From Aurantiochytrium sp. KH105 (lineage: Eukaryota; Sar; Bigyra; Thraustochytrida; Thraustochytriidae), in assembly GCA_003116975.1 (NCBI GenBank), contig BGKB01000112.1:62001-126000 (forward strand): 64,000 nucleotides of DNA, read 5' to 3'. The notes beneath the pieces are model-generated. The model made no database searches, had not been told where the DNA came from, and worked only from the letters and a program-made list of their open reading frames with translations. This document shows positions 1 through 64,000 of this stretch, piece after piece. Both the position numbers and the translations under genes were made by a program. Each line of letters begins with the position of its first letter. Within the stretch, counting starts at the first letter, position 1.

Positions 1-653
1 AGGGTCGTTCGATCCCCGGTGGTTTCAAACCAAGCAGCGGCATCTCGTCGCCGTTCTCCGCCTTCGTCTGCGCGGACTTCTCCACCTTCGCGGACCTCCT
101 GGCCGGCCCCGCGGCGGCCTTCTTTTCTTCTGGTGAGTGTCTTGCATGCGTGCGTGCATCCATCCGTCCGCACGCGCGCGCCTAGCGCGAGGAACAGCGC
201 GCGCGAGAGAGAGCGCGAGAGCGAGCGCGAAGAGCGGGTTTTTCCCTTCTTTCCCCATCCGTGCCGCGCCGGTTCCCTGCGCGTGCCTTCGGCGAATGAA
301 CGGCGGTCGGGGACTTGCTGGTCTCCGTCGGAGAGGAGGAGGGGGAGAAGCCGGAGGAGGGGGAGAAGCCGGAGGAGGGGGCGGCCAACAAGGACTCCGG
401 AGAGTCGTGGCCGGCACCGGCGGGGAAGGGAGAGTTAGGCGGAAAACTGAGCGATGGAGAGCAGGGTCGGGTCGGGGAGGAGAGGAGAGGAGAGGAGAGT
501 CATTGGGGACCGGCGCGCCCCAAGCTAGAACGTGCACGGAACGGTTTACTGACGCTGAGGAGGCAACTGGTTGCCACGGGAACACGACAGGCTTCTGGTT
601 GGGGAGTAGAAGAGTTCATCACCTCGACGGTGAGAACAATTCCTTTTTCTTAG
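1..653 (+). CDS. Possible 3' end of an upstream gene (two exons, partial)
   Basis: No family is recognised. Bases 3-132 form an open frame reading ...FADLLAGPAAAFFSS that stops at a good 5' splice site (CTG|GTGAGT, GT at 133-134). A matching acceptor AG at 332-333 keeps the frame and opens an exon at 334 rich in Glu, Gly, Pro and Lys, with a twice-repeated GEKPEE motif, closed by a TAG at 651-653. The putative intron would be 133-333 (201 bp) with a pyrimidine-rich stretch around 236-300. The model rests only on splice-site fit and phase. Several overlapping open frames on both strands exist here because the DNA is very GC-rich, so this could equally be untranslated leader or spacer of the next gene. 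Confidence 0.25.
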
Positions 654-782
654 TAGTGACCTGAACAGATTGGAATTGGCAGAGATGATTTTCGACGCTG
701 CGATCGCTGTTGCCACTCGCAACTAAATTGACCCCAGATTGTCGTGTAATTATCCCAACCCAACCCAACCCACACAAACGAA

Positions 783-790
783 TATAAAAA
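783..790 (+). promoter_or_regulatory. TATA-like box upstream of the ARM-like gene
   Basis: TATAAAAA lies 85 bp before the ATG at 875, in a locally AT-rich stretch (720-800) that contrasts with the GC-rich surroundings. Distance and sequence suit a core promoter element. Function is inferred. Confidence 0.45.
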
Positions 791-874
791 CAGATCCGCA
801 AAGCCCAGCCCACCCGAGTCGAGAGTTATTGAAAGAGAAGAAGAAGAAGCAAGAAGAAACAGGAGAGTTCCGCG

Positions 875-2287
875 ATGGACCGTCTCCCCTATGATTTCAC
901 CCGCGATGCCGCGGAGGACCTGCGCGAGGAGTCGCAGGAGGAACGCGAGGCAAGGAACGAGGAGAACGCCGATGCCGATGGCTCGAACGAACTGTACTCG
1001 CTCCTCGAGGCCGAGATGATTAGCGGCAACGAGACCGCCTCTGTGGCGGCCGGTCTGTCCAACCTCAGCATGGAGTCGTCCTCGATGCCGTACCGAACCG
1101 GAAGCCATTTGCTCGACCAAGAGGCAGTCGTCTACAAGGACGTCTACCGTTCGCTGAGCGTGATGAATGAGGCTTCCCAGCACAACATGGCCGCCACCGG
1201 CGTCGCACATTTGGATCAGCCCTCCGAGGCGCAGATGTTTGTGAACATGCCCAGTGTGACGACCGAGCCGCAACCGCGCGCCTTTGGCCGCGTGCCCCTC
1301 ATGCACTCGCACTTGTTTGTGCGCAAGGCATGGAGCGGTCTCAAGGACATGGTCTCGACCCACCTCAAGATCAAGGAAGTTGACGTCGAGTACACTGAAG
1401 CTACCTGCGAGTGGCGGGGCGTTGTTTACCCGTGCGCGCCAAAGCAGGCCATGCAGTTCGTCATTCATGCCAACGCCTGCCCTGAGCTCGGCTCGGACCG
1501 CTACCTGTTGGAGTTCGTTCGACTCAACGGATGCGCGGTGGCGTTTTACGAACTCTTTACTGAGTTGCAGCGGCTCATGCTGGACGCGGACATTGTCACG
1601 CGCTCGGACGGCGACTCGCTCGCGCAGCATGCGCGCAACCCGGTCGCCTCGGCCTCGACGATGGGACGCGCCGCCGGCTCGCCCCTGTCGCTCTCTCGCA
1701 GCTCGTCGATCTCGTCGGCCTCGCCGCGAGCGCTCGACTACTTTGATGATGATGACGACGAGGACGACCTCGAGCCCATCTCCATGTCTGACGAGGAGCT
1801 TTACCGGCCCATCGTTGAGATGAGCAGCGTGCCGTTTGTTGACGTGCACGTGCAGGGTCTTGCCCTCGTTGCAAGCGAGGCCCAAAAGGATGCCACCCGC
1901 TTCCACAAGGCCGCGCCAACTATTGTTGGTCTCCTTGTGGACCGATTGAGCGCGTCGACGCACGCCGAAGTCCAGCGTCTCTGCTGCGCCGCGCTCTCTG
2001 CCTTTGCCGCCGCGGAGTCGTGCGTGGCGGACTTTATCTCTGCCGGCGCCCCCGACGCGCTCGCCAAGGTTGCCGCCGTCGACTTTTCAGTAAAGGGAGC
2101 GGAGGCCCAGCGTCAGGCAGTAGCCGCGCTCGCTGCTCTCGCAGCGCATGCCGAGGCCCGCGTCCCAATTCTCCATGCCGTCGCAGTCTTTGAGCGTCAG
2201 TTCAACATGCTTGAGCAATGCAATGATCGTCGTCTGGTGCGCTGCATCGCCGACGTGAGGAAGACGCTGTCGCAGGTGACTGTGTAA
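875..2287 (+). CDS. ARM/HEAT-like repeat protein, 470 aa, with a possible KA1-like middle domain
   Basis: An intronless gene of 470 residues. Residues about 10-40 are very acidic. Residues about 145-240 (from FGRVPLMHSH to LQRLMLD) form a compact conserved-looking domain with a pattern of strands then YLLEFVRLNG and a final amphipathic helix. This resembles the kinase-associated KA1/AMPK C-terminal fold, but no kinase domain is present. A Ser-rich linker and an Asp/Glu run (about 290-300) follow. The last 150 residues are Ala/Leu-rich helices like two or three armadillo repeats. The start is chosen because the ATG at 875 is first in frame after a purine-rich leader and has G at +4. Function is unknown; an adaptor or scaffold role is a guess from the repeats. 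Confidence 0.8.
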   Translation: MDRLPYDFTRDAAEDLREESQEEREARNEENADADGSNELYSLLEAEMISGNETASVAAGLSNLSMESSSMPYRTGSHLLDQEAVVYKDVYRSLSVMNEASQHNMAATGVAHLDQPSEAQMFVNMPSVTTEPQPRAFGRVPLMHSHLFVRKAWSGLKDMVSTHLKIKEVDVEYTEATCEWRGVVYPCAPKQAMQFVIHANACPELGSDRYLLEFVRLNGCAVAFYELFTELQRLMLDADIVTRSDGDSLAQHARNPVASASTMGRAAGSPLSLSRSSSISSASPRALDYFDDDDDEDDLEPISMSDEELYRPIVEMSSVPFVDVHVQGLALVASEAQKDATRFHKAAPTIVGLLVDRLSASTHAEVQRLCCAALSAFAAAESCVADFISAGAPDALAKVAAVDFSVKGAEAQRQAVAALAALAAHAEARVPILHAVAVFERQFNMLEQCNDRRLVRCIADVRKTLSQVTV

Positions 2288-3092
2288 TTTCTACCTGGTT
2301 GAAGAAACATACGAACGAATGATTTGACGAGGGGCCAAGTGCCTCGTGATGAACGCATGGAATGGTTGATGGGACAATCGGTCTGTCCGCGTGCGCGGCG
2401 CCTGAGCGCTTCCCTGTCTTTTCTCCTTCTCCTTTTTGTCTTTTGCCTCCCGGTCGCTCCCCATTTGCGATGACGTCTATCCATCAACAAAACAAAATGA
2501 GAAATCTGAAAATTTTGTTGAGTGATTCTGATGCCAAAAACAAATGCGCACCTTGTCCACGTTGCTACAGATGCACATGCAACTGCTGATGTAGCAGATG
2601 AGTCTGCAGAGATAAATGCGGCCTGCTTGAGCGACATGCGCACGTAATCTGCAAGCGAGCACGCGCGAAAATGCTCTGCATTTGCACTTACATCTGCACC
2701 TGCAGCACGTATGATTTGCAAGAGAGTACGCGACGCGCGGTGGAAGTGGTTCAGAGAGCAAGCAAGCTCCTAAAACGTTTCGCCCCATATCTCTCAAATT
2801 CTGAATCGTCAACACCTTTGTCGTTCAGTAGACTGCATCTCTCTTTGGTCAGCGCTGCGGAGGGACGCAGCGAAGAGTCTTGAGACGTGTTAGTCATGTT
2901 GTCCAGCGTATTAAAAAACGTACGAACATGGTAGAAATTCTTATGTAATTATTGTTCTTCCCATGCTCCTTTCTCGCAGCTGCAGAGCTTGTGACGGTGG
3001 GAACCTGCTCTCGGTTGCTGACCATACATGAATTTTTAAGTCAAGGCAAGACGACCAAGACAAGTAGACGGAGACTCCTCGCCCACGCAGTT
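2288..3092. other. Convergent intergenic spacer
   Basis: This spacer separates two genes that converge on it. It is more AT-rich than the flanking genes and contains loosely repeated TGCA-rich words around 2560-2710. I see no supported coding sequence or RNA gene. Confidence 0.6.
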
Positions 3093-4835
3093 TCAAAGAC
3101 CCTTCGAGTTGTTGTAAAAGTGGTTCAGATGGCGAGTGATTCTTCCGCGCAAAAGAACTTCCTTTCGTGAGGAGCTCCGTTCGGTCTTGTCCGGATGATA
3201 CGCCAGGAGAGCCTTGAGCAAAGCCTTTCTCTGGTTGTCTGGGGATAGGTCAGTAGGCACGGTGTGGCCTTGTACGGGGTGCGCCTTGAAGACGTGCGCG
3301 ATGAGATCGGCCCACGACTTCTCTGCAGCCTCTTTGATGGCTTTTAGCTCCGGCTCAAGCTCTTTCAGAATCGGGGCGTCCAGCTCGGCTTGTCTGCGTT
3401 CTGCCTCGCGAGCCTCGGCGGCGTTACGGCGATCGCGCTCCTTCAAAATCCGCTCACAGCGCTTGTACCACGACCTCAGCCGCAGATTCACGGGGTAGCT
3501 CGCAAGGGAAGTTGCGATGCACTGGCTCGAATACTTGACGGCACACTCGAACAAGCCAAGCGCCTGGTATGCATGAGCAATACCGCCTAAGGCCCTGGCG
3601 TGCTCCTCCAGAACCTCGTCAGACACAGAATTGAACAAGTCAATAGCATCCCAGAGACGCTCAACGTCCAGATCCTCGGAGTCATGGATCGCTTCGTTGA
3701 GGAGACGCCGGCCTTGCCAGACGAGTTGTTGAGCTCGCACAAACGCAAGATCCTCCTCGATACTCTTTTGAAGTTCATTCGCCTCGTCGCGCAGACCAAC
3801 CTTGTCAAGGCTCTCGTCATGCAGAATCCTCTTGCCATGCTCGGCGGCAGCAGATGCTTTTGCGAACTTCTTAAAGGCACGGAAACGCACAAGTTGATGA
3901 TTGTACTTGCGCGTCGTGACGAGGCAGAGATGAGCGCGCACAGTGGCATTGGTCGTGAGCCGGATGCCTTGCTGCAGTAACCCGATATCGAGACAGGTGC
4001 TTGAGATGGAATTGCTCAGCTCATTACAGAGCTCAAACGATGCACGTGGAGCACGAGCCGAGGAAGACCACTCATGACTCATGTCCTCATACGCTGTGCA
4101 CTCCTCCAGCAGGTCAAGGCAAAGTCGACCATAATGGTAAATCTCTGCTTTGTCGATGGACTCGGTCTGCAAGTATCGCCAGCAAAGACGGAGACGAAAG
4201 ATTTGCGCATCTTGGGTGAGTTTGGAGCCCGATGGGAGGCAAGTGAGCGCATTGGCTAACTTCGCCTCACGGTCTCTCAGACTGATACGACTTGCACCCT
4301 TGTGTCTGAGTGTTGCCTGGGCCAAGGTCATGATCTCCTTCAGCTCTGTGACGTGCGAGGAAAGAACTTTGGTGCTCGCTGCGCGTTTCTTGCTGTCATT
4401 GAAAACCTTTTCAAAGGCCTCCTCGGAATCGATGTTGAGCACGCGTTCCATGAAGCGCGATACTCTATTATTTTTAAACGCACCAGCGAGAAGATCCTCC
4501 ACCTCTGCGAGATGCGTTCTCGCGTTGGCCTTGTTGCCGCACAAAGATTCGATGAAGCCAACTAGAAAGCTCCTCGCGAATTTCATGGCAGGCGGCTCCC
4601 AGAAAGACTTGCACTTCGTGCCCCGAGACGTAGTCTTCGAAGCATCATTTTCTTGCTCGCCAAGTCTTTTCGCAAGCAGGAGTGCATAGGCGCGCACTGA
4701 AGCTTCACGAAGCGAGACCTCCGGAACTCGCAAGATTCTGCTCAGCTCGCCTTCCACATCCGTAGCAGCCCGCGCCTTTGCAATCACCGCCGCTTCGTCA
4801 ACGCCTTGACCGGTCGCAGGTGCCACAAAGGGCAC
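3093..4835 (-). CDS. Helical-repeat (TPR-like) protein with a C-terminal J-like domain, 580 aa
   Basis: Most of the protein is alpha-helical and TPR-like, for example the Ala/Tyr/Leu-rich segment near ALGGIAHAYQALGLFECAVK. A Glu/Arg-rich helix around residues 480-515 leads into the last 65 residues, which carry a J-domain signature: His-Pro-Asp at 547-549 in LLAYHPDKTE, followed by a basic helix. In J proteins the HPD loop stimulates Hsp70 ATPase, so a chaperone-adaptor role is plausible. The placement at the extreme C terminus resembles TPR proteins ending in a J domain (DNAJC7 type), but the domain is short and its first helix is divergent. Assignment is therefore at fold level only. The gene is intronless and converges with the ARM-like gene. 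Confidence 0.75.
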   Translation of the reverse strand: MPFVAPATGQGVDEAAVIAKARAATDVEGELSRILRVPEVSLREASVRAYALLLAKRLGEQENDASKTTSRGTKCKSFWEPPAMKFARSFLVGFIESLCGNKANARTHLAEVEDLLAGAFKNNRVSRFMERVLNIDSEEAFEKVFNDSKKRAASTKVLSSHVTELKEIMTLAQATLRHKGASRISLRDREAKLANALTCLPSGSKLTQDAQIFRLRLCWRYLQTESIDKAEIYHYGRLCLDLLEECTAYEDMSHEWSSSARAPRASFELCNELSNSISSTCLDIGLLQQGIRLTTNATVRAHLCLVTTRKYNHQLVRFRAFKKFAKASAAAEHGKRILHDESLDKVGLRDEANELQKSIEEDLAFVRAQQLVWQGRRLLNEAIHDSEDLDVERLWDAIDLFNSVSDEVLEEHARALGGIAHAYQALGLFECAVKYSSQCIATSLASYPVNLRLRSWYKRCERILKERDRRNAAEAREAERRQAELDAPILKELEPELKAIKEAAEKSWADLIAHVFKAHPVQGHTVPTDLSPDNQRKALLKALLAYHPDKTERSSSRKEVLLRGRITRHLNHFYNNSKGL

Positions 4836-4913
4836 CGTGTGAGCTTGGCCCGTATCAGATATCAGCGACTTGCTCTACTGCTCCGTTGCAAGTTTGTTTC
4901 GCCCGCGCTTAAA

Positions 4914-4950
4914 GGTTTGCTCGTTGTGGGTTTGCTCGTTGTGGGTTTGC
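4914..4950. repeat. 15-bp tandem repeat, 2.5 copies
   Basis: The unit GGTTTGCTCGTTGTG is repeated at 4914-4928 and 4929-4943, followed by a partial third copy. It lies just upstream of the J-like gene start, probably in its leader or promoter. Confidence 0.85.
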
Positions 4951-5890
4951 GACTCAGGCTATTCACCCTGGACAAACCATTCGCAAAAAGGCAGAGCGCC
5001 TCAACATTTCATGGCGTATAAATGGGACAAAAAGGCACTTTAACATGCGCAGCAAGCGGGTGAGCAAAGTTTCAGAAGAAAGTGTCACTCCTCGACCGCG
5101 GATGAGCGAGCGGCTGGTGCATCGGGGCGTGCCTTGATCACAAATGCTGCCTTGGGTATCTGCAGCTTTTTTAGCAACAGCGCCCTCGACGCGGAGGACG
5201 CAAAGACTTCCAACCCGTGCAATGTCCTCGCAGTCAGAGCTCTTTGCAAGAATTGTGAAAACCGGTCCGTGCAAGAGCTAGAGGGCACAGTCGTCAAGGT
5301 AGGGCCTCAACTTCTCGTCACCCTCTCAATCAAGCGTCTTCAGGTTGTCGCGTGCCGACCAAGCCTCACTAGCCGTCAAAATTCATCCCTCAGCCACCGC
5401 AATCAGGACTGACTGACGTCCGTCGTCTGTCGTGGCTGCAGCGAACGCGGTAAGCCCGGCTGCGGAGACCGCGATCCCGTCTTCCATTTCGATATGTGGT
5501 CAATACAAAGAAGTAGGAGAGCGCACACTTTCAAGCGAAGGCGAAGACGCGCGCAGTATCATGATTTGCAGTCTCAGGACGCGCGGCAAGCGACCAACGC
5601 GCCGCGCAGAGATCCTGTTCACCTGCCACTACCAGCAGCAGGCTGCACGCGCGCGCCCGAGCCGCGGGAAGGCGGGCTTGGAAGTTGGTCTTGTCGAGGA
5701 GGAGGACCCTGGCATCGCGCATCGCCCATGGAGAACGGTGCAAGCGAGTTGACAGCAACGAGAGCGCTCCTGTCGCGCTCTCGCTACAGCACTTTTTCTG
5801 TCAGCAACCAGCTGTAGACCGCAGCGCAAAGGCCAGGCTGCTGAACTGAGCATGAGCGGTCGCGCCGCCGCGCATAGATGCAGGCGTATC

Positions 5891-5982
5891 TGGCTTGGCT
5901 TGGCTTGGCTTGGCTTGGCTTGGCTTGGCTTGGCTTGGCTTGGCTTGGCTTGGCTTGGCTTTGCTTGGCATGGCTTGGCTTG
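5891..5982. repeat. (TGGCT)n pentanucleotide microsatellite
   Basis: Fourteen perfect copies of TGGCT run from 5891 to 5960, followed by several imperfect copies to about 5982. Open frames read through it (for example Ser-Gln-Ala-Lys-Pro repeats on the minus strand) are artefacts of the repeat. Confidence 0.95.
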
Positions 5983-6801
5983 CAACATTCGCGGTCCTGA
6001 CGCACTCTCGCTCCGCCCTTCGGAGTGAACTCTCAATCGATGAATCGGATTTCTTGGGTCCTTAAATCTGCTCGTAGAAACGACCAGTATGTGTGGCTAT
6101 TGATAAGGACGACATCATGCTTGCAGAGTCTTGGGCTGATATTTCACTCTTTGCCAGCGCGCATTGCTACTTGACAGCGCCAAGCTGCTACGAACAACAG
6201 CCATTAGGTTTCTCCAGTCCACCATGGCCATTGCCAGCTTCTGGCACACCTGAAGAATACCTTGACTTGTAGTTGCCATGGATGTTATACCGCTGACGGC
6301 ACGGCACGGCACGGTGAACAGTCTACGATCAGCTCATGGGTTACCATGGCCAGTCGAAGGCCTATGCCTTTTCTTTGGAGTAATTGTCTCTGATACTCCC
6401 CATTCCCAAACGAGTTCGACGCGATGGAGGCACGAGCCTCAAATTGCCATCGCCACAACTGTTGCCCTCGGCTCACGCAATGACGAAAGCACTCAATGAC
6501 AATCCCATCGCAAAAGAAGAAGAGTTTCTCTTGATCAGCGCTCTTGCGCTCTACACGGTGGCTGCGAATCGCCGTTTTTGTTGTGCTTTGCAAGGCGCCG
6601 TTCTTGCTGTCTGGCCTCTAATGCGCCCGTTATGCGATTCTGCGGCAGACCTGAAAGAGACAAGCCAAGAGAGGACCAAGAGGTGAGCGCAGAGCGCGGC
6701 AGGTCCGTGCGCCCGGCCCCTCTCGTTCCGTCTCGGCTCAGCTCGACTCGGCTCGTCCCGCGCCTCGCACCCACCGTCAGTGTACCCGGCGCAGACGGCG
6801 G

Positions 6802-8838
6802 TTGGGTGCCATCAACATTAACATGGCGCAGCTCGAGGAGACGAGAAAGGACGACCTGGCCCCCCGCGAGGACCAAGACAGCGAAGAAGGGCAAGAGCGC
6901 GATGAGTCACTAAGCGGCGACCGCGTCACCGCCCTCCGACAGCTCATTGACGCCCACTTGCGCAAAAACAACGTTTATGAAGACATTCGCAAATTTGTCG
7001 CTGGCATGGGCGCAGAAGAAGGCAAAGTCGACTCGTTCGATGCCCTTCGCGAGCGCAAGGTCATCGAGCGCGTAATTCGATCGCTAGAGACCCAGCCTGC
7101 AGGCCAAAGCGCCTCGCGTACACCAAGCCTCAAACACGCCGTCAAACCAGGGGCCCAATATTTGCTCGTAAAGGTGACCGGCGGGCGCGGCTTCTCGGAA
7201 ACCCGTTCCGAGGCAAACGATGATCGTCAGTTTGTCCTTTGCATGCACTACGGGCAGCAGCGCTTCGTTGCAGATCCAGTTTCTTGTGCTCAAGAACCCG
7301 CCCTGGACGCTTCTTTTCTTGTGCAAATCTCGGACCAAATCTCCTTTGCATCGAGCTCGCCAGAACGCCAGGCCCAGGCCGTACGAGAGCTTTTGCAAGA
7401 GTCCAGCGCGCTTCAAGGCCTCCACTTTCTTATTATGCGCACGCGCAAGAGCGCAATCGATTCAGCCAAAGACCTCGTCGCCTCACACGTGCTCGAATGG
7501 CGTCGTCTTCTTGCCAGCGCAAGCGGTGCCGCAACTGTTGCCGTCGAGCTGCACGCGACAGGCGAAGCGGCCAAGGTTCGCGTCCCTGCTGGCATCCTGG
7601 ACTTGCGACTCGAACTCGTGCCGGCTCGGCCCAGGCCTTCGCCGCTGACTGATGAAAAGCTCTTGACAAGCTTGCGAGCCAACACAAAGCAGGCAGGGCA
7701 GGCATATCGTCAATTCTGTGAATACGCTCGCGCGTGGTGGGAAGAATTTGTTGAGCTCGATGACCGCTTTCGGCATCGTCTCGTGAAAATATTTGCAGAG
7801 AACGAGTGGGGGGACCACGAGCCCGTCTTTGCGTTTGTGCGACCTATGCGCGCGGGTCGGCTGCTCGCCTCAGCTCGCCACGCGGCACGATTTGTAAGTC
7901 TCATCCCGTACACGCGCGAGGAAATGGTGGGCGGCTCCAGGCTAGAGGTGTGGCACGTAGCGCATACATTTCTGAGCAAAGGGCGCGGCGACTGCGAAGA
8001 CCACGCCGTGCTGCTGTGTAATCTCCTTCTTGGATTTGGATTAAACGCCTTTGTCTGCATGGGCACTGTGCAAGACAGTCTTGAGGAGCCTGAGCGTGAT
8101 CACGTTTGGTGCATGACGCTCTCGGGCAAGGACAACCGTATATGCACCTTTTGGGAGTCTCTCACGGGTCACCGTGTTATTATGGCGCCGCGCAGAGACG
8201 TTGAATCAGCTGCGCAGACCGCGCTCCGTCAAAGCTACCGTCGCATTGCCTGTGCCTTTAATCATGAGTCATTCTATGCCAACAAGCAGCGCGACGACAG
8301 GACTGAGCATTGCAGCTTTAACGTTCTTGATGACATGCGCTGGAAAGCCATGGACGAACGTCTTATTGCCGCAATACAGAAACGACCGGTGGTTCCCCTT
8401 CGAGCACCAACGATTCCCGAGCACGAGCGGTCCGACGAAATCGAGATCGCGCTCCGCGAACTCGTTGCAGCGGAGCGCGCGCAACAGCTCGATCTCGATA
8501 CCCGATGGGATGCCGACCTTGGCGACTATTTGGCCCCAGCGTTGTGTGCCTACGAGACGGAACGACTCACGGGTGTACTTGCGGGCAACGAGGACTTTCA
8601 AGCCGCAATTCGTGGCCATGTGCCCCCAGGTCATTCCTTTAAGGCTTTTCCAACACTTCTCAAAACCATGGACCCGCACAAGATTCTTCACGCGCTGCGC
8701 AAAAGCACAGTCGCTTCGGAGCTCTTGCACACGCGCGCAGACCACACGCACTTTGCTTTGCGCGTCATGGTCTTGCCCTTTCCCGAGGACGTCGTTGCTG
8801 TATGGGTTATGCTCGCGGTTCGGTTCCGAGCTTCCTAG
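6802..8838 (+). CDS. CEP76: Centrosomal protein CEP76 homologue, 678 aa
   Basis: Length and order match animal CEP76 (about 660 aa). The N-terminal helix pair begins LRQLIDAHLRKN. A C2-like domain follows (about residues 110-275, including FVLCMHYGQQRF). Next come a linker with WWEEFVELDDRFRHRLVKIF and RPMRAGRLL, and then the transglutaminase-like core with KGRGDCEDHAVLLCNLLLG, HVWCMTL and FWESLTGHRV. The C-terminal part (GNEDFQAAIRG through VVAVWVMLAVRFRAS) also follows the family. CEP76 limits centriole reduplication in animals, so the gene implies centrioles and a flagellate stage. The ATG at 6802 gives the longest product; an in-frame ATG at 6823 (MAQLEETRKDD) is an equally good start. 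No intron is needed. Confidence 0.93.
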   Translation: MGAININMAQLEETRKDDLAPREDQDSEEGQERDESLSGDRVTALRQLIDAHLRKNNVYEDIRKFVAGMGAEEGKVDSFDALRERKVIERVIRSLETQPAGQSASRTPSLKHAVKPGAQYLLVKVTGGRGFSETRSEANDDRQFVLCMHYGQQRFVADPVSCAQEPALDASFLVQISDQISFASSSPERQAQAVRELLQESSALQGLHFLIMRTRKSAIDSAKDLVASHVLEWRRLLASASGAATVAVELHATGEAAKVRVPAGILDLRLELVPARPRPSPLTDEKLLTSLRANTKQAGQAYRQFCEYARAWWEEFVELDDRFRHRLVKIFAENEWGDHEPVFAFVRPMRAGRLLASARHAARFVSLIPYTREEMVGGSRLEVWHVAHTFLSKGRGDCEDHAVLLCNLLLGFGLNAFVCMGTVQDSLEEPERDHVWCMTLSGKDNRICTFWESLTGHRVIMAPRRDVESAAQTALRQSYRRIACAFNHESFYANKQRDDRTEHCSFNVLDDMRWKAMDERLIAAIQKRPVVPLRAPTIPEHERSDEIEIALRELVAAERAQQLDLDTRWDADLGDYLAPALCAYETERLTGVLAGNEDFQAAIRGHVPPGHSFKAFPTLLKTMDPHKILHALRKSTVASELLHTRADHTHFALRVMVLPFPEDVVAVWVMLAVRFRAS

Positions 8839-9068
8839 ACTAGTGGGGAACAGATAAGAAACGAGGTTTGCAGCTCTCACCCGACAGTGGTGCAAGTTGC
8901 ATAGATACTTCATAAGCTTTTACTGCTGCCGACGGCGAGACCAATACAAAAAAAAATCAAACAAACAGGGACTGCACAGATTCTTGAGAGAGAAAAAAAA
9001 AGAGGGGTGGGGGGGGAGTGTGAGAAGTGGGGAGAGAATAATGTGTGTATCTACGAGTGTGGCAGAAC

Positions 9069-11075
9069 TTAGCGCCTCTGGGTCTTGCCGATGCCGCGCT
9101 TGCCGGAAAAGAGATGCTTGGGCATCTTGGTGACAACGTGGCGATCGGCCTCGCCTGCACGGGCCTTGAGCTGAAATCCACGCTGCGAACTCTTCCTGCG
9201 CTTGTTCGCATTGATGGCACGATCCACAGTACCGAGCGAGCTCTTGGCCTCGCGCTCGAGAACACGAGTCCGCGACATGGAGCGGCCACGCGAGTCGCGC
9301 TCCGCCTGCTCGGCCTCGGCAGCCTCGAGGCTCGGGTCCGCCGTGCGCTCGCGCTTGCGACCGCGTGCCGAGGTCTCGGGTTCCACAGTGGCTGCATCGT
9401 AGCCAATTTCCTCGAGCTCATTCTGCACGCCTCCCGCGCTCTGGGCGGTGGCATTCGTGACCTTGCGCGAAAGCCTGCCGCGCTTTTTGTGCTGGTCCTC
9501 GCGATGCTTGGCGACAACCAAAGCCTTCTTCTTGCGGATGCGGTCGGCAAAATCCTTCTCCTCCTCATCCATGTCGGACTCGGCATCCTCGTGCGCTTGA
9601 AGCTCGGCTTCCTCACGGGCCGCGCGCTCCTCCTCCTCGCGCTCGAGAGCCTCAAGCTTTTGCATAATGTCCACGTCGATAAAGTCTGCAATGTTCTTGC
9701 CATCCACAATTTCGGGAATGACATCGTACTTGAATTCGTCCTTGCGCAGCTCGTAGTACCTGCGGTAGTCAAAGGAGATGTGACCGGGGCCTCCAGCCTC
9801 TTGCTCGAGCTGGTGCAGCGTCTTCTTCGTCTTCTTGCCATCGTTGCCGTCCATGGACACGTCACCATCCTCGTCGTCGGCGGGGTTGGCATCGCCCATA
9901 GCCTGTTTGCGCGCGCGCGCCTCGATCACGCCCTCGGGGATAAAGGCAGGTCGGTCCTTGCCGTCGCGCGCCGCCGGCATGGCCACGGTGAGGCGGTTCA
10001 GGATACCAGCCGCCTTCTTGCTCTTGGCCTTCATCTCGACGCGGCGTTCCAGAAGCAGCTCGCAGGCGCGCTGCTTGACGTCCGCGATGTTCATGTCAGC
10101 CGCAGCGCTCATGGTCAGCAGCTCGGCGCCCGAGTCCTTGACCATTTTGTCGAGGAGCTCACGGTGGGCCTCGCTCAGGGACTCAAAAGGCACCAGGTCG
10201 ATCTTGTTCGCCACAATAACGAGCGGCTTGTTTGCAAAGAGGGGACGAATGTTGTCAAAGAGCGCCACCTGCTGCTCCAGCGTCCATCCGCACTGCTCGG
10301 AAAGGTCCACAAAGTACATGACGCAGCACTGCAAGTGAGCAAGAGCGGTAATAGCCTGCATCTCAATGGTGTTGCGCTCCTCGAGGGGCTTGTCCAGAAT
10401 TCCCGGCGTGTCCAGCACCTGCCACCGCAGGTACTTGTAGTCCATGTGGCCCACGTAGAGCGACTTGGTCGTGAAGGCGTACGGCTGCACCTCAACGTCC
10501 GCTCGCGTGACTTTGTTCATGAAGCTCGACTTGCCGACATTCGGGTAGCCCGTGATGAGCAGCGTGCGCGTGCTCGGGTCAATGGACGGCAGACGGCTGA
10601 GATGCTTGCGCACCTCCTCGAGGTACCCAAGCGAGCTCTTGTGCTTCTTCATCAGGGTGCACATGCGGCCCAGGGCAGCGCGCTTGAGCTGCTTGCACCG
10701 GTACAGCGAGTCGCCGTACTTGAGCAGACGTGCATAATCGCGCGACGTCGTGGAAATCAGGCTCTTGGCCACGTTCAGCTGTCCGAGCGCCAGCTTGTAG
10801 TGGTCGCGGTCGTACAGCACGTTGCACAGGTCTCCGTAGAACGGGTGAATGTCGTCCAGCTTGGGGAAGTCCTCGAGGATCCACCCGAGCTTCTCCACGA
10901 AGCTTTCCGCCGTGAACTTGACCTTGCGCATGTAGAACGCGCGAATGCGTCCAATCTGGTAGCCTTGGTGCACCACCGTCGGCGTCTTGCGCTGGGTCTT
11001 GCTCAGCACGATGTCCACGAAGTCGTCCGCCGACGGCACCGGCCGGATGCTCTTGAAGTCATACTTGCCCGACAT
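9069..11075 (-). CDS. NOG1: Nucleolar GTP-binding protein 1 (NOG1/GTPBP4), 668 aa
   Basis: A full-length NOG1 of the OBG-related TRAFAC class, acting in 60S subunit assembly in the nucleolus and nucleoplasm. The first 160 residues form the NOG1 helical domain, starting MSGKYDFKSIRPVP. The G1 loop GYPNVGKS is at 176-183, G3 is DTPG at about 222, and G4 is NKID at about 288. The NOG C-terminal block contains FDYRRYYELRKDE. A Glu/Arg/Lys-rich tail holds GKRGIGKTQRR at the end, typical of nucleolar proteins. The GTPase motifs appear intact. The ATG at 11075 begins exactly at the conserved N terminus. The gene is divergent from eIF2A across 418 bp. Confidence 0.97.
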   Translation of the reverse strand: MSGKYDFKSIRPVPSADDFVDIVLSKTQRKTPTVVHQGYQIGRIRAFYMRKVKFTAESFVEKLGWILEDFPKLDDIHPFYGDLCNVLYDRDHYKLALGQLNVAKSLISTTSRDYARLLKYGDSLYRCKQLKRAALGRMCTLMKKHKSSLGYLEEVRKHLSRLPSIDPSTRTLLITGYPNVGKSSFMNKVTRADVEVQPYAFTTKSLYVGHMDYKYLRWQVLDTPGILDKPLEERNTIEMQAITALAHLQCCVMYFVDLSEQCGWTLEQQVALFDNIRPLFANKPLVIVANKIDLVPFESLSEAHRELLDKMVKDSGAELLTMSAAADMNIADVKQRACELLLERRVEMKAKSKKAAGILNRLTVAMPAARDGKDRPAFIPEGVIEARARKQAMGDANPADDEDGDVSMDGNDGKKTKKTLHQLEQEAGGPGHISFDYRRYYELRKDEFKYDVIPEIVDGKNIADFIDVDIMQKLEALEREEEERAAREEAELQAHEDAESDMDEEEKDFADRIRKKKALVVAKHREDQHKKRGRLSRKVTNATAQSAGGVQNELEEIGYDAATVEPETSARGRKRERTADPSLEAAEAEQAERDSRGRSMSRTRVLEREAKSSLGTVDRAINANKRRKSSQRGFQLKARAGEADRHVVTKMPKHLFSGKRGIGKTQRR

Positions 11076-11493
11076 TTCCGCCGCCGCGCTCCTCTCGCCT
11101 TCCCCGACGAGCGCGCTGCCTCGCTCCCCTCCTCCTCGCGCTCCTCGCGAACCCGAACTGCCTGGCCGCCGGTCTCCAGTTCGAGGTCTCCGCGAGGTCT
11201 GCGCGAGTCATTCGTTGGTCCTGCGATGGCTGGCTTAGTCCCCCGCGCGCGCCCCCCTTGGGCCCTTTCCAGCCAGACGTCCGCCGTGCCCCCCCGGCCC
11301 CCGCCGCGGCCGGAGCGCGGGGACTGCCGCGGGGGCACCGGGGCCGCGCCGGGCGCCAACCGCGGCGCGCAGAGGCCTCGAGCGCAGTCGTGATCCTGCG
11401 CGAGGACGCGCGCAAGACCGTGCGCGTGCGCTCGGAGGCGGCGGCGGCCGAGAGCGGGAAAGAGCGCCGCGAGCGCGAGCGAGCGAGGGGACG
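11076..11493. promoter_or_regulatory. Divergent promoter region shared by NOG1 and eIF2A
   Basis: The 418 bp between the two start codons must hold both leaders and promoters. The sequence is very GC-rich (CG-dense between 11220 and 11480) with no obvious TATA box, consistent with an initiator/CpG-type bidirectional promoter. Open frames on both strands here are composition artefacts. Confidence 0.55.
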
Positions 11494-12148
11494 ATGAGCG
11501 CGGAGAAGAGCGAGGCCGCGGCGCCCGAGGCGCCCGCCGCGAAGCCGTACAAGCGGATCCAGTACGCCGTGCTGGGCCGCGAGGGCCTGCAGTTCAAGCT
11601 GGGGCCCAACAAGAAGCGCGGCGAGCTCGTGCAAAAGGATGACCCGGACAGCCTCTTTTCCAAGCTGGAGCCGCCCGTCAAGGACTTTGTGTACAGCGCG
11701 ACCGACGGCTCGCGCGTCGCCGTGCTTCGCGGGACAGTGGTGTCCGTCTTTGACTGCGACACGGGGAAGCTCATCAACAGCATCGAGCGCCCCAACATCA
11801 TGAAGATGGCACTCTCCCCGCTCGGAACGTTTCTGCTCACCTGGGAAAAGTACTCTGCCGAGGTCGCCCAAGCAGGTGGCAATCTGACCGTGTGGCGTGT
11901 TGAGGATGGCAACGTCATGATGCGTGTCATCGAAAAGAACCTGCTCGACACCACCTGGCCCCTTGTCAAGTGGACTGACGACGAGAATGTTGCCGCTTAC
12001 ATGGTAAAGAACACTGTTCACATGTATGATGGCACCAAGCTCGACCGCTTCACCAAGGTACGTTACTCTACAAGACTGCCATTGGCATCTTTGTTCGCAC
12101 GGGGATACAACGGAAATCGAACAAAGGGATACATCAAAAAATCTCCTC

Positions 12149-12185
<37 letters not shown>

Positions 12186-13534
12186 GCGCGACAGGAACTG
12201 AGAAAAGCGAAGAAGGAGAGGGAGAAGAAGATGAAGAAGAAGAAGAAGAAGAAGATGATGATGATGATGATGAAGAGGAGGAGGAGGAGAAACAACCATG
12301 GCAAGAATACTAACTGGACCCTTGGCTGTCGAAATTATACATGGGCCTCTCATACTTACTATCTTGAACACAGGTCAAAATTGAGGGCGTGAGCCAGTTC
12401 TCCATCAAGAAGAAGGATGGCCCGCTGTCGGAAGACAACCCGTGCCGTATCGCGGCTTTCAAGCCCGAATCGAATTCTGGGCCCGCCAAGTTGAGCGTGC
12501 TCAGCTACATTGGCGAGCCGCTTGATCAGCCGGCGTTGACAAAGTCCACCTTCAAGGCCACCGAGTGCAAATTTGCATGGGCTGCCAACGGCGACGCCGT
12601 CCTGGTCAAGACCGAGACGGACGTAGACACAACTGGTCAGTCGTACTATGGCGAGTCCGCGCTCTACTTGCTGCATGCAGATGGCCAGTACGATGCTAAG
12701 ATCATGCCACACAAGGACGATGGTCCCTTTCACGACTTTGCATGGAGTCCGCAGGGTCGCGTCTTTGTGGCAATCTCCGGCCGCAGTCCCGCTAGCTCGG
12801 TGCTGTACAACATGAAGGGCGACGCCATCTTTGACTTTGGTCAGGCCCACCGCAACACCATCCGCTTTAGCCCGCACGGCCGCTTCCTTTGCCTCGGCGG
12901 TTTTGGCAACCTTTCTGGTGACATGGACTTTTGGGACATGAACAAGAAGTCGAGGATGGGTTCCGTGCGCGCCAACTGCGCCGTCTCGCAAGAGTGGTCG
13001 CCCTGCGGTCGCTTCTTCATGACGGGCACGCTGTTCCCCCGCATGCGCGTCGACAACGGTCTTTCTTTTTACACGTACCGAGGCCAGCACCTCTTTGATG
13101 TTAGTGTGCGCGAGGCCACCAAGGCGCTTTTCCGCCCTGCTGCCCCCGGCGTCTACGCTGATCGCCCGCAGACACCTCTGAAGAAGGGCGAGAAGGCTCC
13201 TAGCATCGAGGCTGGCGCAGGCGCAAAATCAGGCGCAAACGGAGCGCCCAAGAAACCCGCCGGCGTTTACCGACCTCCGGGCGCGAGTGGCTCGCTCGCG
13301 GCCCAGATGCGCGCTGAGCGCGAGGGATCGACGGGCCCACGCAAGCTCACTGGCCTGGCTGCTCTTGCTGCTGGAGGCGGTTCTAGCATGAGCAACAACA
13401 CCATTCCGGGCATGACTCCGATCCTTGACAAGAAGCAGTCTGCGAACCCATCTGGCAAGTCCAAGGCTGCCTTGCGTCGTGAGCGCAAGAAGAAGGCCGA
13501 GGCTGCTCGCAAGGCGGCTGAAGAGGACGCATAA
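11494..13534 (+). CDS. EIF2A: Eukaryotic translation initiation factor 2A (eIF2A), 574 aa, two exons
   Basis: Exon 1 is 11494-12057 (188 codons, phase 0) and exon 2 is 12374-13534. The spliced product is 574 residues, close to the usual ~585. The N-terminal beta-propeller has eIF2A-type blades such as LSPLGTFLLTWEKY and WSPQGRVFVAISG, and motifs NTIRFSPHGRFLCLGGFGNL, DFWDMNKK and EWSPCGRFFMTGTL. The C-terminal part holds the typical YRPPGASG segment and a basic Arg/Lys/Glu helix at the end. eIF2A delivers initiator tRNA in alternative (eIF2-independent, often non-AUG) initiation. Reading through the intron gives an early stop, so splicing is required. The ATG at 11494 follows a purine-rich leader. 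Confidence 0.95.
12058..12373 (+). other. Intron of eIF2A (316 bp) with two microsatellites
   Basis: Donor AAG|GTACGT at 12058 and acceptor ACACAG at 12373 restore the frame exactly. The intron contains a (CT)n run at about 12150-12183 and a purine-rich GAA/GAT run at about 12205-12290, as well as in-frame stops. Confidence 0.93.
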
Positions 13535-14291
13535 GTTACGTCCAGTGCGTGTGTTCAATTCGCGGGGCGTGCAAGAAAGAACAAAGTAGAGGGCACACGC
13601 TGGAGAGCATCATCCTGTAATGCTTTGCTTTGCGTTAGGCTGATTGTGTGTGACTGGCCACGATCGGAGACTGGGCTCTCTGTTCTACTTGGCTCGTCGT
13701 CTCTTTCCCTTCTTCTTCTTCTTGCGTTAGACTGAAAGGACTATGATCCTCATCACCTACTCATCTTTTCTCGTCTCAAGGCTCGATCTCTTGCTTGCTT
13801 GCTTGCTTTCTTTTCGGTCCTCATCTTCCTTGCCCTGGCTGTCCGAGTCTCCCAATGCTTTGTGGGCTCTAGACCTACAACGACGAAAATTTTCTCACGC
13901 TTATGGAAAGAATTTGATGCTCATCAAAGGACTAGGTGGGGCCAGTGCCAAGGTCGAGGCGTACGTTGAAAGGAATGAGTTCTATTGCAAGCCCAATGGG
14001 CCCAAACATGCCTTGCAGGGCCGCTTAGGAAGACAACATTGGCTGGTAAAGCCTTGCTTTGCAACTTGAAGATTGACTGTGAATCTTTCCTTTTTCGTTA
14101 TTATGACAACTTGAAGCGCGACGCATGCAACAAACAGGTCATTGCGAAAGTCATCGACGCGACGCAGAGCGTCTTGAGTATTTCTTTTAAATTAAGCCCT
14201 TGATAAAACCAAAAGGTATGCGAGCGCGCACCTGTAAGCGCCCAGCACGAAACTCTGATGCTTGATTCTCTCACTTGTCTTGATTCTCTCT

Positions 14292-14675
14292 TTAAACATC
14301 AGTCTCCGAGAGGCTTTCGATCATGACAGAGATGAAACTGAGCTCAGCATCCGCGACAGAAGTGCTCGAGATGGTAATCAAGCTATTGCTTGGCGCGACC
14401 ACGTCGGAACCCGAAACACACGAGGCTTCGAGCACACCCGCTTGCGTTTTCAACGCCATATAATCATCCAAGCTTCCTGCGCTTGCCATCAACCAAGGCA
14501 AGGTGTTCCCGTCGGTCTCAGCCAGAGGCTGGCAAGCAGTCCCGGCACTTTCCCAGGCGCTCATGTCTAGTGCTGCTGCATCCCCAGCACCCCCGGGCCG
14601 TAGCGGCGGGCCTTCGGTGGCGCCGCCCTCCCTGAAGGGGTCGTTCGGATGCTGCGTCGGGTTCAAGAGGGACAT
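14292..14675 (-). CDS. Possible small protein, 127 aa, unknown
   Basis: An open frame beginning MSLLNPTQHPNDPF with codon use similar to the real genes nearby. It has a Pro/Gly/Ala-rich N-terminal half and a Ser/Val/Ile-rich acidic C-terminal half ending SLSETDV. An upstream in-frame ATG at 14726 would add 17 hydrophobic residues. No domain is recognised. It sits in the gene-poor spacer downstream of the protease relic on the same strand and could be a remnant of the same element or a chance frame. Confidence 0.3.
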   Translation of the reverse strand: MSLLNPTQHPNDPFREGGATEGPPLRPGGAGDAAALDMSAWESAGTACQPLAETDGNTLPWLMASAGSLDDYMALKTQAGVLEASCVSGSDVVAPSNSLITISSTSVADAELSFISVMIESLSETDV

Positions 14676-14944
14676 CTTGAGAACGTGGAGTACAAAAGTC
14701 CTGAGAACGTAAAAAAATCCTCGCACACCTGCCCACGAAACGGTGGGCGTCTCACTCGTTTAGGCCATTACATTTGAAGACTTGATGGGTTTAGTCTATC
14801 CAATGCCTAGAACTTCCTATTAAATCGCGGTCGCAGCGCCACGTGCAGGAGATAGGCCGTGACACTGCGGTAAATTTTTGTGCAGCTAACTTTGAAAATT
14901 TATCCGTTGAAGACCCGTTTATCTTATGGTGTGAGCATTGAAGG

Positions 14945-15319
14945 TCATTGATGAGACATCTGCTCTTGCGATTGGTCTATTTGGGTTTGAAATGGCACAT
15001 TGGAAGAAATGCTATCAAGGAAGAGTTCAGCAAGACCGATCTGGGCAGCTAAACGCTTCTGCGGGATCGCACTGCTGCCCGCCTCAGGTGTCAATGCCAT
15101 GTCAAGCTCAGTCTCACCGTGCCCAGCTGCAAGCCCTGCCATCATCATCATCACGTAAATACCACAGTCAAACCCGTTTCTTTGAGACTTTGAGCGGTAA
15201 CATGGCTCCGCCCAATTCTCAGTTTTGAAGAGTCCCGAAGTAGTTGGCGACAACAAAGGCTTTGTCTTCTCTCCTCTTCGGATCCGACACTTACGCTCTT
15301 TCAGGCTCTTTGACCTGCC
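14945..15319 (-). pseudogene. Ulp1/SENP-like (C48) cysteine peptidase fragment
   Basis: The minus-strand frame open from 15319 to a stop at 14945 carries SQRNGFDCGIYVMMMM, which matches the C-terminal active-site block of Ulp1-type peptidases (Gln of the oxyanion hole, then Asn-Gly-x-Asp-Cys-Gly with the nucleophilic Cys). The upstream part of the domain, with the catalytic His and Asp, is missing: the frame is closed by a stop at 15320-15322, and no matching exon was found further upstream, where one base is unresolved at 15330. Family members cleave SUMO or related modifiers, and similar domains are also carried by some DNA transposons. This copy is read as a broken fragment. A 3' exon of an intron-containing gene is the alternative. 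Confidence 0.5.
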
Positions 15320-15741
15320 TCAGACCCTGNCCCTTCCACCTTGGCGGCGCACCTGCCTCAGGCGGCCGAGACGGCCAGCTCGCTCTTGTGCACGCTCGCG
15401 CCTTTGCTGCCACAGCACTCGCGTCGCTGCTCGAGCCGAAGGCACTGTTCGGACCTCGTAGTCCAGATAGTTTTTGCTCTGCTGATCAGGAGGTGGCTTT
15501 TGCGGTGCAGTCCGGATGGGCAACGTCTGGCCGTGGGATGTCGGCCGACCCACGTGAACTCCGCGCGCTCGCGAAGACAGGCGCGCGGCAGTACGCTCGC
15601 AGCAGCGGACGGTGCAGCTCGCTGCCCTGCGCGCAGACGAGCACCGGCGCCGGTATCAGAGTAGTCTCGGCCCCGGAGTTCTGGGCTCTGGGCTCTTTCT
15701 GGTTATGGTTCTGTATCGTTTTGGGATAGCCGTACGTGCTC

Positions 15742-15784
15742 CGCGGCCGTAGGGTCCCCATGACCCCGCGGCCGTAGGGACCCC
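15742..15784. repeat. 18-bp direct repeat with one mismatch
   Basis: CGCGGCCGTAGGGTCCCC (15742-15759) recurs at 15767-15784 with T to A at one position, separated by 7 bp. It marks the junction between the GC-rich and AT-rich halves of the gene-poor region. Function unknown. Confidence 0.8.
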
Positions 15785-16626
15785 TAGGCGTGTGCTAGGC
15801 GCGCGCCTCGCGTCGCGCGGCGGCGCTAGGTCCTATGATAGAAGAGGCGGTGACAGAGCACTAAGTTCCCTCGTTAATGGAACTGTGTCCGGATTCAATC
15901 AATCTTTTTTTAGAAAAGTGTGCGAACAATTCCACCGTGACCGTCTGCGCGCGCGCGCATTATCTAGGATACCTTCCCCAAGCGCATTTGATACTACATA
16001 GTATAGGATATCCGGCTTAACAGAGTAGTATATACTATATTATTATCCAGCGTCAGTGCAGTGACGGTCACGGTCTGTGCCAGTGGCCGTGGTGGCTGGT
16101 TGCACTTGGCCGCTGTCGATCCGCAGCTGATGTATACACAGTGCGTCCCCTTGCGCAACGCATTTCTAAATGAAGCCACCAAGCTTTCTACGACTGTCAG
16201 GAAGACTAACTGTAATCAATTAAAATTTGACTCCCTGGCTTGCGCCAAATCGCGCTAGCAGAAGTCCGAGTCCGCCGCCCTCCAATAGACGAAGTTCATG
16301 AAGCGTGCAAAACTTCGTGTAGTGCAGCCCAACACAAGCGCAATAAGCACAAGGTCACGTGACTCTGTCCGGGTGTTTAAACCCAAAAGAGGCTAATGAC
16401 GTGATGAGCGCTGGAAAGCTTGGGTTATCCAAAGCCAGACCGTGTGCGTATGTGCGTCGAATGAGCGTGGAATTAAGAGAATATTTAACTTGCTACTAGC
16501 GATGCTACGAAACCATTGGCCACCCAAACAACAAACGAACAAACAGCTCCAAAGATGCCGTCTATTGCGTGCAAAAGAAGGGAAGAAGGAAAGAGTCATG
16601 TTTGCTGTACCTAGTTACGAACTCGT

Positions 16627-18201
16627 TCATGAGGACGCAGACGCCGCGCCCATGCGATGGTCAAGGCTCATGTGCGACTCAGGAGGAAGGCCAACAAAGG
16701 CCCGAAGGAAGTTGACAATGGCCTCACGCTGCGTAAAGAGCGAGTTGACCACGGGCGTGCCCGGCGGCGTGAGCGGTGCCTTGAGCATGTACGAGAGCAG
16801 TGACAGCACGCTGTGAAAGCCGTGGTGGTCGGCCTCGCCATCAACCTTGAAGGTGACGCGTTGCAAAAGCTCCGTAACAATGACAAGGTCCAAAATGAGC
16901 GGTGTCGCAAGCAACGAGTCCTCGCACGTATTGTGCGAAACAATGGTCTGCTTGCCTGCCATAAAGATCTCGCACGTGTACTCGTCCATGGCGCGCTTCG
17001 AATCGCCCACGTACGGAACGTACTTGATGACTACACAATGGTCAGGGTGCTCGCCCGGCTTGTAGAGGATGCCGTTCGACTGGACCATGTCGTCCACGAC
17101 GTTTGACTTGGAGATCTCCTTGCTGCGAAACTGCTTGGGGGCGCTGAGGTTTTTGCCATCATTGTTGCCCAAGTGATTGTAGGAAACGATGGATCGGGGC
17201 GCAATGCCGGCGCTCACGAGAAAGTCCACAAGAGCGCTCTTGAACTTGGTCTGGCCAGACTTGAAGTCGTCGCCGCCAATGTACACGTTGCGCTCCTGGG
17301 CAAGCTCAATCACGCCAGGGACAAAGGTGTTCTGCGGCGAACCGTTAATGTACGCAGAGCCAGTCTCGATGGCAGCAACGGCAAAGAGAGTCGAGGGCGA
17401 GATTTCCTCCTCGTCCTCCTCGATGGCCTGCATCAAGTTGCTCATCGAGTCGTTGACGCCCTCCTGGATCTCCGAGAAGCGCTCAGTGTTGGCCGACCAC
17501 AGGACAATGACCTTGTCGAGGTCGTTGTCCTTCTTGAAGGCCTCAATGTCGGCCTTGATCTGCTCGAGTTGCTCCTGCTTGCTGCCCGTGAGAACGTTGT
17601 CGGCGCGATCCGACTGGTTTGCGGCGATAAAATCAGGAAAGTAGAGCGAGGGGAGCGGGACAATGTCCTTCATATGCGGGTACAGCTGGTCCTGGAGGCT
17701 GACGTCGAGCACCTTTGCGCGACGCATGGCGTCGCCAAGGTTCATCTTGGAAATGTCCCATCCGCCAATGACGAGGTCGTTCGGGTGAACCATGGGGACG
17801 AGCGAGTTGAACGGGACAAAGATATCGTTGCCACTCACGTCTGTGCCGAGACGGATCGTCGACGCCATTGTCACGCTTCCGTAGTAGTTTGGCTTTTGCA
17901 CGCCCTCCTTGGTGCGCCACTCGAGGCCCAGCTTGTTGGCCATGATGCCAGCGATCAGAGTCGATCCGTTGTTGCCACCGAGGCCGACGATCATGGCGCC
18001 AACCTTGCCGACCTTGCGCTGCGTCCTGAACTGGACCTCCTTTTGCTGCGGCGCGGCCTTGATCTTACCCGAGGCGCGATCCACGGTCACATTCGTGCTC
18101 GCGTACGAGTACGTGCTGGCGATCTCATCCTCTGTGTACTGCACATTGGGCGAGTCTACCTCCAGCAGGTCCGCCTTGCAATCCACGAACTCGTACGACA
18201 T
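16627..18201 (-). CDS. INO1: Inositol-3-phosphate synthase (MIPS/INO1), 524 aa
   Basis: This NAD-dependent cytosolic enzyme converts glucose-6-phosphate to 1L-myo-inositol-1-phosphate, the first step of inositol and phosphoinositide synthesis. The NAD loop GLGGNNGST lies near residue 70. Family blocks [41 protein letters not shown] and [16 protein letters not shown] are all present and intact. The frame is open upstream to 18477, but that extension is Arg/Ala-rich and unlike any MIPS N terminus, so the start is placed at the ATG giving MSYEFVDCK (18201). The resulting length is normal for eukaryotic MIPS. Confidence 0.97.
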
Positions 18202-18479
18202 CTTCTCTGGCTGCTCGTCCGCCTGCTGCCCGTACTGCTGCGTCGCGTCCACCCGGTCGCGAGCTTTTTCGGCTCTTCTCGCGTCCGTCCACTCCTCGCC
18301 TTGCCTTGCGATGCAAGCCGACGCGAGGCGAGGCAACGCGAGGCAACGCGGTGCTCTCCGACTCGACGCGACGCAAACCGCGATCGAGACTCGCCTCCGT
18401 CCGTGCCTGCGCGGGCTTTCGCAGCGGCTTTGCGGGCTGCGCTGCGCTGGCCTGGGCTGGCTGACCTTCCCGAGCACGT

Positions 18480-19391
18480 ACTATACTGACTCACAGTCCG
18501 TGAGTGAGCGAGTGAGGCAGCTAGGCTTAAAGCTAAGCTATCTATCCACAAGGCGCTGTTAGGCGTATACGTACTACGACTCAATCACTGTCACTCAAGC
18601 ATTCATTCATTCCATTCATTCATTCATTCATTCACAGTCATTCATTCATCATTCATACATTCATTCTCCCACTCACTACAAGCTGGCCCAGGTGCCCATC
18701 GTCCTTCCGAAGCCGCCGTCATGAATGACATCCCTCACGATGGCAAGCAGCTTCTTGCCACGCAATCACTCGCTCGCTCCTCGACTTCTAGCTGCCGGCC
18801 ACCCGGCCGCTCGTGCGCACGATCGTGGCCAGGCCCAGACACTCAGCCAGCCACACACGTACTTACTGGAGCAGCCGGACTCCACTACCCTGACTGTGAA
18901 TAATAACAGCGCGCCACGCTATGAGCCTGCTGAGCCAACAACATCGCCAGTCTTCGTCCTCGGCACGCGGCCGCGGCGCCACGCCACGACGTCGTCACCT
19001 CCGAGGTGCTTGCTCTTGCTCGCTCGCGGTCGCGACGCGGAAGTGAAGAGGGGTGGCGGGGGCTGGCCCGGCGGCGCTCGGTCGGATGTCGCGGGTGGAT
19101 GGATGGATGGAGAGGCGATTAAGAGCTCGTTTCATATTGCGGTGGTCTTGGGGGGACGAGAGGGGCGTCATCGGCCACGGAGAATGGAGGCGCGAGAGCT
19201 CATCGTCGCTTGGCCTAGGCCTAGAAGATCAAGACAAAAGCACTGCAGAAATGATCAGAGCATTTGAGAGAATTATAAAAAGAAGAAGAAAAGGGAGAGA
19301 GATGGGGGGGGAGAGGAAGATGAAGAGAGGAGGGAGGGGAGAGAACATTTTAGCGCATGCTCAAAGGAGCAAGGCAGTCTATTTGGCTAAC
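18480..19391. other. Spacer upstream of INO1 and downstream of TRPB
   Basis: This region should contain the INO1 promoter (right of 18201) and the trpB 3' region (left of 19392). Apart from the ATTC microsatellite, and a purine-rich stretch at 19260-19345, I see no coding or RNA feature. Confidence 0.5.
18601..18666. repeat. (ATTC)n tetranucleotide microsatellite, imperfect
   Basis: About 15 copies of ATTC with small interruptions lie about 400 bp upstream of the INO1 start codon. Confidence 0.9.
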
Positions 19392-20864
19392 TCAGTTCTT
19401 GGTGGACTTGACAAAGGCCACCATCTCGTCCATGGTCTTGAAGGTCTTGCCCTGGAGCGAAGCATCCTCCGTGACAAAGGACTGCGAACCGACCTTGAAG
19501 CTGGCGTCGTCCAAATTTGACTTGTCCTCCTCCTCGGTGCTGCCGCCGTTCTCGCGGAGCTCCTTGAGAGACATCTCCTGCATGGACATGACACCGAGGT
19601 CAACGCCCATGTTCTTCGCCACGGACTCCATGTCCTTGTCACCACGGCCCGAAAGGCAAATGACAATCACCTTGTCGGAAGACATGGTCTTGGCGCGCTC
19701 GCAGGCAGCGTATACTGCGTGCGAAGTCTCGAGTGCAGGGATAATGCCCTCCGACTCCGAGAGCAGCTGCAGACCCTCCATGGCCTCCTTGTCAGTGCAG
19801 CTAATGTACTCGCCGCGGCCAGTGGCTTTGAAGTGGGAGTGCTCAGGACCGACACCGGGGTAATCGAGACCAGCAGAGATGGAGTGCGTCTCGCTAATCT
19901 GGCCGTCGTGCTGCAGGAGGTAGGTGCGCGTGCCGTGGAGCACACCAGGCGTTCCGGCGGAAAGAGTGGCGCAGTGCTCCTTGGTGTCAGTACCGGCGCC
20001 ACCGGCCTCAATGCCGAGAATGCCGACCTCCTTGTCGTCCTTGAACGGGTAGAACATGCCAATCGCGTTCGAGCCGCCACCGACGCAGGCGCAGACCACG
20101 TCAGGGAGGCGGCCGAGCTGCGCGAGCGACTGATCGCGGGTCTCGCGGCCAATCACACTCTGAAAGTCGCGCACGATCGTGGGAAACGGGTGCGGGCCAA
20201 TGGCCGAGCCAATAATGTAGTGCGTGGTGCGCACGTTGGTCACCCAGTCACGCATCGCCTCGTTGATGGCGTCCTTGAGGGTCTTGGTACCGCTCGAGAC
20301 GCCAATCACGCTTGCGCCGAGGATCTTCATGCGAAACACATTCAGGGCTTGGCGACGCATGTCCTCCTCGCCCATGTACACGGTACACTTGAGGTTGAGA
20401 AGTGCGCACGCCGTCGCGGTGGCCACACCGTGCTGACCAGCGCCAGTCTCTGCAATGATGCGCTCCTTGCCGATGCGTTTGGCGAGCAGACACTGTCCGA
20501 GGGCGTTGTTGATCTTGTGTGCGCCGGTGTGCGCAAGGTCCTCGCGCTTGAGCCAGATCTGGGCGCCGCCGATGCGCTTCGTCAGACGCTCCGCAAAGTA
20601 CAGCGGCGTGGGGCGTCCCACGTAGTCACGGCCGAGCTGCTCGAGCTCGAGCTGGAACTCGGGGTCCTGCGAGGCCTTGACGTAGATCTCCTCGAGATCC
20701 TCGTGGGCGGCCTCCAACGTGGCCGGCAGGAAGCGGCCTCCGAATTCTCCAAAGTACGGGTTCAGGTCCTTGACGGAATCGTACACGGGCATCGTGTTTG
20801 TCACCTTAAGGGGCCTGTTCTCGACATGGTCGGCGGCAAACTTGAGCTTTTGTTCGCCGCTCAT
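19392..20864 (-). CDS. TRPB: Tryptophan synthase beta subunit, 490 aa, with C-terminal extension
   Basis: This PLP enzyme condenses indole with serine to give tryptophan. The family starts at [11 protein letters not shown]. The PLP lysine is Lys117 in HTGAHKINN, the phosphate loop is GGGSN (about residue 262), and the core ends at LSGRGDKDM (residue 412). About 78 further residues follow, Glu/Asp/Ser-rich and ending [18 protein letters not shown], beyond the normal TrpB end. There is no alpha domain, so this is a stand-alone beta subunit, unlike the fused fungal enzyme, and a separate alpha gene is expected elsewhere. No transit peptide is obvious before the conserved core. Confidence 0.96.
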
Positions 20865-22163
20865 CTTGTCTTTGCGTTCTACTCGAGTCTCGTTTCACGA
20901 CCTCTCGTTTCCTGTCCTTTCGTTGCGTCTCGCTACTGTCGTGAAAACGCGGTGTCAGTGGTCGCTCTTCGTTTGATGCCTCCAGTTGCGCAGCTATCTC
21001 TCAACGCCCCTCCCCTCTCTCTCACACACACACGCAAGACGACCCTGCTGGTCTGCAGGGCTTTTCGCTTGCTCGCTGTTGCTATCTCGCCCTCGACCCA
21101 CGACTTCGCCTCGTTCGAGCTCTGCTCTGCTCTGCTCTGCTCTGCTCTGCTCTGCTCTGCTCTGCTCTGCTCTGCTCTGCTCTGCTCTGCTCTGCTCTAC
21201 ACAGCGAGCGACGCCGGTCTCTGCGCAGCGCTTCCGAGCGTCACTGTTCCGAGCGCCTTCTGGCGTGTGCTAGCTCGTGCTCGTGCTCGTGCTCGCGCCT
21301 GCTTTCCTTCGCCGCACGCTCCGACGAGGCCGGCCAGGCGAGCCGCACGGGCGCCGCCTGTCGCTCTCCCTCCGTCCCTCGCCGCGCGCGCTCGCCCGCG
21401 CGGCGCGGCCTGCAGCGGCGCGGCTGCGCGCACGTACCTGGCGGCGTGTGGTCTCCGCGCTTCGGGGTCTGCTCGCCGCCGCCCGCACGGGCCCGGCGCC
21501 GCGGAAAGGACCTATTGGAAGCATCCGGGCTTAGGCCCTTTACGCAGAAACCTTATCCCGCCTCCGAGACCCCCGAGCGCCGGGACGCGCGCGCCGCACC
21601 GCCGCCGCGATCGCCGACGGCCGACGTGCGGCGGCGGCGGCGGCACGGACGACTGCGACGAGAAGACGAGCGTCGCGATCGCCAGACAGGCGGCCGCGGA
21701 AGGTCCTCGATCGGCATGCAGCCTGGCAGATCGAACGGCACCGCGGTGGTGGTGGGGCTCGGACCTGCGATTGAGTGCGACCATTTTGGCCACACGTGCA
21801 GTGCAAAGACTGCAGTCGCGCTGCGCGTCACGTGGCGCGGAAACTTGGGTGGCCTCTTGGTGTTCCGCGGCGGCATGGCACGCTCTGCAGCTGCGAGCAA
21901 GGAAACGCAAGAGGTTCGAGAAAGGACAAAGGGGAAAGAGAAATAACAATACGAGTCGCCGCATACGAGCTGGCTCGGCAGGCAGGCTATGTGTGGTCAT
22001 GGCTGGCTCATCGCCACTGCCATTGCCATTGCCGCTGCACGCTGCACTGCTGCCTGCCCGCCCGCCTGCCGGCGATCTCTGAAGAAACCTAGAAGTTGCC
22101 TGTGACCCCATACCAATAGGGCCTGCCACTAGTGGCAGTAAGTGACCGCATCCGCCCGCCCAC
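20865..22163. other. TRPB upstream region / 3' flank of the MBL-cNMP gene
   Basis: This 1.3-kb spacer contains the TRPB promoter. It holds the TCTGC array (21121-21197) and a very GC-rich stretch (21280-21720). Numerous overlapping open frames occur on both strands because of GC bias; none has a recognisable domain. Confidence 0.5.
21121..21197. repeat. (TCTGC)n pentanucleotide microsatellite
   Basis: About fifteen near-perfect copies of TCTGC, 257 bp upstream of the TRPB start codon. They give Ser-Ala-Leu-Leu-Cys type repeats in all plus frames, which explains the long open frames across it. Confidence 0.95.
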
Positions 22164-25100
22164 CTAGATGAGGATGGGCGACTTGAGCAAAGCCAAAAGG
22201 ATCATAGGGTTGCGGTCAAGAAAATGGAGCATGGAGTGCGAGTCGATGACGAAAATGGAGGCTGTCTCCGAGTAACAGGCAAGCGTCGTGGTGAGAGGGC
22301 GGCCATGATGGCAGCCGTAATAGTCGAAAATAAGCATACCCGGCATAAGCGGGGCGTGTGTGTTGGAGGTGAGGTCAGCAGAATCCACGGGACCATGGAC
22401 CTCCTCGAAGATGAGCGTGCCGCGCGCCACGAGCATCGCCACCTCCACGGAGTCGCCCCGTCGCCAGAGACGCTCGCCGCGCCGCATGTGCTTCGTCTGC
22501 AGCAAACCCTGGAGTTGGGTCTTCTGCATCGATGAGAGCAAGCGCAGGCGCGAGTTCAGCGAGATCGCCTCCCAGGAACCATCCATGCGCGCGTGAATCA
22601 TGCTCTCCAAGCGCTCGCGCAGCACAGGGTCGTTGAGCAAAAGGTAATTTAGCGCGTATTTGTCAATCACCATGGCTCGCACATCCGTTTCTGCGCGCAC
22701 AGTCTCCTTGACGATCTGGTCGTCAATAAAGACCATCTCGCCATGATCCCGTGCCATTTGCAAATCCGCGTCCTCGCTGCTGTCTTCGTCGTCCTCGGAG
22801 GACCCCGCGCTGAGCATGGAATGCGTCGAGTACGAGGTCACGTGCGCGTGCGCGAGACCACCCACTAGAGACAGGAAACTGCCTTTCGAGCGATCGAGCA
22901 TTCCGAGGTGGGACTTTTGCTTGATAATGCGCGTCTGCTTCCAGGCGGCGAGTTCGCCAAGATAGTCACCGGCACGATAAAACTTGCGCAAGTTATCGTA
23001 TTCCACCGTGGCGCGACCTTGCAGAATAATCATGAAACGCTCATCGACCGTACCCTTTTCGAGAATGAGGGCATCGCGCGGGTAGAACTCCTCGTGGGCC
23101 ATGAGCATGAGATCGAGCGCCTGGTTCACGGTAAAGTGGCGAAAGATCTCAATCGACCCGAGCAGCTGCAAAAACTTGAGCATCTGGTGCTCCTCGCTGC
23201 GGGGAATAAGCACAATCGTGTTCTCCACGCCACATTCGGCAATACGAAAGCCCAGGTTGGCTGCCCGTGCCGCCGAATTAGCATCAATGTGGATCAGTCG
23301 CACGTTGCGTTTGTGCTCCTCGGGAAGGGCGGCCAGGGCGTCGAGCGGCGTGTGAATGGGCGGCACTCCCGCTTCATGCAGGACAACGTCGCAGTGCCAC
23401 GGAAAGTCTAAGAGCGCTTGCAGACGTTCGTCGCTGAGAATGCCTTCCTCGTTCATACGTTTCATCGCCGGCGGGTCGTAAAAGGTGTCGGCCGAATACA
23501 CAATGTCCTTGCCCTGAAAAGAGGCCTGGAAGCCGACGCACGGGATCGAATGCAGCGAGTAAAAGAAACGCAGGCTGGCTCCATTCCAATAGTTGGGCTC
23601 CTCGAGGAAGACGGGCCGGAAGTTGACCAACTGCTCGATGAATTCAGGTTTCAGCCCTGACACAGCCGCATACTTGCGCTTAAAGCTCTCAAAGATTGTG
23701 GTCGTGGTCATGAGGGTGATTTTGTGCTCCGTGATCATTTTTTGAAAGGTTCCGGCATCGTGATCAGCGTGACAGTGCGTGAGAATCAGGGCCGTAATAG
23801 AGTTGGGGGGAATGCCCGACTCGAAGAGCAAGGACGTGGAGTGCGGCGGCGGGTCCACCATGACGCCTTGGCCATTCACCCAGAGCACAAAGCCCGAGGT
23901 TGAGCCGTCTTTGTCAAAGCCGTGCGAATTGCCCAAGACCGTGAGACCAAACTTTGGAATCACAAAGGTCTCCTCGTCTGAAGTGCCTACGGGAGCCGCA
24001 TCCATCTGCAGCAGTCCCGAGCCGCGCTTGTGCTGTTCCTGCAGCGTGGCGGCAGCCGCTGCGCTCATGCCTGGGCCCAGGCGTCCGCTTGCAGACCGCG
24101 CGCTGCCACCTGCGAGCTTCAACATGCCCATGCGGTGCGAACGCGTTCGGCTTCCAACATCTCCTGCGGAAAGCGTGCTTTTCACCGATTGGCGCGCCAC
24201 CCCAGACCCTTTTCGGGAAAGCAAGGCTTCCTGGGAGAGAGAGGTCCCAAGAGGAGAGGGCTTCACGCGTTTGTGCGAGAGAAGCTCTTCGCGCGAACCG
24301 CCGCCAGCCACCGGACCTGGGCCGGGAACCTCGTCGCGACCGGCCAAAGCCATGTCGAGCCGCGGGACGAGCCCGCCGCTGATAGGTACCGTGCATGACT
24401 CTGCGACACGATACGGGATGAGAACGCCACCATCATCTGAAGCAGAGCTGTCACCCACGTCGTTGACGGTGCTGACTACGTTTTGCATTTTGGTGTCCAC
24501 GAGCTCAAAGCGAACATTATCCTCATCATCAAAAATCATCACACCGTTGCCCAGATCGCATACGCCGTACGTGTCAAAAAACTTTGGCTCGAGGAGCATT
24601 TCAATGTCCAGCATGTGAATGTTGCTCACCTGTCCGGGCTCGCGATTCGGGGCTCGAAAGTGAAAGACCTCCTTTTCATGGTCTGGGCACGCAGCGCGCA
24701 CCGACTCTGGACAAAAGTCAGAGTACTCCTTTTCGGCAAAAAGAAACTCGGATTTGGGCCCATTGAGCGCTTCCGTCATAATGGTTAGCAGGTCTTCCCA
24801 GGCATCGCGGTGCGTTACCAGCGTCGTTTTCCGCTTTCGAATGAAAAAATTGAAAAAAGCCGGAAACTCGAGCTCGCAAACGTTCACACCGGCGCTCATG
24901 TTGAATCGCTCACGCGGCACAACATAGATTTCCGGGACCTGCAGACCCATGGCCATGCTGTCCTTGACCGTTTCGGGAGGCATGCCAAATTGAACGGGCC
25001 CGATTGTTGTCCGTATGACCACGCCGCCACGTGGCAAATAGTCAATGAGGTTGCCGAGCTGCATGGCCTGATGTTCGGGCGATCGGCGATTCTTTTGATT

Positions 25101-25714
25101 CTTGGTCTCGCTCGGCTTGAGCGTCTTCTTGTGGTAGGCCGTGAGAAGTCGCGAAACGTTGACCATAAACGAAGTTACTCGGGACGAAGTCTGTCGGGAG
25201 ATTCGAGGCGCAGGGGACGGCGATTGGCCGTACGAGTCGTCCGAGTCCGTGTCTGCATCATCCTCTCGCGCGACCTTGGCCAAGGCCTCGACCATTCGAT
25301 CCTTTTGCCGACGTTTGGCGCGATAGCGGCCATTGCCATCGTCGTCGTCGTCGTCGTCGCCGGACTCTTCGGACGCAGACCCCTCTTCGTTATAGGGAAG
25401 GACATCGCTCCCCTCATCAACATCTTCCTCAACGACCTCGCCATCGATGATACTGTCATAATTCACCTCGGGACTCAGGGCGGGTGCGTGCTCCTCCTCG
25501 GAGTCCGAATCGTCCGAGTCCAGTGCCGTCTCGACGAGTGGAGCGGGTCGAGACTTTGTGCGCCATCCCAAGCCCCACGACTTGAGCGTACCTCTTCGCT
25601 GATCCTCGCGCTCTTCGGACACTTTATCCGGGGAAGCACCCTTTGCGACGGCCTCGTGCTTGGCGTCCGCTTGTTGCTGTTGATGACGATCACCAGCATG
25701 CTTCTTATCATCAC

Positions 25715-25748
<34 letters not shown>

Positions 25749-26567
25749 TTCATCATCCCCAGCACCAGCACCAGCACCACCATTGTTGTCTTTTCGCGCT
25801 TGTTGGGTACGCCGGCGCATCTGTTGAGCATAGGTAAGCTCTTGGGGAAGCAGCTGGGAGGGTTTACGCGCGCTCGCGACTTTGGGCCCACGGCCCACAA
25901 GGGGCAGCGGAACCTCTTCCTGCTGGCGGTCCAGCAAGTCGGCGAGCTGTTGGCGCAACGTCGAGTTCGTGCGCGATTGCACGCGCATGTGGGCGCTGGG
26001 AACGCGCAGCGAGGTGCTGTCGTCTTCAAAGACACTCGCACGGCCGGCCATGGGGCCACGGACATTGTGGGCGCTTACAGAAGGACGGCGTTCCACGACG
26101 GGGGGGTCGGGGACACCGATACGAAGGACTTCGTGCGGATCCTGCGACGAGGCGACCCTCTCGCGCACGGGCGTCACGACAGTCTGCAAGGGTTCTGCGG
26201 TGACTTTGGGCGTGAAGGGCACGCTTACGGCGACAGATCCGCTGCGCTCCTTGGCAGCGGCCGGCGTCTCTCTCGCGCGCGACGAGGCCGAAGATCTCGA
26301 CAGCGACCGCGACTGTCCTCGTTCCCGCTCTCGCGCCTCGAGTTGCTGTCCCCAGATCAGGTCGACCTCGGCTTCGGCCTCGCGGAGCTGCTCCTCGAGC
26401 TCCGCATTTCGCGCTCGCAGGGCCTCGAGTTCCTCCTCCACCTCCGCCGCCGCGCCTGCAGCTGCGTCCTCGGCGCCCTTTTCGCGCTGCTTCTTGTGCA
26501 GCTTGTTCGACGCCGTCGACGACTTCCTCCTCACGGCCGCGCTGTCGTTGCCCTTGCCGGCCCCCAT
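22164..26567 (-). CDS. Metallo-beta-lactamase-fold protein with cyclic-nucleotide-binding-like domains, 1467 aa
   Basis: Residues 1-560 are low complexity with acidic tracts and coiled coil, including a long Asp run. A conserved block follows at about 560-760 (PRGGVVIRTTIGPVQFGMPP and onward). The metallo-beta-lactamase domain starts near residue 900 with metal motif His-Cys-His-Ala-Asp-His at 931-936. A cNMP-binding-like domain lies at about 1137-1220 (GRATVEYDNLRKFYRAGDYLGELAAW; GEL present but no canonical Arg-Ala-Thr). A second, more degenerate one is at about 1350-1460. The combination recalls Dictyostelium GbpA/GbpB cyclic-nucleotide phosphodiesterases, so a class II-like cyclic-nucleotide phosphodiesterase is proposed. 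The start is set at MGAGKGND (26567), because the longer frame to 26975 reads through a CTTT microsatellite. Confidence 0.85.
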
Positions 26568-26868
26568 CGCCTCCCCCGCCTTCACGCGCGCCGCGCCCTC
26601 CCCGCGCGCGCGCTCAGAAGCGAAGCGCTCGCGCCGTCGAGTGGTTGACGATCGATTCTCTGCACGTGCTCGACGCGCGCGTGCGGCCGTGTGCGCGTCC
26701 TTCTCCCGCGCGACCGACCGACCGACCGCGCGCGCGCGCGAGCGAGCGAGCGGAGGCGCGTCCCCCGCCGCCTCGACGTCTTCCGCGGCGCCGGCGAGCT
26801 CGCGCTCCGCCTGTGTGTTGCTGCCGCCCGCTGTTGTTGTTTTGCTGCTTGTTTGTCGAAGCCGCGCT

Positions 26869-26921
<53 letters not shown>

Positions 26922-26935
26922 TTTCTCTCTTGTTT
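26869..26935. repeat. (CTTT)n microsatellite
   Basis: About 16 copies of CTTT just upstream of the MBL-cNMP start codon, probably in its promoter or leader. Minus-strand translation gives Lys-Glu-Arg-Lys repeats that artificially lengthen the open frame. Confidence 0.95.
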
Positions 26936-28304
26936 TCCTTCTCTCTCTCTTGCCTCTAACGCGCGGTGTGTGCACGTGCTCGCGCCGCGCTTGCTTTCCG
27001 CTAGCCAGCGCCTAGGCCCTCCTACGCGCAGCGCGTACGGCGCCTCGCTCGCTGCACTGCCCGACCCGCCGCCTTCTCCGCCTCCTCCGCCGCCTCCTCC
27101 GCCTCGGCCGCGACCGCGACCTCGACCTCGCGCGAGACGCGGCGCCGCGGCCCCCGAGCGAGGCCTCGCGCCGGGGCGGCGAGCAGAGCAGGGCCGGGAG
27201 GAGCGAGGAGGGGGGCGAGGGAGCGAGGGAGCGAGGGAGCGATGGAGAGGTGTGCCCAGGAGGCTCCCGCGCTCGACGCTCTCTTCTCGCCGAGGCCTCT
27301 CGCGCGCCGTAGCGCAGCGCAGCGCGGCGCGGCGCGGCGCCGCTCGAAGGGCGCCCAAGAGACCGGCCTCGCCGCGGCCGGCCGCGCGCGATTATGGAGC
27401 GGAGCCGAGCGGGGCGGAGCCGAGCAAAGGCACGATAACGGGCCGGCCCAGGCAGCCTGAGATAGGTTTCTCCCTCCCTCGCTCGCTCGCGAGGTCGCGC
27501 GATATACTGCTTGGAGCTCGCTCGAGCCTGCCGCTGCAGCTGCCTCGCGCTCGTCTCGCGGAGACGCGCAGGCCAGCAAGCTTCGTGAGCTTAGCAAGGT
27601 CTGCAAGGTTTGCAAGATTTGCAAGGTTTGCAAGGTTTGCAAGCTCGCAAGCTCGTAAGCTCGTCTGGGTTGGTTGCGAGATACAGAAGGCGAGGAGATG
27701 GCGAGACTGCAGCGCGTGCACAAGGGCTTGCCTCCACCTCTTGCTCTGCTGCTCTCGCGGACTACGTATCTGCGTATCTACGTGCCTAGCGCGGAAGATG
27801 CGCGACCGCGAGGCAGGCTCTGCTGTCTCCCTTCGCCCACGTACGTCTCGCTGCGCTACGCCGCGCGGGCGCGAGCGGACTCGGTGGGTCTTCGCTTTCT
27901 CTCTTGCTTGATGTCCTGCTCCTGCTCTTGCGCTGCTTTGCTCGCGCCTCGAGCTCCACTCGAGAGCGCCGCCTGCGCCCTCTTGCGCGCAGACGTTGCG
28001 TGCCGCCTGCCCACGCAGGCCGCTCTCGCGCGTCTCCGCTGACCACACCTGGCCTCGCGATGCTGTTTTGCTGACACGAGTGCGAGTGCATCGCGTGCGC
28101 TCTTCACCCGTCTCCCATAAGCGCGCTCGACCGAATTTGACCTGACTCGGCTCGCTCGCCTTGGCTTGCTTCGCGCAGCATTTGGCGCCTTCTGGCGTCT
28201 TCACGCGCGCCCGCTCGTCCGGCTCGAGGACGGCGAGCCTCCGCGGGACCCGGTCCTGGTTTTCGCGGCATGGCAGGGCTCGGCATGGCAGGGCATGGCA
28301 TGGC
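26936..28304. other. Divergent spacer, 1.4 kb, between the MBL-cNMP gene and the carrier gene
   Basis: The region is strongly GC-rich with CG-dense and GAGC/GCGC-rich stretches at 27050-27470. It contains a TTTGCAAGG array at 27602-27643. Both flanking genes point away from it, so it must hold two promoters. Overlapping open frames on both strands are Arg/Ala/Pro/Ser-rich artefacts. Confidence 0.5.
27602..27643. repeat. 9-bp tandem repeat (GCAAGGTTT), about 4.5 copies
   Basis: Units GCAAGGTTT / GCAAGATTT repeat in tandem, followed by related GCAAGCTC words to 27665. It lies about 660 bp upstream of the carrier gene. Confidence 0.85.
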
Positions 28305-29945
28305 ATGGCTGGCATAGCACGAGTAAAAGGGGCCTCGTGGCAAAGCCGCAAGGAAGGGACGAAGGGCCTCCACGCCAAGCTCGCTCGCATGGGCTTCAGC
28401 GAGTTCAAGCGCCTGGGCAGGCGCCTGAGCTCCCAGGTGTTTGGCGCCGACGAGGACGACTTCGACGCCGACGCCGACTACTACTACCGTGGGCGCGGCG
28501 ACGGCGGCGGCGGCGGCGATGATGAGGGGGGTACGGAGCAGGGCCCTCGCGGGAGCGATCTCCAGGCCATGGACCCGGAGACCGTCAAGCGCAAGCGCGC
28601 CGCGCGCGTGCGCAGACGATGGCGGGAAGCCATTCGGAAAGTCGTCGCATTGAACCGCTTCATCAAAACCGTCGGCCCCGCACGCCGGCATGAAAGCTGG
28701 GCGCGTGCCAAAGCCCGGCAGCTCGTCTCTGCTGTCCTTTGCGCTGTGATCACAAGTCCTCTCGATGTGATGCTGTCGCGCGCCCTTGTGAGCAAACAGC
28801 CAGTCTTCCTCTCTCCATGGACCGAACTGATCGTAGCGCAAGCGGCCCCACTTTCTGCCACTTATGCTCTGCTCGAGCAACTCGTCCCACGGGCTTCGAC
28901 CAATGCCTCTGCGGCGGTAAAAAAGCCACGCTACTTTGGGGGCTCGCCAGGCCACGCAGTCTCGGCCACCGCGCGCCATGGGCTGCATCTGCTTCTCATG
29001 TACCCCCTCCAAGTTGCCTTCACCCGACTCGCCGTCAACGGGCAGCCTCTGCGTGCCACGCTTACCTCTCTGTCGCCTCAGCTCTACAATGGGCTATCTG
29101 CCTGTTTGGCCATCGAGGCGATCAAGGGCATTCTGTCACTCGTCCTTGACAACGTTTTGGCAAGATCACCGCCCGGCACGCTGCTAAGCATCGCCTTACC
29201 ACTGGCTTCGCTTCTTCCTGCCGTTCCTTCGTTTGTGATGAGTGTACGCATTTGGTCCTCAAATCCGGGCTCATTGTTCCCAGCGCAAGTAAGTCTCCCC
29301 AGTGAAGTGGCTGCGATATATGCGCAAAAGGGTCTAAGTGGATTCTTTGCAGGTTGGCGCGTCTTCTTGCTTGCCTGTCCTTTCGAGCTAGGAGGTGAAT
29401 ATCTGTCCAACAAGCTTGTGCGTCACGTCATTGGCCCATCCCCGCACGAGCGTTTCGCAGCGCAGGTCAGTCAAGTCCGTGAGACGCTCGAGCTCAAACA
29501 GCACACGCCACTGAAACTTGAGGACCCCAGCCATCTCGAAGCGATGATTCTCATGGCCAGTCGGCACAATCGAATGCTTTTTGTGCTCATGATCAATGTC
29601 ACAGAGGATTCCAAGCTCGCTGTACACGATTGTGCCACCTTTGCTCAGCATGTTGACGCCACTTTTGTCATTGCTGACGCGCGCTCGTTCGAGTCGCTGA
29701 GCAGAATCGCCTTTTCAAGCCGATTTCCCTGCTTCATTCCTGTCATGGACGGCGTCTTGGCCACGCAGCACATTATTCCGTATCGCTATGGCTACAGCCG
29801 GCAGATTGAGCGCCGCCTCCGCGCGATTGCGGTGCAGATGACCCAGGAAGCCATGCACCGTTCCACGCCTTTGCCGGCTGCGCAGCAACTTGATGAAGAT
29901 GCTTTCATGGACGATCCGCACGCGGGTTCTTCCGAGATGCTCTAA
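28305..29945 (+). CDS. Divergent mitochondrial-carrier-like protein with extra C-terminal domain, 546 aa
   Basis: Three carrier-like repeats are recognisable by their Pro motifs: SPLDVMLSR (from residue 151), YPLQVAFTR (from 233) and PSFVMSVR (from 308). Each is followed by hydrophobic helices, and GFFAGWRVFLLACPFELGG suits the end of a third repeat. Spacing (about 75-82 residues) is shorter than in standard SLC25 carriers. Acidic signature residues are mostly lost, so transport is uncertain; it may be a structural relative like MTCH/SLC25A46. From about residue 400 to the end lies a second domain (SRHNRMLFVLMINVTEDSKL, then RFPCFIPVMDG) that looks thioredoxin/UAS-like. The N terminus has an acidic Asp/Tyr run and a Gly tract. 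The start is uncertain: ATG at 28305 or 28389. Confidence 0.7.
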   Translation: MAGIARVKGASWQSRKEGTKGLHAKLARMGFSEFKRLGRRLSSQVFGADEDDFDADADYYYRGRGDGGGGGDDEGGTEQGPRGSDLQAMDPETVKRKRAARVRRRWREAIRKVVALNRFIKTVGPARRHESWARAKARQLVSAVLCAVITSPLDVMLSRALVSKQPVFLSPWTELIVAQAAPLSATYALLEQLVPRASTNASAAVKKPRYFGGSPGHAVSATARHGLHLLLMYPLQVAFTRLAVNGQPLRATLTSLSPQLYNGLSACLAIEAIKGILSLVLDNVLARSPPGTLLSIALPLASLLPAVPSFVMSVRIWSSNPGSLFPAQVSLPSEVAAIYAQKGLSGFFAGWRVFLLACPFELGGEYLSNKLVRHVIGPSPHERFAAQVSQVRETLELKQHTPLKLEDPSHLEAMILMASRHNRMLFVLMINVTEDSKLAVHDCATFAQHVDATFVIADARSFESLSRIAFSSRFPCFIPVMDGVLATQHIIPYRYGYSRQIERRLRAIAVQMTQEAMHRSTPLPAAQQLDEDAFMDDPHAGSSEML

Positions 29946-30430
29946 TGAACAACCAAACATTCAAACAACCCAACAAAAAATCACACAAAACAAGCAAGCA
30001 AATAAAACAAACCAAAAAACAAACAAAGCCTCTCACCTATTGTCGCTGATCTCTTTATGCCTTTCTGGATGCCATCGAATTGATGGGCCGAAATTGAAGT
30101 ACTTTGCGCAGCATCTTTCGCCCCCAAGCCACAACTTATCCCTCACTGCTCGTCACTGTTTTTTTTCTTTTTTTCTTTTTTTTTGCCAAGGGAGGGAGGG
30201 AAGGTCAAGCACCAAAACCCTTTGCGCGGCGGCGGCTACGATCGATCGCGCGGCTCGTCTTGCAGGGAGCGCAACCGGGCCTGGCGGCGCGCAGAGACGC
30301 GGCGGCCACGCGCGCGCTCTCGCTACAGCCGACGTACCCTTCCGCGACCGGCCGGTGCGCTTCTTCGCCGACATCGGACCTGCTCTTCTCTTGGGCGACG
30401 ACGAGACGCAGCCCTCGACACGACAGCACC
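29946..30430. other. Spacer between carrier gene and TAF9
   Basis: An AT-rich 3' flank with AAACA-rich tracts (29950-30035) and a T-rich run (30160-30184) precedes a GC-rich leader of TAF9. Nothing coding is supported. Confidence 0.55.
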
Positions 30431-31693
30431 ATGGAGGATCAGTTTGTGCCGCTCAAGCCGATCTCGCACTTGTTGCGCGAAAATCAGATTGAAGACTGGG
30501 ACCCTCGAGTAATGTACCAGCTGCTCGAGTTTCAATACCGTAAGTAGTTAGCCCTCCCTTTGTTGTGCGCCAACGATCTCTCGTCGCTGCAACAGATGCT
30601 GACATCCTTTCGCCTCTCTCGCTACACGTGCACAGGGACAACAAAGAAAATCTTGAATGATGCGAAGGCACTCACGCTGCACCGCGCGCCGTCAAAGTCG
30701 GGAGATCCGCTGAGCGACAGGGACGTTCGGCTTGCACTAGAGCTCGAAAAGGAGGACAGGCCGCCACCCCATCTCATTCTCAAACCTGATGAGGTGCGGA
30801 AGTTTAACCTCACCAACCTTCCCTCCATCTCGGACGACATAGTGCGTCTTCCTTCGCGCGCTCTCATCAACGACAACTGCATTGCAGATATTATCGAGGA
30901 AGGACATCCTCGCGAACTTCAGCTCGGTTCAGGCGACAATGTGCCCGCAACGGCAGCCCCTAACATTGCTGGAAGGTACAACGTAAAGCGGGGAAAATTA
31001 GGCCGCAAGAAGCAAAAAGTGCGCCTTCCACCTGCCGGCGATCTCGACAGAGACGAGGATGCCGATGCCCCCATGCTGGATGCTGATACAGCTCCCAAGG
31101 AGAAAGTAGAGGCGCTTCCAGCAACAAATGACGCCACGCACGAGACTAAGGCCTCTGCCACTGCTGTTTCTGCTGCTGCTGCTGCTGACGCAACGCAAAG
31201 CACCCCGCCAGCCGAGCCAGCTGAGGCAGCTGCCGCCCCCGCCGATTCGGCTCCAGCTGCGACTTCTGCGACCACGGATGCCAACTCTGGACCCATTGCA
31301 AGCACTGCAGCAGAACCATCAGCACCCGCATTAGCAGAGGGGAAACCAACCGCAGAGGAGAAATCAACCGCACCGGGAGAAGCACCTGCAGAGGCAAAAC
31401 CTGCTTTGGTGGAGGAGAAACCTGCTCCAGAGGAGAAGTCTGCCACAGAGGAAAAATCTGCGTCAGAGGCGAAACCTGCTGCGGAGGCGACATCTGCTGC
31501 GGAGGCGACACCTGCTGCGGAGGCGACACCTGCTGCGGAGGCGAAACCTGCTGCGGAAGAGAAAAATACCACCGCAGAAGAGAAAAACCCCGTAGAGGAG
31601 AAAGCAGAGGTGAAAACGATTGTGGCGGCTCCAGAGACGAAGCCCGCTGCGGAAGCAGACGCGGCTGGAGATGCCATGGACACGACAGAGTAA
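30431..31693 (+). CDS. TAF9: TFIID subunit TAF9-like histone-fold protein, 388 aa, two exons
   Basis: Exon 1 is 30431-30539 and exon 2 is 30636-31693. Splicing joins LLEFQYR to TTKKILNDAKALTLHR and rebuilds the TAF9 histone fold (PRVMYQLLEFQYR, then DRDVRLALELE at residues of about 75). The short conserved tail after the fold is followed by a PHLILKPDEVRKFNLTNLP segment. TAF9 pairs with TAF6 in TFIID and SAGA. From about residue 175 to the end the protein is a low-complexity Ala/Glu/Lys/Pro tail with repeated AEEK, EAKPAA and EATPAA units, which is not part of known TAF9. The ATG at 30431 has a strong Kozak-like context (CACCATGG). A retained intron would give a premature stop. Confidence 0.9.
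30540..30635 (+). other. Intron of TAF9 (96 bp)
   Basis: Donor C|GTAAGTAG and acceptor CACAG|GG restore an Arg codon across the junction and the histone-fold sequence, with stop codons inside the intron. Phase 1. Confidence 0.93.
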
Positions 31694-32171
31694 TAGTATA
31701 TGTTTGACCCTCATTTTGGTTTTTGACACGATTAGAAGCTTGAAAATTCACTCTGTGTCAATTTTAATTTTAATGGTGAAAAGCTTGACACCATGTGTCT
31801 TGAGACTCACAGAGAAGTACCGAAAAAAAATGCGGATCAAGTGTCTGCGTGCAGATCCTTTAACTTCATTGAGTTACTTTTTTTTAATTTTAAAAGACCT
31901 TCATATCTCGACCACAAAAAGATTGCATCGAAATTCTCCTTTTCGTTATTATAATGCCTTGCGCTCCCACCACTTTAACCTTACTTGTTGGCTTCATGAC
32001 TTTGGCAACTGGGGAACGGTCCCATCATGACACCTTCTCATTCATAGGAGCTCCAGTCCCCTTGCTCACGCGCCCGCACAGACCACACTGACCTGACTGT
32101 GTCGCCTGCCTAATGTAGAAAGTGTGCACCTTGTAGCCTACTAACGTAGTCAACGGCTTGATTGCAAAGGC
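31694..32171. other. AT-rich spacer between TAF9 and the TTLL gene
   Basis: A/T-rich sequence of 478 bp with several T-runs (31875-31890). It includes the TAF9 3' end and the TTLL promoter. No coding or RNA feature is visible. Confidence 0.55.
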
Positions 32172-33971
32172 ATGATGGAGAGAAACAAATTGCGGTCCAA
32201 AGCGACAATGACGGACGGGGTGCTTCGCGTGTGCGAGTCGTGCCCGCTGCCCGTGCGGCAGGAGGCGTTGTCCCGTGGCTGGCGTGTCATCGGTCCAGGT
32301 TCGACAGAAGATGAGGTCTCGGGTAGCCCAGTAAGCCAGCCTGCGTCAGAGCGTCGGCGCAAAACGAGACGCGGGCGAATTGGGGTCGCAGAGAACCCTC
32401 CAGCGGGCAGTCGGGTCTTCGAGCTGTACTGGCGCAACTCGAGGTTCACAAAGTCCGAATTCAAGACAGGCCATGATCGAGCCGGACGCATGAACCACTT
32501 CCCACACACCAAGTGCCTCACAAAGAAGGACCTCCTTATTCACGCAATGCGCAAGATGCGCGCTGTGCATGGCAAGATTTATGACTTTTTGCCCATGAGC
32601 TTTATTCTCCCGTCAGAGTACACCAAGTTTGTACACGCATACGCCGCAGAAGACGATGATCAGGTCTGTGCTTCAGCAAACAAGTCAATCGAAGGACACT
32701 CAGGTGATAAAAGTGCAGGTCGAGCGGTTTGGATCTGTAAACCTTCGGACTTGTCGCGCGGACGCAAGATTTTTCTCATCAAAGACCTCTCCGACCTTCA
32801 TTATGACCAGCAATACGTAGTCCAGCGCTATGTTCCTAATCCGTTGACAATTGGCGGATACAAGGTGGACTTGCGCGTTTACATTCTCGTCACAAGTATG
32901 CAGCCGCTGCGTGTTCACATCTTTCGCAATGGTCTCGCGCGTTTTGGCACGGTAAAGTACGACGACAAAATGCAGGACATTGACAACTTGTTTTCTCATC
33001 TTACAAACAGCAGCATCAACAAGTTATCGAATACGTTCGATCACGATAAGGAAGTGATTGGGTCAGGGTCGAAATGGGACTTTGGCGCGCTGCGGGAATG
33101 GTTCAAGAGCAATCAGCTCGGCGAAGCGGCATTCGCCACGTTGTGGGCGAGAATCTGCGATATAAGTCTGTGCACGATTCTTACAGCCCTGCCGTCCAAG
33201 CCGGTGAGTTCATCGTGTTTCGAACTCTTTGGCTTTGATATCCTCGTCGATGCGGCGCTGCGTCCCTGGCTGCTCGAGGTGAACTGTGCTCCGGCGCTTT
33301 CTATTGACGGTTCGACCGATCGTCGCGTCAAAGAGCCTCTTATTCGCGCTGTGTACGACCTCGTTCAGCAGCAACAACCTGTTGTAAAAACAAACCGACG
33401 CCGTGGCCTCCGTGCCATCGCGCCAAAGAACTCGAAATTGCGCCCTGCATCAGGGAAGACTCGAATCTGTCCTCTGCCCAACGCAGGCCTTCCGCCGCGG
33501 CCTGCCACGGCAGTTGCCGGGCAAAAACAAAAGGGACCTTGTGCTGGTGCTAGCGCTGGTGCTGCAACGACGATGACGTCGACGATAACAAGGAGCGCGG
33601 GTGTCAACAATAATGACGACGAAGAAACCCGAAGGCTGAGAGAAATCAGCCGAGAGGGCCAACAAGGCGCCTCGGGAGACGACAGCGGAACGGAGAATTT
33701 GCGTGCAATGGCCGCATCCACCGAAGGGGGGCAACACGATGACAACGACTACAAAGACGACGACGATGATTTATCGCGGTTTGATTGCATCTTCCCCTTT
33801 GACGAAACGACAGCGCAAGCAGCCCTGCTCATGGCCACGTGCCAAGGCCAAGCATCGCAGCGCAAGCTTGCGGAGGCAATCCGAATCATCGTGCAAGAAA
33901 TCCGCAAAAGGCGACGCGGCGCGATGCAAGCCGAGTGCGCAGTCTCCACCGAGGTCACGGCCTCCCGCTAG
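32172..33971 (+). CDS. Tubulin-tyrosine-ligase-like (TTLL) enzyme, 599 aa
   Basis: ATP-grasp motifs are in the family order: AVWICKPSDLSRGRKIFLI (about residue 183), YVVQRYVPNPLTIGGYKVDL with GYKVDLRVY (about 229), and FELFGFDILVDAALRPWLLE followed by VNCAPALS (about 370). The GSTDRRVKEPLI tail motif is typical of polyglutamylase/polyglycylase-type TTLLs. These enzymes ligate glutamate or related residues to tubulin tails on axonemes and centrioles. The catalytic and Mg-binding residues look present. The last 170 residues are low complexity (Asn, Asp, Thr runs) with a short basic helix. The ATG at 32172 is used; a second ATG follows at once. No intron. Confidence 0.9.
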   Translation: MMERNKLRSKATMTDGVLRVCESCPLPVRQEALSRGWRVIGPGSTEDEVSGSPVSQPASERRRKTRRGRIGVAENPPAGSRVFELYWRNSRFTKSEFKTGHDRAGRMNHFPHTKCLTKKDLLIHAMRKMRAVHGKIYDFLPMSFILPSEYTKFVHAYAAEDDDQVCASANKSIEGHSGDKSAGRAVWICKPSDLSRGRKIFLIKDLSDLHYDQQYVVQRYVPNPLTIGGYKVDLRVYILVTSMQPLRVHIFRNGLARFGTVKYDDKMQDIDNLFSHLTNSSINKLSNTFDHDKEVIGSGSKWDFGALREWFKSNQLGEAAFATLWARICDISLCTILTALPSKPVSSSCFELFGFDILVDAALRPWLLEVNCAPALSIDGSTDRRVKEPLIRAVYDLVQQQQPVVKTNRRRGLRAIAPKNSKLRPASGKTRICPLPNAGLPPRPATAVAGQKQKGPCAGASAGAATTMTSTITRSAGVNNNDDEETRRLREISREGQQGASGDDSGTENLRAMAASTEGGQHDDNDYKDDDDDLSRFDCIFPFDETTAQAALLMATCQGQASQRKLAEAIRIIVQEIRKRRRGAMQAECAVSTEVTASR

Positions 33972-34125
33972 GCCGCTAGGCCTTGTTCACGGCCCAGGTC
34001 TCCTCTACTCTCCGTCGCTGTGACCGACAAACGCGCAGAGGGCCTTGTCATGTAACCATGGTAAGTCTCCGTGAACCTCGACTTGCGGCGGCGTGCGTGC
34101 CTGCAGGCTATTTTTAGCCCAGGGC

Positions 34126-37100
34126 TTAAAGCACAGACTGTGCAGGGATGGGCGCAGACGCGTCGAGCGGGACGACCTCGTGAAAGTGGTTAAAATTGAT
34201 GACAATTTTCTCCGGTTTCTTCTCGTCCGGACCGAAACACTCACGGAACCAGTGATTGTACATGATGTCGTCCATCGTGTACGAGTGGCGGGCCTGGAAC
34301 GTGGCCGAGGACTGCGCCTCGATTCCCTCGACAATGACGATAATCTCGAGCTCAGATGCCTCGATAAAATTTTGAATCGATTGCTTGACGTCTTTGACAT
34401 GCTTTTCCATAGGGTGCAAAGAAGAAGCCTGGCGCACACGCGGCCCGGATGCCGAAGATTCGCGCACGTTGGCCTCGACCTCGCGACGTTCGTTTTCGCC
34501 AGACTCCCGCACCACGCGATCACGGGAAATTAACGCCTCTACATCGAGGCCCGCATGCCCCGACGGTTTGTTAATGTTCGAGAGCTCCTTTAGGCGCTCA
34601 TCCGTAGTACCTCGAACTTGACTCAGCTTGACTGTCTTGTGATGGTGGATGCGGCGCGAGGTGCCTCGACGAACTTGGTCTTGATATGCCTTTTCCATTC
34701 TCTGGTGCATGCTGCTGGGCCGCGAACTGCTGTGATAGTGGCTTGTGCTGCGTCTCTGGCTTTGCGAGCTCTGTCGAGAGTCTTCGCGAGCGCGATCGCT
34801 CGCGAAAAGGGAGTGCAGAGAGCGGATGCTGTCCTGGCCTGAAGGTCGGGCCGGCGGGTCCTCGACGCTGTTTTGCGGCCGCGCCGGGAGCGACCTTGTC
34901 TTCTCGATCTGGTCCGGATCACTTTCGAAGAAGTTGACCTTGTGCGAAGACGAAGTCTCTGTCGTAGCATCGTCGCCGTCTTTGCTCTGTTGTTCGCTCT
35001 CGACAGCATCGCTGGCGGGTTCTGTATGCTCGGATCGTAGACGAGGTCGCAAAATAGGCAGCGGGGCGCTTGGGTCCTTGGCATCGTCTGCCTCCGAGCT
35101 GATGTCGTCGTAGTGGTCATCGTCTTCGTCGTTGTCATCTTCGTCGTTGGGATGATAGTCGTCATCTTTTACAGTGTTCTGGGAGCCGGCAGGATCCTTG
35201 GATGAATGTCCAGAGCGACTCGACGTAAATGACGAGGTGGACGGTGAAACTAAGGTTCGCGATGCGGACTCGGGGTCTACTGCGTCCAAGACAGACAGAG
35301 CAACTGTGGGCGGCGGGGGCAGCGAACGCTTGGCTCGGGGCGCACGGTTGCCATCTGCGGGAGAGGCGAAAGCGTCCTCTTTCTTTGCATCATCGTCCTC
35401 TTCTCCGTTCTTTGCGTCGCCATCGTCGTCGTCGTCGTCGTCGTCATCGTTGTCTTCTTCATCATTATCATCATCGCTTTCGCTGTAATATGCACCCTCT
35501 AGGTATTGCTGATACCGGATATGGCGCAAAAGGTGCTCATCGGTATAAAACGTCGTTCCGCAAACCGGACACTGCGCGCCGTTGCGTCCAGCAACAGCTG
35601 CATCTGCCTCTCGAAGATTGACGTTGGGGTATCGATAGCGATTGGCCTGGTTGTGTACAAAGCCATCGTCGTGCGTTTGCCAGTGCTCACGACGCAATGT
35701 GGGTGGTAAAAGAGGGCTCCATTGATCAATTTCGTGCACGACGGTGCAGGGAACGCTCAAGAACAGATTGGCCCCGAGCTCATCGTCAGGGTTGATGAGA
35801 CGCATGTGCCGCGTCTGGAAATTTGCCGTCGTGTTGCCGTCGCTTTCGTTCATGACAACGTAGCAGCGAACGTGCGCTTCGACAATGGGGGCATGCATGT
35901 CGAGGTCATAGCACTGGAAGGAAAAGAAGAACTTGCCATTGCGATGAATGATGCAGGCCTTGTCACTGAAAATGACCTGGTGGCTGCGCGTGTCGGCGCG
36001 GCCGACGCGCATGACAACGAGAGAAATGCAGAGGGCATTGAGAAGGACTCCGAAGAAGCATTGCCACCAGATAATGGTGGGGAGCTGAAAGCAGCCTCGC
36101 CAAAAGGCGCCTTCGTGACTGTCGGGGAGCCCAAACCCTGAGGTAGCGGCGGTCTCGAGGGCAAAGGCAAAAGCCATTTGAAACGGATGCTTACCCGTCT
36201 CGGAAGTATCAACGATGTCTAGCGCACAAGTCTCGTTGAAAGGATCATTGAACAGCGAGTAGAGTCCGGCAAAGACGAGTAGGTAGGCCGTGTAAATAAA
36301 AATGAGACCAATAAAGAGAATGTGAGTGCGCTGTGTAAGCGTCCTATGAAACCAATCGTCTCGGTAGAGAACAAAGATATCGCGCAAGGTATTTTGCGAG
36401 CCGACCTGGTCGATCTTGAGTTCTCCTGAACTTTGATGATACCACTGGTCTCTGAGAATGATGCGGCGGGACCAACTCACATCCGGGTCTTCGCTGACGT
36501 CAGACATGGTGAACTCACTTGACGTCATTGAATCCTGACCAACGCTTTGTCGGTGGTGGTGGTGGTGGTGGTGGTGGTGGTGGTGCTGACCATGATGGTT
36601 GTGATGTGTGTGGTGGTTGGCCGCAAGCAAGTTGGAAATGGATCTGACGCGTTTTAGATTCGACGAGAGAATGGACGAGAATGATGATTGTGAAGACAGC
36701 GTCCCGGCGGACCCAAGTCGGCCTCGACGCAAGGTGATGACGTTGGGGGACCGGGGTGAGCTTGATAGCTGGCTCTCCACATCGTCTTCATCGTTGTCGT
36801 CCGCGGGCTCGGCCGAAGACGACGGACGCTTGGGGAGACTGAACCATCGTCGAGAACGAGGAGCCGAAGTCATGTTATCCCCTCGTTTGTGTGCGCGTTG
36901 CATCCGATGGAGCGCGCCACGTTTGCTGTCGCCGCACGTCGAGCAAGAATCAGAGCTCATGAGCCGTCTGCGACTTTGTTCGGGTCCAGGACCTCGTGTA
37001 GTGCTGCTATTGGCATCTTTGCCTTGTCGAGGAGCAGCATTCGCTCGATCTGCAAAGAGACCATTCAATGCCGAGGCACCCGTTGCGCCTCGTGCTCCAT

Positions 37101-37545
37101 CTCTACCGCGAGGGGAGCTCGGCCCACTACCAGCAGCAGCAGCCGTAGCAGATGCACCGGCAGCGCCTCCACGGCTTGAAGAGCGGGGCTTTCCTCGAGG
37201 CGTGGACCCCCGTGTTGGGTTTCGTCTATCGACTCCATTCCACGCGGTAAAGCTCGATCTTCGACTACCGTGAGAAAAGGGCGTGTGCTCGAGCACTTCC
37301 TCGTCCTCTTCTTCGGCCGCTCGACGTTGCCGTCTGCGTGCTGCGCGGTGACTGGGGACGCCCTCCTCTTCGTCGAGGTCGTCTTCGTCCAGTGGCGTCG
37401 GGACGCGCACGCGGACATCGTCTCCATTCCCGCTACCGCCGCCGTTGCCGCCGCCGCCGCCGCCGTCGCCGCTGCTGCCGCGGCCTCGCCTCCTCTCTCC
37501 GCCGCCGCCGCCGCCGCTGCGAGCGCCTCCGCGCCCGGACATCAT
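34126..37545 (-). CDS. Inward-rectifier K+ channel (Kir-like) with ~445-residue insertion, 1139 aa
   Basis: Residues 1-370 are disordered: Gly-rich start, Arg/Ser, and a poly-His run near 320-330. The Kir core follows: slide helix and TM1 (about 408-433), pore with filter Thr-Ser-Gly-Phe-Gly at 468-472 (canonical Kir is Thr-Ile-Gly-Tyr-Gly), and TM2 (about 488-513) with Asn503 at the rectification-control position. The cytoplasmic beta domain runs up to HEIDQWSPLLPP (about 614). A long insertion (about 615-1060) then interrupts it, with an incomplete C2H2-like finger (CPVC at 659-662, His675, second His replaced by Gln), Asp/Glu-rich and Ser-rich tracts. The beta domain resumes at SELEIIVIVEG (1064-1074) and ends INFNHFHEVVP, as in Kir. 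Membrane location is expected. One exon. Confidence 0.88.
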   Translation of the reverse strand: MMSGRGGARSGGGGGGERRRGRGSSGDGGGGGGNGGGSGNGDDVRVRVPTPLDEDDLDEEEGVPSHRAARRRQRRAAEEEDEEVLEHTPFSHGSRRSSFTAWNGVDRRNPTRGSTPRGKPRSSSRGGAAGASATAAAAGSGPSSPRGRDGARGATGASALNGLFADRANAAPRQGKDANSSTTRGPGPEQSRRRLMSSDSCSTCGDSKRGALHRMQRAHKRGDNMTSAPRSRRWFSLPKRPSSSAEPADDNDEDDVESQLSSSPRSPNVITLRRGRLGSAGTLSSQSSFSSILSSNLKRVRSISNLLAANHHTHHNHHGQHHHHHHHHHHHRQSVGQDSMTSSEFTMSDVSEDPDVSWSRRIILRDQWYHQSSGELKIDQVGSQNTLRDIFVLYRDDWFHRTLTQRTHILFIGLIFIYTAYLLVFAGLYSLFNDPFNETCALDIVDTSETGKHPFQMAFAFALETAATSGFGLPDSHEGAFWRGCFQLPTIIWWQCFFGVLLNALCISLVVMRVGRADTRSHQVIFSDKACIIHRNGKFFFSFQCYDLDMHAPIVEAHVRCYVVMNESDGNTTANFQTRHMRLINPDDELGANLFLSVPCTVVHEIDQWSPLLPPTLRREHWQTHDDGFVHNQANRYRYPNVNLREADAAVAGRNGAQCPVCGTTFYTDEHLLRHIRYQQYLEGAYYSESDDDNDEEDNDDDDDDDDDGDAKNGEEDDDAKKEDAFASPADGNRAPRAKRSLPPPPTVALSVLDAVDPESASRTLVSPSTSSFTSSRSGHSSKDPAGSQNTVKDDDYHPNDEDDNDEDDDHYDDISSEADDAKDPSAPLPILRPRLRSEHTEPASDAVESEQQSKDGDDATTETSSSHKVNFFESDPDQIEKTRSLPARPQNSVEDPPARPSGQDSIRSLHSLFASDRAREDSRQSSQSQRRSTSHYHSSSRPSSMHQRMEKAYQDQVRRGTSRRIHHHKTVKLSQVRGTTDERLKELSNINKPSGHAGLDVEALISRDRVVRESGENERREVEANVRESSASGPRVRQASSLHPMEKHVKDVKQSIQNFIEASELEIIVIVEGIEAQSSATFQARHSYTMDDIMYNHWFRECFGPDEKKPEKIVINFNHFHEVVPLDASAPIPAQSVL

Positions 37546-38264
37546 CGGGGAGCGCTCTTCGACTCGGTCCTTGGATGGATGTTTGGATTTCTAAAAGCAC
37601 CTACCACTTCAAGTGGTTTATGAAGGAGACGCTGGACCTGAAGTGCCATCTTGGAGAGATGTTGCTCGCAGGGAGCAGAGGAACGAGCGAGGCGAATACT
37701 GGCCTTATGTATGACCCGGAATGAAGTCGGACGCCCACGACAAAAGCTGCATTGAAGAATAGCCGGGGTGGACTTTTTTTTACAACGAAAATATTAAAGC
37801 TCGGGTCGAGCGATTCGAGCTCTGCGACGAAGAACGCAGTCAAAATGACCCGGAGAGACCTGAATTGAAAGCTCATGCCGAGTGTATCGAGCTCTGCGGC
37901 AGCCGATGAGAATAAGTTGTTTCCGAATATTTTAGCCCGTCTCGAGTACTCTTTCTTGTTGTCACGAGTCTTGTCAGATGGCGGCATGAGAAGCGCTTTT
38001 CAAGGATCAACTTTCATATTTTGACGGCGTCAGTCATGATGTAGCGACTCGTGATATGTAGCCCGTCTTAATTATGTCTTTATGCCGACTTTATACCTTG
38101 TTCACATCCAAAGCGAGCGCGAGTTCTTGACCAGTGAAAGAAGACCCTTTTGCTCGATTCTTGGTGAAAGAAGGAAGAACAGCACGCCACGATCTTCTTC
38201 TGAGAGTTGGTTGCGACAAGCTTCATACGCCACAGGCTTCAGAAAATCACAAGTGTCATACTTT

Positions 38265-38321
38265 GCAAGCTTTATTATACTCCGCAAGCTTTATTATACT
38301 CCGCAAGCTTTATTATACTCC
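38265..38321. repeat. 19-bp tandem repeat, three perfect copies
   Basis: GCAAGCTTTATTATACTCC occurs at 38265-38283, 38284-38302 and 38303-38321. Degenerate copies follow to about 38362 (CGCCACAAGCTTTATAC). Each unit carries an AAGCTT hexamer. Confidence 0.95.
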
Positions 38322-38946
38322 ACGAGCTTCATCCGCCACAAGCTTTATACGCCACAAGCTTCACTCTTCTTCTGTCCAGAGAAGAATGGGCCAAACTATA
38401 AAATTTGTCCTAAGGACTCTGTTTGGTAAACAAGGAAGCAAGCAAGCAGATGGACCGGCAGCGCACAATGAGTCAGCCCTAACGTCTCTCACCGAGTCAG
38501 TCATCTCAAGGCCTGCACGTTCTTCTTTCTTGGTTACCTCGGGCCGCCGGTGTGACAGACAACCTTTGCGGCCCGTTTGTCTGTCTCCTCGCGGTCCAGC
38601 GACAGGCGGTTCCCGTGTCGTATTTTTGCACAGCCGCCACGCTCTTCGTTGCCGCGGCGTAAAAAATATCTTTCATGAACAAATGGGTTGTCCAGGTTAG
38701 ATCGATGCCAAGCCCGTCGCGTCATATCGTCACGGTTCAGGCCGAGCGCAGCGCATGCAGGCGGCGCGTCCTGGCGAAGCTCCGGGTGCTGCTGAGCTGC
38801 CGCTCCAGGCAGCATCAGCCAGCATCAGCCAGCTGCAGGCAGCACCAGCAAACAGACCCTGTTGCGGTCGATCCCGCCGCGTCCATCGTGGCTAGTCGCC
38901 GCGCGTCGCAGTCGCTGTCGCTGCCACGGCCCTCGAAAAGTAGTCC

Positions 38947-38947
<1 letters not shown>

Positions 38948-38989
<42 letters not shown>
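38948..38989. repeat. (AGC)14 trinucleotide repeat
   Basis: Fourteen perfect AGC units (42 bp) in non-coding sequence, giving poly-Ser, poly-Ala or poly-Gln in the plus frames. No gene model uses it. Confidence 0.93.
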
Positions 38990-40086
38990 TGTAGCTGCGC
39001 CAGCGGCGAGAAGGTATCGATTGATCGCAGTCGATAAATCGATCGATTTTCTTTGCTGGACAAGTTCAACTTGTTCGGGATCATCGACGGCGGGGTGAGC
39101 GACGACGCGCGCGGCCGGCCGCGCGAAACGAGTGGGCACGCGCCGGTCTCGCGGGTCTCCGCCTCGCCAGGCAGAGGGGGGTGACGTTCATCGCGTTCGA
39201 GGTACCACTACCGGTCCAGAGATCGCGAGCAGCTGGCTGGCTGCAGCCATCCCGCCCGGCGCTCGCGAGGCGCGCCGTCCGCGCCGCGTCCGGGGTCGAG
39301 CGCGCGCGACGCTTTCGCTGTGCGTATCACGGTTTGGATTCGTGCGCATGTCGTGTCAAGCCACGCGTGGCATGTCTGTCCACGCGTGGCCACGAAGGAA
39401 ACAAAGAAAGAAATTCGAAACTTCGAAAATTCGAAAATTCGAATCATTCCAGTTCGAGTTTGCATCCGCAGCCCCTTTCGGTTCCTGCACGCGCGGCTTC
39501 CACCGGACTCAGCCTTTCCAATTCACACAAATAGTTGCGCCTTACGTGGTCTTGTGCGAGAATCACGCGGGGGTGCGCACCTCGCGGAAGTTAGCTCTTC
39601 TGGCTGGCGGCTCCCCCGCTAGGCTATCAATAGACTATCGCGCAAACGTCAATAGGTACTACACTTACATTTCCCTTTCATTGCTCGCTTCGACCCGCCG
39701 CGCCTTGATCGAGCGGGTGGTCACCGGCCCGCGCGTTCGCCTGCCCGCGCCACGCGCTGCTTTTCTGCTGCGCGCCCCGAGCGAGCGCGTGGGCGTGCGA
39801 GTCGGTCGGCTCCCGCGCCGCGCTGCTTTCGAGCCGCAAGTCTGTCACGCTCCGCTCATCCATCATCAGCGCTGCGCGTCGTGGTGACGGCGATGGAGAA
39901 AGAACGAAAAAATGTTGGCGATGATCAGGGGCTGAATAAGGGAACTGGGCACTTGCCGCGATCTGTCGCGGGAACCGGGCCGGAGACGCCTTCTAATACA
40001 TGACGCATACTCCGGGTCCTGTACGCGTGTATCCGCCTTTTGGCCGGCACGTGTCGCGGCAGCGCGAGCTTGTGTGGTGTCGCCGC

Positions 40087-40157
40087 GCAAGTGCGCCGCC
40101 GCGGGATAGCCCACTTGCGCGCGCGTGCGCGCACTTGCGCACGTGTGCGCGCAAGTG
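40087..40157. promoter_or_regulatory. Cluster of ACTTGCGC/GCGCAAGT inverted repeats
   Basis: CACTTGCGCGC (40112-40122) is matched by its reverse complement GCGCGCAAGTG (40147-40157) across a 24-nt loop. Two further half-sites lie at about 40086-40094 and 40132-40140. The cluster sits about 700 bp upstream of the RhoGEF start. Spaced palindromic half-sites suggest a factor-binding array or a cruciform. Inferred. Confidence 0.4.
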
Positions 40158-40859
40158 CAGGCTGGGCGTTCGCAGCAAGCGGGGGCGGGCCGGCCGCTCC
40201 CTCCGCTCTCCTGCCTTGTCGTCGCGTTCTTCCCTTTGGTTTCCTTCCTTCTTTCTTTTCTCCCTTCTTCGCGACGAGCCCACTGGTGGCAGAAAGAAAG
40301 AAGAAAAAACAGGAAAAACCGAAAAAGGCGGGGCAGCTATTCTCTTGTAAATTCGAATTCCGGCCGGCGGACGCCCGCGTCCGCAGCGCAGCGCAGCGCC
40401 GCGCGCCCGCCCGCGCGCCCGCCCGTCCGCGAGCCCCGCGCGAGCCGCCCCCCACGGAGCCCCGCCGCGCCGCGCCGAGCGGAGCTGAGCGGAGCCGAGC
40501 GGCAGCGCAGGGCGGATCGGATTGAATCGAATCCGTGGGCTCGTGCCGCTCGATTGGCGGCCAGCCCTCGCGCCCCCAACCACGCACGCCTTCGCGCCCC
40601 GGGCCGCGACGCGCCCTTCGCCCGCGGCCCCGAGCCCGCGCAGGCGCCCTTCGCCCGCGAGCGCGGAGAAGGCCGGCCGGCAGGCGGGCGCCAGGCGCCG
40701 ACGCGAGCACCGTGAGCGAGCACCGTGAGCGAGCGAGCGCACACGTGCCGCAGTACCTCGCGCGCGCCAGGGCGGCGACTAAAAGCACAGTAAAAAGCGC
40801 AGTAGCAGCAGGAGGGGCAGCGACAGACAGAAAGACAGGCAGACCCGCATCGAGGAGGA

Positions 40860-43800
40860 ATGGCAGAATGGTCGGATGACATCGACGAGCTCGCGGAGGT
40901 CCTCCGCGTGTACAAGTCGCTGGGCGCCGAGCGCGAGTCGCGGCTGATAGACCTCATCACCCCGTACAGACGGTTCCTGCGCGAGGAAAGCGTCGACATC
41001 AAGGTCGCCCCCTTCAGCGCCAATGTGTGCAAACCGGCCACGCTCTTCATGTTCAAAGACATGATCCTCCTCGCGGAAAATGTTGACGAGCGAAGCGAGG
41101 CAGTCAGCCCCACATGGGTCGGCGCCATCGCCAATCAAGGCAGGCGCCTCTCGAGGCGCCTCTCCTCCCGCTCCTCGGCCAGCATGAGCGAAAGCAAGTC
41201 CATGTCGTCAGACTCGTCCGGCCCCGCGCCCTACAAGCTGACGCACCGTCTTGACCTCGAACGATGCACGATCAAGCGCCACGCCCCGGATGCCAGCGAC
41301 ACGGGCTTCCAACTTACCCACGTCAATCGCATCCGCGACGAGCATAATCATCTCGCCACGTACGTGGACATGGTCGAAGTCTGGTGCAACTCCATGGAAC
41401 AGGCCGACGCGATCTACCACGACATTGAGGACCTCATCGAAGATGTGCACCTTGCTCACGAGGACGACGAGCGCAGACAACGCGAGCAAAATGCCGCCGG
41501 ACGCGAATCTGACGCGACCTCTCTCACCTCGGCTACCTCTCTCACCACTGACGGCTCCAAAAGCACTGGAGCGAGCCGAAAGTGGGCAAAAGGCAAGCGT
41601 CTCAACCGGAGAAATGGCTCCCAACGCACTCTCGGCACGACTGCTTCTGCAGGCTCGGAGGCCAACCTGGCGCGCCGAAGCCGCGGTTCATCAATGGCCT
41701 CGAGTACGGACGGAAGCACGACCGGCTCGGCGGCGCTCACCCTCTCGGACTTGGAGCATCGCTATCGCGTAGAATACTCTCGCGAAGACAAGCACGAAGC
41801 AGAGTTTTCCGCTGTTTTCGGCGAAGGCGCCATGGGTTTCTCGCTCAGTTCCGGGACGGGGCTCGGCGTCATCATCGGACGCGTTGCTGACTACAGCATG
41901 GCCGAAGCTGGTGGCGTCGAGGTGGGTGACCGCGTTTTGCGCATTGGCGACGTTGATCTCACCCTCGAAACGACCTGGCGCGAGGCCGTCAACATCATTA
42001 AATCCGTCGAGCGTCCCGTTGAAATCAGATTCGTGCGCAACTTCACCGTCAACTCCCACATTCAGCGCGCCGAGGAGCGCAAGAAGCGAGTCTCGGCACG
42101 CCGCGCGACCGCGTCTGCTGCAGCAGCCTCTCACGCCGCCACCGACTCGTCCAAACTTCGCGCCGAGCGCGCGCGCGCACGGGCGGAGCGTGCAGCTGCG
42201 CGCCAAGGAGGCCGCCGGTCCACCGACCGCACAAACTCGGCCTCTAGCGATGGTCAGCGCTCCTGGGTGCGCCGCCGCCATCGCAACCGCAGCTTCGGCA
42301 CGCGCATCATTGCTCTTGACGAGCTCGAGGCCATGTACCGCAAGACCGGCGATCAGCGAAACTCGGACGACCAAGTCATGGAGGTCTTTGCTCTTTTGGG
42401 CGAGTCCTCTTCCGAAAATGTTCGAGCCTGCGCGAACACCCTAGGCGAGATCTTTGATACCGAGTGCGCATTCGTGCGTGACCTGCGCATCATCGTCGGA
42501 GATTTCCTCCTGCCCATTCGCCGCACCGTCCATCACGTTCGCTGCAAGGACATCTCCTCAGGGTCCACCTTTTGCGAGCATCATCAGCCGCGCATGGCCT
42601 GTTACAAGACGAGTCAGGAGACTCGTCCCATTCTTGAGGCCGACGCCATCCGGGACATTTTTCTCAATATCGAAACTCTCGTCAAGGTCAACGCCGAGCT
42701 CCTCGACGTCCTCAATGGCAAAATCATGGAAGCTCTCGATAAGGCTGACGGCCCCGAGAATGTCACCGTCACCGACCTCGTGCACATCTTCGCGCCTGCC
42801 TTTACGCGTGTCATGCCCTTTTTCCGCATCTACTCCCTCTATTGCCACTCGTACACTGCTGCGCAAGACAGGCTTCTTGTCGCCCGCCTCCGCAACAAGA
42901 GCCTCGACGATCTCATCAAGCAGCGCGAAGCCAAGACGGGGACAACGCTGATGCACCTGCTTATCAAACCGGTGCAGCGCATCTGCAAGTATCCCCTTCT
43001 CTTCCAGTCCCTCTTGCGCGCTGTCATTCCCTATGTCACCGAGGAAATCAAGTCTGGCGCCGATGTCGACAACTTGGACAGCCTCGTTGGGGAGCTCGAG
43101 AGCGCCATGGCGATTGTAAATAAAATCGCCAAGTCCGTCGATCAAAAGGTCGGCGAGCAAGAGAGTCTCGGCCGCATGATGCAAGTATACGCAGAGCTCG
43201 GTGGCGAGGCCGCCGTGCCCAAGCTCATTGCGCCGAGTCGTCGCTTCGTTGATCGCTTCGAGGTGCTCTTGCGCCAGCAGCCCTTTGATGACCTCGATGA
43301 TCCGGAGCAGCACCGACTCTTCGTCTTCAACGACCATCTCGTCTTTGCTGTGCACAATCCCGTTGGTTACCCTGCGCGCAACGGCAGTCTTCGTCGTCAC
43401 AACAGCAAGCGGTCCCTGAAAAAGTCCACTGCTGGATCCTCTCTGACCAAGAGACTCTTTGGGAGACGCACCTCGAGCCAGAGCACCTCAAGCATGGATT
43501 CCGACCGTCGTTCCAGCGGTGGTGGATCCATCGCCACCGCGAACGCCACGCGGACGTCTGCGTCCACCTCGGGTGGCCGCTCCAGCGGTGGTGGTGCTCT
43601 CCGTGCGCTCGCCGGGGCCATCACCTTGCGCCTTGATCTGCACAAATGTACACTCAAGGCAATTCACGACCCTGATGAAGCTGATTGCTTTGGCATTGTG
43701 CTTTCTTATATCTCTCGCGAAGTCGAGGATGAGGACGCTGCGGCTGCGGCGGCGGCGGCTGCCGATCTTTCCAAATCGCGCAAGGGGAGCTCCAGAACGA

Positions 43801-44081
43801 TCAATCGCGCTGAGTCTGTCCCTACTGTTCGCACCGGTCCTATCCGTACCAGGATTGACAAAATCCAGCTCTGGCTTGCCACTCCGGAGAGCCGCGATCA
43901 AATCATGCGCGTTCTCCAGGCTCAAATCGACCTTTTGCAGCAGCTCGACATCAGCACCAAAGAGGCCACCAGGGCTGTGGGCCCCAAGATCAAGGAGCGC
44001 AACTGGCGCAAACTGACCCGGGCTCGCAGCAGCGTTCAGCGAGCCTCTCGCTTCGCACCCTTGAACCCTACCGAGCCTTGA
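40860..44081 (+). CDS. RhoGEF with PH-PDZ-DH-PH architecture, 1073 aa
   Basis: The N-terminal PH-like domain spans about residues 40-205, from ATLFMFKDMILLAEN to EQADAIYHDIEDLI, and is split by a Ser/Arg-rich insert around 80-125. A PDZ domain at about 315-395 contains MGFSLSSGTGLGVIIG and GGVEVGDRVLRIG. The Dbl-homology domain at about 525-770 has LGEIFDTECAFVRDLRII, AIRDIFLNIETL and LLIKPVQRICKYPLLFQSLL. The second PH (about 790-1040) begins RRFVDRFEVLLRQ and is interrupted by another Ser-rich basic insert. DH-PH modules load GTP onto Rho-family GTPases, so membrane and actin signalling is the likely role. The ATG at 40860 follows GAGGA and starts a conserved-looking acidic helix. No intron. 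Confidence 0.92.
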   Translation: MAEWSDDIDELAEVLRVYKSLGAERESRLIDLITPYRRFLREESVDIKVAPFSANVCKPATLFMFKDMILLAENVDERSEAVSPTWVGAIANQGRRLSRRLSSRSSASMSESKSMSSDSSGPAPYKLTHRLDLERCTIKRHAPDASDTGFQLTHVNRIRDEHNHLATYVDMVEVWCNSMEQADAIYHDIEDLIEDVHLAHEDDERRQREQNAAGRESDATSLTSATSLTTDGSKSTGASRKWAKGKRLNRRNGSQRTLGTTASAGSEANLARRSRGSSMASSTDGSTTGSAALTLSDLEHRYRVEYSREDKHEAEFSAVFGEGAMGFSLSSGTGLGVIIGRVADYSMAEAGGVEVGDRVLRIGDVDLTLETTWREAVNIIKSVERPVEIRFVRNFTVNSHIQRAEERKKRVSARRATASAAAASHAATDSSKLRAERARARAERAAARQGGRRSTDRTNSASSDGQRSWVRRRHRNRSFGTRIIALDELEAMYRKTGDQRNSDDQVMEVFALLGESSSENVRACANTLGEIFDTECAFVRDLRIIVGDFLLPIRRTVHHVRCKDISSGSTFCEHHQPRMACYKTSQETRPILEADAIRDIFLNIETLVKVNAELLDVLNGKIMEALDKADGPENVTVTDLVHIFAPAFTRVMPFFRIYSLYCHSYTAAQDRLLVARLRNKSLDDLIKQREAKTGTTLMHLLIKPVQRICKYPLLFQSLLRAVIPYVTEEIKSGADVDNLDSLVGELESAMAIVNKIAKSVDQKVGEQESLGRMMQVYAELGGEAAVPKLIAPSRRFVDRFEVLLRQQPFDDLDDPEQHRLFVFNDHLVFAVHNPVGYPARNGSLRRHNSKRSLKKSTAGSSLTKRLFGRRTSSQSTSSMDSDRRSSGGGSIATANATRTSASTSGGRSSGGGALRALAGAITLRLDLHKCTLKAIHDPDEADCFGIVLSYISREVEDEDAAAAAAAAADLSKSRKGSSRTINRAESVPTVRTGPIRTRIDKIQLWLATPESRDQIMRVLQAQIDLLQQLDISTKEATRAVGPKIKERNWRKLTRARSSVQRASRFAPLNPTEP

Positions 44082-44453
44082 GAGTGGAGAGACTCTCGTA
44101 CGAGTATATCCTGCGCGCATGGCAGGACAGGACCCTTTTTTCCTTTTCTTTGTTTTTCTTCTCACCTTCTCCTCCTCCCGCAGCAAGTGCAACAACAACA
44201 ACAACAAGAACAACAACACTCTTCTTTTCATGCATACAGCTTTTGTCCTCCGCGGACCAAGAGCCCCACCCCCTACATTTTTCTACACGTGCGTTGTTTG
44301 CGGTATGATCTCGACAAGCCGTTGTCAAACATCCTCCTCTTGCAATGCACCAATCCTCGTGCAAAAGCGCACTCTTTATTTTTTCCGAACCGTTTTGCTC
44401 CTGTTACGTTATCCATTTTCATACTTTGTTCGTTGACATTCGCTACCCGATCT
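44082..44453. other. Convergent spacer with AAC-rich run
   Basis: AT-rich 3' flanks of two convergent genes, with an (AAC)n-like tract at 44190-44218. No gene is seen. Confidence 0.6.
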
Positions 44454-46556
44454 TCAAGGAAGCACAAGGTCACAGCGAATCTTTTGCGCGTAGTTGAGAC
44501 CGTGGATGACCAACGGTTTACCGGTCTCCCGCGTAATGTCCTCAACAAGAAGCAGAACGCTGTGATTGAGCGATCGCAATTGCACCATGTCTTCTGCCGC
44601 TGCCGTAACGTGCGCGGAAGATTGCGCGCGCGTATCCAATGGATTCAAGGCCTTGCTCAACGAGTCCACAAGCCGCTCGCGACGTTTGATCAGTTCAAAT
44701 GCGTTCAGGAACTTGTTACGCAGACTTGTCAGTCTCGTTACATACGAAAGTACGTGCGCGTAATTCCCTGTCGAACACTCACCGAAAAACTCGGTCCGAA
44801 ATTGGGTCCTCTCCGTCGGCAATGTCAACAAATCTTCCCACAGCTGCTCGACCAACGAGCACGCTCGCGCGTACGAGTTACCTAGTTCCCTGGGATCGTC
44901 GATCGCTTGGAGGAGAATGTCCATCTGCGACATATCCCTATTGGCTGCCCGAAGTCGTTCGGTGCTTTCGAGAAAAAGTGGCGCCTGCGTCCAGTCCATC
45001 GGCCTGTCGTGGTCGTCGTCCTCGTTCGCGCTCACCTTTTCTCCGGTGCTGGACTCCAGGTAAGCTGGTCGTAATCCTCGCGAGGTATTTTCAGTATGCG
45101 AAGTGTTCGCTGCTTCTTGTGGCAAAATTTTCTTCTTCCCCCTCTTGCTTCGTTTCTTTGCGATTTTCATAAATTCCTTGCGCCCGGTCCCTGCCGTGAC
45201 AGAGCGCTCTTGGTGTCGTTGCTGTTTCTGCTTTTGCTGTTTCTGCTTTTGCTGCTGGCGGTGCTGTTGGTGTTGGTGTTGCTGCTCACGTGGTGACCTC
45301 GTCAGAAACGCAGCGGACGCGAGACGACCATTATGCAGCTCTGGACCCAATTTCGGGGTGCTTGCACGCAGGCGAGACCGCGGTGTTTGCACTGGAATAT
45401 ATTGAGATAAAAGGTTCCGAGGCACTGTCGTTGTGGAATCCCATGAGGCCTCTCGGCGTTTCAGTTCTTCCTTTCGCGAGGACTTTCCCGCCCGACTAAA
45501 CTGCCGAGCAAGTTCTGTACGCTCATCGGATGTCATTGACCCACTCAGAATGAACTTTCGCGCAGTACTTGGCCGTACAGTGCCCGACTGTGGCCAGCTA
45601 CGGATGGGGACTTCCAGCGCCCATTCCGAACTCGGCTGTGGAATAGAGTGTGCAGGTTTGCTCTCGTTTTCCTGCGACTTTTTCAGACGCTCCACCTCTG
45701 CCTTGAGGAGCAAGTTCTCAGCTAATAATTGTGCATTCCTCTTGTCAGTGCGAAGCATTGCGTCCGTGGGTTCCCTTCCACCGATGGTGGCAGTGCGGGG
45801 TCGCGGCGAAACGCCTTGGGACGGCGATGGCGAACGCATACGAATTTTGCGGTGTGAGGAATGGCCACCTCTGGACTGGGACCCATGCTGACCTTCGGAC
45901 CGGGAAGATCGATGCGGCTGCGCAGTGCCCGACCTTGGACGTCGGGGTGTATGCGTTCCGCCACTGGCACGCTGGAAGACAAAGCGTTTCCGAGGTGACC
46001 CACCACTTGCGCGTGCAGTATGTGGCCGAGGTTTTTGCAAAGCATTTACATCCATCGTCTCCACCTTAATCCGACTTGTGTCGAGTTTCTTGAGTTTTGG
46101 CGGCGCCTCGGCAACTTCACTGGATCGCGCAGAGACCTTCTTGGCCGGTAATGTCTTGTTCCTCGATGACGCTGACGCGTCGGCGTCCTGGAGGTCATCG
46201 TCATCTTGTTCCGGTCCCGCGTCCGGATTCGCCTGCTCCTCCTCTCTCTGCGCTGACAAAGGTGCACGAGGCTCTGTGTTTTTGGCCTGTGCATTGAGCT
46301 CGCGAGGCCTTGAGCCGCCAGGTCGAGCCGACGCTGGGCGCGCAGAGCCAGGCCGTGCACTTTGCGATCGCTTCGCAGCATCTGCCTCGATTACACGATT
46401 AATCTCATCCTCGAACGAGTCCGATCCGTACGAGAGATCATCTTCAATAAGGTTTGCATCAACGTCGCTTAGCCCCGAGTCTTCGTCCTCGTCACGCGTC
46501 TCTTCGTCGCTGCTGATCGAGCTCAGGTCCTCCGGCAGGTCTAGCGCCTGCATCAT
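44454..46556 (-). CDS. Uncharacterised Ser/Arg-rich protein with helical C-terminal domain, 700 aa
   Basis: No family is recognised. The first 80 residues are acidic (SSDEETRDEDEDSGLSDVD and YGSDSFEDE). Residues about 80-500 are basic and disordered, with Gln/His repeats near 470-485. The last 190 residues form a compact helical domain (QAPLFLESTERLRAANRD, TERTQFRTEFFGECSTGNYA, LRNKFLNAFELIKRRERL). The acidic SDSFE motif and Arg/Ser-rich middle are common in centrosomal and ciliary proteins, but this is only a resemblance. The frame is open 13 residues further upstream, as an Arg-Ala repeat from a CG-alternating stretch; the start is set at MMQALDLPED. It is divergent from the GTPase gene. 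Confidence 0.75.
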   Translation of the reverse strand: MMQALDLPEDLSSISSDEETRDEDEDSGLSDVDANLIEDDLSYGSDSFEDEINRVIEADAAKRSQSARPGSARPASARPGGSRPRELNAQAKNTEPRAPLSAQREEEQANPDAGPEQDDDDLQDADASASSRNKTLPAKKVSARSSEVAEAPPKLKKLDTSRIKVETMDVNALQKPRPHTARASGGSPRKRFVFQRASGGTHTPRRPRSGTAQPHRSSRSEGQHGSQSRGGHSSHRKIRMRSPSPSQGVSPRPRTATIGGREPTDAMLRTDKRNAQLLAENLLLKAEVERLKKSQENESKPAHSIPQPSSEWALEVPIRSWPQSGTVRPSTARKFILSGSMTSDERTELARQFSRAGKSSRKEELKRREASWDSTTTVPRNLLSQYIPVQTPRSRLRASTPKLGPELHNGRLASAAFLTRSPREQQHQHQQHRQQQKQKQQKQKQQRHQERSVTAGTGRKEFMKIAKKRSKRGKKKILPQEAANTSHTENTSRGLRPAYLESSTGEKVSANEDDDHDRPMDWTQAPLFLESTERLRAANRDMSQMDILLQAIDDPRELGNSYARACSLVEQLWEDLLTLPTERTQFRTEFFGECSTGNYAHVLSYVTRLTSLRNKFLNAFELIKRRERLVDSLSKALNPLDTRAQSSAHVTAAAEDMVQLRSLNHSVLLLVEDITRETGKPLVIHGLNYAQKIRCDLVLP

Positions 46557-46939
46557 CTTTCGTACACGCGTGCGTGCCCGCGCGCGCGCGCGCACGCAAG
46601 GGCGAACGCTTCAATCAGACCTCGCGCCCTGCTCCGAGTCTGCGGACATTACCCACCACCACCTTTGCATTGTATCCGTTCACGCAAAGTAGTGCCACAA
46701 CACAGTACACACCGTTTTGGAGATCCTCGCTGTGAGAGACACAGCGAGACAGAGCAGAGACGGTGCATCCAGAGCGCGAGAGCGGAGCGAAAGTTTTTCC
46801 TTCGCGGCGACGAGGGCTGAAAAGCGCAGGCCTACGTAGGGCCGTGCGCGCACGCGCGCGCACGGACGCGAGCTTGACGAGCAGAGAGGGCAGCGCGTCA
46901 AAGAGAAAGAGGAAAAGGAGGAGGGATTGATAAGGCAAA
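46557..46939. promoter_or_regulatory. Divergent promoter region, unknown gene / Ras-like GTPase
   Basis: The 383 bp between the two start codons must hold both promoters. Alternating purine-pyrimidine (CG)n tracts lie at 46577-46596 and 46845-46865, sequences able to adopt Z-DNA. No TATA box is evident. Confidence 0.5.
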
Positions 46940-47947
46940 ATGTCTGTCAAGAATTTTCGTGCGCTCAAGTCGCCAAACTCACCAACAACGCCAGCCTCGC
47001 CTGGGAATAGCGGAGTCGCAGGGCATAACAGCAGTGGCAGCGGCGGCGGGAGTGTTGGTAAAATTGCGGGCGGCCTTTCGTACGGAAGTTTCCAAGGCAG
47101 CTTCCACGGCGCCAGCTTGCTTCAGCTTCGAAGTCCTGAGGGTACTACGAATACTGCAAGCTCTTTTGCCGCAGATAACGATCTACAACTGCTGCAACCT
47201 CCTGTCAGCGGCTACGACTACCTCATCAAAGTAGCTATTCTGGGTGATGCTGGAGTGGGCAAATCCACATTTCTCGATGCCGAAAATTACTTTGATGGCA
47301 AGCCTGGACCCATCGAGGGGTACTGGCATTCCACACTTCGGCAGAAATCGGGTAAACCCGTCACAATCTTTGAGCCACGGCAACAATTATCTAAAACCTG
47401 TCCTTGCATTCGCATGAAGACACGCGATTATAAGTTCGACGAGCGAACGTATCGTCTCGTCTTTTGGGACTGTCCAGGGGACAAACAGGAGCAGCAGCGT
47501 ACAGTGCATCTTGCAGGGGGCGCGGTTGCCGTCTTTTATCTTTTTGACCTCACATCGGAGGCGTCCTTTACGAGCATTGAAGACTGGCTCAACCTTACCG
47601 CGAAACCCTTCGGCAATGCAGTGCGTTTTCTCATCGGGAATAAAGATAATTGCATGGAACGTCCGCGAGAAGTCTCCAAGCTCCGCGCCGAGGCCTTTGC
47701 GCGTTCGCAAGGACTTATTTACTTTGAAATTGACGCCAAATCAAACATTCGTTGCAGCAGCGTCTTCCGCACGCTTTTTAGCAAAGTCGTCGAGCGCGCT
47801 CCTCGAACCATGGACCCTCGACTCTTTCGCGAGGCGAATGTCCGACCTGGCACCAAGACCCTTGCAGATGCAGAGTTCCGTACCAAGCACCGCCCTTTTG
47901 CAAACGCCAAGAATGAACACGCAACGTTTCATCTCAACTGGTTATGA
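46940..47947 (+). CDS. Atypical Ras/Rab-like GTPase, 335 aa
   Basis: An N-terminal extension of about 95 Ser/Gly-rich residues precedes the G domain. The P-loop GDAGVGKS is canonical at 102-109. The G3 motif is WDCPGD (176-181) instead of WDTAGQ, so the catalytic Gln is Asp. The G4 motif is GNKDN (233-237): the specificity Asp of NKxD is Asn. G5 is EIDAKSN. About 35 extra residues occur between G1 and the switch I region. The C terminus (about residues 290-335) is basic and lacks a prenylation Cys. It may be a regulatory pseudo-GTPase, or bind a different nucleotide. It is divergent from an uncharacterised gene and ends 33 bp from the next gene on the opposite strand. Confidence 0.82.
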   Translation: MSVKNFRALKSPNSPTTPASPGNSGVAGHNSSGSGGGSVGKIAGGLSYGSFQGSFHGASLLQLRSPEGTTNTASSFAADNDLQLLQPPVSGYDYLIKVAILGDAGVGKSTFLDAENYFDGKPGPIEGYWHSTLRQKSGKPVTIFEPRQQLSKTCPCIRMKTRDYKFDERTYRLVFWDCPGDKQEQQRTVHLAGGAVAVFYLFDLTSEASFTSIEDWLNLTAKPFGNAVRFLIGNKDNCMERPREVSKLRAEAFARSQGLIYFEIDAKSNIRCSSVFRTLFSKVVERAPRTMDPRLFREANVRPGTKTLADAEFRTKHRPFANAKNEHATFHLNWL

Positions 47948-47980
47948 CACATTTTTATTCGCCCAGGCGACTTTGAAAAT

Positions 47981-50900
47981 TTAAGCTTCGACGAGTTTTT
48001 GTTCTTCCTCATCTTGATCTTGATTGATTTCTTCGTCGCCAGGTGTGGTTCCTTCTCGTGCAGGGCTGTTGCTAGCGTTGCTTGCTTTAGGAGAGAGCGC
48101 TTCGTCTCCGGCCATGTCCACGTCGCCGAGCTTGGCGACCCCCGGTTTCAATTCTGAAATGTCCACATCGAGCTTGCTGGCCACTGCGGCAAGCTCCTTG
48201 TTGGCGACGTCCTGGAAGCCCTCCACTGCGCGGTCGATCTTCTTACGTCGCTCTTTCGCGATCGAGCGTCTTCGCTCCTGCTCCTTGGCCTTTTCACTAA
48301 TTCTTGCCTGCACCTCTTCATTTTTCCGTCGAGTCTCTTCCTCGATCTCTCGCGCCTTGGCGAGCGCTGCCTCCTTTTCTTGTTGGAGCTTTTCTGCCGC
48401 CTTTTTACGACGCTCTTCTTGCACGGCTCGCCGCTGTTCGTGTCGGACCTCTTGGGCGAGACGCTGTTCCTCGGCTCGCTTTCCCGCCGCCTTGCTCTTG
48501 GCCGTGAGCTCGATGCGTCGCCTGTCCGTGTGAAGCTCGCGCTTTTGTGCAGTCAACGCGGCATTCATCTCGCGCTCCAGCCTGACCTTGAGCAGAGCAG
48601 CTTCGGTTCGCTCTTGCTGAGCTTGTTTCTCCTGGACGGCCTCAAACTTCTCCCGGACCTTCTTCTTGTGAGCCTTCTCCTCTGCGAGGCGCTGCTGCTC
48701 CTCTTCAGCAGCGCGAGCCTGCTTTTCGGCAATGTGCTTTTCCAGCATTTTGCGATTTTGCGCTTGACGCGCGCGCCGTGCCTTGTCTTTGCGTTCCTCG
48801 GCCTCACGCTCGGCCTCTGCCCGAGCGGCAACCTCGGCCTCTTGCTTCGCTTTCAAGGCAGCTCGCTTCTCAGCTTGGGCCATGCCGATGCCCCGCAGTT
48901 GCTCTCTTCGACGCTGCATGTACTCTCGCTGCTTCAAATCTGCGGCACGGCGTTCGGCCTCTTCGCGTTTGCGACGAGTTTCTGTCTTCTCCTGCTTGCG
49001 CAGCTGCAGATACTCTGATTCGGCGGCCTTCTCCTCGACACGAGCGAGAAAAGCCTTTTCCTTCTCGCTCAGAGGCGGATGATACACGCGCACCGACTTG
49101 CACCCTGGAGATGAGGGGTCGACTCCGTCACCGCCGTTTCCGTTTCCTGCAGCGGCAGATTCGTCGGGTTCTTCGGATACAGAGACAACTACACGCGGTG
49201 GCGCGTTGCGTTCTTCTTTGTCAAACGTCAAGGTTGTGCCAAACCCAGTTCGAGCGGCTTTGGCCTCCCGTTGCTTGCGCAAAACTTCCTGCTGTCCGCT
49301 GATCTTCATTGCTGGATAGAGACGAGTGTCCACTGGGATTGTTGGCATAAAGTCCTTGCTGTTTTCCCCGACGACCTTGAGCACCTCGCTCCGCTTATTC
49401 TCGGACCGTACAGGCAGAGGAATGAGTAAATGTACGTTAAAGGTTGAGGCGAGAATTCCATCAATGACCTCGAGTGCTGCTGCCACAGCCTCCTGACGCC
49501 CTCCCGCTTCTTCCGACCCACCAAGACCCTCGGGAACGATGTGCTGGTACTCTGGGACCTCGTCGAGGTCGGCCCACGACACGATGATTCTCTTTTGGTC
49601 AGGGTCCACGTGATCAAGCTTGACCTGATTTGGTGCATCCCTGATGGCTGAATCGCGAAGGTAGGCGAGCAGGGCCCCAACTCTGCGTGCTGGCTCGGGC
49701 TCAATACAGAATGCTGGCACCGTAGCTGCGCAGTACGCCAGCGAACGCACAAATTCATCGTATGTTGCATCGACAGCAGGCTTGGTTTTGCCCTTGTGAA
49801 ACGCAGCCTTGGCTTCGTTCTGGTTCATCACATTCGGGACCAAATGATATGTTCTGAGCAGCCGCAGCCAATGTTGCACGGAGAGAAGTCCTCGTTGCGC
49901 TTGCATCTCGTCAAAGGATTTGCCGAGGTGAACTCCGAGTCCAGTGCCCGGTTCGACGGCATGTCGAAAGACTGCTCGCAGGATATCCTCGAATCGAGTC
50001 AAAGCTTCCACCTCTTCATGATGCGAGGGTCCTGAGGCATGTGCTTGCGAATTGGGACCTTCGTCTCGAGCGCGGCGTTCGCGGATACGGCGATCAAATT
50101 TTTGGCGCAACAGGCGTCGTCGCTCGCGACGTTTTCGGCGGTCCTCTTCTGCCTTTGCACGCTGTGCTTCCTGCACGGCTACGCGTCTTTGGCGGCAGCG
50201 TTCAATGTCGCGTTGCACCACCTCAGCGGCCGCGCTTGGGAGCGCAGCGTACGAGGCGCGAGTTTGCGCCCCGGTCGTCAACGACCGCAGCGTCTTCTTC
50301 GACCCCGACCTTCCAATACCATGCATCGGCCTGCGTTCTTGGTCGCGCGCCTTTTCCTTTGCCCAGAAGTGCTCCACGAGCACGGACTCTAGGTCGCGCT
50401 TGCGAACGGCGCCTTGGCGTGGGGACTTGAACCTGCGAACCTTCTCCTGAACCTTGCGGTCCCGCAGAGCCTGCGAATGTGGGCAGGCAAGAATGGCGCG
50501 CTTGGGTACGCTGTCTTCGTCCGAGTTCACGGCGCGGAGGAAGGTGACCTTGTCCACGTAGCCCGAGTCCGCGACATCGAGCGCCGCGAAAGCGTGCTCA
50601 AGGCCTGGGAATCGGGGTAGCGCGCGTTCGATGATCTGGCGCGCGGTGTTTGCGCTTTTCTTTTGTTCCTGCCGCATTTGCGCGCGTCTCGCTTTGGCGA
50701 GACCAGTCCCGAATCCCTGATGCTGGTGTTGCGACTGCTGCTGGTGCTGCTGCTGACGCTGATTTTGCACTCGTCGTGATGGATGCGCGCTCGGGTCAAC
50801 AGCAAGTGCTTCGTCCGCGCTCCCAGGAAATGGCGAGGGCACTTGGCGCTGCTGCTGTGGCTGCTGTTGCTGCTGCTGCCCTTGGGCAAAAGGACTGGCC

Positions 50901-53545
50901 CCGGAGACTGGCGAAGAAGGCAAGGCAAGAAGTGTTTTTCGCTGCGCACGAAGAGTCTCGGCAGTGGACGTAGCGCCATGAACACTCGGCATGAAAGAGT
51001 TTCCCTCGTCATCGTGACCAGTCGCACTCGCGCTCTCTGCAGCGCTCCACTCGTCCAGCTGTGGAATCGGCACCGGAGCCATAACAGAGTGCGACGAGGT
51101 TGGCGAGCCTGCCTCGAAGGCAGAAGCTACCGACAAAGGCGAGAGTGGCGAGCCCGCTGGGACTTGAGGGTCAAGCGACCCGCTTGGAGAGCCTTCGCGA
51201 AGACTCGGGTCACTGGGCGGCGATGGCGAGTAGAATCCGAGACTGGGCGCGACCCCCTCTGCCGGCGGAGATGTGTCGACGTGCATCTTTGCGCGTTTGC
51301 GTGGCGGTTTGCGAGGTTTACTGGCGTTGGCCAAGAGCCCGTGTAGAACCTCGTGACGCGTCACGACGCCTGAGAGGAGACGATCGTTTAGGTGCGGAAT
51401 TCCAAGTCTCAAAATTGCTGACAGCGTGCCAAAACGAAGGCCCTTCCGGACGGCCTCTTCGGGTGTAGATTCTGGACTCTCGAGCAGCCTGGCGCAAATC
51501 TCAAAGAGCCCAATCACAAATCGGATCATAAGGTGACTGGGTGCAAATCGCTGCACGAGCGCCAGCAAAAGATCCGCAGCGTGGTGACTGTACGCTTCGT
51601 CGTTGATGGCGATGCGAGCCGCAAGCTCTGCGAGCTTGAGCGCCTCCTTGTCACCGAGACGCTGGTGTTGAGCAATCGCGTGCAAGAACGCGAGATCGAG
51701 CTCAGAAAATCCCTGGAGCGTAATTTGCTTGACGAGCGGAAGCACCAAGACGCCAACGGGGGCAAACGGCATTCGCTCCAGCGCAGCAGCCATGTGTTGC
51801 ACAATAAAGCTTCGCAGACTCTCGTCGCGATGAAACTCAATGAGCGCAAAGATGAGAGTCTTGTACAAGAACGGCGCAAACGGCTGGTGGCGCTCTGCAA
51901 AACGTTCCAATAGGCGAAAGCAAGCCGCCAAGCTATGCAGTTGCAGCTCGCGCGAGCCGGTTTCACGGAATCCTTTGCTGATGGTAAGGAGCATTTGTTT
52001 GGGTAAGCCGGAGTCGCGCTCAAGCTCAGTCGTAAAGACCGCCCATAGTCGAGAAAGAAGACCGACGGCGACCTGACGCACGGGTTTGCAGTGGCAAGGT
52101 TCAGCAAAGTGCATAGCAAAGTCAGCGAGATGCCGTGGCAGGTCACGCTCGCCCAATTCTGCACCCAGCGGGAGCGAGCGCTCATCGATACTCTCGAGTA
52201 GCTCTTGCATAAATGTCATGAGTGACACTGCGTTCGGCAACGCCTGCTGCACGTCAACGCGTATCCACGAGGTAAGATCTGATCCAGAGTCAGCCGACGC
52301 TGCGGACCCAAGGGTCGCGGCGAGAAGCGGTCGACAAGCTCCCGCTTCTGTCCAACACTTGATAAAGGCTGCAAGCCCAAAGCCAGAACGCAAAAAGTTC
52401 CAGAGCATGTCGCTGAGTTCGTGTGCAGCCCACGGGTAGACTTGTTGTTTGTCGTGCTCATGCACACCTGGTGGCGGGCCTTCTCTGACTTCTTGGGCTA
52501 CTTGCTGCGCGATCTCTGCAAGCAGAGTGCACGCTTTGACGCGTACGGCGTCATCAGGGGCAACAAGAAAGATGCCAAGCACCCTGAAGAATCCTGTGCA
52601 GTCATCAATTGCTGGGACTGTTTTCACGAGCTCGGCGATAAGCTCGCGACTTTCGTAGAGTTCATGGACCCAATCAAAGACGGGTCGAATATTATGCTGC
52701 GGCCCAAGCCGTAGGAGCTGCGCAAGATAGCCAGTATTGGAGCCGTCAAAAAGAGCCGCTGCCTGCTCGAGGGTCACCCCGACCCGGCTGGCAAGAGACC
52801 CAATAAGGAAGAGCCCGAGCGCATCAGGCTCAGCCCCTGCATGCAGACGCTTGATATCTGCCTCGGAGACACTGATGGCGATCATTGGCGGCTCGTCCAT
52901 GAGTGCCTTGTTTGCAATCAGAATACGGTGGATTTGCTGCAGCTGCATAAGGATTTCAACGCACACACGCAAATTTCCTCGAGCAAGTTCCTTCGTCACG
53001 TCGTCACGGCTTGTTACCTCGGTTGCCAAGGTGTACTCGCTGGCAATACGGAGAACCTCGCTCCATGTTTCCGCGGGGCTTGCAGAGCCAAGAACCATTG
53101 CGTCCGGCATTTCTCGCCCAAGACATTGTTGAATGACCTGCGCAGCCACCATACCAGATCGAAGGATTTTGACTTCGCTGGTTAATACTGGGCCGTTCGG
53201 CACTTCTGACGGAAGCAGACCCTGTTCTCGCAACCAGAACGCAAGCTGCTCAGGAACATCCGCAGCAGTTCCGATTTGCTGTTTTGGCTGCTGCTGCTGC
53301 TGTTGTTCTTGATGCTGCCGCTGTTGCTGATGTTGTTGAGCCTGTGGTGCTCTTCGTTGGGGCTGTCCTGAGAACTGCTTTTTTGGACCGTCTTGGATCT
53401 TGCTCTTTGCAAGAGTCTTTGGCATACCTTGCGAATGTGATGCAGAAGGAGATTGCAATCCGTGCGGTGAGGTCTTTCTGCTGCGTTGAGCTGCCGTGCG
53501 CGTCTCATCCCGAGGCAAAGGCCGCCCCCTCGTAGTGGGCGACAT
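47981..53545 (-). CDS. Large CH-like / helical-repeat / coiled-coil protein, 1854 aa
   Basis: The first 110 residues are Gln-rich, encoded by a CAG-rich tract near 53280-53340. Residues about 110-220 (AFWLREQGLLPSEVP, then VCVEILMQLQQIHRI) fit a calponin-homology-like fold like those of some ciliary proteins. HEAT-like helices run to about residue 730. A Ser/Pro/Gln-rich linker follows, then an EF-hand-like motif around FAALDVADSGYVDKVTFLRA (near 1000). Another helical domain follows with FEDILRAVFRHAV, and then about 350 residues of Lys/Glu/Arg/Ala coiled coil. The end is acidic. No enzyme motif is seen. A structural cytoskeletal or ciliary role is inferred. An ATG three codons upstream (53554) is possible. 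One uninterrupted frame. Confidence 0.75.
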   Translation of the reverse strand: MSPTTRGRPLPRDETRTAAQRSRKTSPHGLQSPSASHSQGMPKTLAKSKIQDGPKKQFSGQPQRRAPQAQQHQQQRQHQEQQQQQQPKQQIGTAADVPEQLAFWLREQGLLPSEVPNGPVLTSEVKILRSGMVAAQVIQQCLGREMPDAMVLGSASPAETWSEVLRIASEYTLATEVTSRDDVTKELARGNLRVCVEILMQLQQIHRILIANKALMDEPPMIAISVSEADIKRLHAGAEPDALGLFLIGSLASRVGVTLEQAAALFDGSNTGYLAQLLRLGPQHNIRPVFDWVHELYESRELIAELVKTVPAIDDCTGFFRVLGIFLVAPDDAVRVKACTLLAEIAQQVAQEVREGPPPGVHEHDKQQVYPWAAHELSDMLWNFLRSGFGLAAFIKCWTEAGACRPLLAATLGSAASADSGSDLTSWIRVDVQQALPNAVSLMTFMQELLESIDERSLPLGAELGERDLPRHLADFAMHFAEPCHCKPVRQVAVGLLSRLWAVFTTELERDSGLPKQMLLTISKGFRETGSRELQLHSLAACFRLLERFAERHQPFAPFLYKTLIFALIEFHRDESLRSFIVQHMAAALERMPFAPVGVLVLPLVKQITLQGFSELDLAFLHAIAQHQRLGDKEALKLAELAARIAINDEAYSHHAADLLLALVQRFAPSHLMIRFVIGLFEICARLLESPESTPEEAVRKGLRFGTLSAILRLGIPHLNDRLLSGVVTRHEVLHGLLANASKPRKPPRKRAKMHVDTSPPAEGVAPSLGFYSPSPPSDPSLREGSPSGSLDPQVPAGSPLSPLSVASAFEAGSPTSSHSVMAPVPIPQLDEWSAAESASATGHDDEGNSFMPSVHGATSTAETLRAQRKTLLALPSSPVSGASPFAQGQQQQQQPQQQRQVPSPFPGSADEALAVDPSAHPSRRVQNQRQQQHQQQSQHQHQGFGTGLAKARRAQMRQEQKKSANTARQIIERALPRFPGLEHAFAALDVADSGYVDKVTFLRAVNSDEDSVPKRAILACPHSQALRDRKVQEKVRRFKSPRQGAVRKRDLESVLVEHFWAKEKARDQERRPMHGIGRSGSKKTLRSLTTGAQTRASYAALPSAAAEVVQRDIERCRQRRVAVQEAQRAKAEEDRRKRRERRRLLRQKFDRRIRERRARDEGPNSQAHASGPSHHEEVEALTRFEDILRAVFRHAVEPGTGLGVHLGKSFDEMQAQRGLLSVQHWLRLLRTYHLVPNVMNQNEAKAAFHKGKTKPAVDATYDEFVRSLAYCAATVPAFCIEPEPARRVGALLAYLRDSAIRDAPNQVKLDHVDPDQKRIIVSWADLDEVPEYQHIVPEGLGGSEEAGGRQEAVAAALEVIDGILASTFNVHLLIPLPVRSENKRSEVLKVVGENSKDFMPTIPVDTRLYPAMKISGQQEVLRKQREAKAARTGFGTTLTFDKEERNAPPRVVVSVSEEPDESAAAGNGNGGDGVDPSSPGCKSVRVYHPPLSEKEKAFLARVEEKAAESEYLQLRKQEKTETRRKREEAERRAADLKQREYMQRRREQLRGIGMAQAEKRAALKAKQEAEVAARAEAEREAEERKDKARRARQAQNRKMLEKHIAEKQARAAEEEQQRLAEEKAHKKKVREKFEAVQEKQAQQERTEAALLKVRLEREMNAALTAQKRELHTDRRRIELTAKSKAAGKRAEEQRLAQEVRHEQRRAVQEERRKKAAEKLQQEKEAALAKAREIEEETRRKNEEVQARISEKAKEQERRRSIAKERRKKIDRAVEGFQDVANKELAAVASKLDVDISELKPGVAKLGDVDMAGDEALSPKASNASNSPAREGTTPGDEEINQDQDEEEQKLVEA

Positions 53546-54608
53546 CGCGCGCATTCTATGTATGCCTGACTGTCAAATCAAGAGCAAGTTCGTCTACGAC
53601 GTCTCCAGACGCTCGCAGAACCCGAGAGCTTTCCGTCTCTGCTGGCTGCGCGCGCAAACGCAAATATCCACACACAGAACGCGCCGTCGCACAACTCCTC
53701 GCTGCCGCTGTTGCCGTGCGTCACGAGCCAGCCGACCAGCCAGGCCGGCAGCCAGGTGAACCAGCGCGCAAGCGAACAAAGCGCTCTGGCCCCTGCAATG
53801 CGACCAGCGTCTCAAAGCAACGCGCCGCCGCAGGCAGAGCCTCTGAGTCTCGGAGTCCTACCTGCGTGCCTACCTTGATTCCATTTCCTCCGCGCCCGTG
53901 CTCGTTTTGCTCGTTAGTGCCTTCGCTCGCGCGACGACAGCGCCTCCCTGTCCCCTCTCACAGAAACGGTGTGTACTCCGTGGATTCACGCTTCCCCTGC
54001 GTCTCCCCGTCTTTTCCGCATTCTGGGCGCATCACGGCATGGCGCGGACCTCCGCGCCATACCTGGCTGACGAGGCCCCTCGTTCCCGCGCGGTCGGGCC
54101 TCGGAACTATCCCCGTGCCCGCTGGGCCCTGCCGCGACTGCGACCGCGGCTGCGACCCATGTTTCGCGCAGCCAGATCGACAGCCAGATGCTAGCTAGGC
54201 CGCGGCAGCAGCACCTCGGACCTTCGCGGTCTCTCCGACCCGCGCGTTGCGCAGGCCCCTGTTTCGCGGGCCCCCGAAACGGGCTGTTATCGTCCCGTGA
54301 TTGGCAAGTGCGCAATCCGTCCACCAATCGACAATCCGTCGTTTGGTCGACTTGTGGGGCGAAAGGCCGACTGTGAGCGGGGCGCGCCGCAGTCGGTGGT
54401 TGATCGCTCCGTCGAGGCCTGCTCGAACGAGCTCCTGCTCCGGCCGAACATGGCGAGCGCAGAAACCCAACTCGCGAGCGCCTTCTCGTGCGCGGGCACG
54501 GGAGCGAGCGAGGAGCGAGGGGGCGAGCGGGGAGCGGAGGCGCGAGCGGACGAGCGAGGCGCGAGGAGACTCTGCGTCCGCGCGACGCGGCGCCGGGACC
54601 CGACGAGG
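53546..54608. other. Divergent spacer, 1.1 kb, with two promoters
   Basis: GC-rich spacer between the divergent CH-like and JmjC genes. Minus-strand and plus-strand Arg/Pro/Ser-rich open frames overlap everywhere and show no domain. An in-frame ATG at 54450 could extend the JmjC protein. Confidence 0.5.
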
Positions 54609-56129
54609 ATGGGCTCCATGGACGGCAGGAAGCGCCGCGGCGGCGCGGGCGGCGGCGGGGCGAGGGCGCCTCGCAAGGCCGAGATGCTCGTGGCAGGGAT
54701 GCTGCTGGTGGTCTTCCTCTTCGTGTACACAATGTCCCCCTCCGGGCAGACCGCGGAGGAGGCTCGCGCCGCCGTCGCAAAATCTCAAGCCGCGGCGGCT
54801 GCGGTCGGCTCCTTCGACATCGACACGGCAAGTCTGCCCTCGGCGACGTCACGACGCGCCGCCGAGACCAGCTCGAGCTCCTCATCGTCAACGTTTTCGA
54901 GTAACCAAGATGACATGCCCGAGGTACCATCCAAGGAAGAGTATCCCGAGCAACCCGACGAGGAAAGCCTCGCGGATGGCCACAACGAGGACGAGGATGC
55001 CGATTCGCCCGAAGTGAAGAAAATGGAGGAGGAATCCATTGAACTCATTGAAAAACAAATGGACCCCGACGCAGAACGCACAGAGGAGTCTGCGGCCACG
55101 CAATCGGGTGCTGTTCGCGTCAAGGAGCTCGGCAACCTGCTCTTCAGCGACGGAGCCGAGTACCTGGCGGCTCCTGTGATCGAGGCCCCAGCCTCCGCCG
55201 CGAAACAGCCGTACTCGAAACTGTGGTCCTTGCAGCAAATGCATGATGAGTTTTTTGGCGCCCTGCCGCACCGCAGGTACATCCCGCGCCTCGCGCAGCG
55301 CATCTCCAGGCAACAGTTCCACGAGGTCTTCCGATCCACGTCCACGCCGGTCATCATCCCCTTTCATCTCATGCGCCACCTAGGTTTTCTCACCGAGGGT
55401 TGGACGCTGTCGGGCTTGCGCAAAGAGTTCCCTTGGGAACCAAGCCCAAATCAAAAGCCGTACCTCAAGTATCACAGCAAGGCCGGTTTGACCAACGCCA
55501 ACCTTGACTTTGGCCCTGGCCTCCATGCGATTGAGCATGACACTGTCCTTGCCAAGGCATCTGGACTGCGCAATTATCCGCGCAATATGATGATTGGGGC
55601 CAAGTACATGGCCATGATGAACATTTCCTACCCCCCTTTTGTGCCAAAAAAGCGCTTTCAGGTTCCGACAATGTGGATGGGAACCTCTACCTCGGACACT
55701 AAGCTGCATCATGACTGTTGTGACAACTGGGTTAGCATGGTGCAAGGCACCAAGCGTTGGTTCATTGCACCACCCACTGAGGCACACAAGCTTGCCCCTG
55801 TGCTCTGCACTGGCAAGCACCAGAGTCTCTGCTGGGCTTCTGTCAAGTACCCGAACGACCCGAACCCCTCGGCCAGGCAAAAGGCAGTTCTCGACTCGCT
55901 GCAGTCCATCACGATCGATCTTAACGCTGGCGAGATGCTCTATCTTCCTGCTGGTTGGTGGCACCATATTCAGAACCTTGGGCCCACGGTGATGGTCAAC
56001 TTTTGGACGCGCGGATGCGAGAATGTTGCCATTGCGCTCGATAAGGACCCCTTGCGTTCTGACCGACCCGACTTTACCGTCTGTCCCAAGGTCGCAAGGG
56101 ACACAAACCAGTTCATCTCGATGGTTTAA
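54609..56129 (+). CDS. Membrane-anchored JmjC (FIH-like) Fe(II)/2-oxoglutarate oxygenase, 506 aa
   Basis: A Gly/Arg-rich basic start is followed by one hydrophobic segment (MLVAGMLLVVFLFVYTM, about 26-42), so a type II signal-anchor topology is expected. A disordered acidic stretch follows (to about 205). The catalytic domain holds LWSLQQMHDEFFG, the iron motif His367-x-Asp369 in KLHHDCCDNW, and Lys382 in GTKRWFIAPP, equivalent to the 2-oxoglutarate Lys of FIH. The distal His is in LPAGWWHHIQNL (452), and VMVNFWTRGCEN resembles the FIH end. A hydroxylase of protein substrates in the lumen is proposed. The start is placed to give a proper basic N terminus; an upstream in-frame ATG exists at 54450. 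Confidence 0.87.
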   Translation: MGSMDGRKRRGGAGGGGARAPRKAEMLVAGMLLVVFLFVYTMSPSGQTAEEARAAVAKSQAAAAAVGSFDIDTASLPSATSRRAAETSSSSSSSTFSSNQDDMPEVPSKEEYPEQPDEESLADGHNEDEDADSPEVKKMEEESIELIEKQMDPDAERTEESAATQSGAVRVKELGNLLFSDGAEYLAAPVIEAPASAAKQPYSKLWSLQQMHDEFFGALPHRRYIPRLAQRISRQQFHEVFRSTSTPVIIPFHLMRHLGFLTEGWTLSGLRKEFPWEPSPNQKPYLKYHSKAGLTNANLDFGPGLHAIEHDTVLAKASGLRNYPRNMMIGAKYMAMMNISYPPFVPKKRFQVPTMWMGTSTSDTKLHHDCCDNWVSMVQGTKRWFIAPPTEAHKLAPVLCTGKHQSLCWASVKYPNDPNPSARQKAVLDSLQSITIDLNAGEMLYLPAGWWHHIQNLGPTVMVNFWTRGCENVAIALDKDPLRSDRPDFTVCPKVARDTNQFISMV

Positions 56130-56454
56130 CTTTTTAGGTAGTAGACTCACATGCATGACAAAGAAAAAACAAAGCAAAAACACAAAGGCAAATTGTTGGC
56201 AGGTCGAGAAGGAAAAAAAGGATACGCGTAGCCTCATGTGCAAGCTGTTGTCGGGACGGCAAAGTACAAGTGCATTTGTTGAGTTTTTCTCTTGGAAAGA
56301 AGAGTGAGATTTCAAAATGGCACGAACCTGTCATCCCTCCTGTTGGCCCACCTCTCAAGGTCGCCACAGGTATGTGAACACATGTCGGTTCGATTTCTTT
56401 CATTTAGGAAGATCAAAAGAGAAGGAAAGTTTCCCAATCAAATCATGAGCCACT
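56130..56454. other. Convergent spacer
   Basis: A/T-rich 3' flanks with A-runs (56160-56220). No gene supported. Confidence 0.6.
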
Positions 56455-57303
56455 TCATGCAAGCGCTTCTCTTACACAGTCCAGAATGGAGGACTCGGGC
56501 ACTCCGCGGCCCTTGAGGTCGGTCACAACACTCCGCAAAATTGCCAGTCCGGAGTCATGTGCCGAAGAGCTCGAACTTTGATTTCCTTCGCGTGCACTAT
56601 AGAGATGATGATTCTGCCTTGGATCCGAGTCTCCGTCTTCTTGACTTTGCTGCTGAGGTTCTTGATGCTTTGCTGGCCCGCCGCCAAGAGCCAAGGAGGC
56701 GCCAGCTCGCGAGGCCGTATTCGGTCGTCGTTCAACCTTTTTTGCTGCGCTTTTTGGCCTGGTGCTGCTTGCAGCCTTTGCAGATCCAGAGAGAGCTGGC
56801 GAGGTAGTTTGACCTCCGTCAGCGCGGACTGACTCGCCTACGCGGCGAGTAGGCTTGTCCGCTTTGCACGCATTTCGGTGATGGACAAGGCTATCGGGGA
56901 GAAACGTGCGTCCGCAATTCTCGCATGGAACGAGTGCTTCCTTGTTGAAAGTGTCAAAAGCTGCATCGTTGAACTTGTCCCAGTCAACGTTGTTCGCCTT
57001 GCCCGGACGGACGTTGAGCAGATCTTCCTCTGTCACATCAGCGTCCTTGGGCGGTTGTGGCAGAGGCCTTCGCTCGTGTTTGGGCTTTTGGGCCTCCTGC
57101 GCGAGGAAGAGCTTCTGGCACTGCTTGATGTGAATCCCAATTGAGTTGGTGCCGTACCCGCGCCCGCAAATATAGCACGTCACAGCCTTGGGGCCCCGGC
57201 CCAGTGGTCGCTGCTGCATCCCGTTCATAGCGTCGAGCGCGGGCCCGGCCCACCTCTCGTCAACGTTCTCAGCGTCAACCGATCTGCGCGCGCTCTCTGT
57301 CAA
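56455..57303 (-). CDS. C2HC zinc-finger protein (ZC2HC1/ZNF474-like), 282 aa
   Basis: Two C2HC fingers of the same spacing: CYICGRGYGTNSIGIHIKQC and CENCGRTFLPDSLVHHRNAC (each C-x2-C-x11-H-x3-C), separated by about 75 residues. Between them lie a basic linker rich in Lys/Pro and an acidic helix. The C-terminal half is Ser/Gln/Pro-rich with a final amphipathic helix (ILRSVVTDLKGRG). Members of the ZC2HC1/ZNF474 family are often found in flagellated organisms. The fingers are intact. Function is otherwise unknown. Confidence 0.88.
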   Translation of the reverse strand: MTESARRSVDAENVDERWAGPALDAMNGMQQRPLGRGPKAVTCYICGRGYGTNSIGIHIKQCQKLFLAQEAQKPKHERRPLPQPPKDADVTEEDLLNVRPGKANNVDWDKFNDAAFDTFNKEALVPCENCGRTFLPDSLVHHRNACKADKPTRRVGESVRADGGQTTSPALSGSAKAASSTRPKSAAKKVERRPNTASRAGASLALGGGPAKHQEPQQQSQEDGDSDPRQNHHLYSAREGNQSSSSSAHDSGLAILRSVVTDLKGRGVPESSILDCVREALA

Positions 57304-57689
57304 TCAAGGCTTGATGAGGCCCAACTAGCCCTAGCTTCCTAGCTAGCCTATCCGTTACGAGACGAAAAAAGTAGAAGTGACCGTGACTTGACCGTGAGTC
57401 TCTGACCGTGACCGCGACTTGAGCCGCATGAACTTTTAAAAGTTCTTCAGACAAGCAACAAAGAGACTCTTCTCGAGATTCAAGGCTAATTCTGTTCATT
57501 TCAATTTTCATCTCTATGCTTTGTAGATGCGCTCCACTGAAAGTTTGTACAAAGAGGGCATTACGCGAGCACATTCCGCCAAACAGAAGCCCCGATTGTT
57601 CCGAGTCATTGTTCAAGGAAAATCTTTCAGATTGCGCATATGAAGAAGAGGCGACGCCCGCCCTGGCAATAAATATCGTCTCATAGCTA
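57304..57689. other. Spacer downstream of the LRR gene
   Basis: 386 bp between two same-strand genes. It should contain the C2HC gene promoter and the 3' end of the LRR gene. No other feature is supported. Confidence 0.5.
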
Positions 57690-60194
57690 TCATAGCTGCG
57701 GAAGTTTCTCGTGCGTCATATGCTCGCTGGGACGAGCGTTGCCTGCGACCTCAAGAGTGTACACGACATCGGCGCCACGCAGGCCTTGTATTGTCCCGTC
57801 ACGATGAACAAAGACGTGCTGCACGCGTGGGTTCTTTTGCAATGCAAGAACGAGCGACCGGAGACCCGAAGCTGTGAGTTCATTGTCACAGAGATTCAAC
57901 GTCACAGTTGAAGCGATAAAGGGCGCTTGAACGAGCATGCCAAGTCCATCTACGATAGCGTCGTCTCCAAGCGCATTGTCCGCAAGATCGAGGGTCACAC
58001 TTGCGTCGTTGGCAGCCTGGCAACGCGGCAAGAGCCCAGCGAGATGTTTGCAGACGCTGGTCACCGCCTTGCGGGCCGTGTGCGGGTCCACATATCGACT
58101 CGATCCAATGCGACAGCCTCGCAGGCAGAGTTGATGACCATTATTCCGTCTCACCAGCAGAGCGGCCTCCACATAGGCGAGCACACCGGCAAGTCGCGCT
58201 TCTTGGGCTCGCGTCGCCTCTGCCAGTTGGGCTTCAAGGTTCCGACATTGACGCTGGAGCGCAGCGGTCTGCTTGGATTGCTGCTCAAAGTTCGAATTCG
58301 TCGCTTCAGCGAGGGCAAGGTTCTCCTGGCGGAGCTGCTCAAGCTGGTCCAGCAAAGTCCGCTGCTCAAGCTCGGCCTTCATTCTGCGTTTGCCCTGAAG
58401 ATTGCCTTCTTTGACCATGCGCTTATGCATCTGCTCGAGTTCGAGTTCTTTGCCCGAAAGTGCGTGCTTGACCTGAGAAGCCTCGTCGATGGCTCCTCGC
58501 TGCTTGTCGACCGCTTTAAGCACGGTTCCTGACATTTCATGAAGCTGCAGCGTGAGAGCCGCCCTTTGTTTCTCAAGATCCGCAGCCAGAGCGCGCGCCT
58601 CGTCGCGCGAGGCGTGCGCGTCCGTCAGAACCTTGTGGTGTTGCGCCTCGCGCGAATCAGCCCAGCGACGGATCTCCACGACCCGCGCCTGCAGCTCGAG
58701 TCGCTCGGCCTCAAAGTCAGCCATTTCGCGACGCGCTTCGTCGACACTGTCCTCGGCGGCGCGCACCTTGTCTTCGGCGGTTTGAACGCGTTCAAGCATT
58801 TCGTAATGTTTTTCGCGCCGGATGCGCAGCTCTTCACGCTGAGCGGCAATCGTTTTGGCGGACTCCATCTCCAGTTTGCGCAGTTTACGACGTAGCAGAG
58901 TTTCCTCTTTCTCCCAGGAACTTCGCACCGTCAGAAGCTCGCGCCGTAAACGGCTTGCTTCCGCCGCAGACGTCGTGGCATTTGCCTCCAGGTCCGCATT
59001 TGTGCTCACGAGTTTACGCGCCTTTTCCTTGAGCGATCGAACTTCTTCTTCGAGGGCCTCGTTTTGCGTCTGCACCTTCTCCGAGTGGGCTTCCTGTTGT
59101 TGTAATAGCTGAAGCAGCTGCGCGTTCTGCTGCGTAGAAACTTCCATCGCGGCTTCCCGCCCCTTCTTCACCTCGACTTGATGCGCGAGCTCTTGGATCC
59201 CTGCTTCAGCGGCTTCTTTCGCTGTACGCAGTGTGTTGATCATTTTATCTTTTGCTACGGCGTCCACCTGCATTTGCTGCATCTCCGTCTCGAGCTGGTC
59301 GATGTTTTCCCGCAGCGCAACATTGCTCTTGTTCACAAGAGCCAATTGCTCTTCCTTGACAGCGAGTGCCTCATCTCGCAGCGCAATGAGGTCATTCTCG
59401 GCAAAACTGCGTGCGCTCAAGCAAACATCTTCTGCCGCGTGTGATGTAGCTGCATTTCCTGTTCCCGTCGTGGACGCAATTGTCGTTCGTTTTCGTATAA
59501 TTGTCTTGAGGCGAACCTCTTCAGCCTTCATTCGATCCACTGTGTCCTGCAGCTCGACTACGGTTGCGGCGCGGGCGCGCGACTCTCGCGACTTTTCCTC
59601 TAGCGCCTCGCTGAGCATATCGAACTCCTCGTCACCGGCAACAACTTGCTCACGTGCATCTTTGAGCCTTGCGGACTTTTGTGAAGCGGCTAATCTGACT
59701 TCTTCAAGTTCACTCTCGCGTGCCTCGATCATTTCCATGAGGTCGGCGTTTTCGGCGCGTGTCTTAGCGACGATATCTTCTTTGGCTTGCAACTTTAGTT
59801 GCAGATTTTTGATGTGCTCGCGTAGACTTGCGACCTGCGCCTCGCGCGTTTCTTGAGCTTCTCGGAGCCTCCTTGCATCATGCGCTAGAGTGGGAGCTGC
59901 TGCTGCTGCTGCTGCTGCTGCGGAAGGAATTGCCGGTTTGGGGCCGTCTCTTCGTGGTCCTGCAGTGGCATTCGTCGTCGGTGGCGGCGTAGCTGTCGCC
60001 ACTGGAGGAGACCAACGACGTGGCAAAGAGGTGGTTGCTTCGGGCTCTTTGGTCACCTCTGCTTTCTTTTCTTCTTCTTCTTCTCCTTGTTCGTCATCGT
60101 CCTTGTCCTTGTTGCCGCTGGCGTCAACGTCGCCGTCCTCGTCGCCGTCGCTTTTCTCGAGGCCATCATGGCGCCCGTGAACCCCAGACATCAC
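57690..60194 (-). CDS. Long coiled-coil protein with C-terminal leucine-rich repeats, 834 aa
   Basis: Residues 1-110 are acidic, Ala/Pro-rich and disordered. Residues about 110-690 are heptad-rich coiled coil (Glu/Leu/Ala/Lys/Gln) with a few breaks. The C-terminal 130 residues contain RNI-type leucine-rich repeats: VTLDLADNALGDDAIVDGL and STVTLNLCDNELTASGL. The combination suits a centrosomal/ciliary scaffold, though no named family is certain. The ATG at 60194 is the first of two adjacent Mets. No intron. Confidence 0.82.
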   Translation of the reverse strand: MMSGVHGRHDGLEKSDGDEDGDVDASGNKDKDDDEQGEEEEEKKAEVTKEPEATTSLPRRWSPPVATATPPPTTNATAGPRRDGPKPAIPSAAAAAAAAAPTLAHDARRLREAQETREAQVASLREHIKNLQLKLQAKEDIVAKTRAENADLMEMIEARESELEEVRLAASQKSARLKDAREQVVAGDEEFDMLSEALEEKSRESRARAATVVELQDTVDRMKAEEVRLKTIIRKRTTIASTTGTGNAATSHAAEDVCLSARSFAENDLIALRDEALAVKEEQLALVNKSNVALRENIDQLETEMQQMQVDAVAKDKMINTLRTAKEAAEAGIQELAHQVEVKKGREAAMEVSTQQNAQLLQLLQQQEAHSEKVQTQNEALEEEVRSLKEKARKLVSTNADLEANATTSAAEASRLRRELLTVRSSWEKEETLLRRKLRKLEMESAKTIAAQREELRIRREKHYEMLERVQTAEDKVRAAEDSVDEARREMADFEAERLELQARVVEIRRWADSREAQHHKVLTDAHASRDEARALAADLEKQRAALTLQLHEMSGTVLKAVDKQRGAIDEASQVKHALSGKELELEQMHKRMVKEGNLQGKRRMKAELEQRTLLDQLEQLRQENLALAEATNSNFEQQSKQTAALQRQCRNLEAQLAEATRAQEARLAGVLAYVEAALLVRRNNGHQLCLRGCRIGSSRYVDPHTARKAVTSVCKHLAGLLPRCQAANDASVTLDLADNALGDDAIVDGLGMLVQAPFIASTVTLNLCDNELTASGLRSLVLALQKNPRVQHVFVHRDGTIQGLRGADVVYTLEVAGNARPSEHMTHEKLPQL

Positions 60195-60598
60195 GTCGCC
60201 TTGCGAAGCGCTCGCTCATACGCGCAAGCTTTGCCAAAGACGTCAAAGTTGCCGGCATCTCCAAGTAGCAGCAGAAGCAGCAGAAGCAGCGAAACAGTGT
60301 GTACCCCAAGTCAACCCTGGTGTTGCTATCTGGAAAGCCTTAATACCGCATCCTCAACGGCTCTCCTAACTGATTTCGGGACATAAAATACACTCCCTGT
60401 TATAGTTCGAGAGAAGCCCTCTCTCTCTCTCTCTCATCTGTCTCTCTCCATTCGACATAAAAGAGGGGCTAGCTAGCGCGACCCAGAACCGCCTCGCCGC
60501 CGGAGTCCGCGTGCGGGAGCCCCGCACGCCTCGGGGCTTGGCGTAGGCACTCAGCGAGCCCTGAAGGAGGGCAGCCCCGCGTGCGGTGGAGACGAACC
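60195..60598. promoter_or_regulatory. Divergent promoter region, coiled-coil/LRR gene and C2-domain gene
   Basis: The 404-bp gap contains a (CT)n run at 60420-60433. It is GC-rich near the C2 gene start. No TATA box is obvious. Confidence 0.5.
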
Positions 60599-63500
60599 AT
60601 GGACAGACCGCCGCCAAGACCCAGGGGTCCGCCGCCGAGAGCGGCGGCGGGCGCCCCTGGAGGCCAGACCAACGCAAGAGGACCGCCACGAGGACCTCCG
60701 GGCGCAAATGTTGCTGCGCCCCCCGGGCCACGGGCTCCCGGAGCAAGAGTTCCGCCTCGTGGTCCCCCTCCACGAACCCTTGGTAAGTAGCATTCGAGAT
60801 ATCCATGATTGTGAAGTGGCAAGAAAAGACGAAAGGTGGTGATGATGATCATTGTGCGCTGACCACGAGCTGTTGCTTTTCATGCTATTCCCTACGCTAC
60901 AGCACCTGAGACTCCAAGCAAACCACCTCCAGGAGTTCCACCTCCAAAGAAACCAAAGCTTATGCCAGCGGGCGCCGCAAAAGGGACGCCTGGATCAATG
61001 GGCCCCATGTCTCCACAGTCGCCAGCAGAACCAAAGGAAGGACGACCATTACCGCCCGGACCTCGGCCCGCCATGCCTCGTGGGCCGCCTATGCCTGCTG
61101 GAGCACCACCGATGCCTCGGGGCCCGCGAGGCCCTCAGTCTCCTGGTGGCGCAGGACCTCCACTACCGCGTGGTCCACGAGGGCCTGGGGGTCCACCTCT
61201 ACCACGAGGACCACGAAGTCCTCCAGGTGGAGCAGGTGCACCCCCACTTCCCAGTGGTCCTCGTGGTCCTCCCGGTCTTGCAAGACCACCTCGTCCTACC
61301 CCTACCTCGGGTTCACCGCCTCTGCCGCAAGGGCCTCGAAGCCCGCGCCCACCTGGGGGGTCTGCGGGCGCTATGTCACCGCCTACCGGAAGGCCTCCGC
61401 TGCCTCAAGGACCTCGTAGTCCTCCTGGAGGAGGATCGCCGCCCATTCCGTCAGGTTCACCTCCTCGTCCAGCAGGTCAACCACCTCGTCCTGCAGGTCA
61501 ACCGCCTCGTCCTGCAGGTCTTCCGCCACGCCCAACTGGCCAGCCGCCACGTCCAGGGGGTGCGCCAATTCCAGGAGGCCAGCCTCCACGCCCAGCTGGA
61601 CGTCCCACGGGACCACCACGCCCTGCTGGACAACCACCTCGACCAGCTGGGCAACCTCCTCGGCCTGCTGGACGTCCCGCGGCACCTTCAGGTAGGCCTC
61701 CCGCGCCAGGAGGGCGACCTGCAGCTCCTGCAGGCCGCCCCCCAGCTCCTGCAGGCCGCCCGCCGCCTCCAGCGGGAAGCCCGCCGCCTCCAGCAGGAAG
61801 CCCACCACCACCTCAAAGCCCGCCGCCACCGAATCTGGCACCAGCATCATCATCATCATCACCTCCCGCAGGTAAACCTCCCCCGCCGGCAGGCACTCAA
61901 GCACCAGGTGCTCGTCCTCAAGCCAGCAAAGTTCCAGGACCTCCTGCATCGCCTCCCCCACCTGCATCGCCACCGCCTATGGAAGGCGCCAAGCCGATCA
62001 TTCCACCGCCACCAGCTGAGATACCTCTTCCGCAAGCTGGACCGCCGCAACACGAAGGAGAATCGCATGCTGTTCAACAACACACCATCCCGGCTGTACA
62101 ATTTGACGAAGTTGATAGAGCTGAAGCTCTCGAACTTCCACCCGCACAGGATGCCGAAGACAATCTTGAGCCAGTCGTGAAGGTGCTCCCAAAGCTTGTC
62201 CCGGGACAGCTCGTGGTCGAAGTAGTGGAGGCGTATGGACTTTCGAAAGATGAAGCCGCAGCAGCAATTACACAGACACGAATCGATCCATATCTCAAGT
62301 GCACTCTTGGAAAGCAAAAGAAGGCCCCAACGCACAAGGGTCGAGTCCTTAAGAACCAGGGAAAAGACGTTCCATTCAACGAGAAGATGGTCTTTGATTT
62401 GGTTGATCCAGAACCCTTTGCTTCAGAAGGCGACGTGACGCTGACCTTCAAAATTATGAACAGCAACGTGCTTGCAGACACGACACTCGCCGAGACGGAA
62501 ATTTCTGTATCTGGGCTCTTTGTAAATTTCCAGCATGAAGGAGAGTACCGGCTGTTTTACCGCCGACGAAAGTCAGACCCATTGCAACCTGCCGGCGGGG
62601 TAAAATTGCGCATGCGTTTCTATCCTGCTCGCATGGGTTACCTACTTGTGCATTGCATGGAGGGCCGAAAGATGAAGAACATGGAGCTCATGGGCAAGCA
62701 GGATCCATACTGCAAGTTTGAAATGTTGGACCAAAAGCCACAACGATCCAAGACGATAAAAAATGGAGGCACGGACTGCTCCTTTGATGGAGAGGAGCTG
62801 CGCCTTTGGGTAAAATCGAATACTTGGACAGAACAGCTGCATTTCTCCTGCTTTGACGAAGACATTGGATCGGACGATCTCATTGGGGCCCGAAACTTTA
62901 ATTTGCTCGAATTCATGACGGATGCGTCGACAATGGAAGAATTCGACCAAGAAGGCATGGGGCGCATTCACGAGGAATGGTATGAGATTTTCCAAGGGAG
63001 AAACTTGGACAAGCTCTCCGGTGAAGTGCGTTTACGCTTCCAATTCTACCCCGCAGGTACGCTAGTGATCCAGTCGATCGAGGCTCGTCATCTTGTCGAC
63101 AAGGACACCATGGGTCGTCAAGATCCTTACATTGTCTACATGATGAAGTCGGATTACGACACATCAAACTTCAAAATGCGGACGAAAACCGACACAGATG
63201 GTGGAACTGACCCAAGGTGGGACGAAACGTCCAAGATGGCCGTCGTGGACCATCACGAGCTCGTCATGGAGGTCTACGACGAGGACACGATTGGATCCGA
63301 TGATCTTATTGGGAAAGCATCCTTCTCGCTTCTTCCACTCTTTCGAAAGGGCGTGCTTGATACCTGGGTCACCTTGCGCAACAAGGATACTTGGGGCCGT
63401 GTTACCAAATGCGGTGAGGTGCATTTGCACCTCGAATTCATTGCGCCGCCGGGCGTGGCATACCCGTTGCTGCAGCCAGACATGGACACTTTTGACGACA

Positions 63501-64000
63501 CAGAACGTGAGAACAGACTCCGCGACGAGTCTGATGAGCAGGCTGCTGTCGCGGAAGATTCTGGTTTTGGAAAAGGCGCATTTGTCAACGGGCGCCCGCC
63601 CGGTTCCACGGATGAGTTCACGGACGCGGACATCGAATCGGCCTTTCAATTCATCGATCTGAATAAAAATGGTTTCATCGGCGCAGGGGAAATTCGACAC
63701 ATCCTCGTTTGCATGGGCGAGCTCATTACTGACGAAGAGGTGGACGAGATGGTTCGCATGGTCGACTCTGACGGCGACGGTCAGGTCTCCTTTGCTGAAT
63801 TTCGCTTACTCATGCTGCACCCGGACCCAGCAAACTTTGACGCTTCCACTGTCAAAGATATCGTCGAGGCCGCACCTGGAACGGCAGCGCTGGGCCTCGA
63901 TGGTAAGGATGTGGCAGCGCGCCAGGAGCAGGACGCAGCTACGAAGCGAGAGAAGATCAATTTGATGCGCCTCTTTTCTCAGGCGAATGAGGTTTCGATG
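60599..64000 (+). CDS. Proline-rich, triple C2-domain, EF-hand protein, partial (1094+ aa), two exons
   Basis: Exon 1 is 60599-60782 and exon 2 runs from 60903 past the window edge in an unbroken frame. The first 470 residues are Pro/Gly/Arg-rich with repeats GPPLPRGPR and PPRPAGQ. Three C2 domains follow: about 490-590, 629-760 (MGKQDPYCKF and FDEDIGSDDLIG) and 767-905 (MGRQDPYIVY and YDEDTIGSDDLIG). Domains 2 and 3 keep Asp residues typical of Ca2+ binding. Then come two canonical EF-hands, DLNKNGFIGAGE (980-991) and DSDGDGQVSFAE (1016-1027). It is likely a Ca2+-responsive membrane-binding protein. The start is the ATG in ACCATGG at 60599. Other open frames here are composition artefacts. 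Confidence 0.9.
60783..60902 (+). other. Intron of the C2/EF-hand gene (120 bp)
   Basis: Donor CTTG|GTAAGTAG and acceptor GCTACAG|CACC. The split codon restores Ala and the Pro-rich frame. Without splicing, the frame stops at once (GTAAGTAG). Confidence 0.9.

Follow-up and report, generated by a model that had tools for sequence, protein, structure and literature searches.

A long coding insertion with a conserved, finger-like module interrupts the C-terminal domain of a Kir-type potassium channel gene in Aurantiochytrium sp. KH105

Animal Kir channels (Kir6.1/Kir6.2, Kir2.x and Kir3.x, encoded by KCNJ genes) combine a two-helix pore and a selectivity filter of the GFG/GYG type with an IRK_C domain, and their known regulators (lipids, nucleotides, G proteins or separate subunits) are not part of the chain but bind it from outside. 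Domains have been placed inside the Kir cytoplasmic domain in the laboratory: as described in excerpts of two papers on engineered Kir2.1, the C-terminus is highly permissive, insertions at the betaD-betaE and alphaH sites yielded modulated channels, and some of the resulting channels were light-modulated or more active (PMC6336875, PMC8654947). Among protists, excerpted reports describe Kir homologues in Toxoplasma and Cryptosporidium (PMC3283738) and "IRK" genes in the oomycetes Phytophthora infestans and Plasmopara halstedii, with IRK transcripts of P. infestans up 5-fold in spores (PMC5322657, PMC10031896). The excerpted text of these protist reports, compared here as text and not as sequence, mentions no insertion of the kind described below (PMC3283738, PMC5322657, PMC10031896), and no description of one was found in the literature queried on Kir channels, protists, thraustochytrids and domain insertion.

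The gene described here, K1, lies in a window of 64,000 nucleotides (the whole stretch of DNA that was analysed; G000:C112:62001-126000) and was compared with the surrounding genome of 76 Mb in 367 contigs. Matches to PUFA-synthase genes in this genome, and its general make-up, are in keeping with a thraustochytrid; the sign is weak, as the matches score under the profile's cut-off and the profile also responds in 11 of 14 control genomes. Oomycetes, with their annotated inward-rectifier genes, would then be distantly related and open to comparison. It shares the two-helix pore, the filter type and the IRK_C domain of the animal channels and, like the engineered Kir2.1 channels, carries additional sequence inside the cytoplasmic domain. 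Those channels are laboratory constructs, whereas the K1 insert arose naturally, evolves under purifying selection and lies immediately ahead of strand betaH.

A split Kir domain and its paralogues

K1 is a single open frame on the reverse strand (Table 1), and its second copy (L050:1479-4946(-), 1155 aa) is 96% identical to the window copy in nucleotide sequence. Among Pfam profiles, IRK_C matched two stretches of K1 with 74.4 bits (cut-off 22.5), most strongly at residues 524-613, and IRK scored 14.9 bits, below the cut-off of 22.7; the IRK profile found only K2 and K3 in the genome. No Pfam family was matched by the N-terminal residues 1-340 at E 0.1. The nearest solved relative found by phmmer in the PDB was Kir6.1 (chain 7mit_A, E 1.2e-19), aligned over residues 386-613 and then 1064-1105, with the alignment stopping at chain residue 278 and restarting at 288 (the second stretch is weak, i-Evalue 0.27). 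Searched alone, residues 341-613 matched PDB Kirs at E 1e-16, and the second half was also significant by itself, with a best E of 1.2e-5 (Kir2.2), so the split is not an accident of alignment. Two unrelated reading frames placed side by side were ruled out, both halves being Kir and the frame being open in both copies. The pore motif ETAATSGFG has the T-x-G-[YF]-G signature and the pore Glu; the second filter position is, unusually, a Ser (TSGFG, residues 468-472, 36130-36144). C440 and C485, which we take to be the Kir pore cysteine pair, are invariant across six K1-K3 rows, and K4 lacks the second.

Judged from its sequence, K1 is a Kir-type potassium channel gene whose C-terminal domain is broken at 612/613 and resumed at 1064, which bears out the first-pass annotation of a Kir beta-sheet domain stopping at about residue 614 and resuming at 1064. 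The same annotation had set an insertion of about 445 residues against some ten residues in known Kirs, and this contrast holds: the spacing between the equivalents of residues 612 and 1065 is 11 in 23 and 12 in 9 of 32 PDB sequences, the nine all being Kir6.2, and 452 in K1. The first half matched 44 PDB sequences and the second half 34, of which the 32 common to both were measured; 12 sequences from the first-half search only and two from the second-half search only (1p7b, 2wll) stand outside the count. The 32 sequences come from six animal proteins (Kir2.1, 2.2, 3.1, 3.2, 6.1 and 6.2), some as crystal constructs or chimeras. The short linker before betaH that is absent in K1 is a common, not a defining, feature of Kir channels.

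Table 1. Features of K1 in the window; positions are those of the window, residues those of the K1 protein.
Feature	Position	Strand	Details
Kir-family potassium channel gene K1	34126..37545	(-)	Single open frame, 1139 aa/codons from ATG
N-terminal region, residues 1-340, low complexity	36526..37545	(-)	dN/dS 0.115 between K1 copies
His-rich tract, residues 310-333, N-terminal to first transmembrane segment	36547..36618	(-)	
Kir transmembrane part (two helices and pore loop), residues 341-523	35977..36525	(-)	PDB Kir matches; Pfam IRK below cut-off
First half of Kir C-terminal domain, residues 524-613, ending HEIDQWSPL	35707..35976	(-)	IRK_C profile 1-88 and PDB Kir matches
Insert, residues 613-1063, 451 aa	34357..35709	(-)	Alignment break, coding tests, paralogue comparison
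Conserved proximal module, residues 613-685	35491..35709	(-)	58% identity to paralogue K2; part common to K2 and K3
Degenerate C2H2-type finger, residues 659-680	35506..35571	(-)	Cys659, Cys662, His675; Gln in last ligand place; His671 conserved
Acidic/Ser-rich, fast-evolving tether, residues 691-930	34756..35475	(-)	20% Asp, 15% Ser; most changes of the insert
Distal insert, residues 931-1063	34357..34755	(-)	Weakly conserved island at 964-1023 (34477-34656)
Second half of Kir C-terminal domain, residues 1064-1139 (betaH, G-loop region, later strands), and stop	34126..34356	(-)	Kir2.2 match; IRK_C profile 94-161

A search of the genome with IRK_C gave 14 matches at eight places, corresponding to four Kir genes in two copies each. 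Between SPL and betaH lie 451 and 464 residues in the two copies of K1 (contigs C112/C24), 334 in both copies of K2 (C49/C90) and 99 in both copies of K3 (C7/C10), the K3 expansion being at the same site and without the finger; in K4 (C85/C83), IRK_C 1-158 is matched without interruption. By these sequences the long linker is a family trait in this genome, found in three of four Kir genes, and not peculiar to K1; it was most simply expanded before K1, K2 and K3 separated. Long linkers in all Kir homologues of related species would, by the first-pass annotation, have counted against its own reading; in this genome three genes have them, at very different lengths, and K4 does not. One Kir paralogue is fused to three GST-like modules, an arrangement for which no description was found in the literature queried on Kir channels, protists and domain insertion.

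Coding status of the insert

Between the two K1 copies, the insert (codons 614-1063) has 29 synonymous changes in 306 sites and 14 amino-acid changes in 1044 sites (dN/dS 0.134), codons 614-690 have three synonymous and no amino-acid changes, and for the channel core (341-613) the counts are 15 and none, respectively. The synonymous excess is significant for the insert (p = 5e-10) and for codons 614-690 alone (p = 0.011). All five coding indels, two of them in the insert, are multiples of three, compared with 11 of 30 outside the coding sequence (one end overhang being left out of the latter count), and nucleotide differences amount to 89 of 3411 coding, 142 of 1527 upstream and 41 of 992 downstream positions. 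The two K1 copies agree in 96% of their DNA, and within pairs of Kir gene copies dS lies at about 0.06-0.10; on these grounds the K1 copies were taken as two haplotypes, and the paired copies of each Kir gene read in the same way. The comparison of these genomic copies shows that the insert is coding and under purifying selection.

Six frame-keeping GT..AG pairs (three GT and five AG places) lie near the insert borders, a number as expected by chance, and give some room to the reading that the insert is a retained or unannotated intron and the mature protein an ordinary Kir channel. Against this stand the open codons across the insert in both copies (451 and 464), the frame-preserving indels and synonymous excess within it, and insert amino acids conserved between K1 and K2 and, at its start, between K2 and K3. 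Selection on the coding sequence counts against an intron as the only form, and we consider this explanation extremely improbable. A frameshift artefact as the source of the insert was rejected; the second haplotype holds the frame, and the synonymous excess is present.

A conserved proximal module and an acidic tether

Over the proximal module K1 and K2 are identical at 42 of 73 residues (58%), compared with 45% over the transmembrane part and 69% and 50% over the two halves of the C-terminal domain, and the module alignment scores 236 against a best of 53 in 1000 shuffles. A proximal motif, FPG...R..D.E.G.RD, is common to K2 and K3 (score 67; reached by none of 2000 shuffles, maximum 46). 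For K1 and K3, similarity within the insert falls short of significance when taken alone, its score being reached in 202 of 2000 shuffles. The first part of the expanded linker is thus likely to be ancestral, with the finger either gained in K1/K2 or lost in K3. Searching the genome with the module returned four places at E < 1e-20, which are the two copies each of K1 and K2, and none beyond these genes; two further matches had E > 0.1, and the one region inspected was judged to be chance. No relative elsewhere was confirmed among 116 pattern matches in viral contigs and 124 in genome contigs of non-eukaryotic collections. On this sequence conservation, the first 73 residues of the insert are a real conserved module.

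Within the module, the sequence CPVC..TF.TD.HLLRHIRYQQ follows the pattern C-x2-C-x3-F-x5-L-x2-H and resembles C2H2 fingers, especially the degenerate C2HR finger of Nizp1 (PDB 2nab), in this pattern and in its predicted strand-strand-helix order. It differs from C2H2 fingers in being a single finger within a channel and in its last zinc ligand: the final His of C-x2-C-x12-H-x3-5-H is replaced by Gln in both K1 and K2, a departure from the C2H2 consensus. His671 is conserved in both proteins, and an alternative zinc ligand pairing with it is possible. Pfam zf-C2H2 scored 20.8 bits in the K1 insert searched alone and 19.0 in K2 (cut-off 25.2; profile positions 2-21 of 23), and the family is not listed in the whole-protein scan of K1 at E 0.1; zinc-finger matches to the insert in the PDB had E values of 0.008 or worse. 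No known domain was accepted in the insert, for which Pfam gives only sub-threshold matches to zf-C2H2, FYDLN_acid and two weaker entries, and the FYDLN_acid match reads as one to acidic low-complexity sequence. AlphaFold predictions were poor, with a mean pLDDT of 33.6 from six alignment rows and of 45.9 from four rows for the segment 595-700; the finger region was the best part (pLDDT 55-60), with short strands and then a helix, an order that fits beta-beta-alpha. With the poor predicted model, nearly all of the 50 Foldseek matches listed were zinc fingers, the Nizp1 entry 2nab among the matches, and none was significant (best E 0.46). The predicted structures go only so far as not to contradict the reading from sequence.

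The unusual filter of K1 could mean that it is a non-conducting or modifying subunit that delivers the module into heteromers with K2 or K3. Both K1 copies have TSGFG in place of TIGYG/TIGFG, and K2, in the same genome, joins a TIGYG filter to the same module. K1 nevertheless retains its pore Glu, the two Gly of the filter and both pore cysteines, its copies do not differ in any amino acid over 341-613, and Ser in the filter may be tolerated; we regard such a role as improbable.

The approximately 375 residues after the module are for the most part acidic or Ser-rich and faster-changing, and are probably disordered. Much of this part of the insert is acidic/Ser-rich low-complexity sequence of a type common in this genome, and 33 of 52 genome DNA matches to K1 (from 40 scored of 227 candidates) are only to the Asp-rich stretch at ORF nucleotides about 2064-2176. 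The first-pass annotation of an incomplete C2H2-like finger with Asp-rich and Ser-rich tracts was correct, the finger lying in the module and the tracts in residues 691-930 (Table 1). Of the insert's 14 amino-acid changes, 13 fall in these residues, as do both of its indels (dN/dS 0.167 for 691-930). Being rich in Asp and Ser, and with the insert joined to the pore-lining strand betaH, the tether could itself be the active part. As a charged tail it would bind Ca2+, Mg2+ or polyamines, or act as a competitor at the cytoplasmic pore or the PIP2 site, and rectification would be set in this way. The tether is, however, the fastest-changing part of the insert, and the acidic part is much shorter in K2 and none is seen in K3; this too we think improbable.

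Further along, an island RR-HH-K-VK-S...GH...D is common to K1 and K2, with weak support (for 931-1063, four of 2000 shuffles score as high; BLASTP E 1.8). When the whole insert beyond the module is compared, K1 and K2 are not significantly similar (the score is reached in 123 of 2000 shuffles), and the same holds for the last 45 insert residues in any pairing (277, 72 and 825 of 2000 shuffles for K1-K2, K1-K3 and K2-K3, respectively).

The chief rival to a regulatory role is a tolerated expansion of a surface loop, in which the conserved start would do no more than pack on the channel as a fold patch, followed by filler of low complexity without a regulatory role. This would suit the widely different linker lengths of the paralogues, the Asp/Ser-rich composition of residues 691-930 and the concentration of changes and indels there, the many Asp-rich tracts of the genome, and the expanded site without a finger in K3. 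Yet between K1 and K2 the 73 module residues, among them the finger Cys, His and hydrophobic positions, are kept about as well as the channel proper, and a plain spacer should not hold such positions. We rate this expansion as rather unlikely, while giving it serious weight.

Placement before betaH and possible function

By alignment, the insert end adjoins SELEIIVIVEG, strand betaH, which we take to be the strand reaching Gly312/Met313 of Kir3.2, both on betaH; the linker expanded in K1 is presumably alphaG of Kir2.1. An insertion at the betaD-betaE alcohol/G-beta-gamma loop (GIRK2 L257; Kir2 L245, as given in excerpted sources) was considered and dropped because, by Kir2.1 numbering, that loop sits about 35 residues before the insertion site. 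For Kir3.2, an excerpted account places the G loop on the membrane-facing side, flanked by betaH and betaI, and expects betaH to move during gating (PMC3823594). Domain-insertion profiling of Kir2.1, again as excerpted, found several cytoplasmic sites that accept domains, alphaG and betaN that were not permissive, and G-loop insertions that broke function (PMC6336875).

We lean slightly towards the insert being a lineage-specific docking or regulatory module, tethered directly before betaH and the G-loop gate, that would tune K+ conductance. Weighing against this are the sub-threshold finger scores, the poor structural models, the non-significant insert similarities noted above, the likeness of the tether to ordinary low-complexity expansion, and the Kir2.1 results on alphaG and the G loop. 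The channel would still fold as a tetramer and carry four modules, with the insert ends probably side by side on the exterior of the cytoplasmic domain, and the tether would re-enter the channel directly at betaH, the strand running into the G-loop gate. The finger would bind a protein partner or a metal, DNA binding being unlikely for a lone finger that lacks the last His; the Nizp1 finger reportedly docks a protein. Such binding may then shift betaH and the G loop or anchor the channel, and K+ conductance would be tuned. The first-pass suggestion of a sensory or docking module thus stands in part: it is favoured by the conserved module and by the exclusion of an intron at the sequence level, but only about 73 of the 451 residues are clearly module-like.

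More tentatively, and in our view doubtfully, K1 could be a natural ligand- or partner-gated Kir in which the finger module ahead of betaH drives the G-loop gate, diversified by duplication into forms with the finger (K1/K2) and a short form (K3). We know of no Kir channel with an inserted finger module that drives the G-loop gate as a regulatory input.

A selected module within the Kir fold, beside the strand to the inner gate, would be nature's own version of the laboratory domain-insertion switches and, if alphaG is indeed this linker, evolution succeeded where laboratory insertions into Kir2.1 failed. The site can take up an insertion while the channel stays under selection, and the four Kir genes of one genome, with 451, 334, 99 and no inserted residues, make the effect of the insertion directly testable.

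Filters and pore residues of K1 to K3

The selectivity filter of K1, the Kir gene of the window, reads TSGFG, with Ser at a position normally occupied by Ile or Val. Its paralogue K2 carries TIGYG and has an Ile at the position that is the pore Glu in K1 and K3 (SLITSSTIGYG). In both copies of the paralogue K3 the filter is TIGYA, not TIGYG, and an Asp is found at the position typical of strong rectifiers; K3 may be poorly selective for K+. K1 also combines a His-rich tract and a Cys/His finger in one protein, and metal binding is possible.

Features of the window and of the whole genome (G000; C, contig; L, locus)
Feature	Location	Strand	Detail
ORF, 1603 aa	window 22164-26975	-	Pfam
Tubulin-tyrosine-ligase family gene	window 32172-33971	+	232.8 bits
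K1 filter	window 36130-36144	-	TSGFG
K1 His-rich tract	window 36547-36618	-	residues 310-333, N-terminal to first membrane helix
ORF, 1073 aa	window 40860-44081	+	PDZ and RhoGEF domains (Pfam)
ORF, 1857 aa	window 47981-53554	-	
K2	L051:2194-4749	-	C49
K2	L052:2480-5035	+	C90
K3	L053:3537-5186	+	C7
K3, second copy	L054		C10
K4 copy 1, 1582 aa	L055:862-5610	-	C85
K4 copy 2, 1575 aa	L056:1066-5793	-	C83
PfaA profile match	C72:311448-314912		PUFA synthase
PfaA profile match	C155:172083-175544		PUFA synthase
PfaA profile match	C61:32-2791		PUFA synthase
PfaA profile match	C290:39390-42377		PUFA synthase

Neighboring frames and PfaA matches

The tubulin-tyrosine-ligase family gene and K1 are convergent, with a gap of about 150 bases. 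In the 1603-aa frame, residues 1024-1075 form a metallo-beta-lactamase-type domain and residues 1296-1346 a cyclic-nucleotide-binding domain; the 1857-aa frame has zero Pfam matches at E 0.1. Elsewhere in the genome, PfaA profile matches are spread over two contig sets, and those on C72, C155 and C61 sit at contig ends; the split possibly reflects an assembly break within the ACP repeats.

K4 and its GST-type modules

The Kir part of the paralogue K4 has an unbroken Pfam Kir C-terminal domain (IRK_C, 54.5 bits) and is followed downstream, in one shared open frame, by three GST-type modules, matched in Pfam by GST_N_2 (96.1 bits, three stretches), GST_C_2 (three stretches) and CLIC-like_N (40.3 bits). 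Between the two copies, dN/dS over the full length is 0.148. Such a fusion of Kir and GST parts might act as a redox-sensing channel and may merit separate study.
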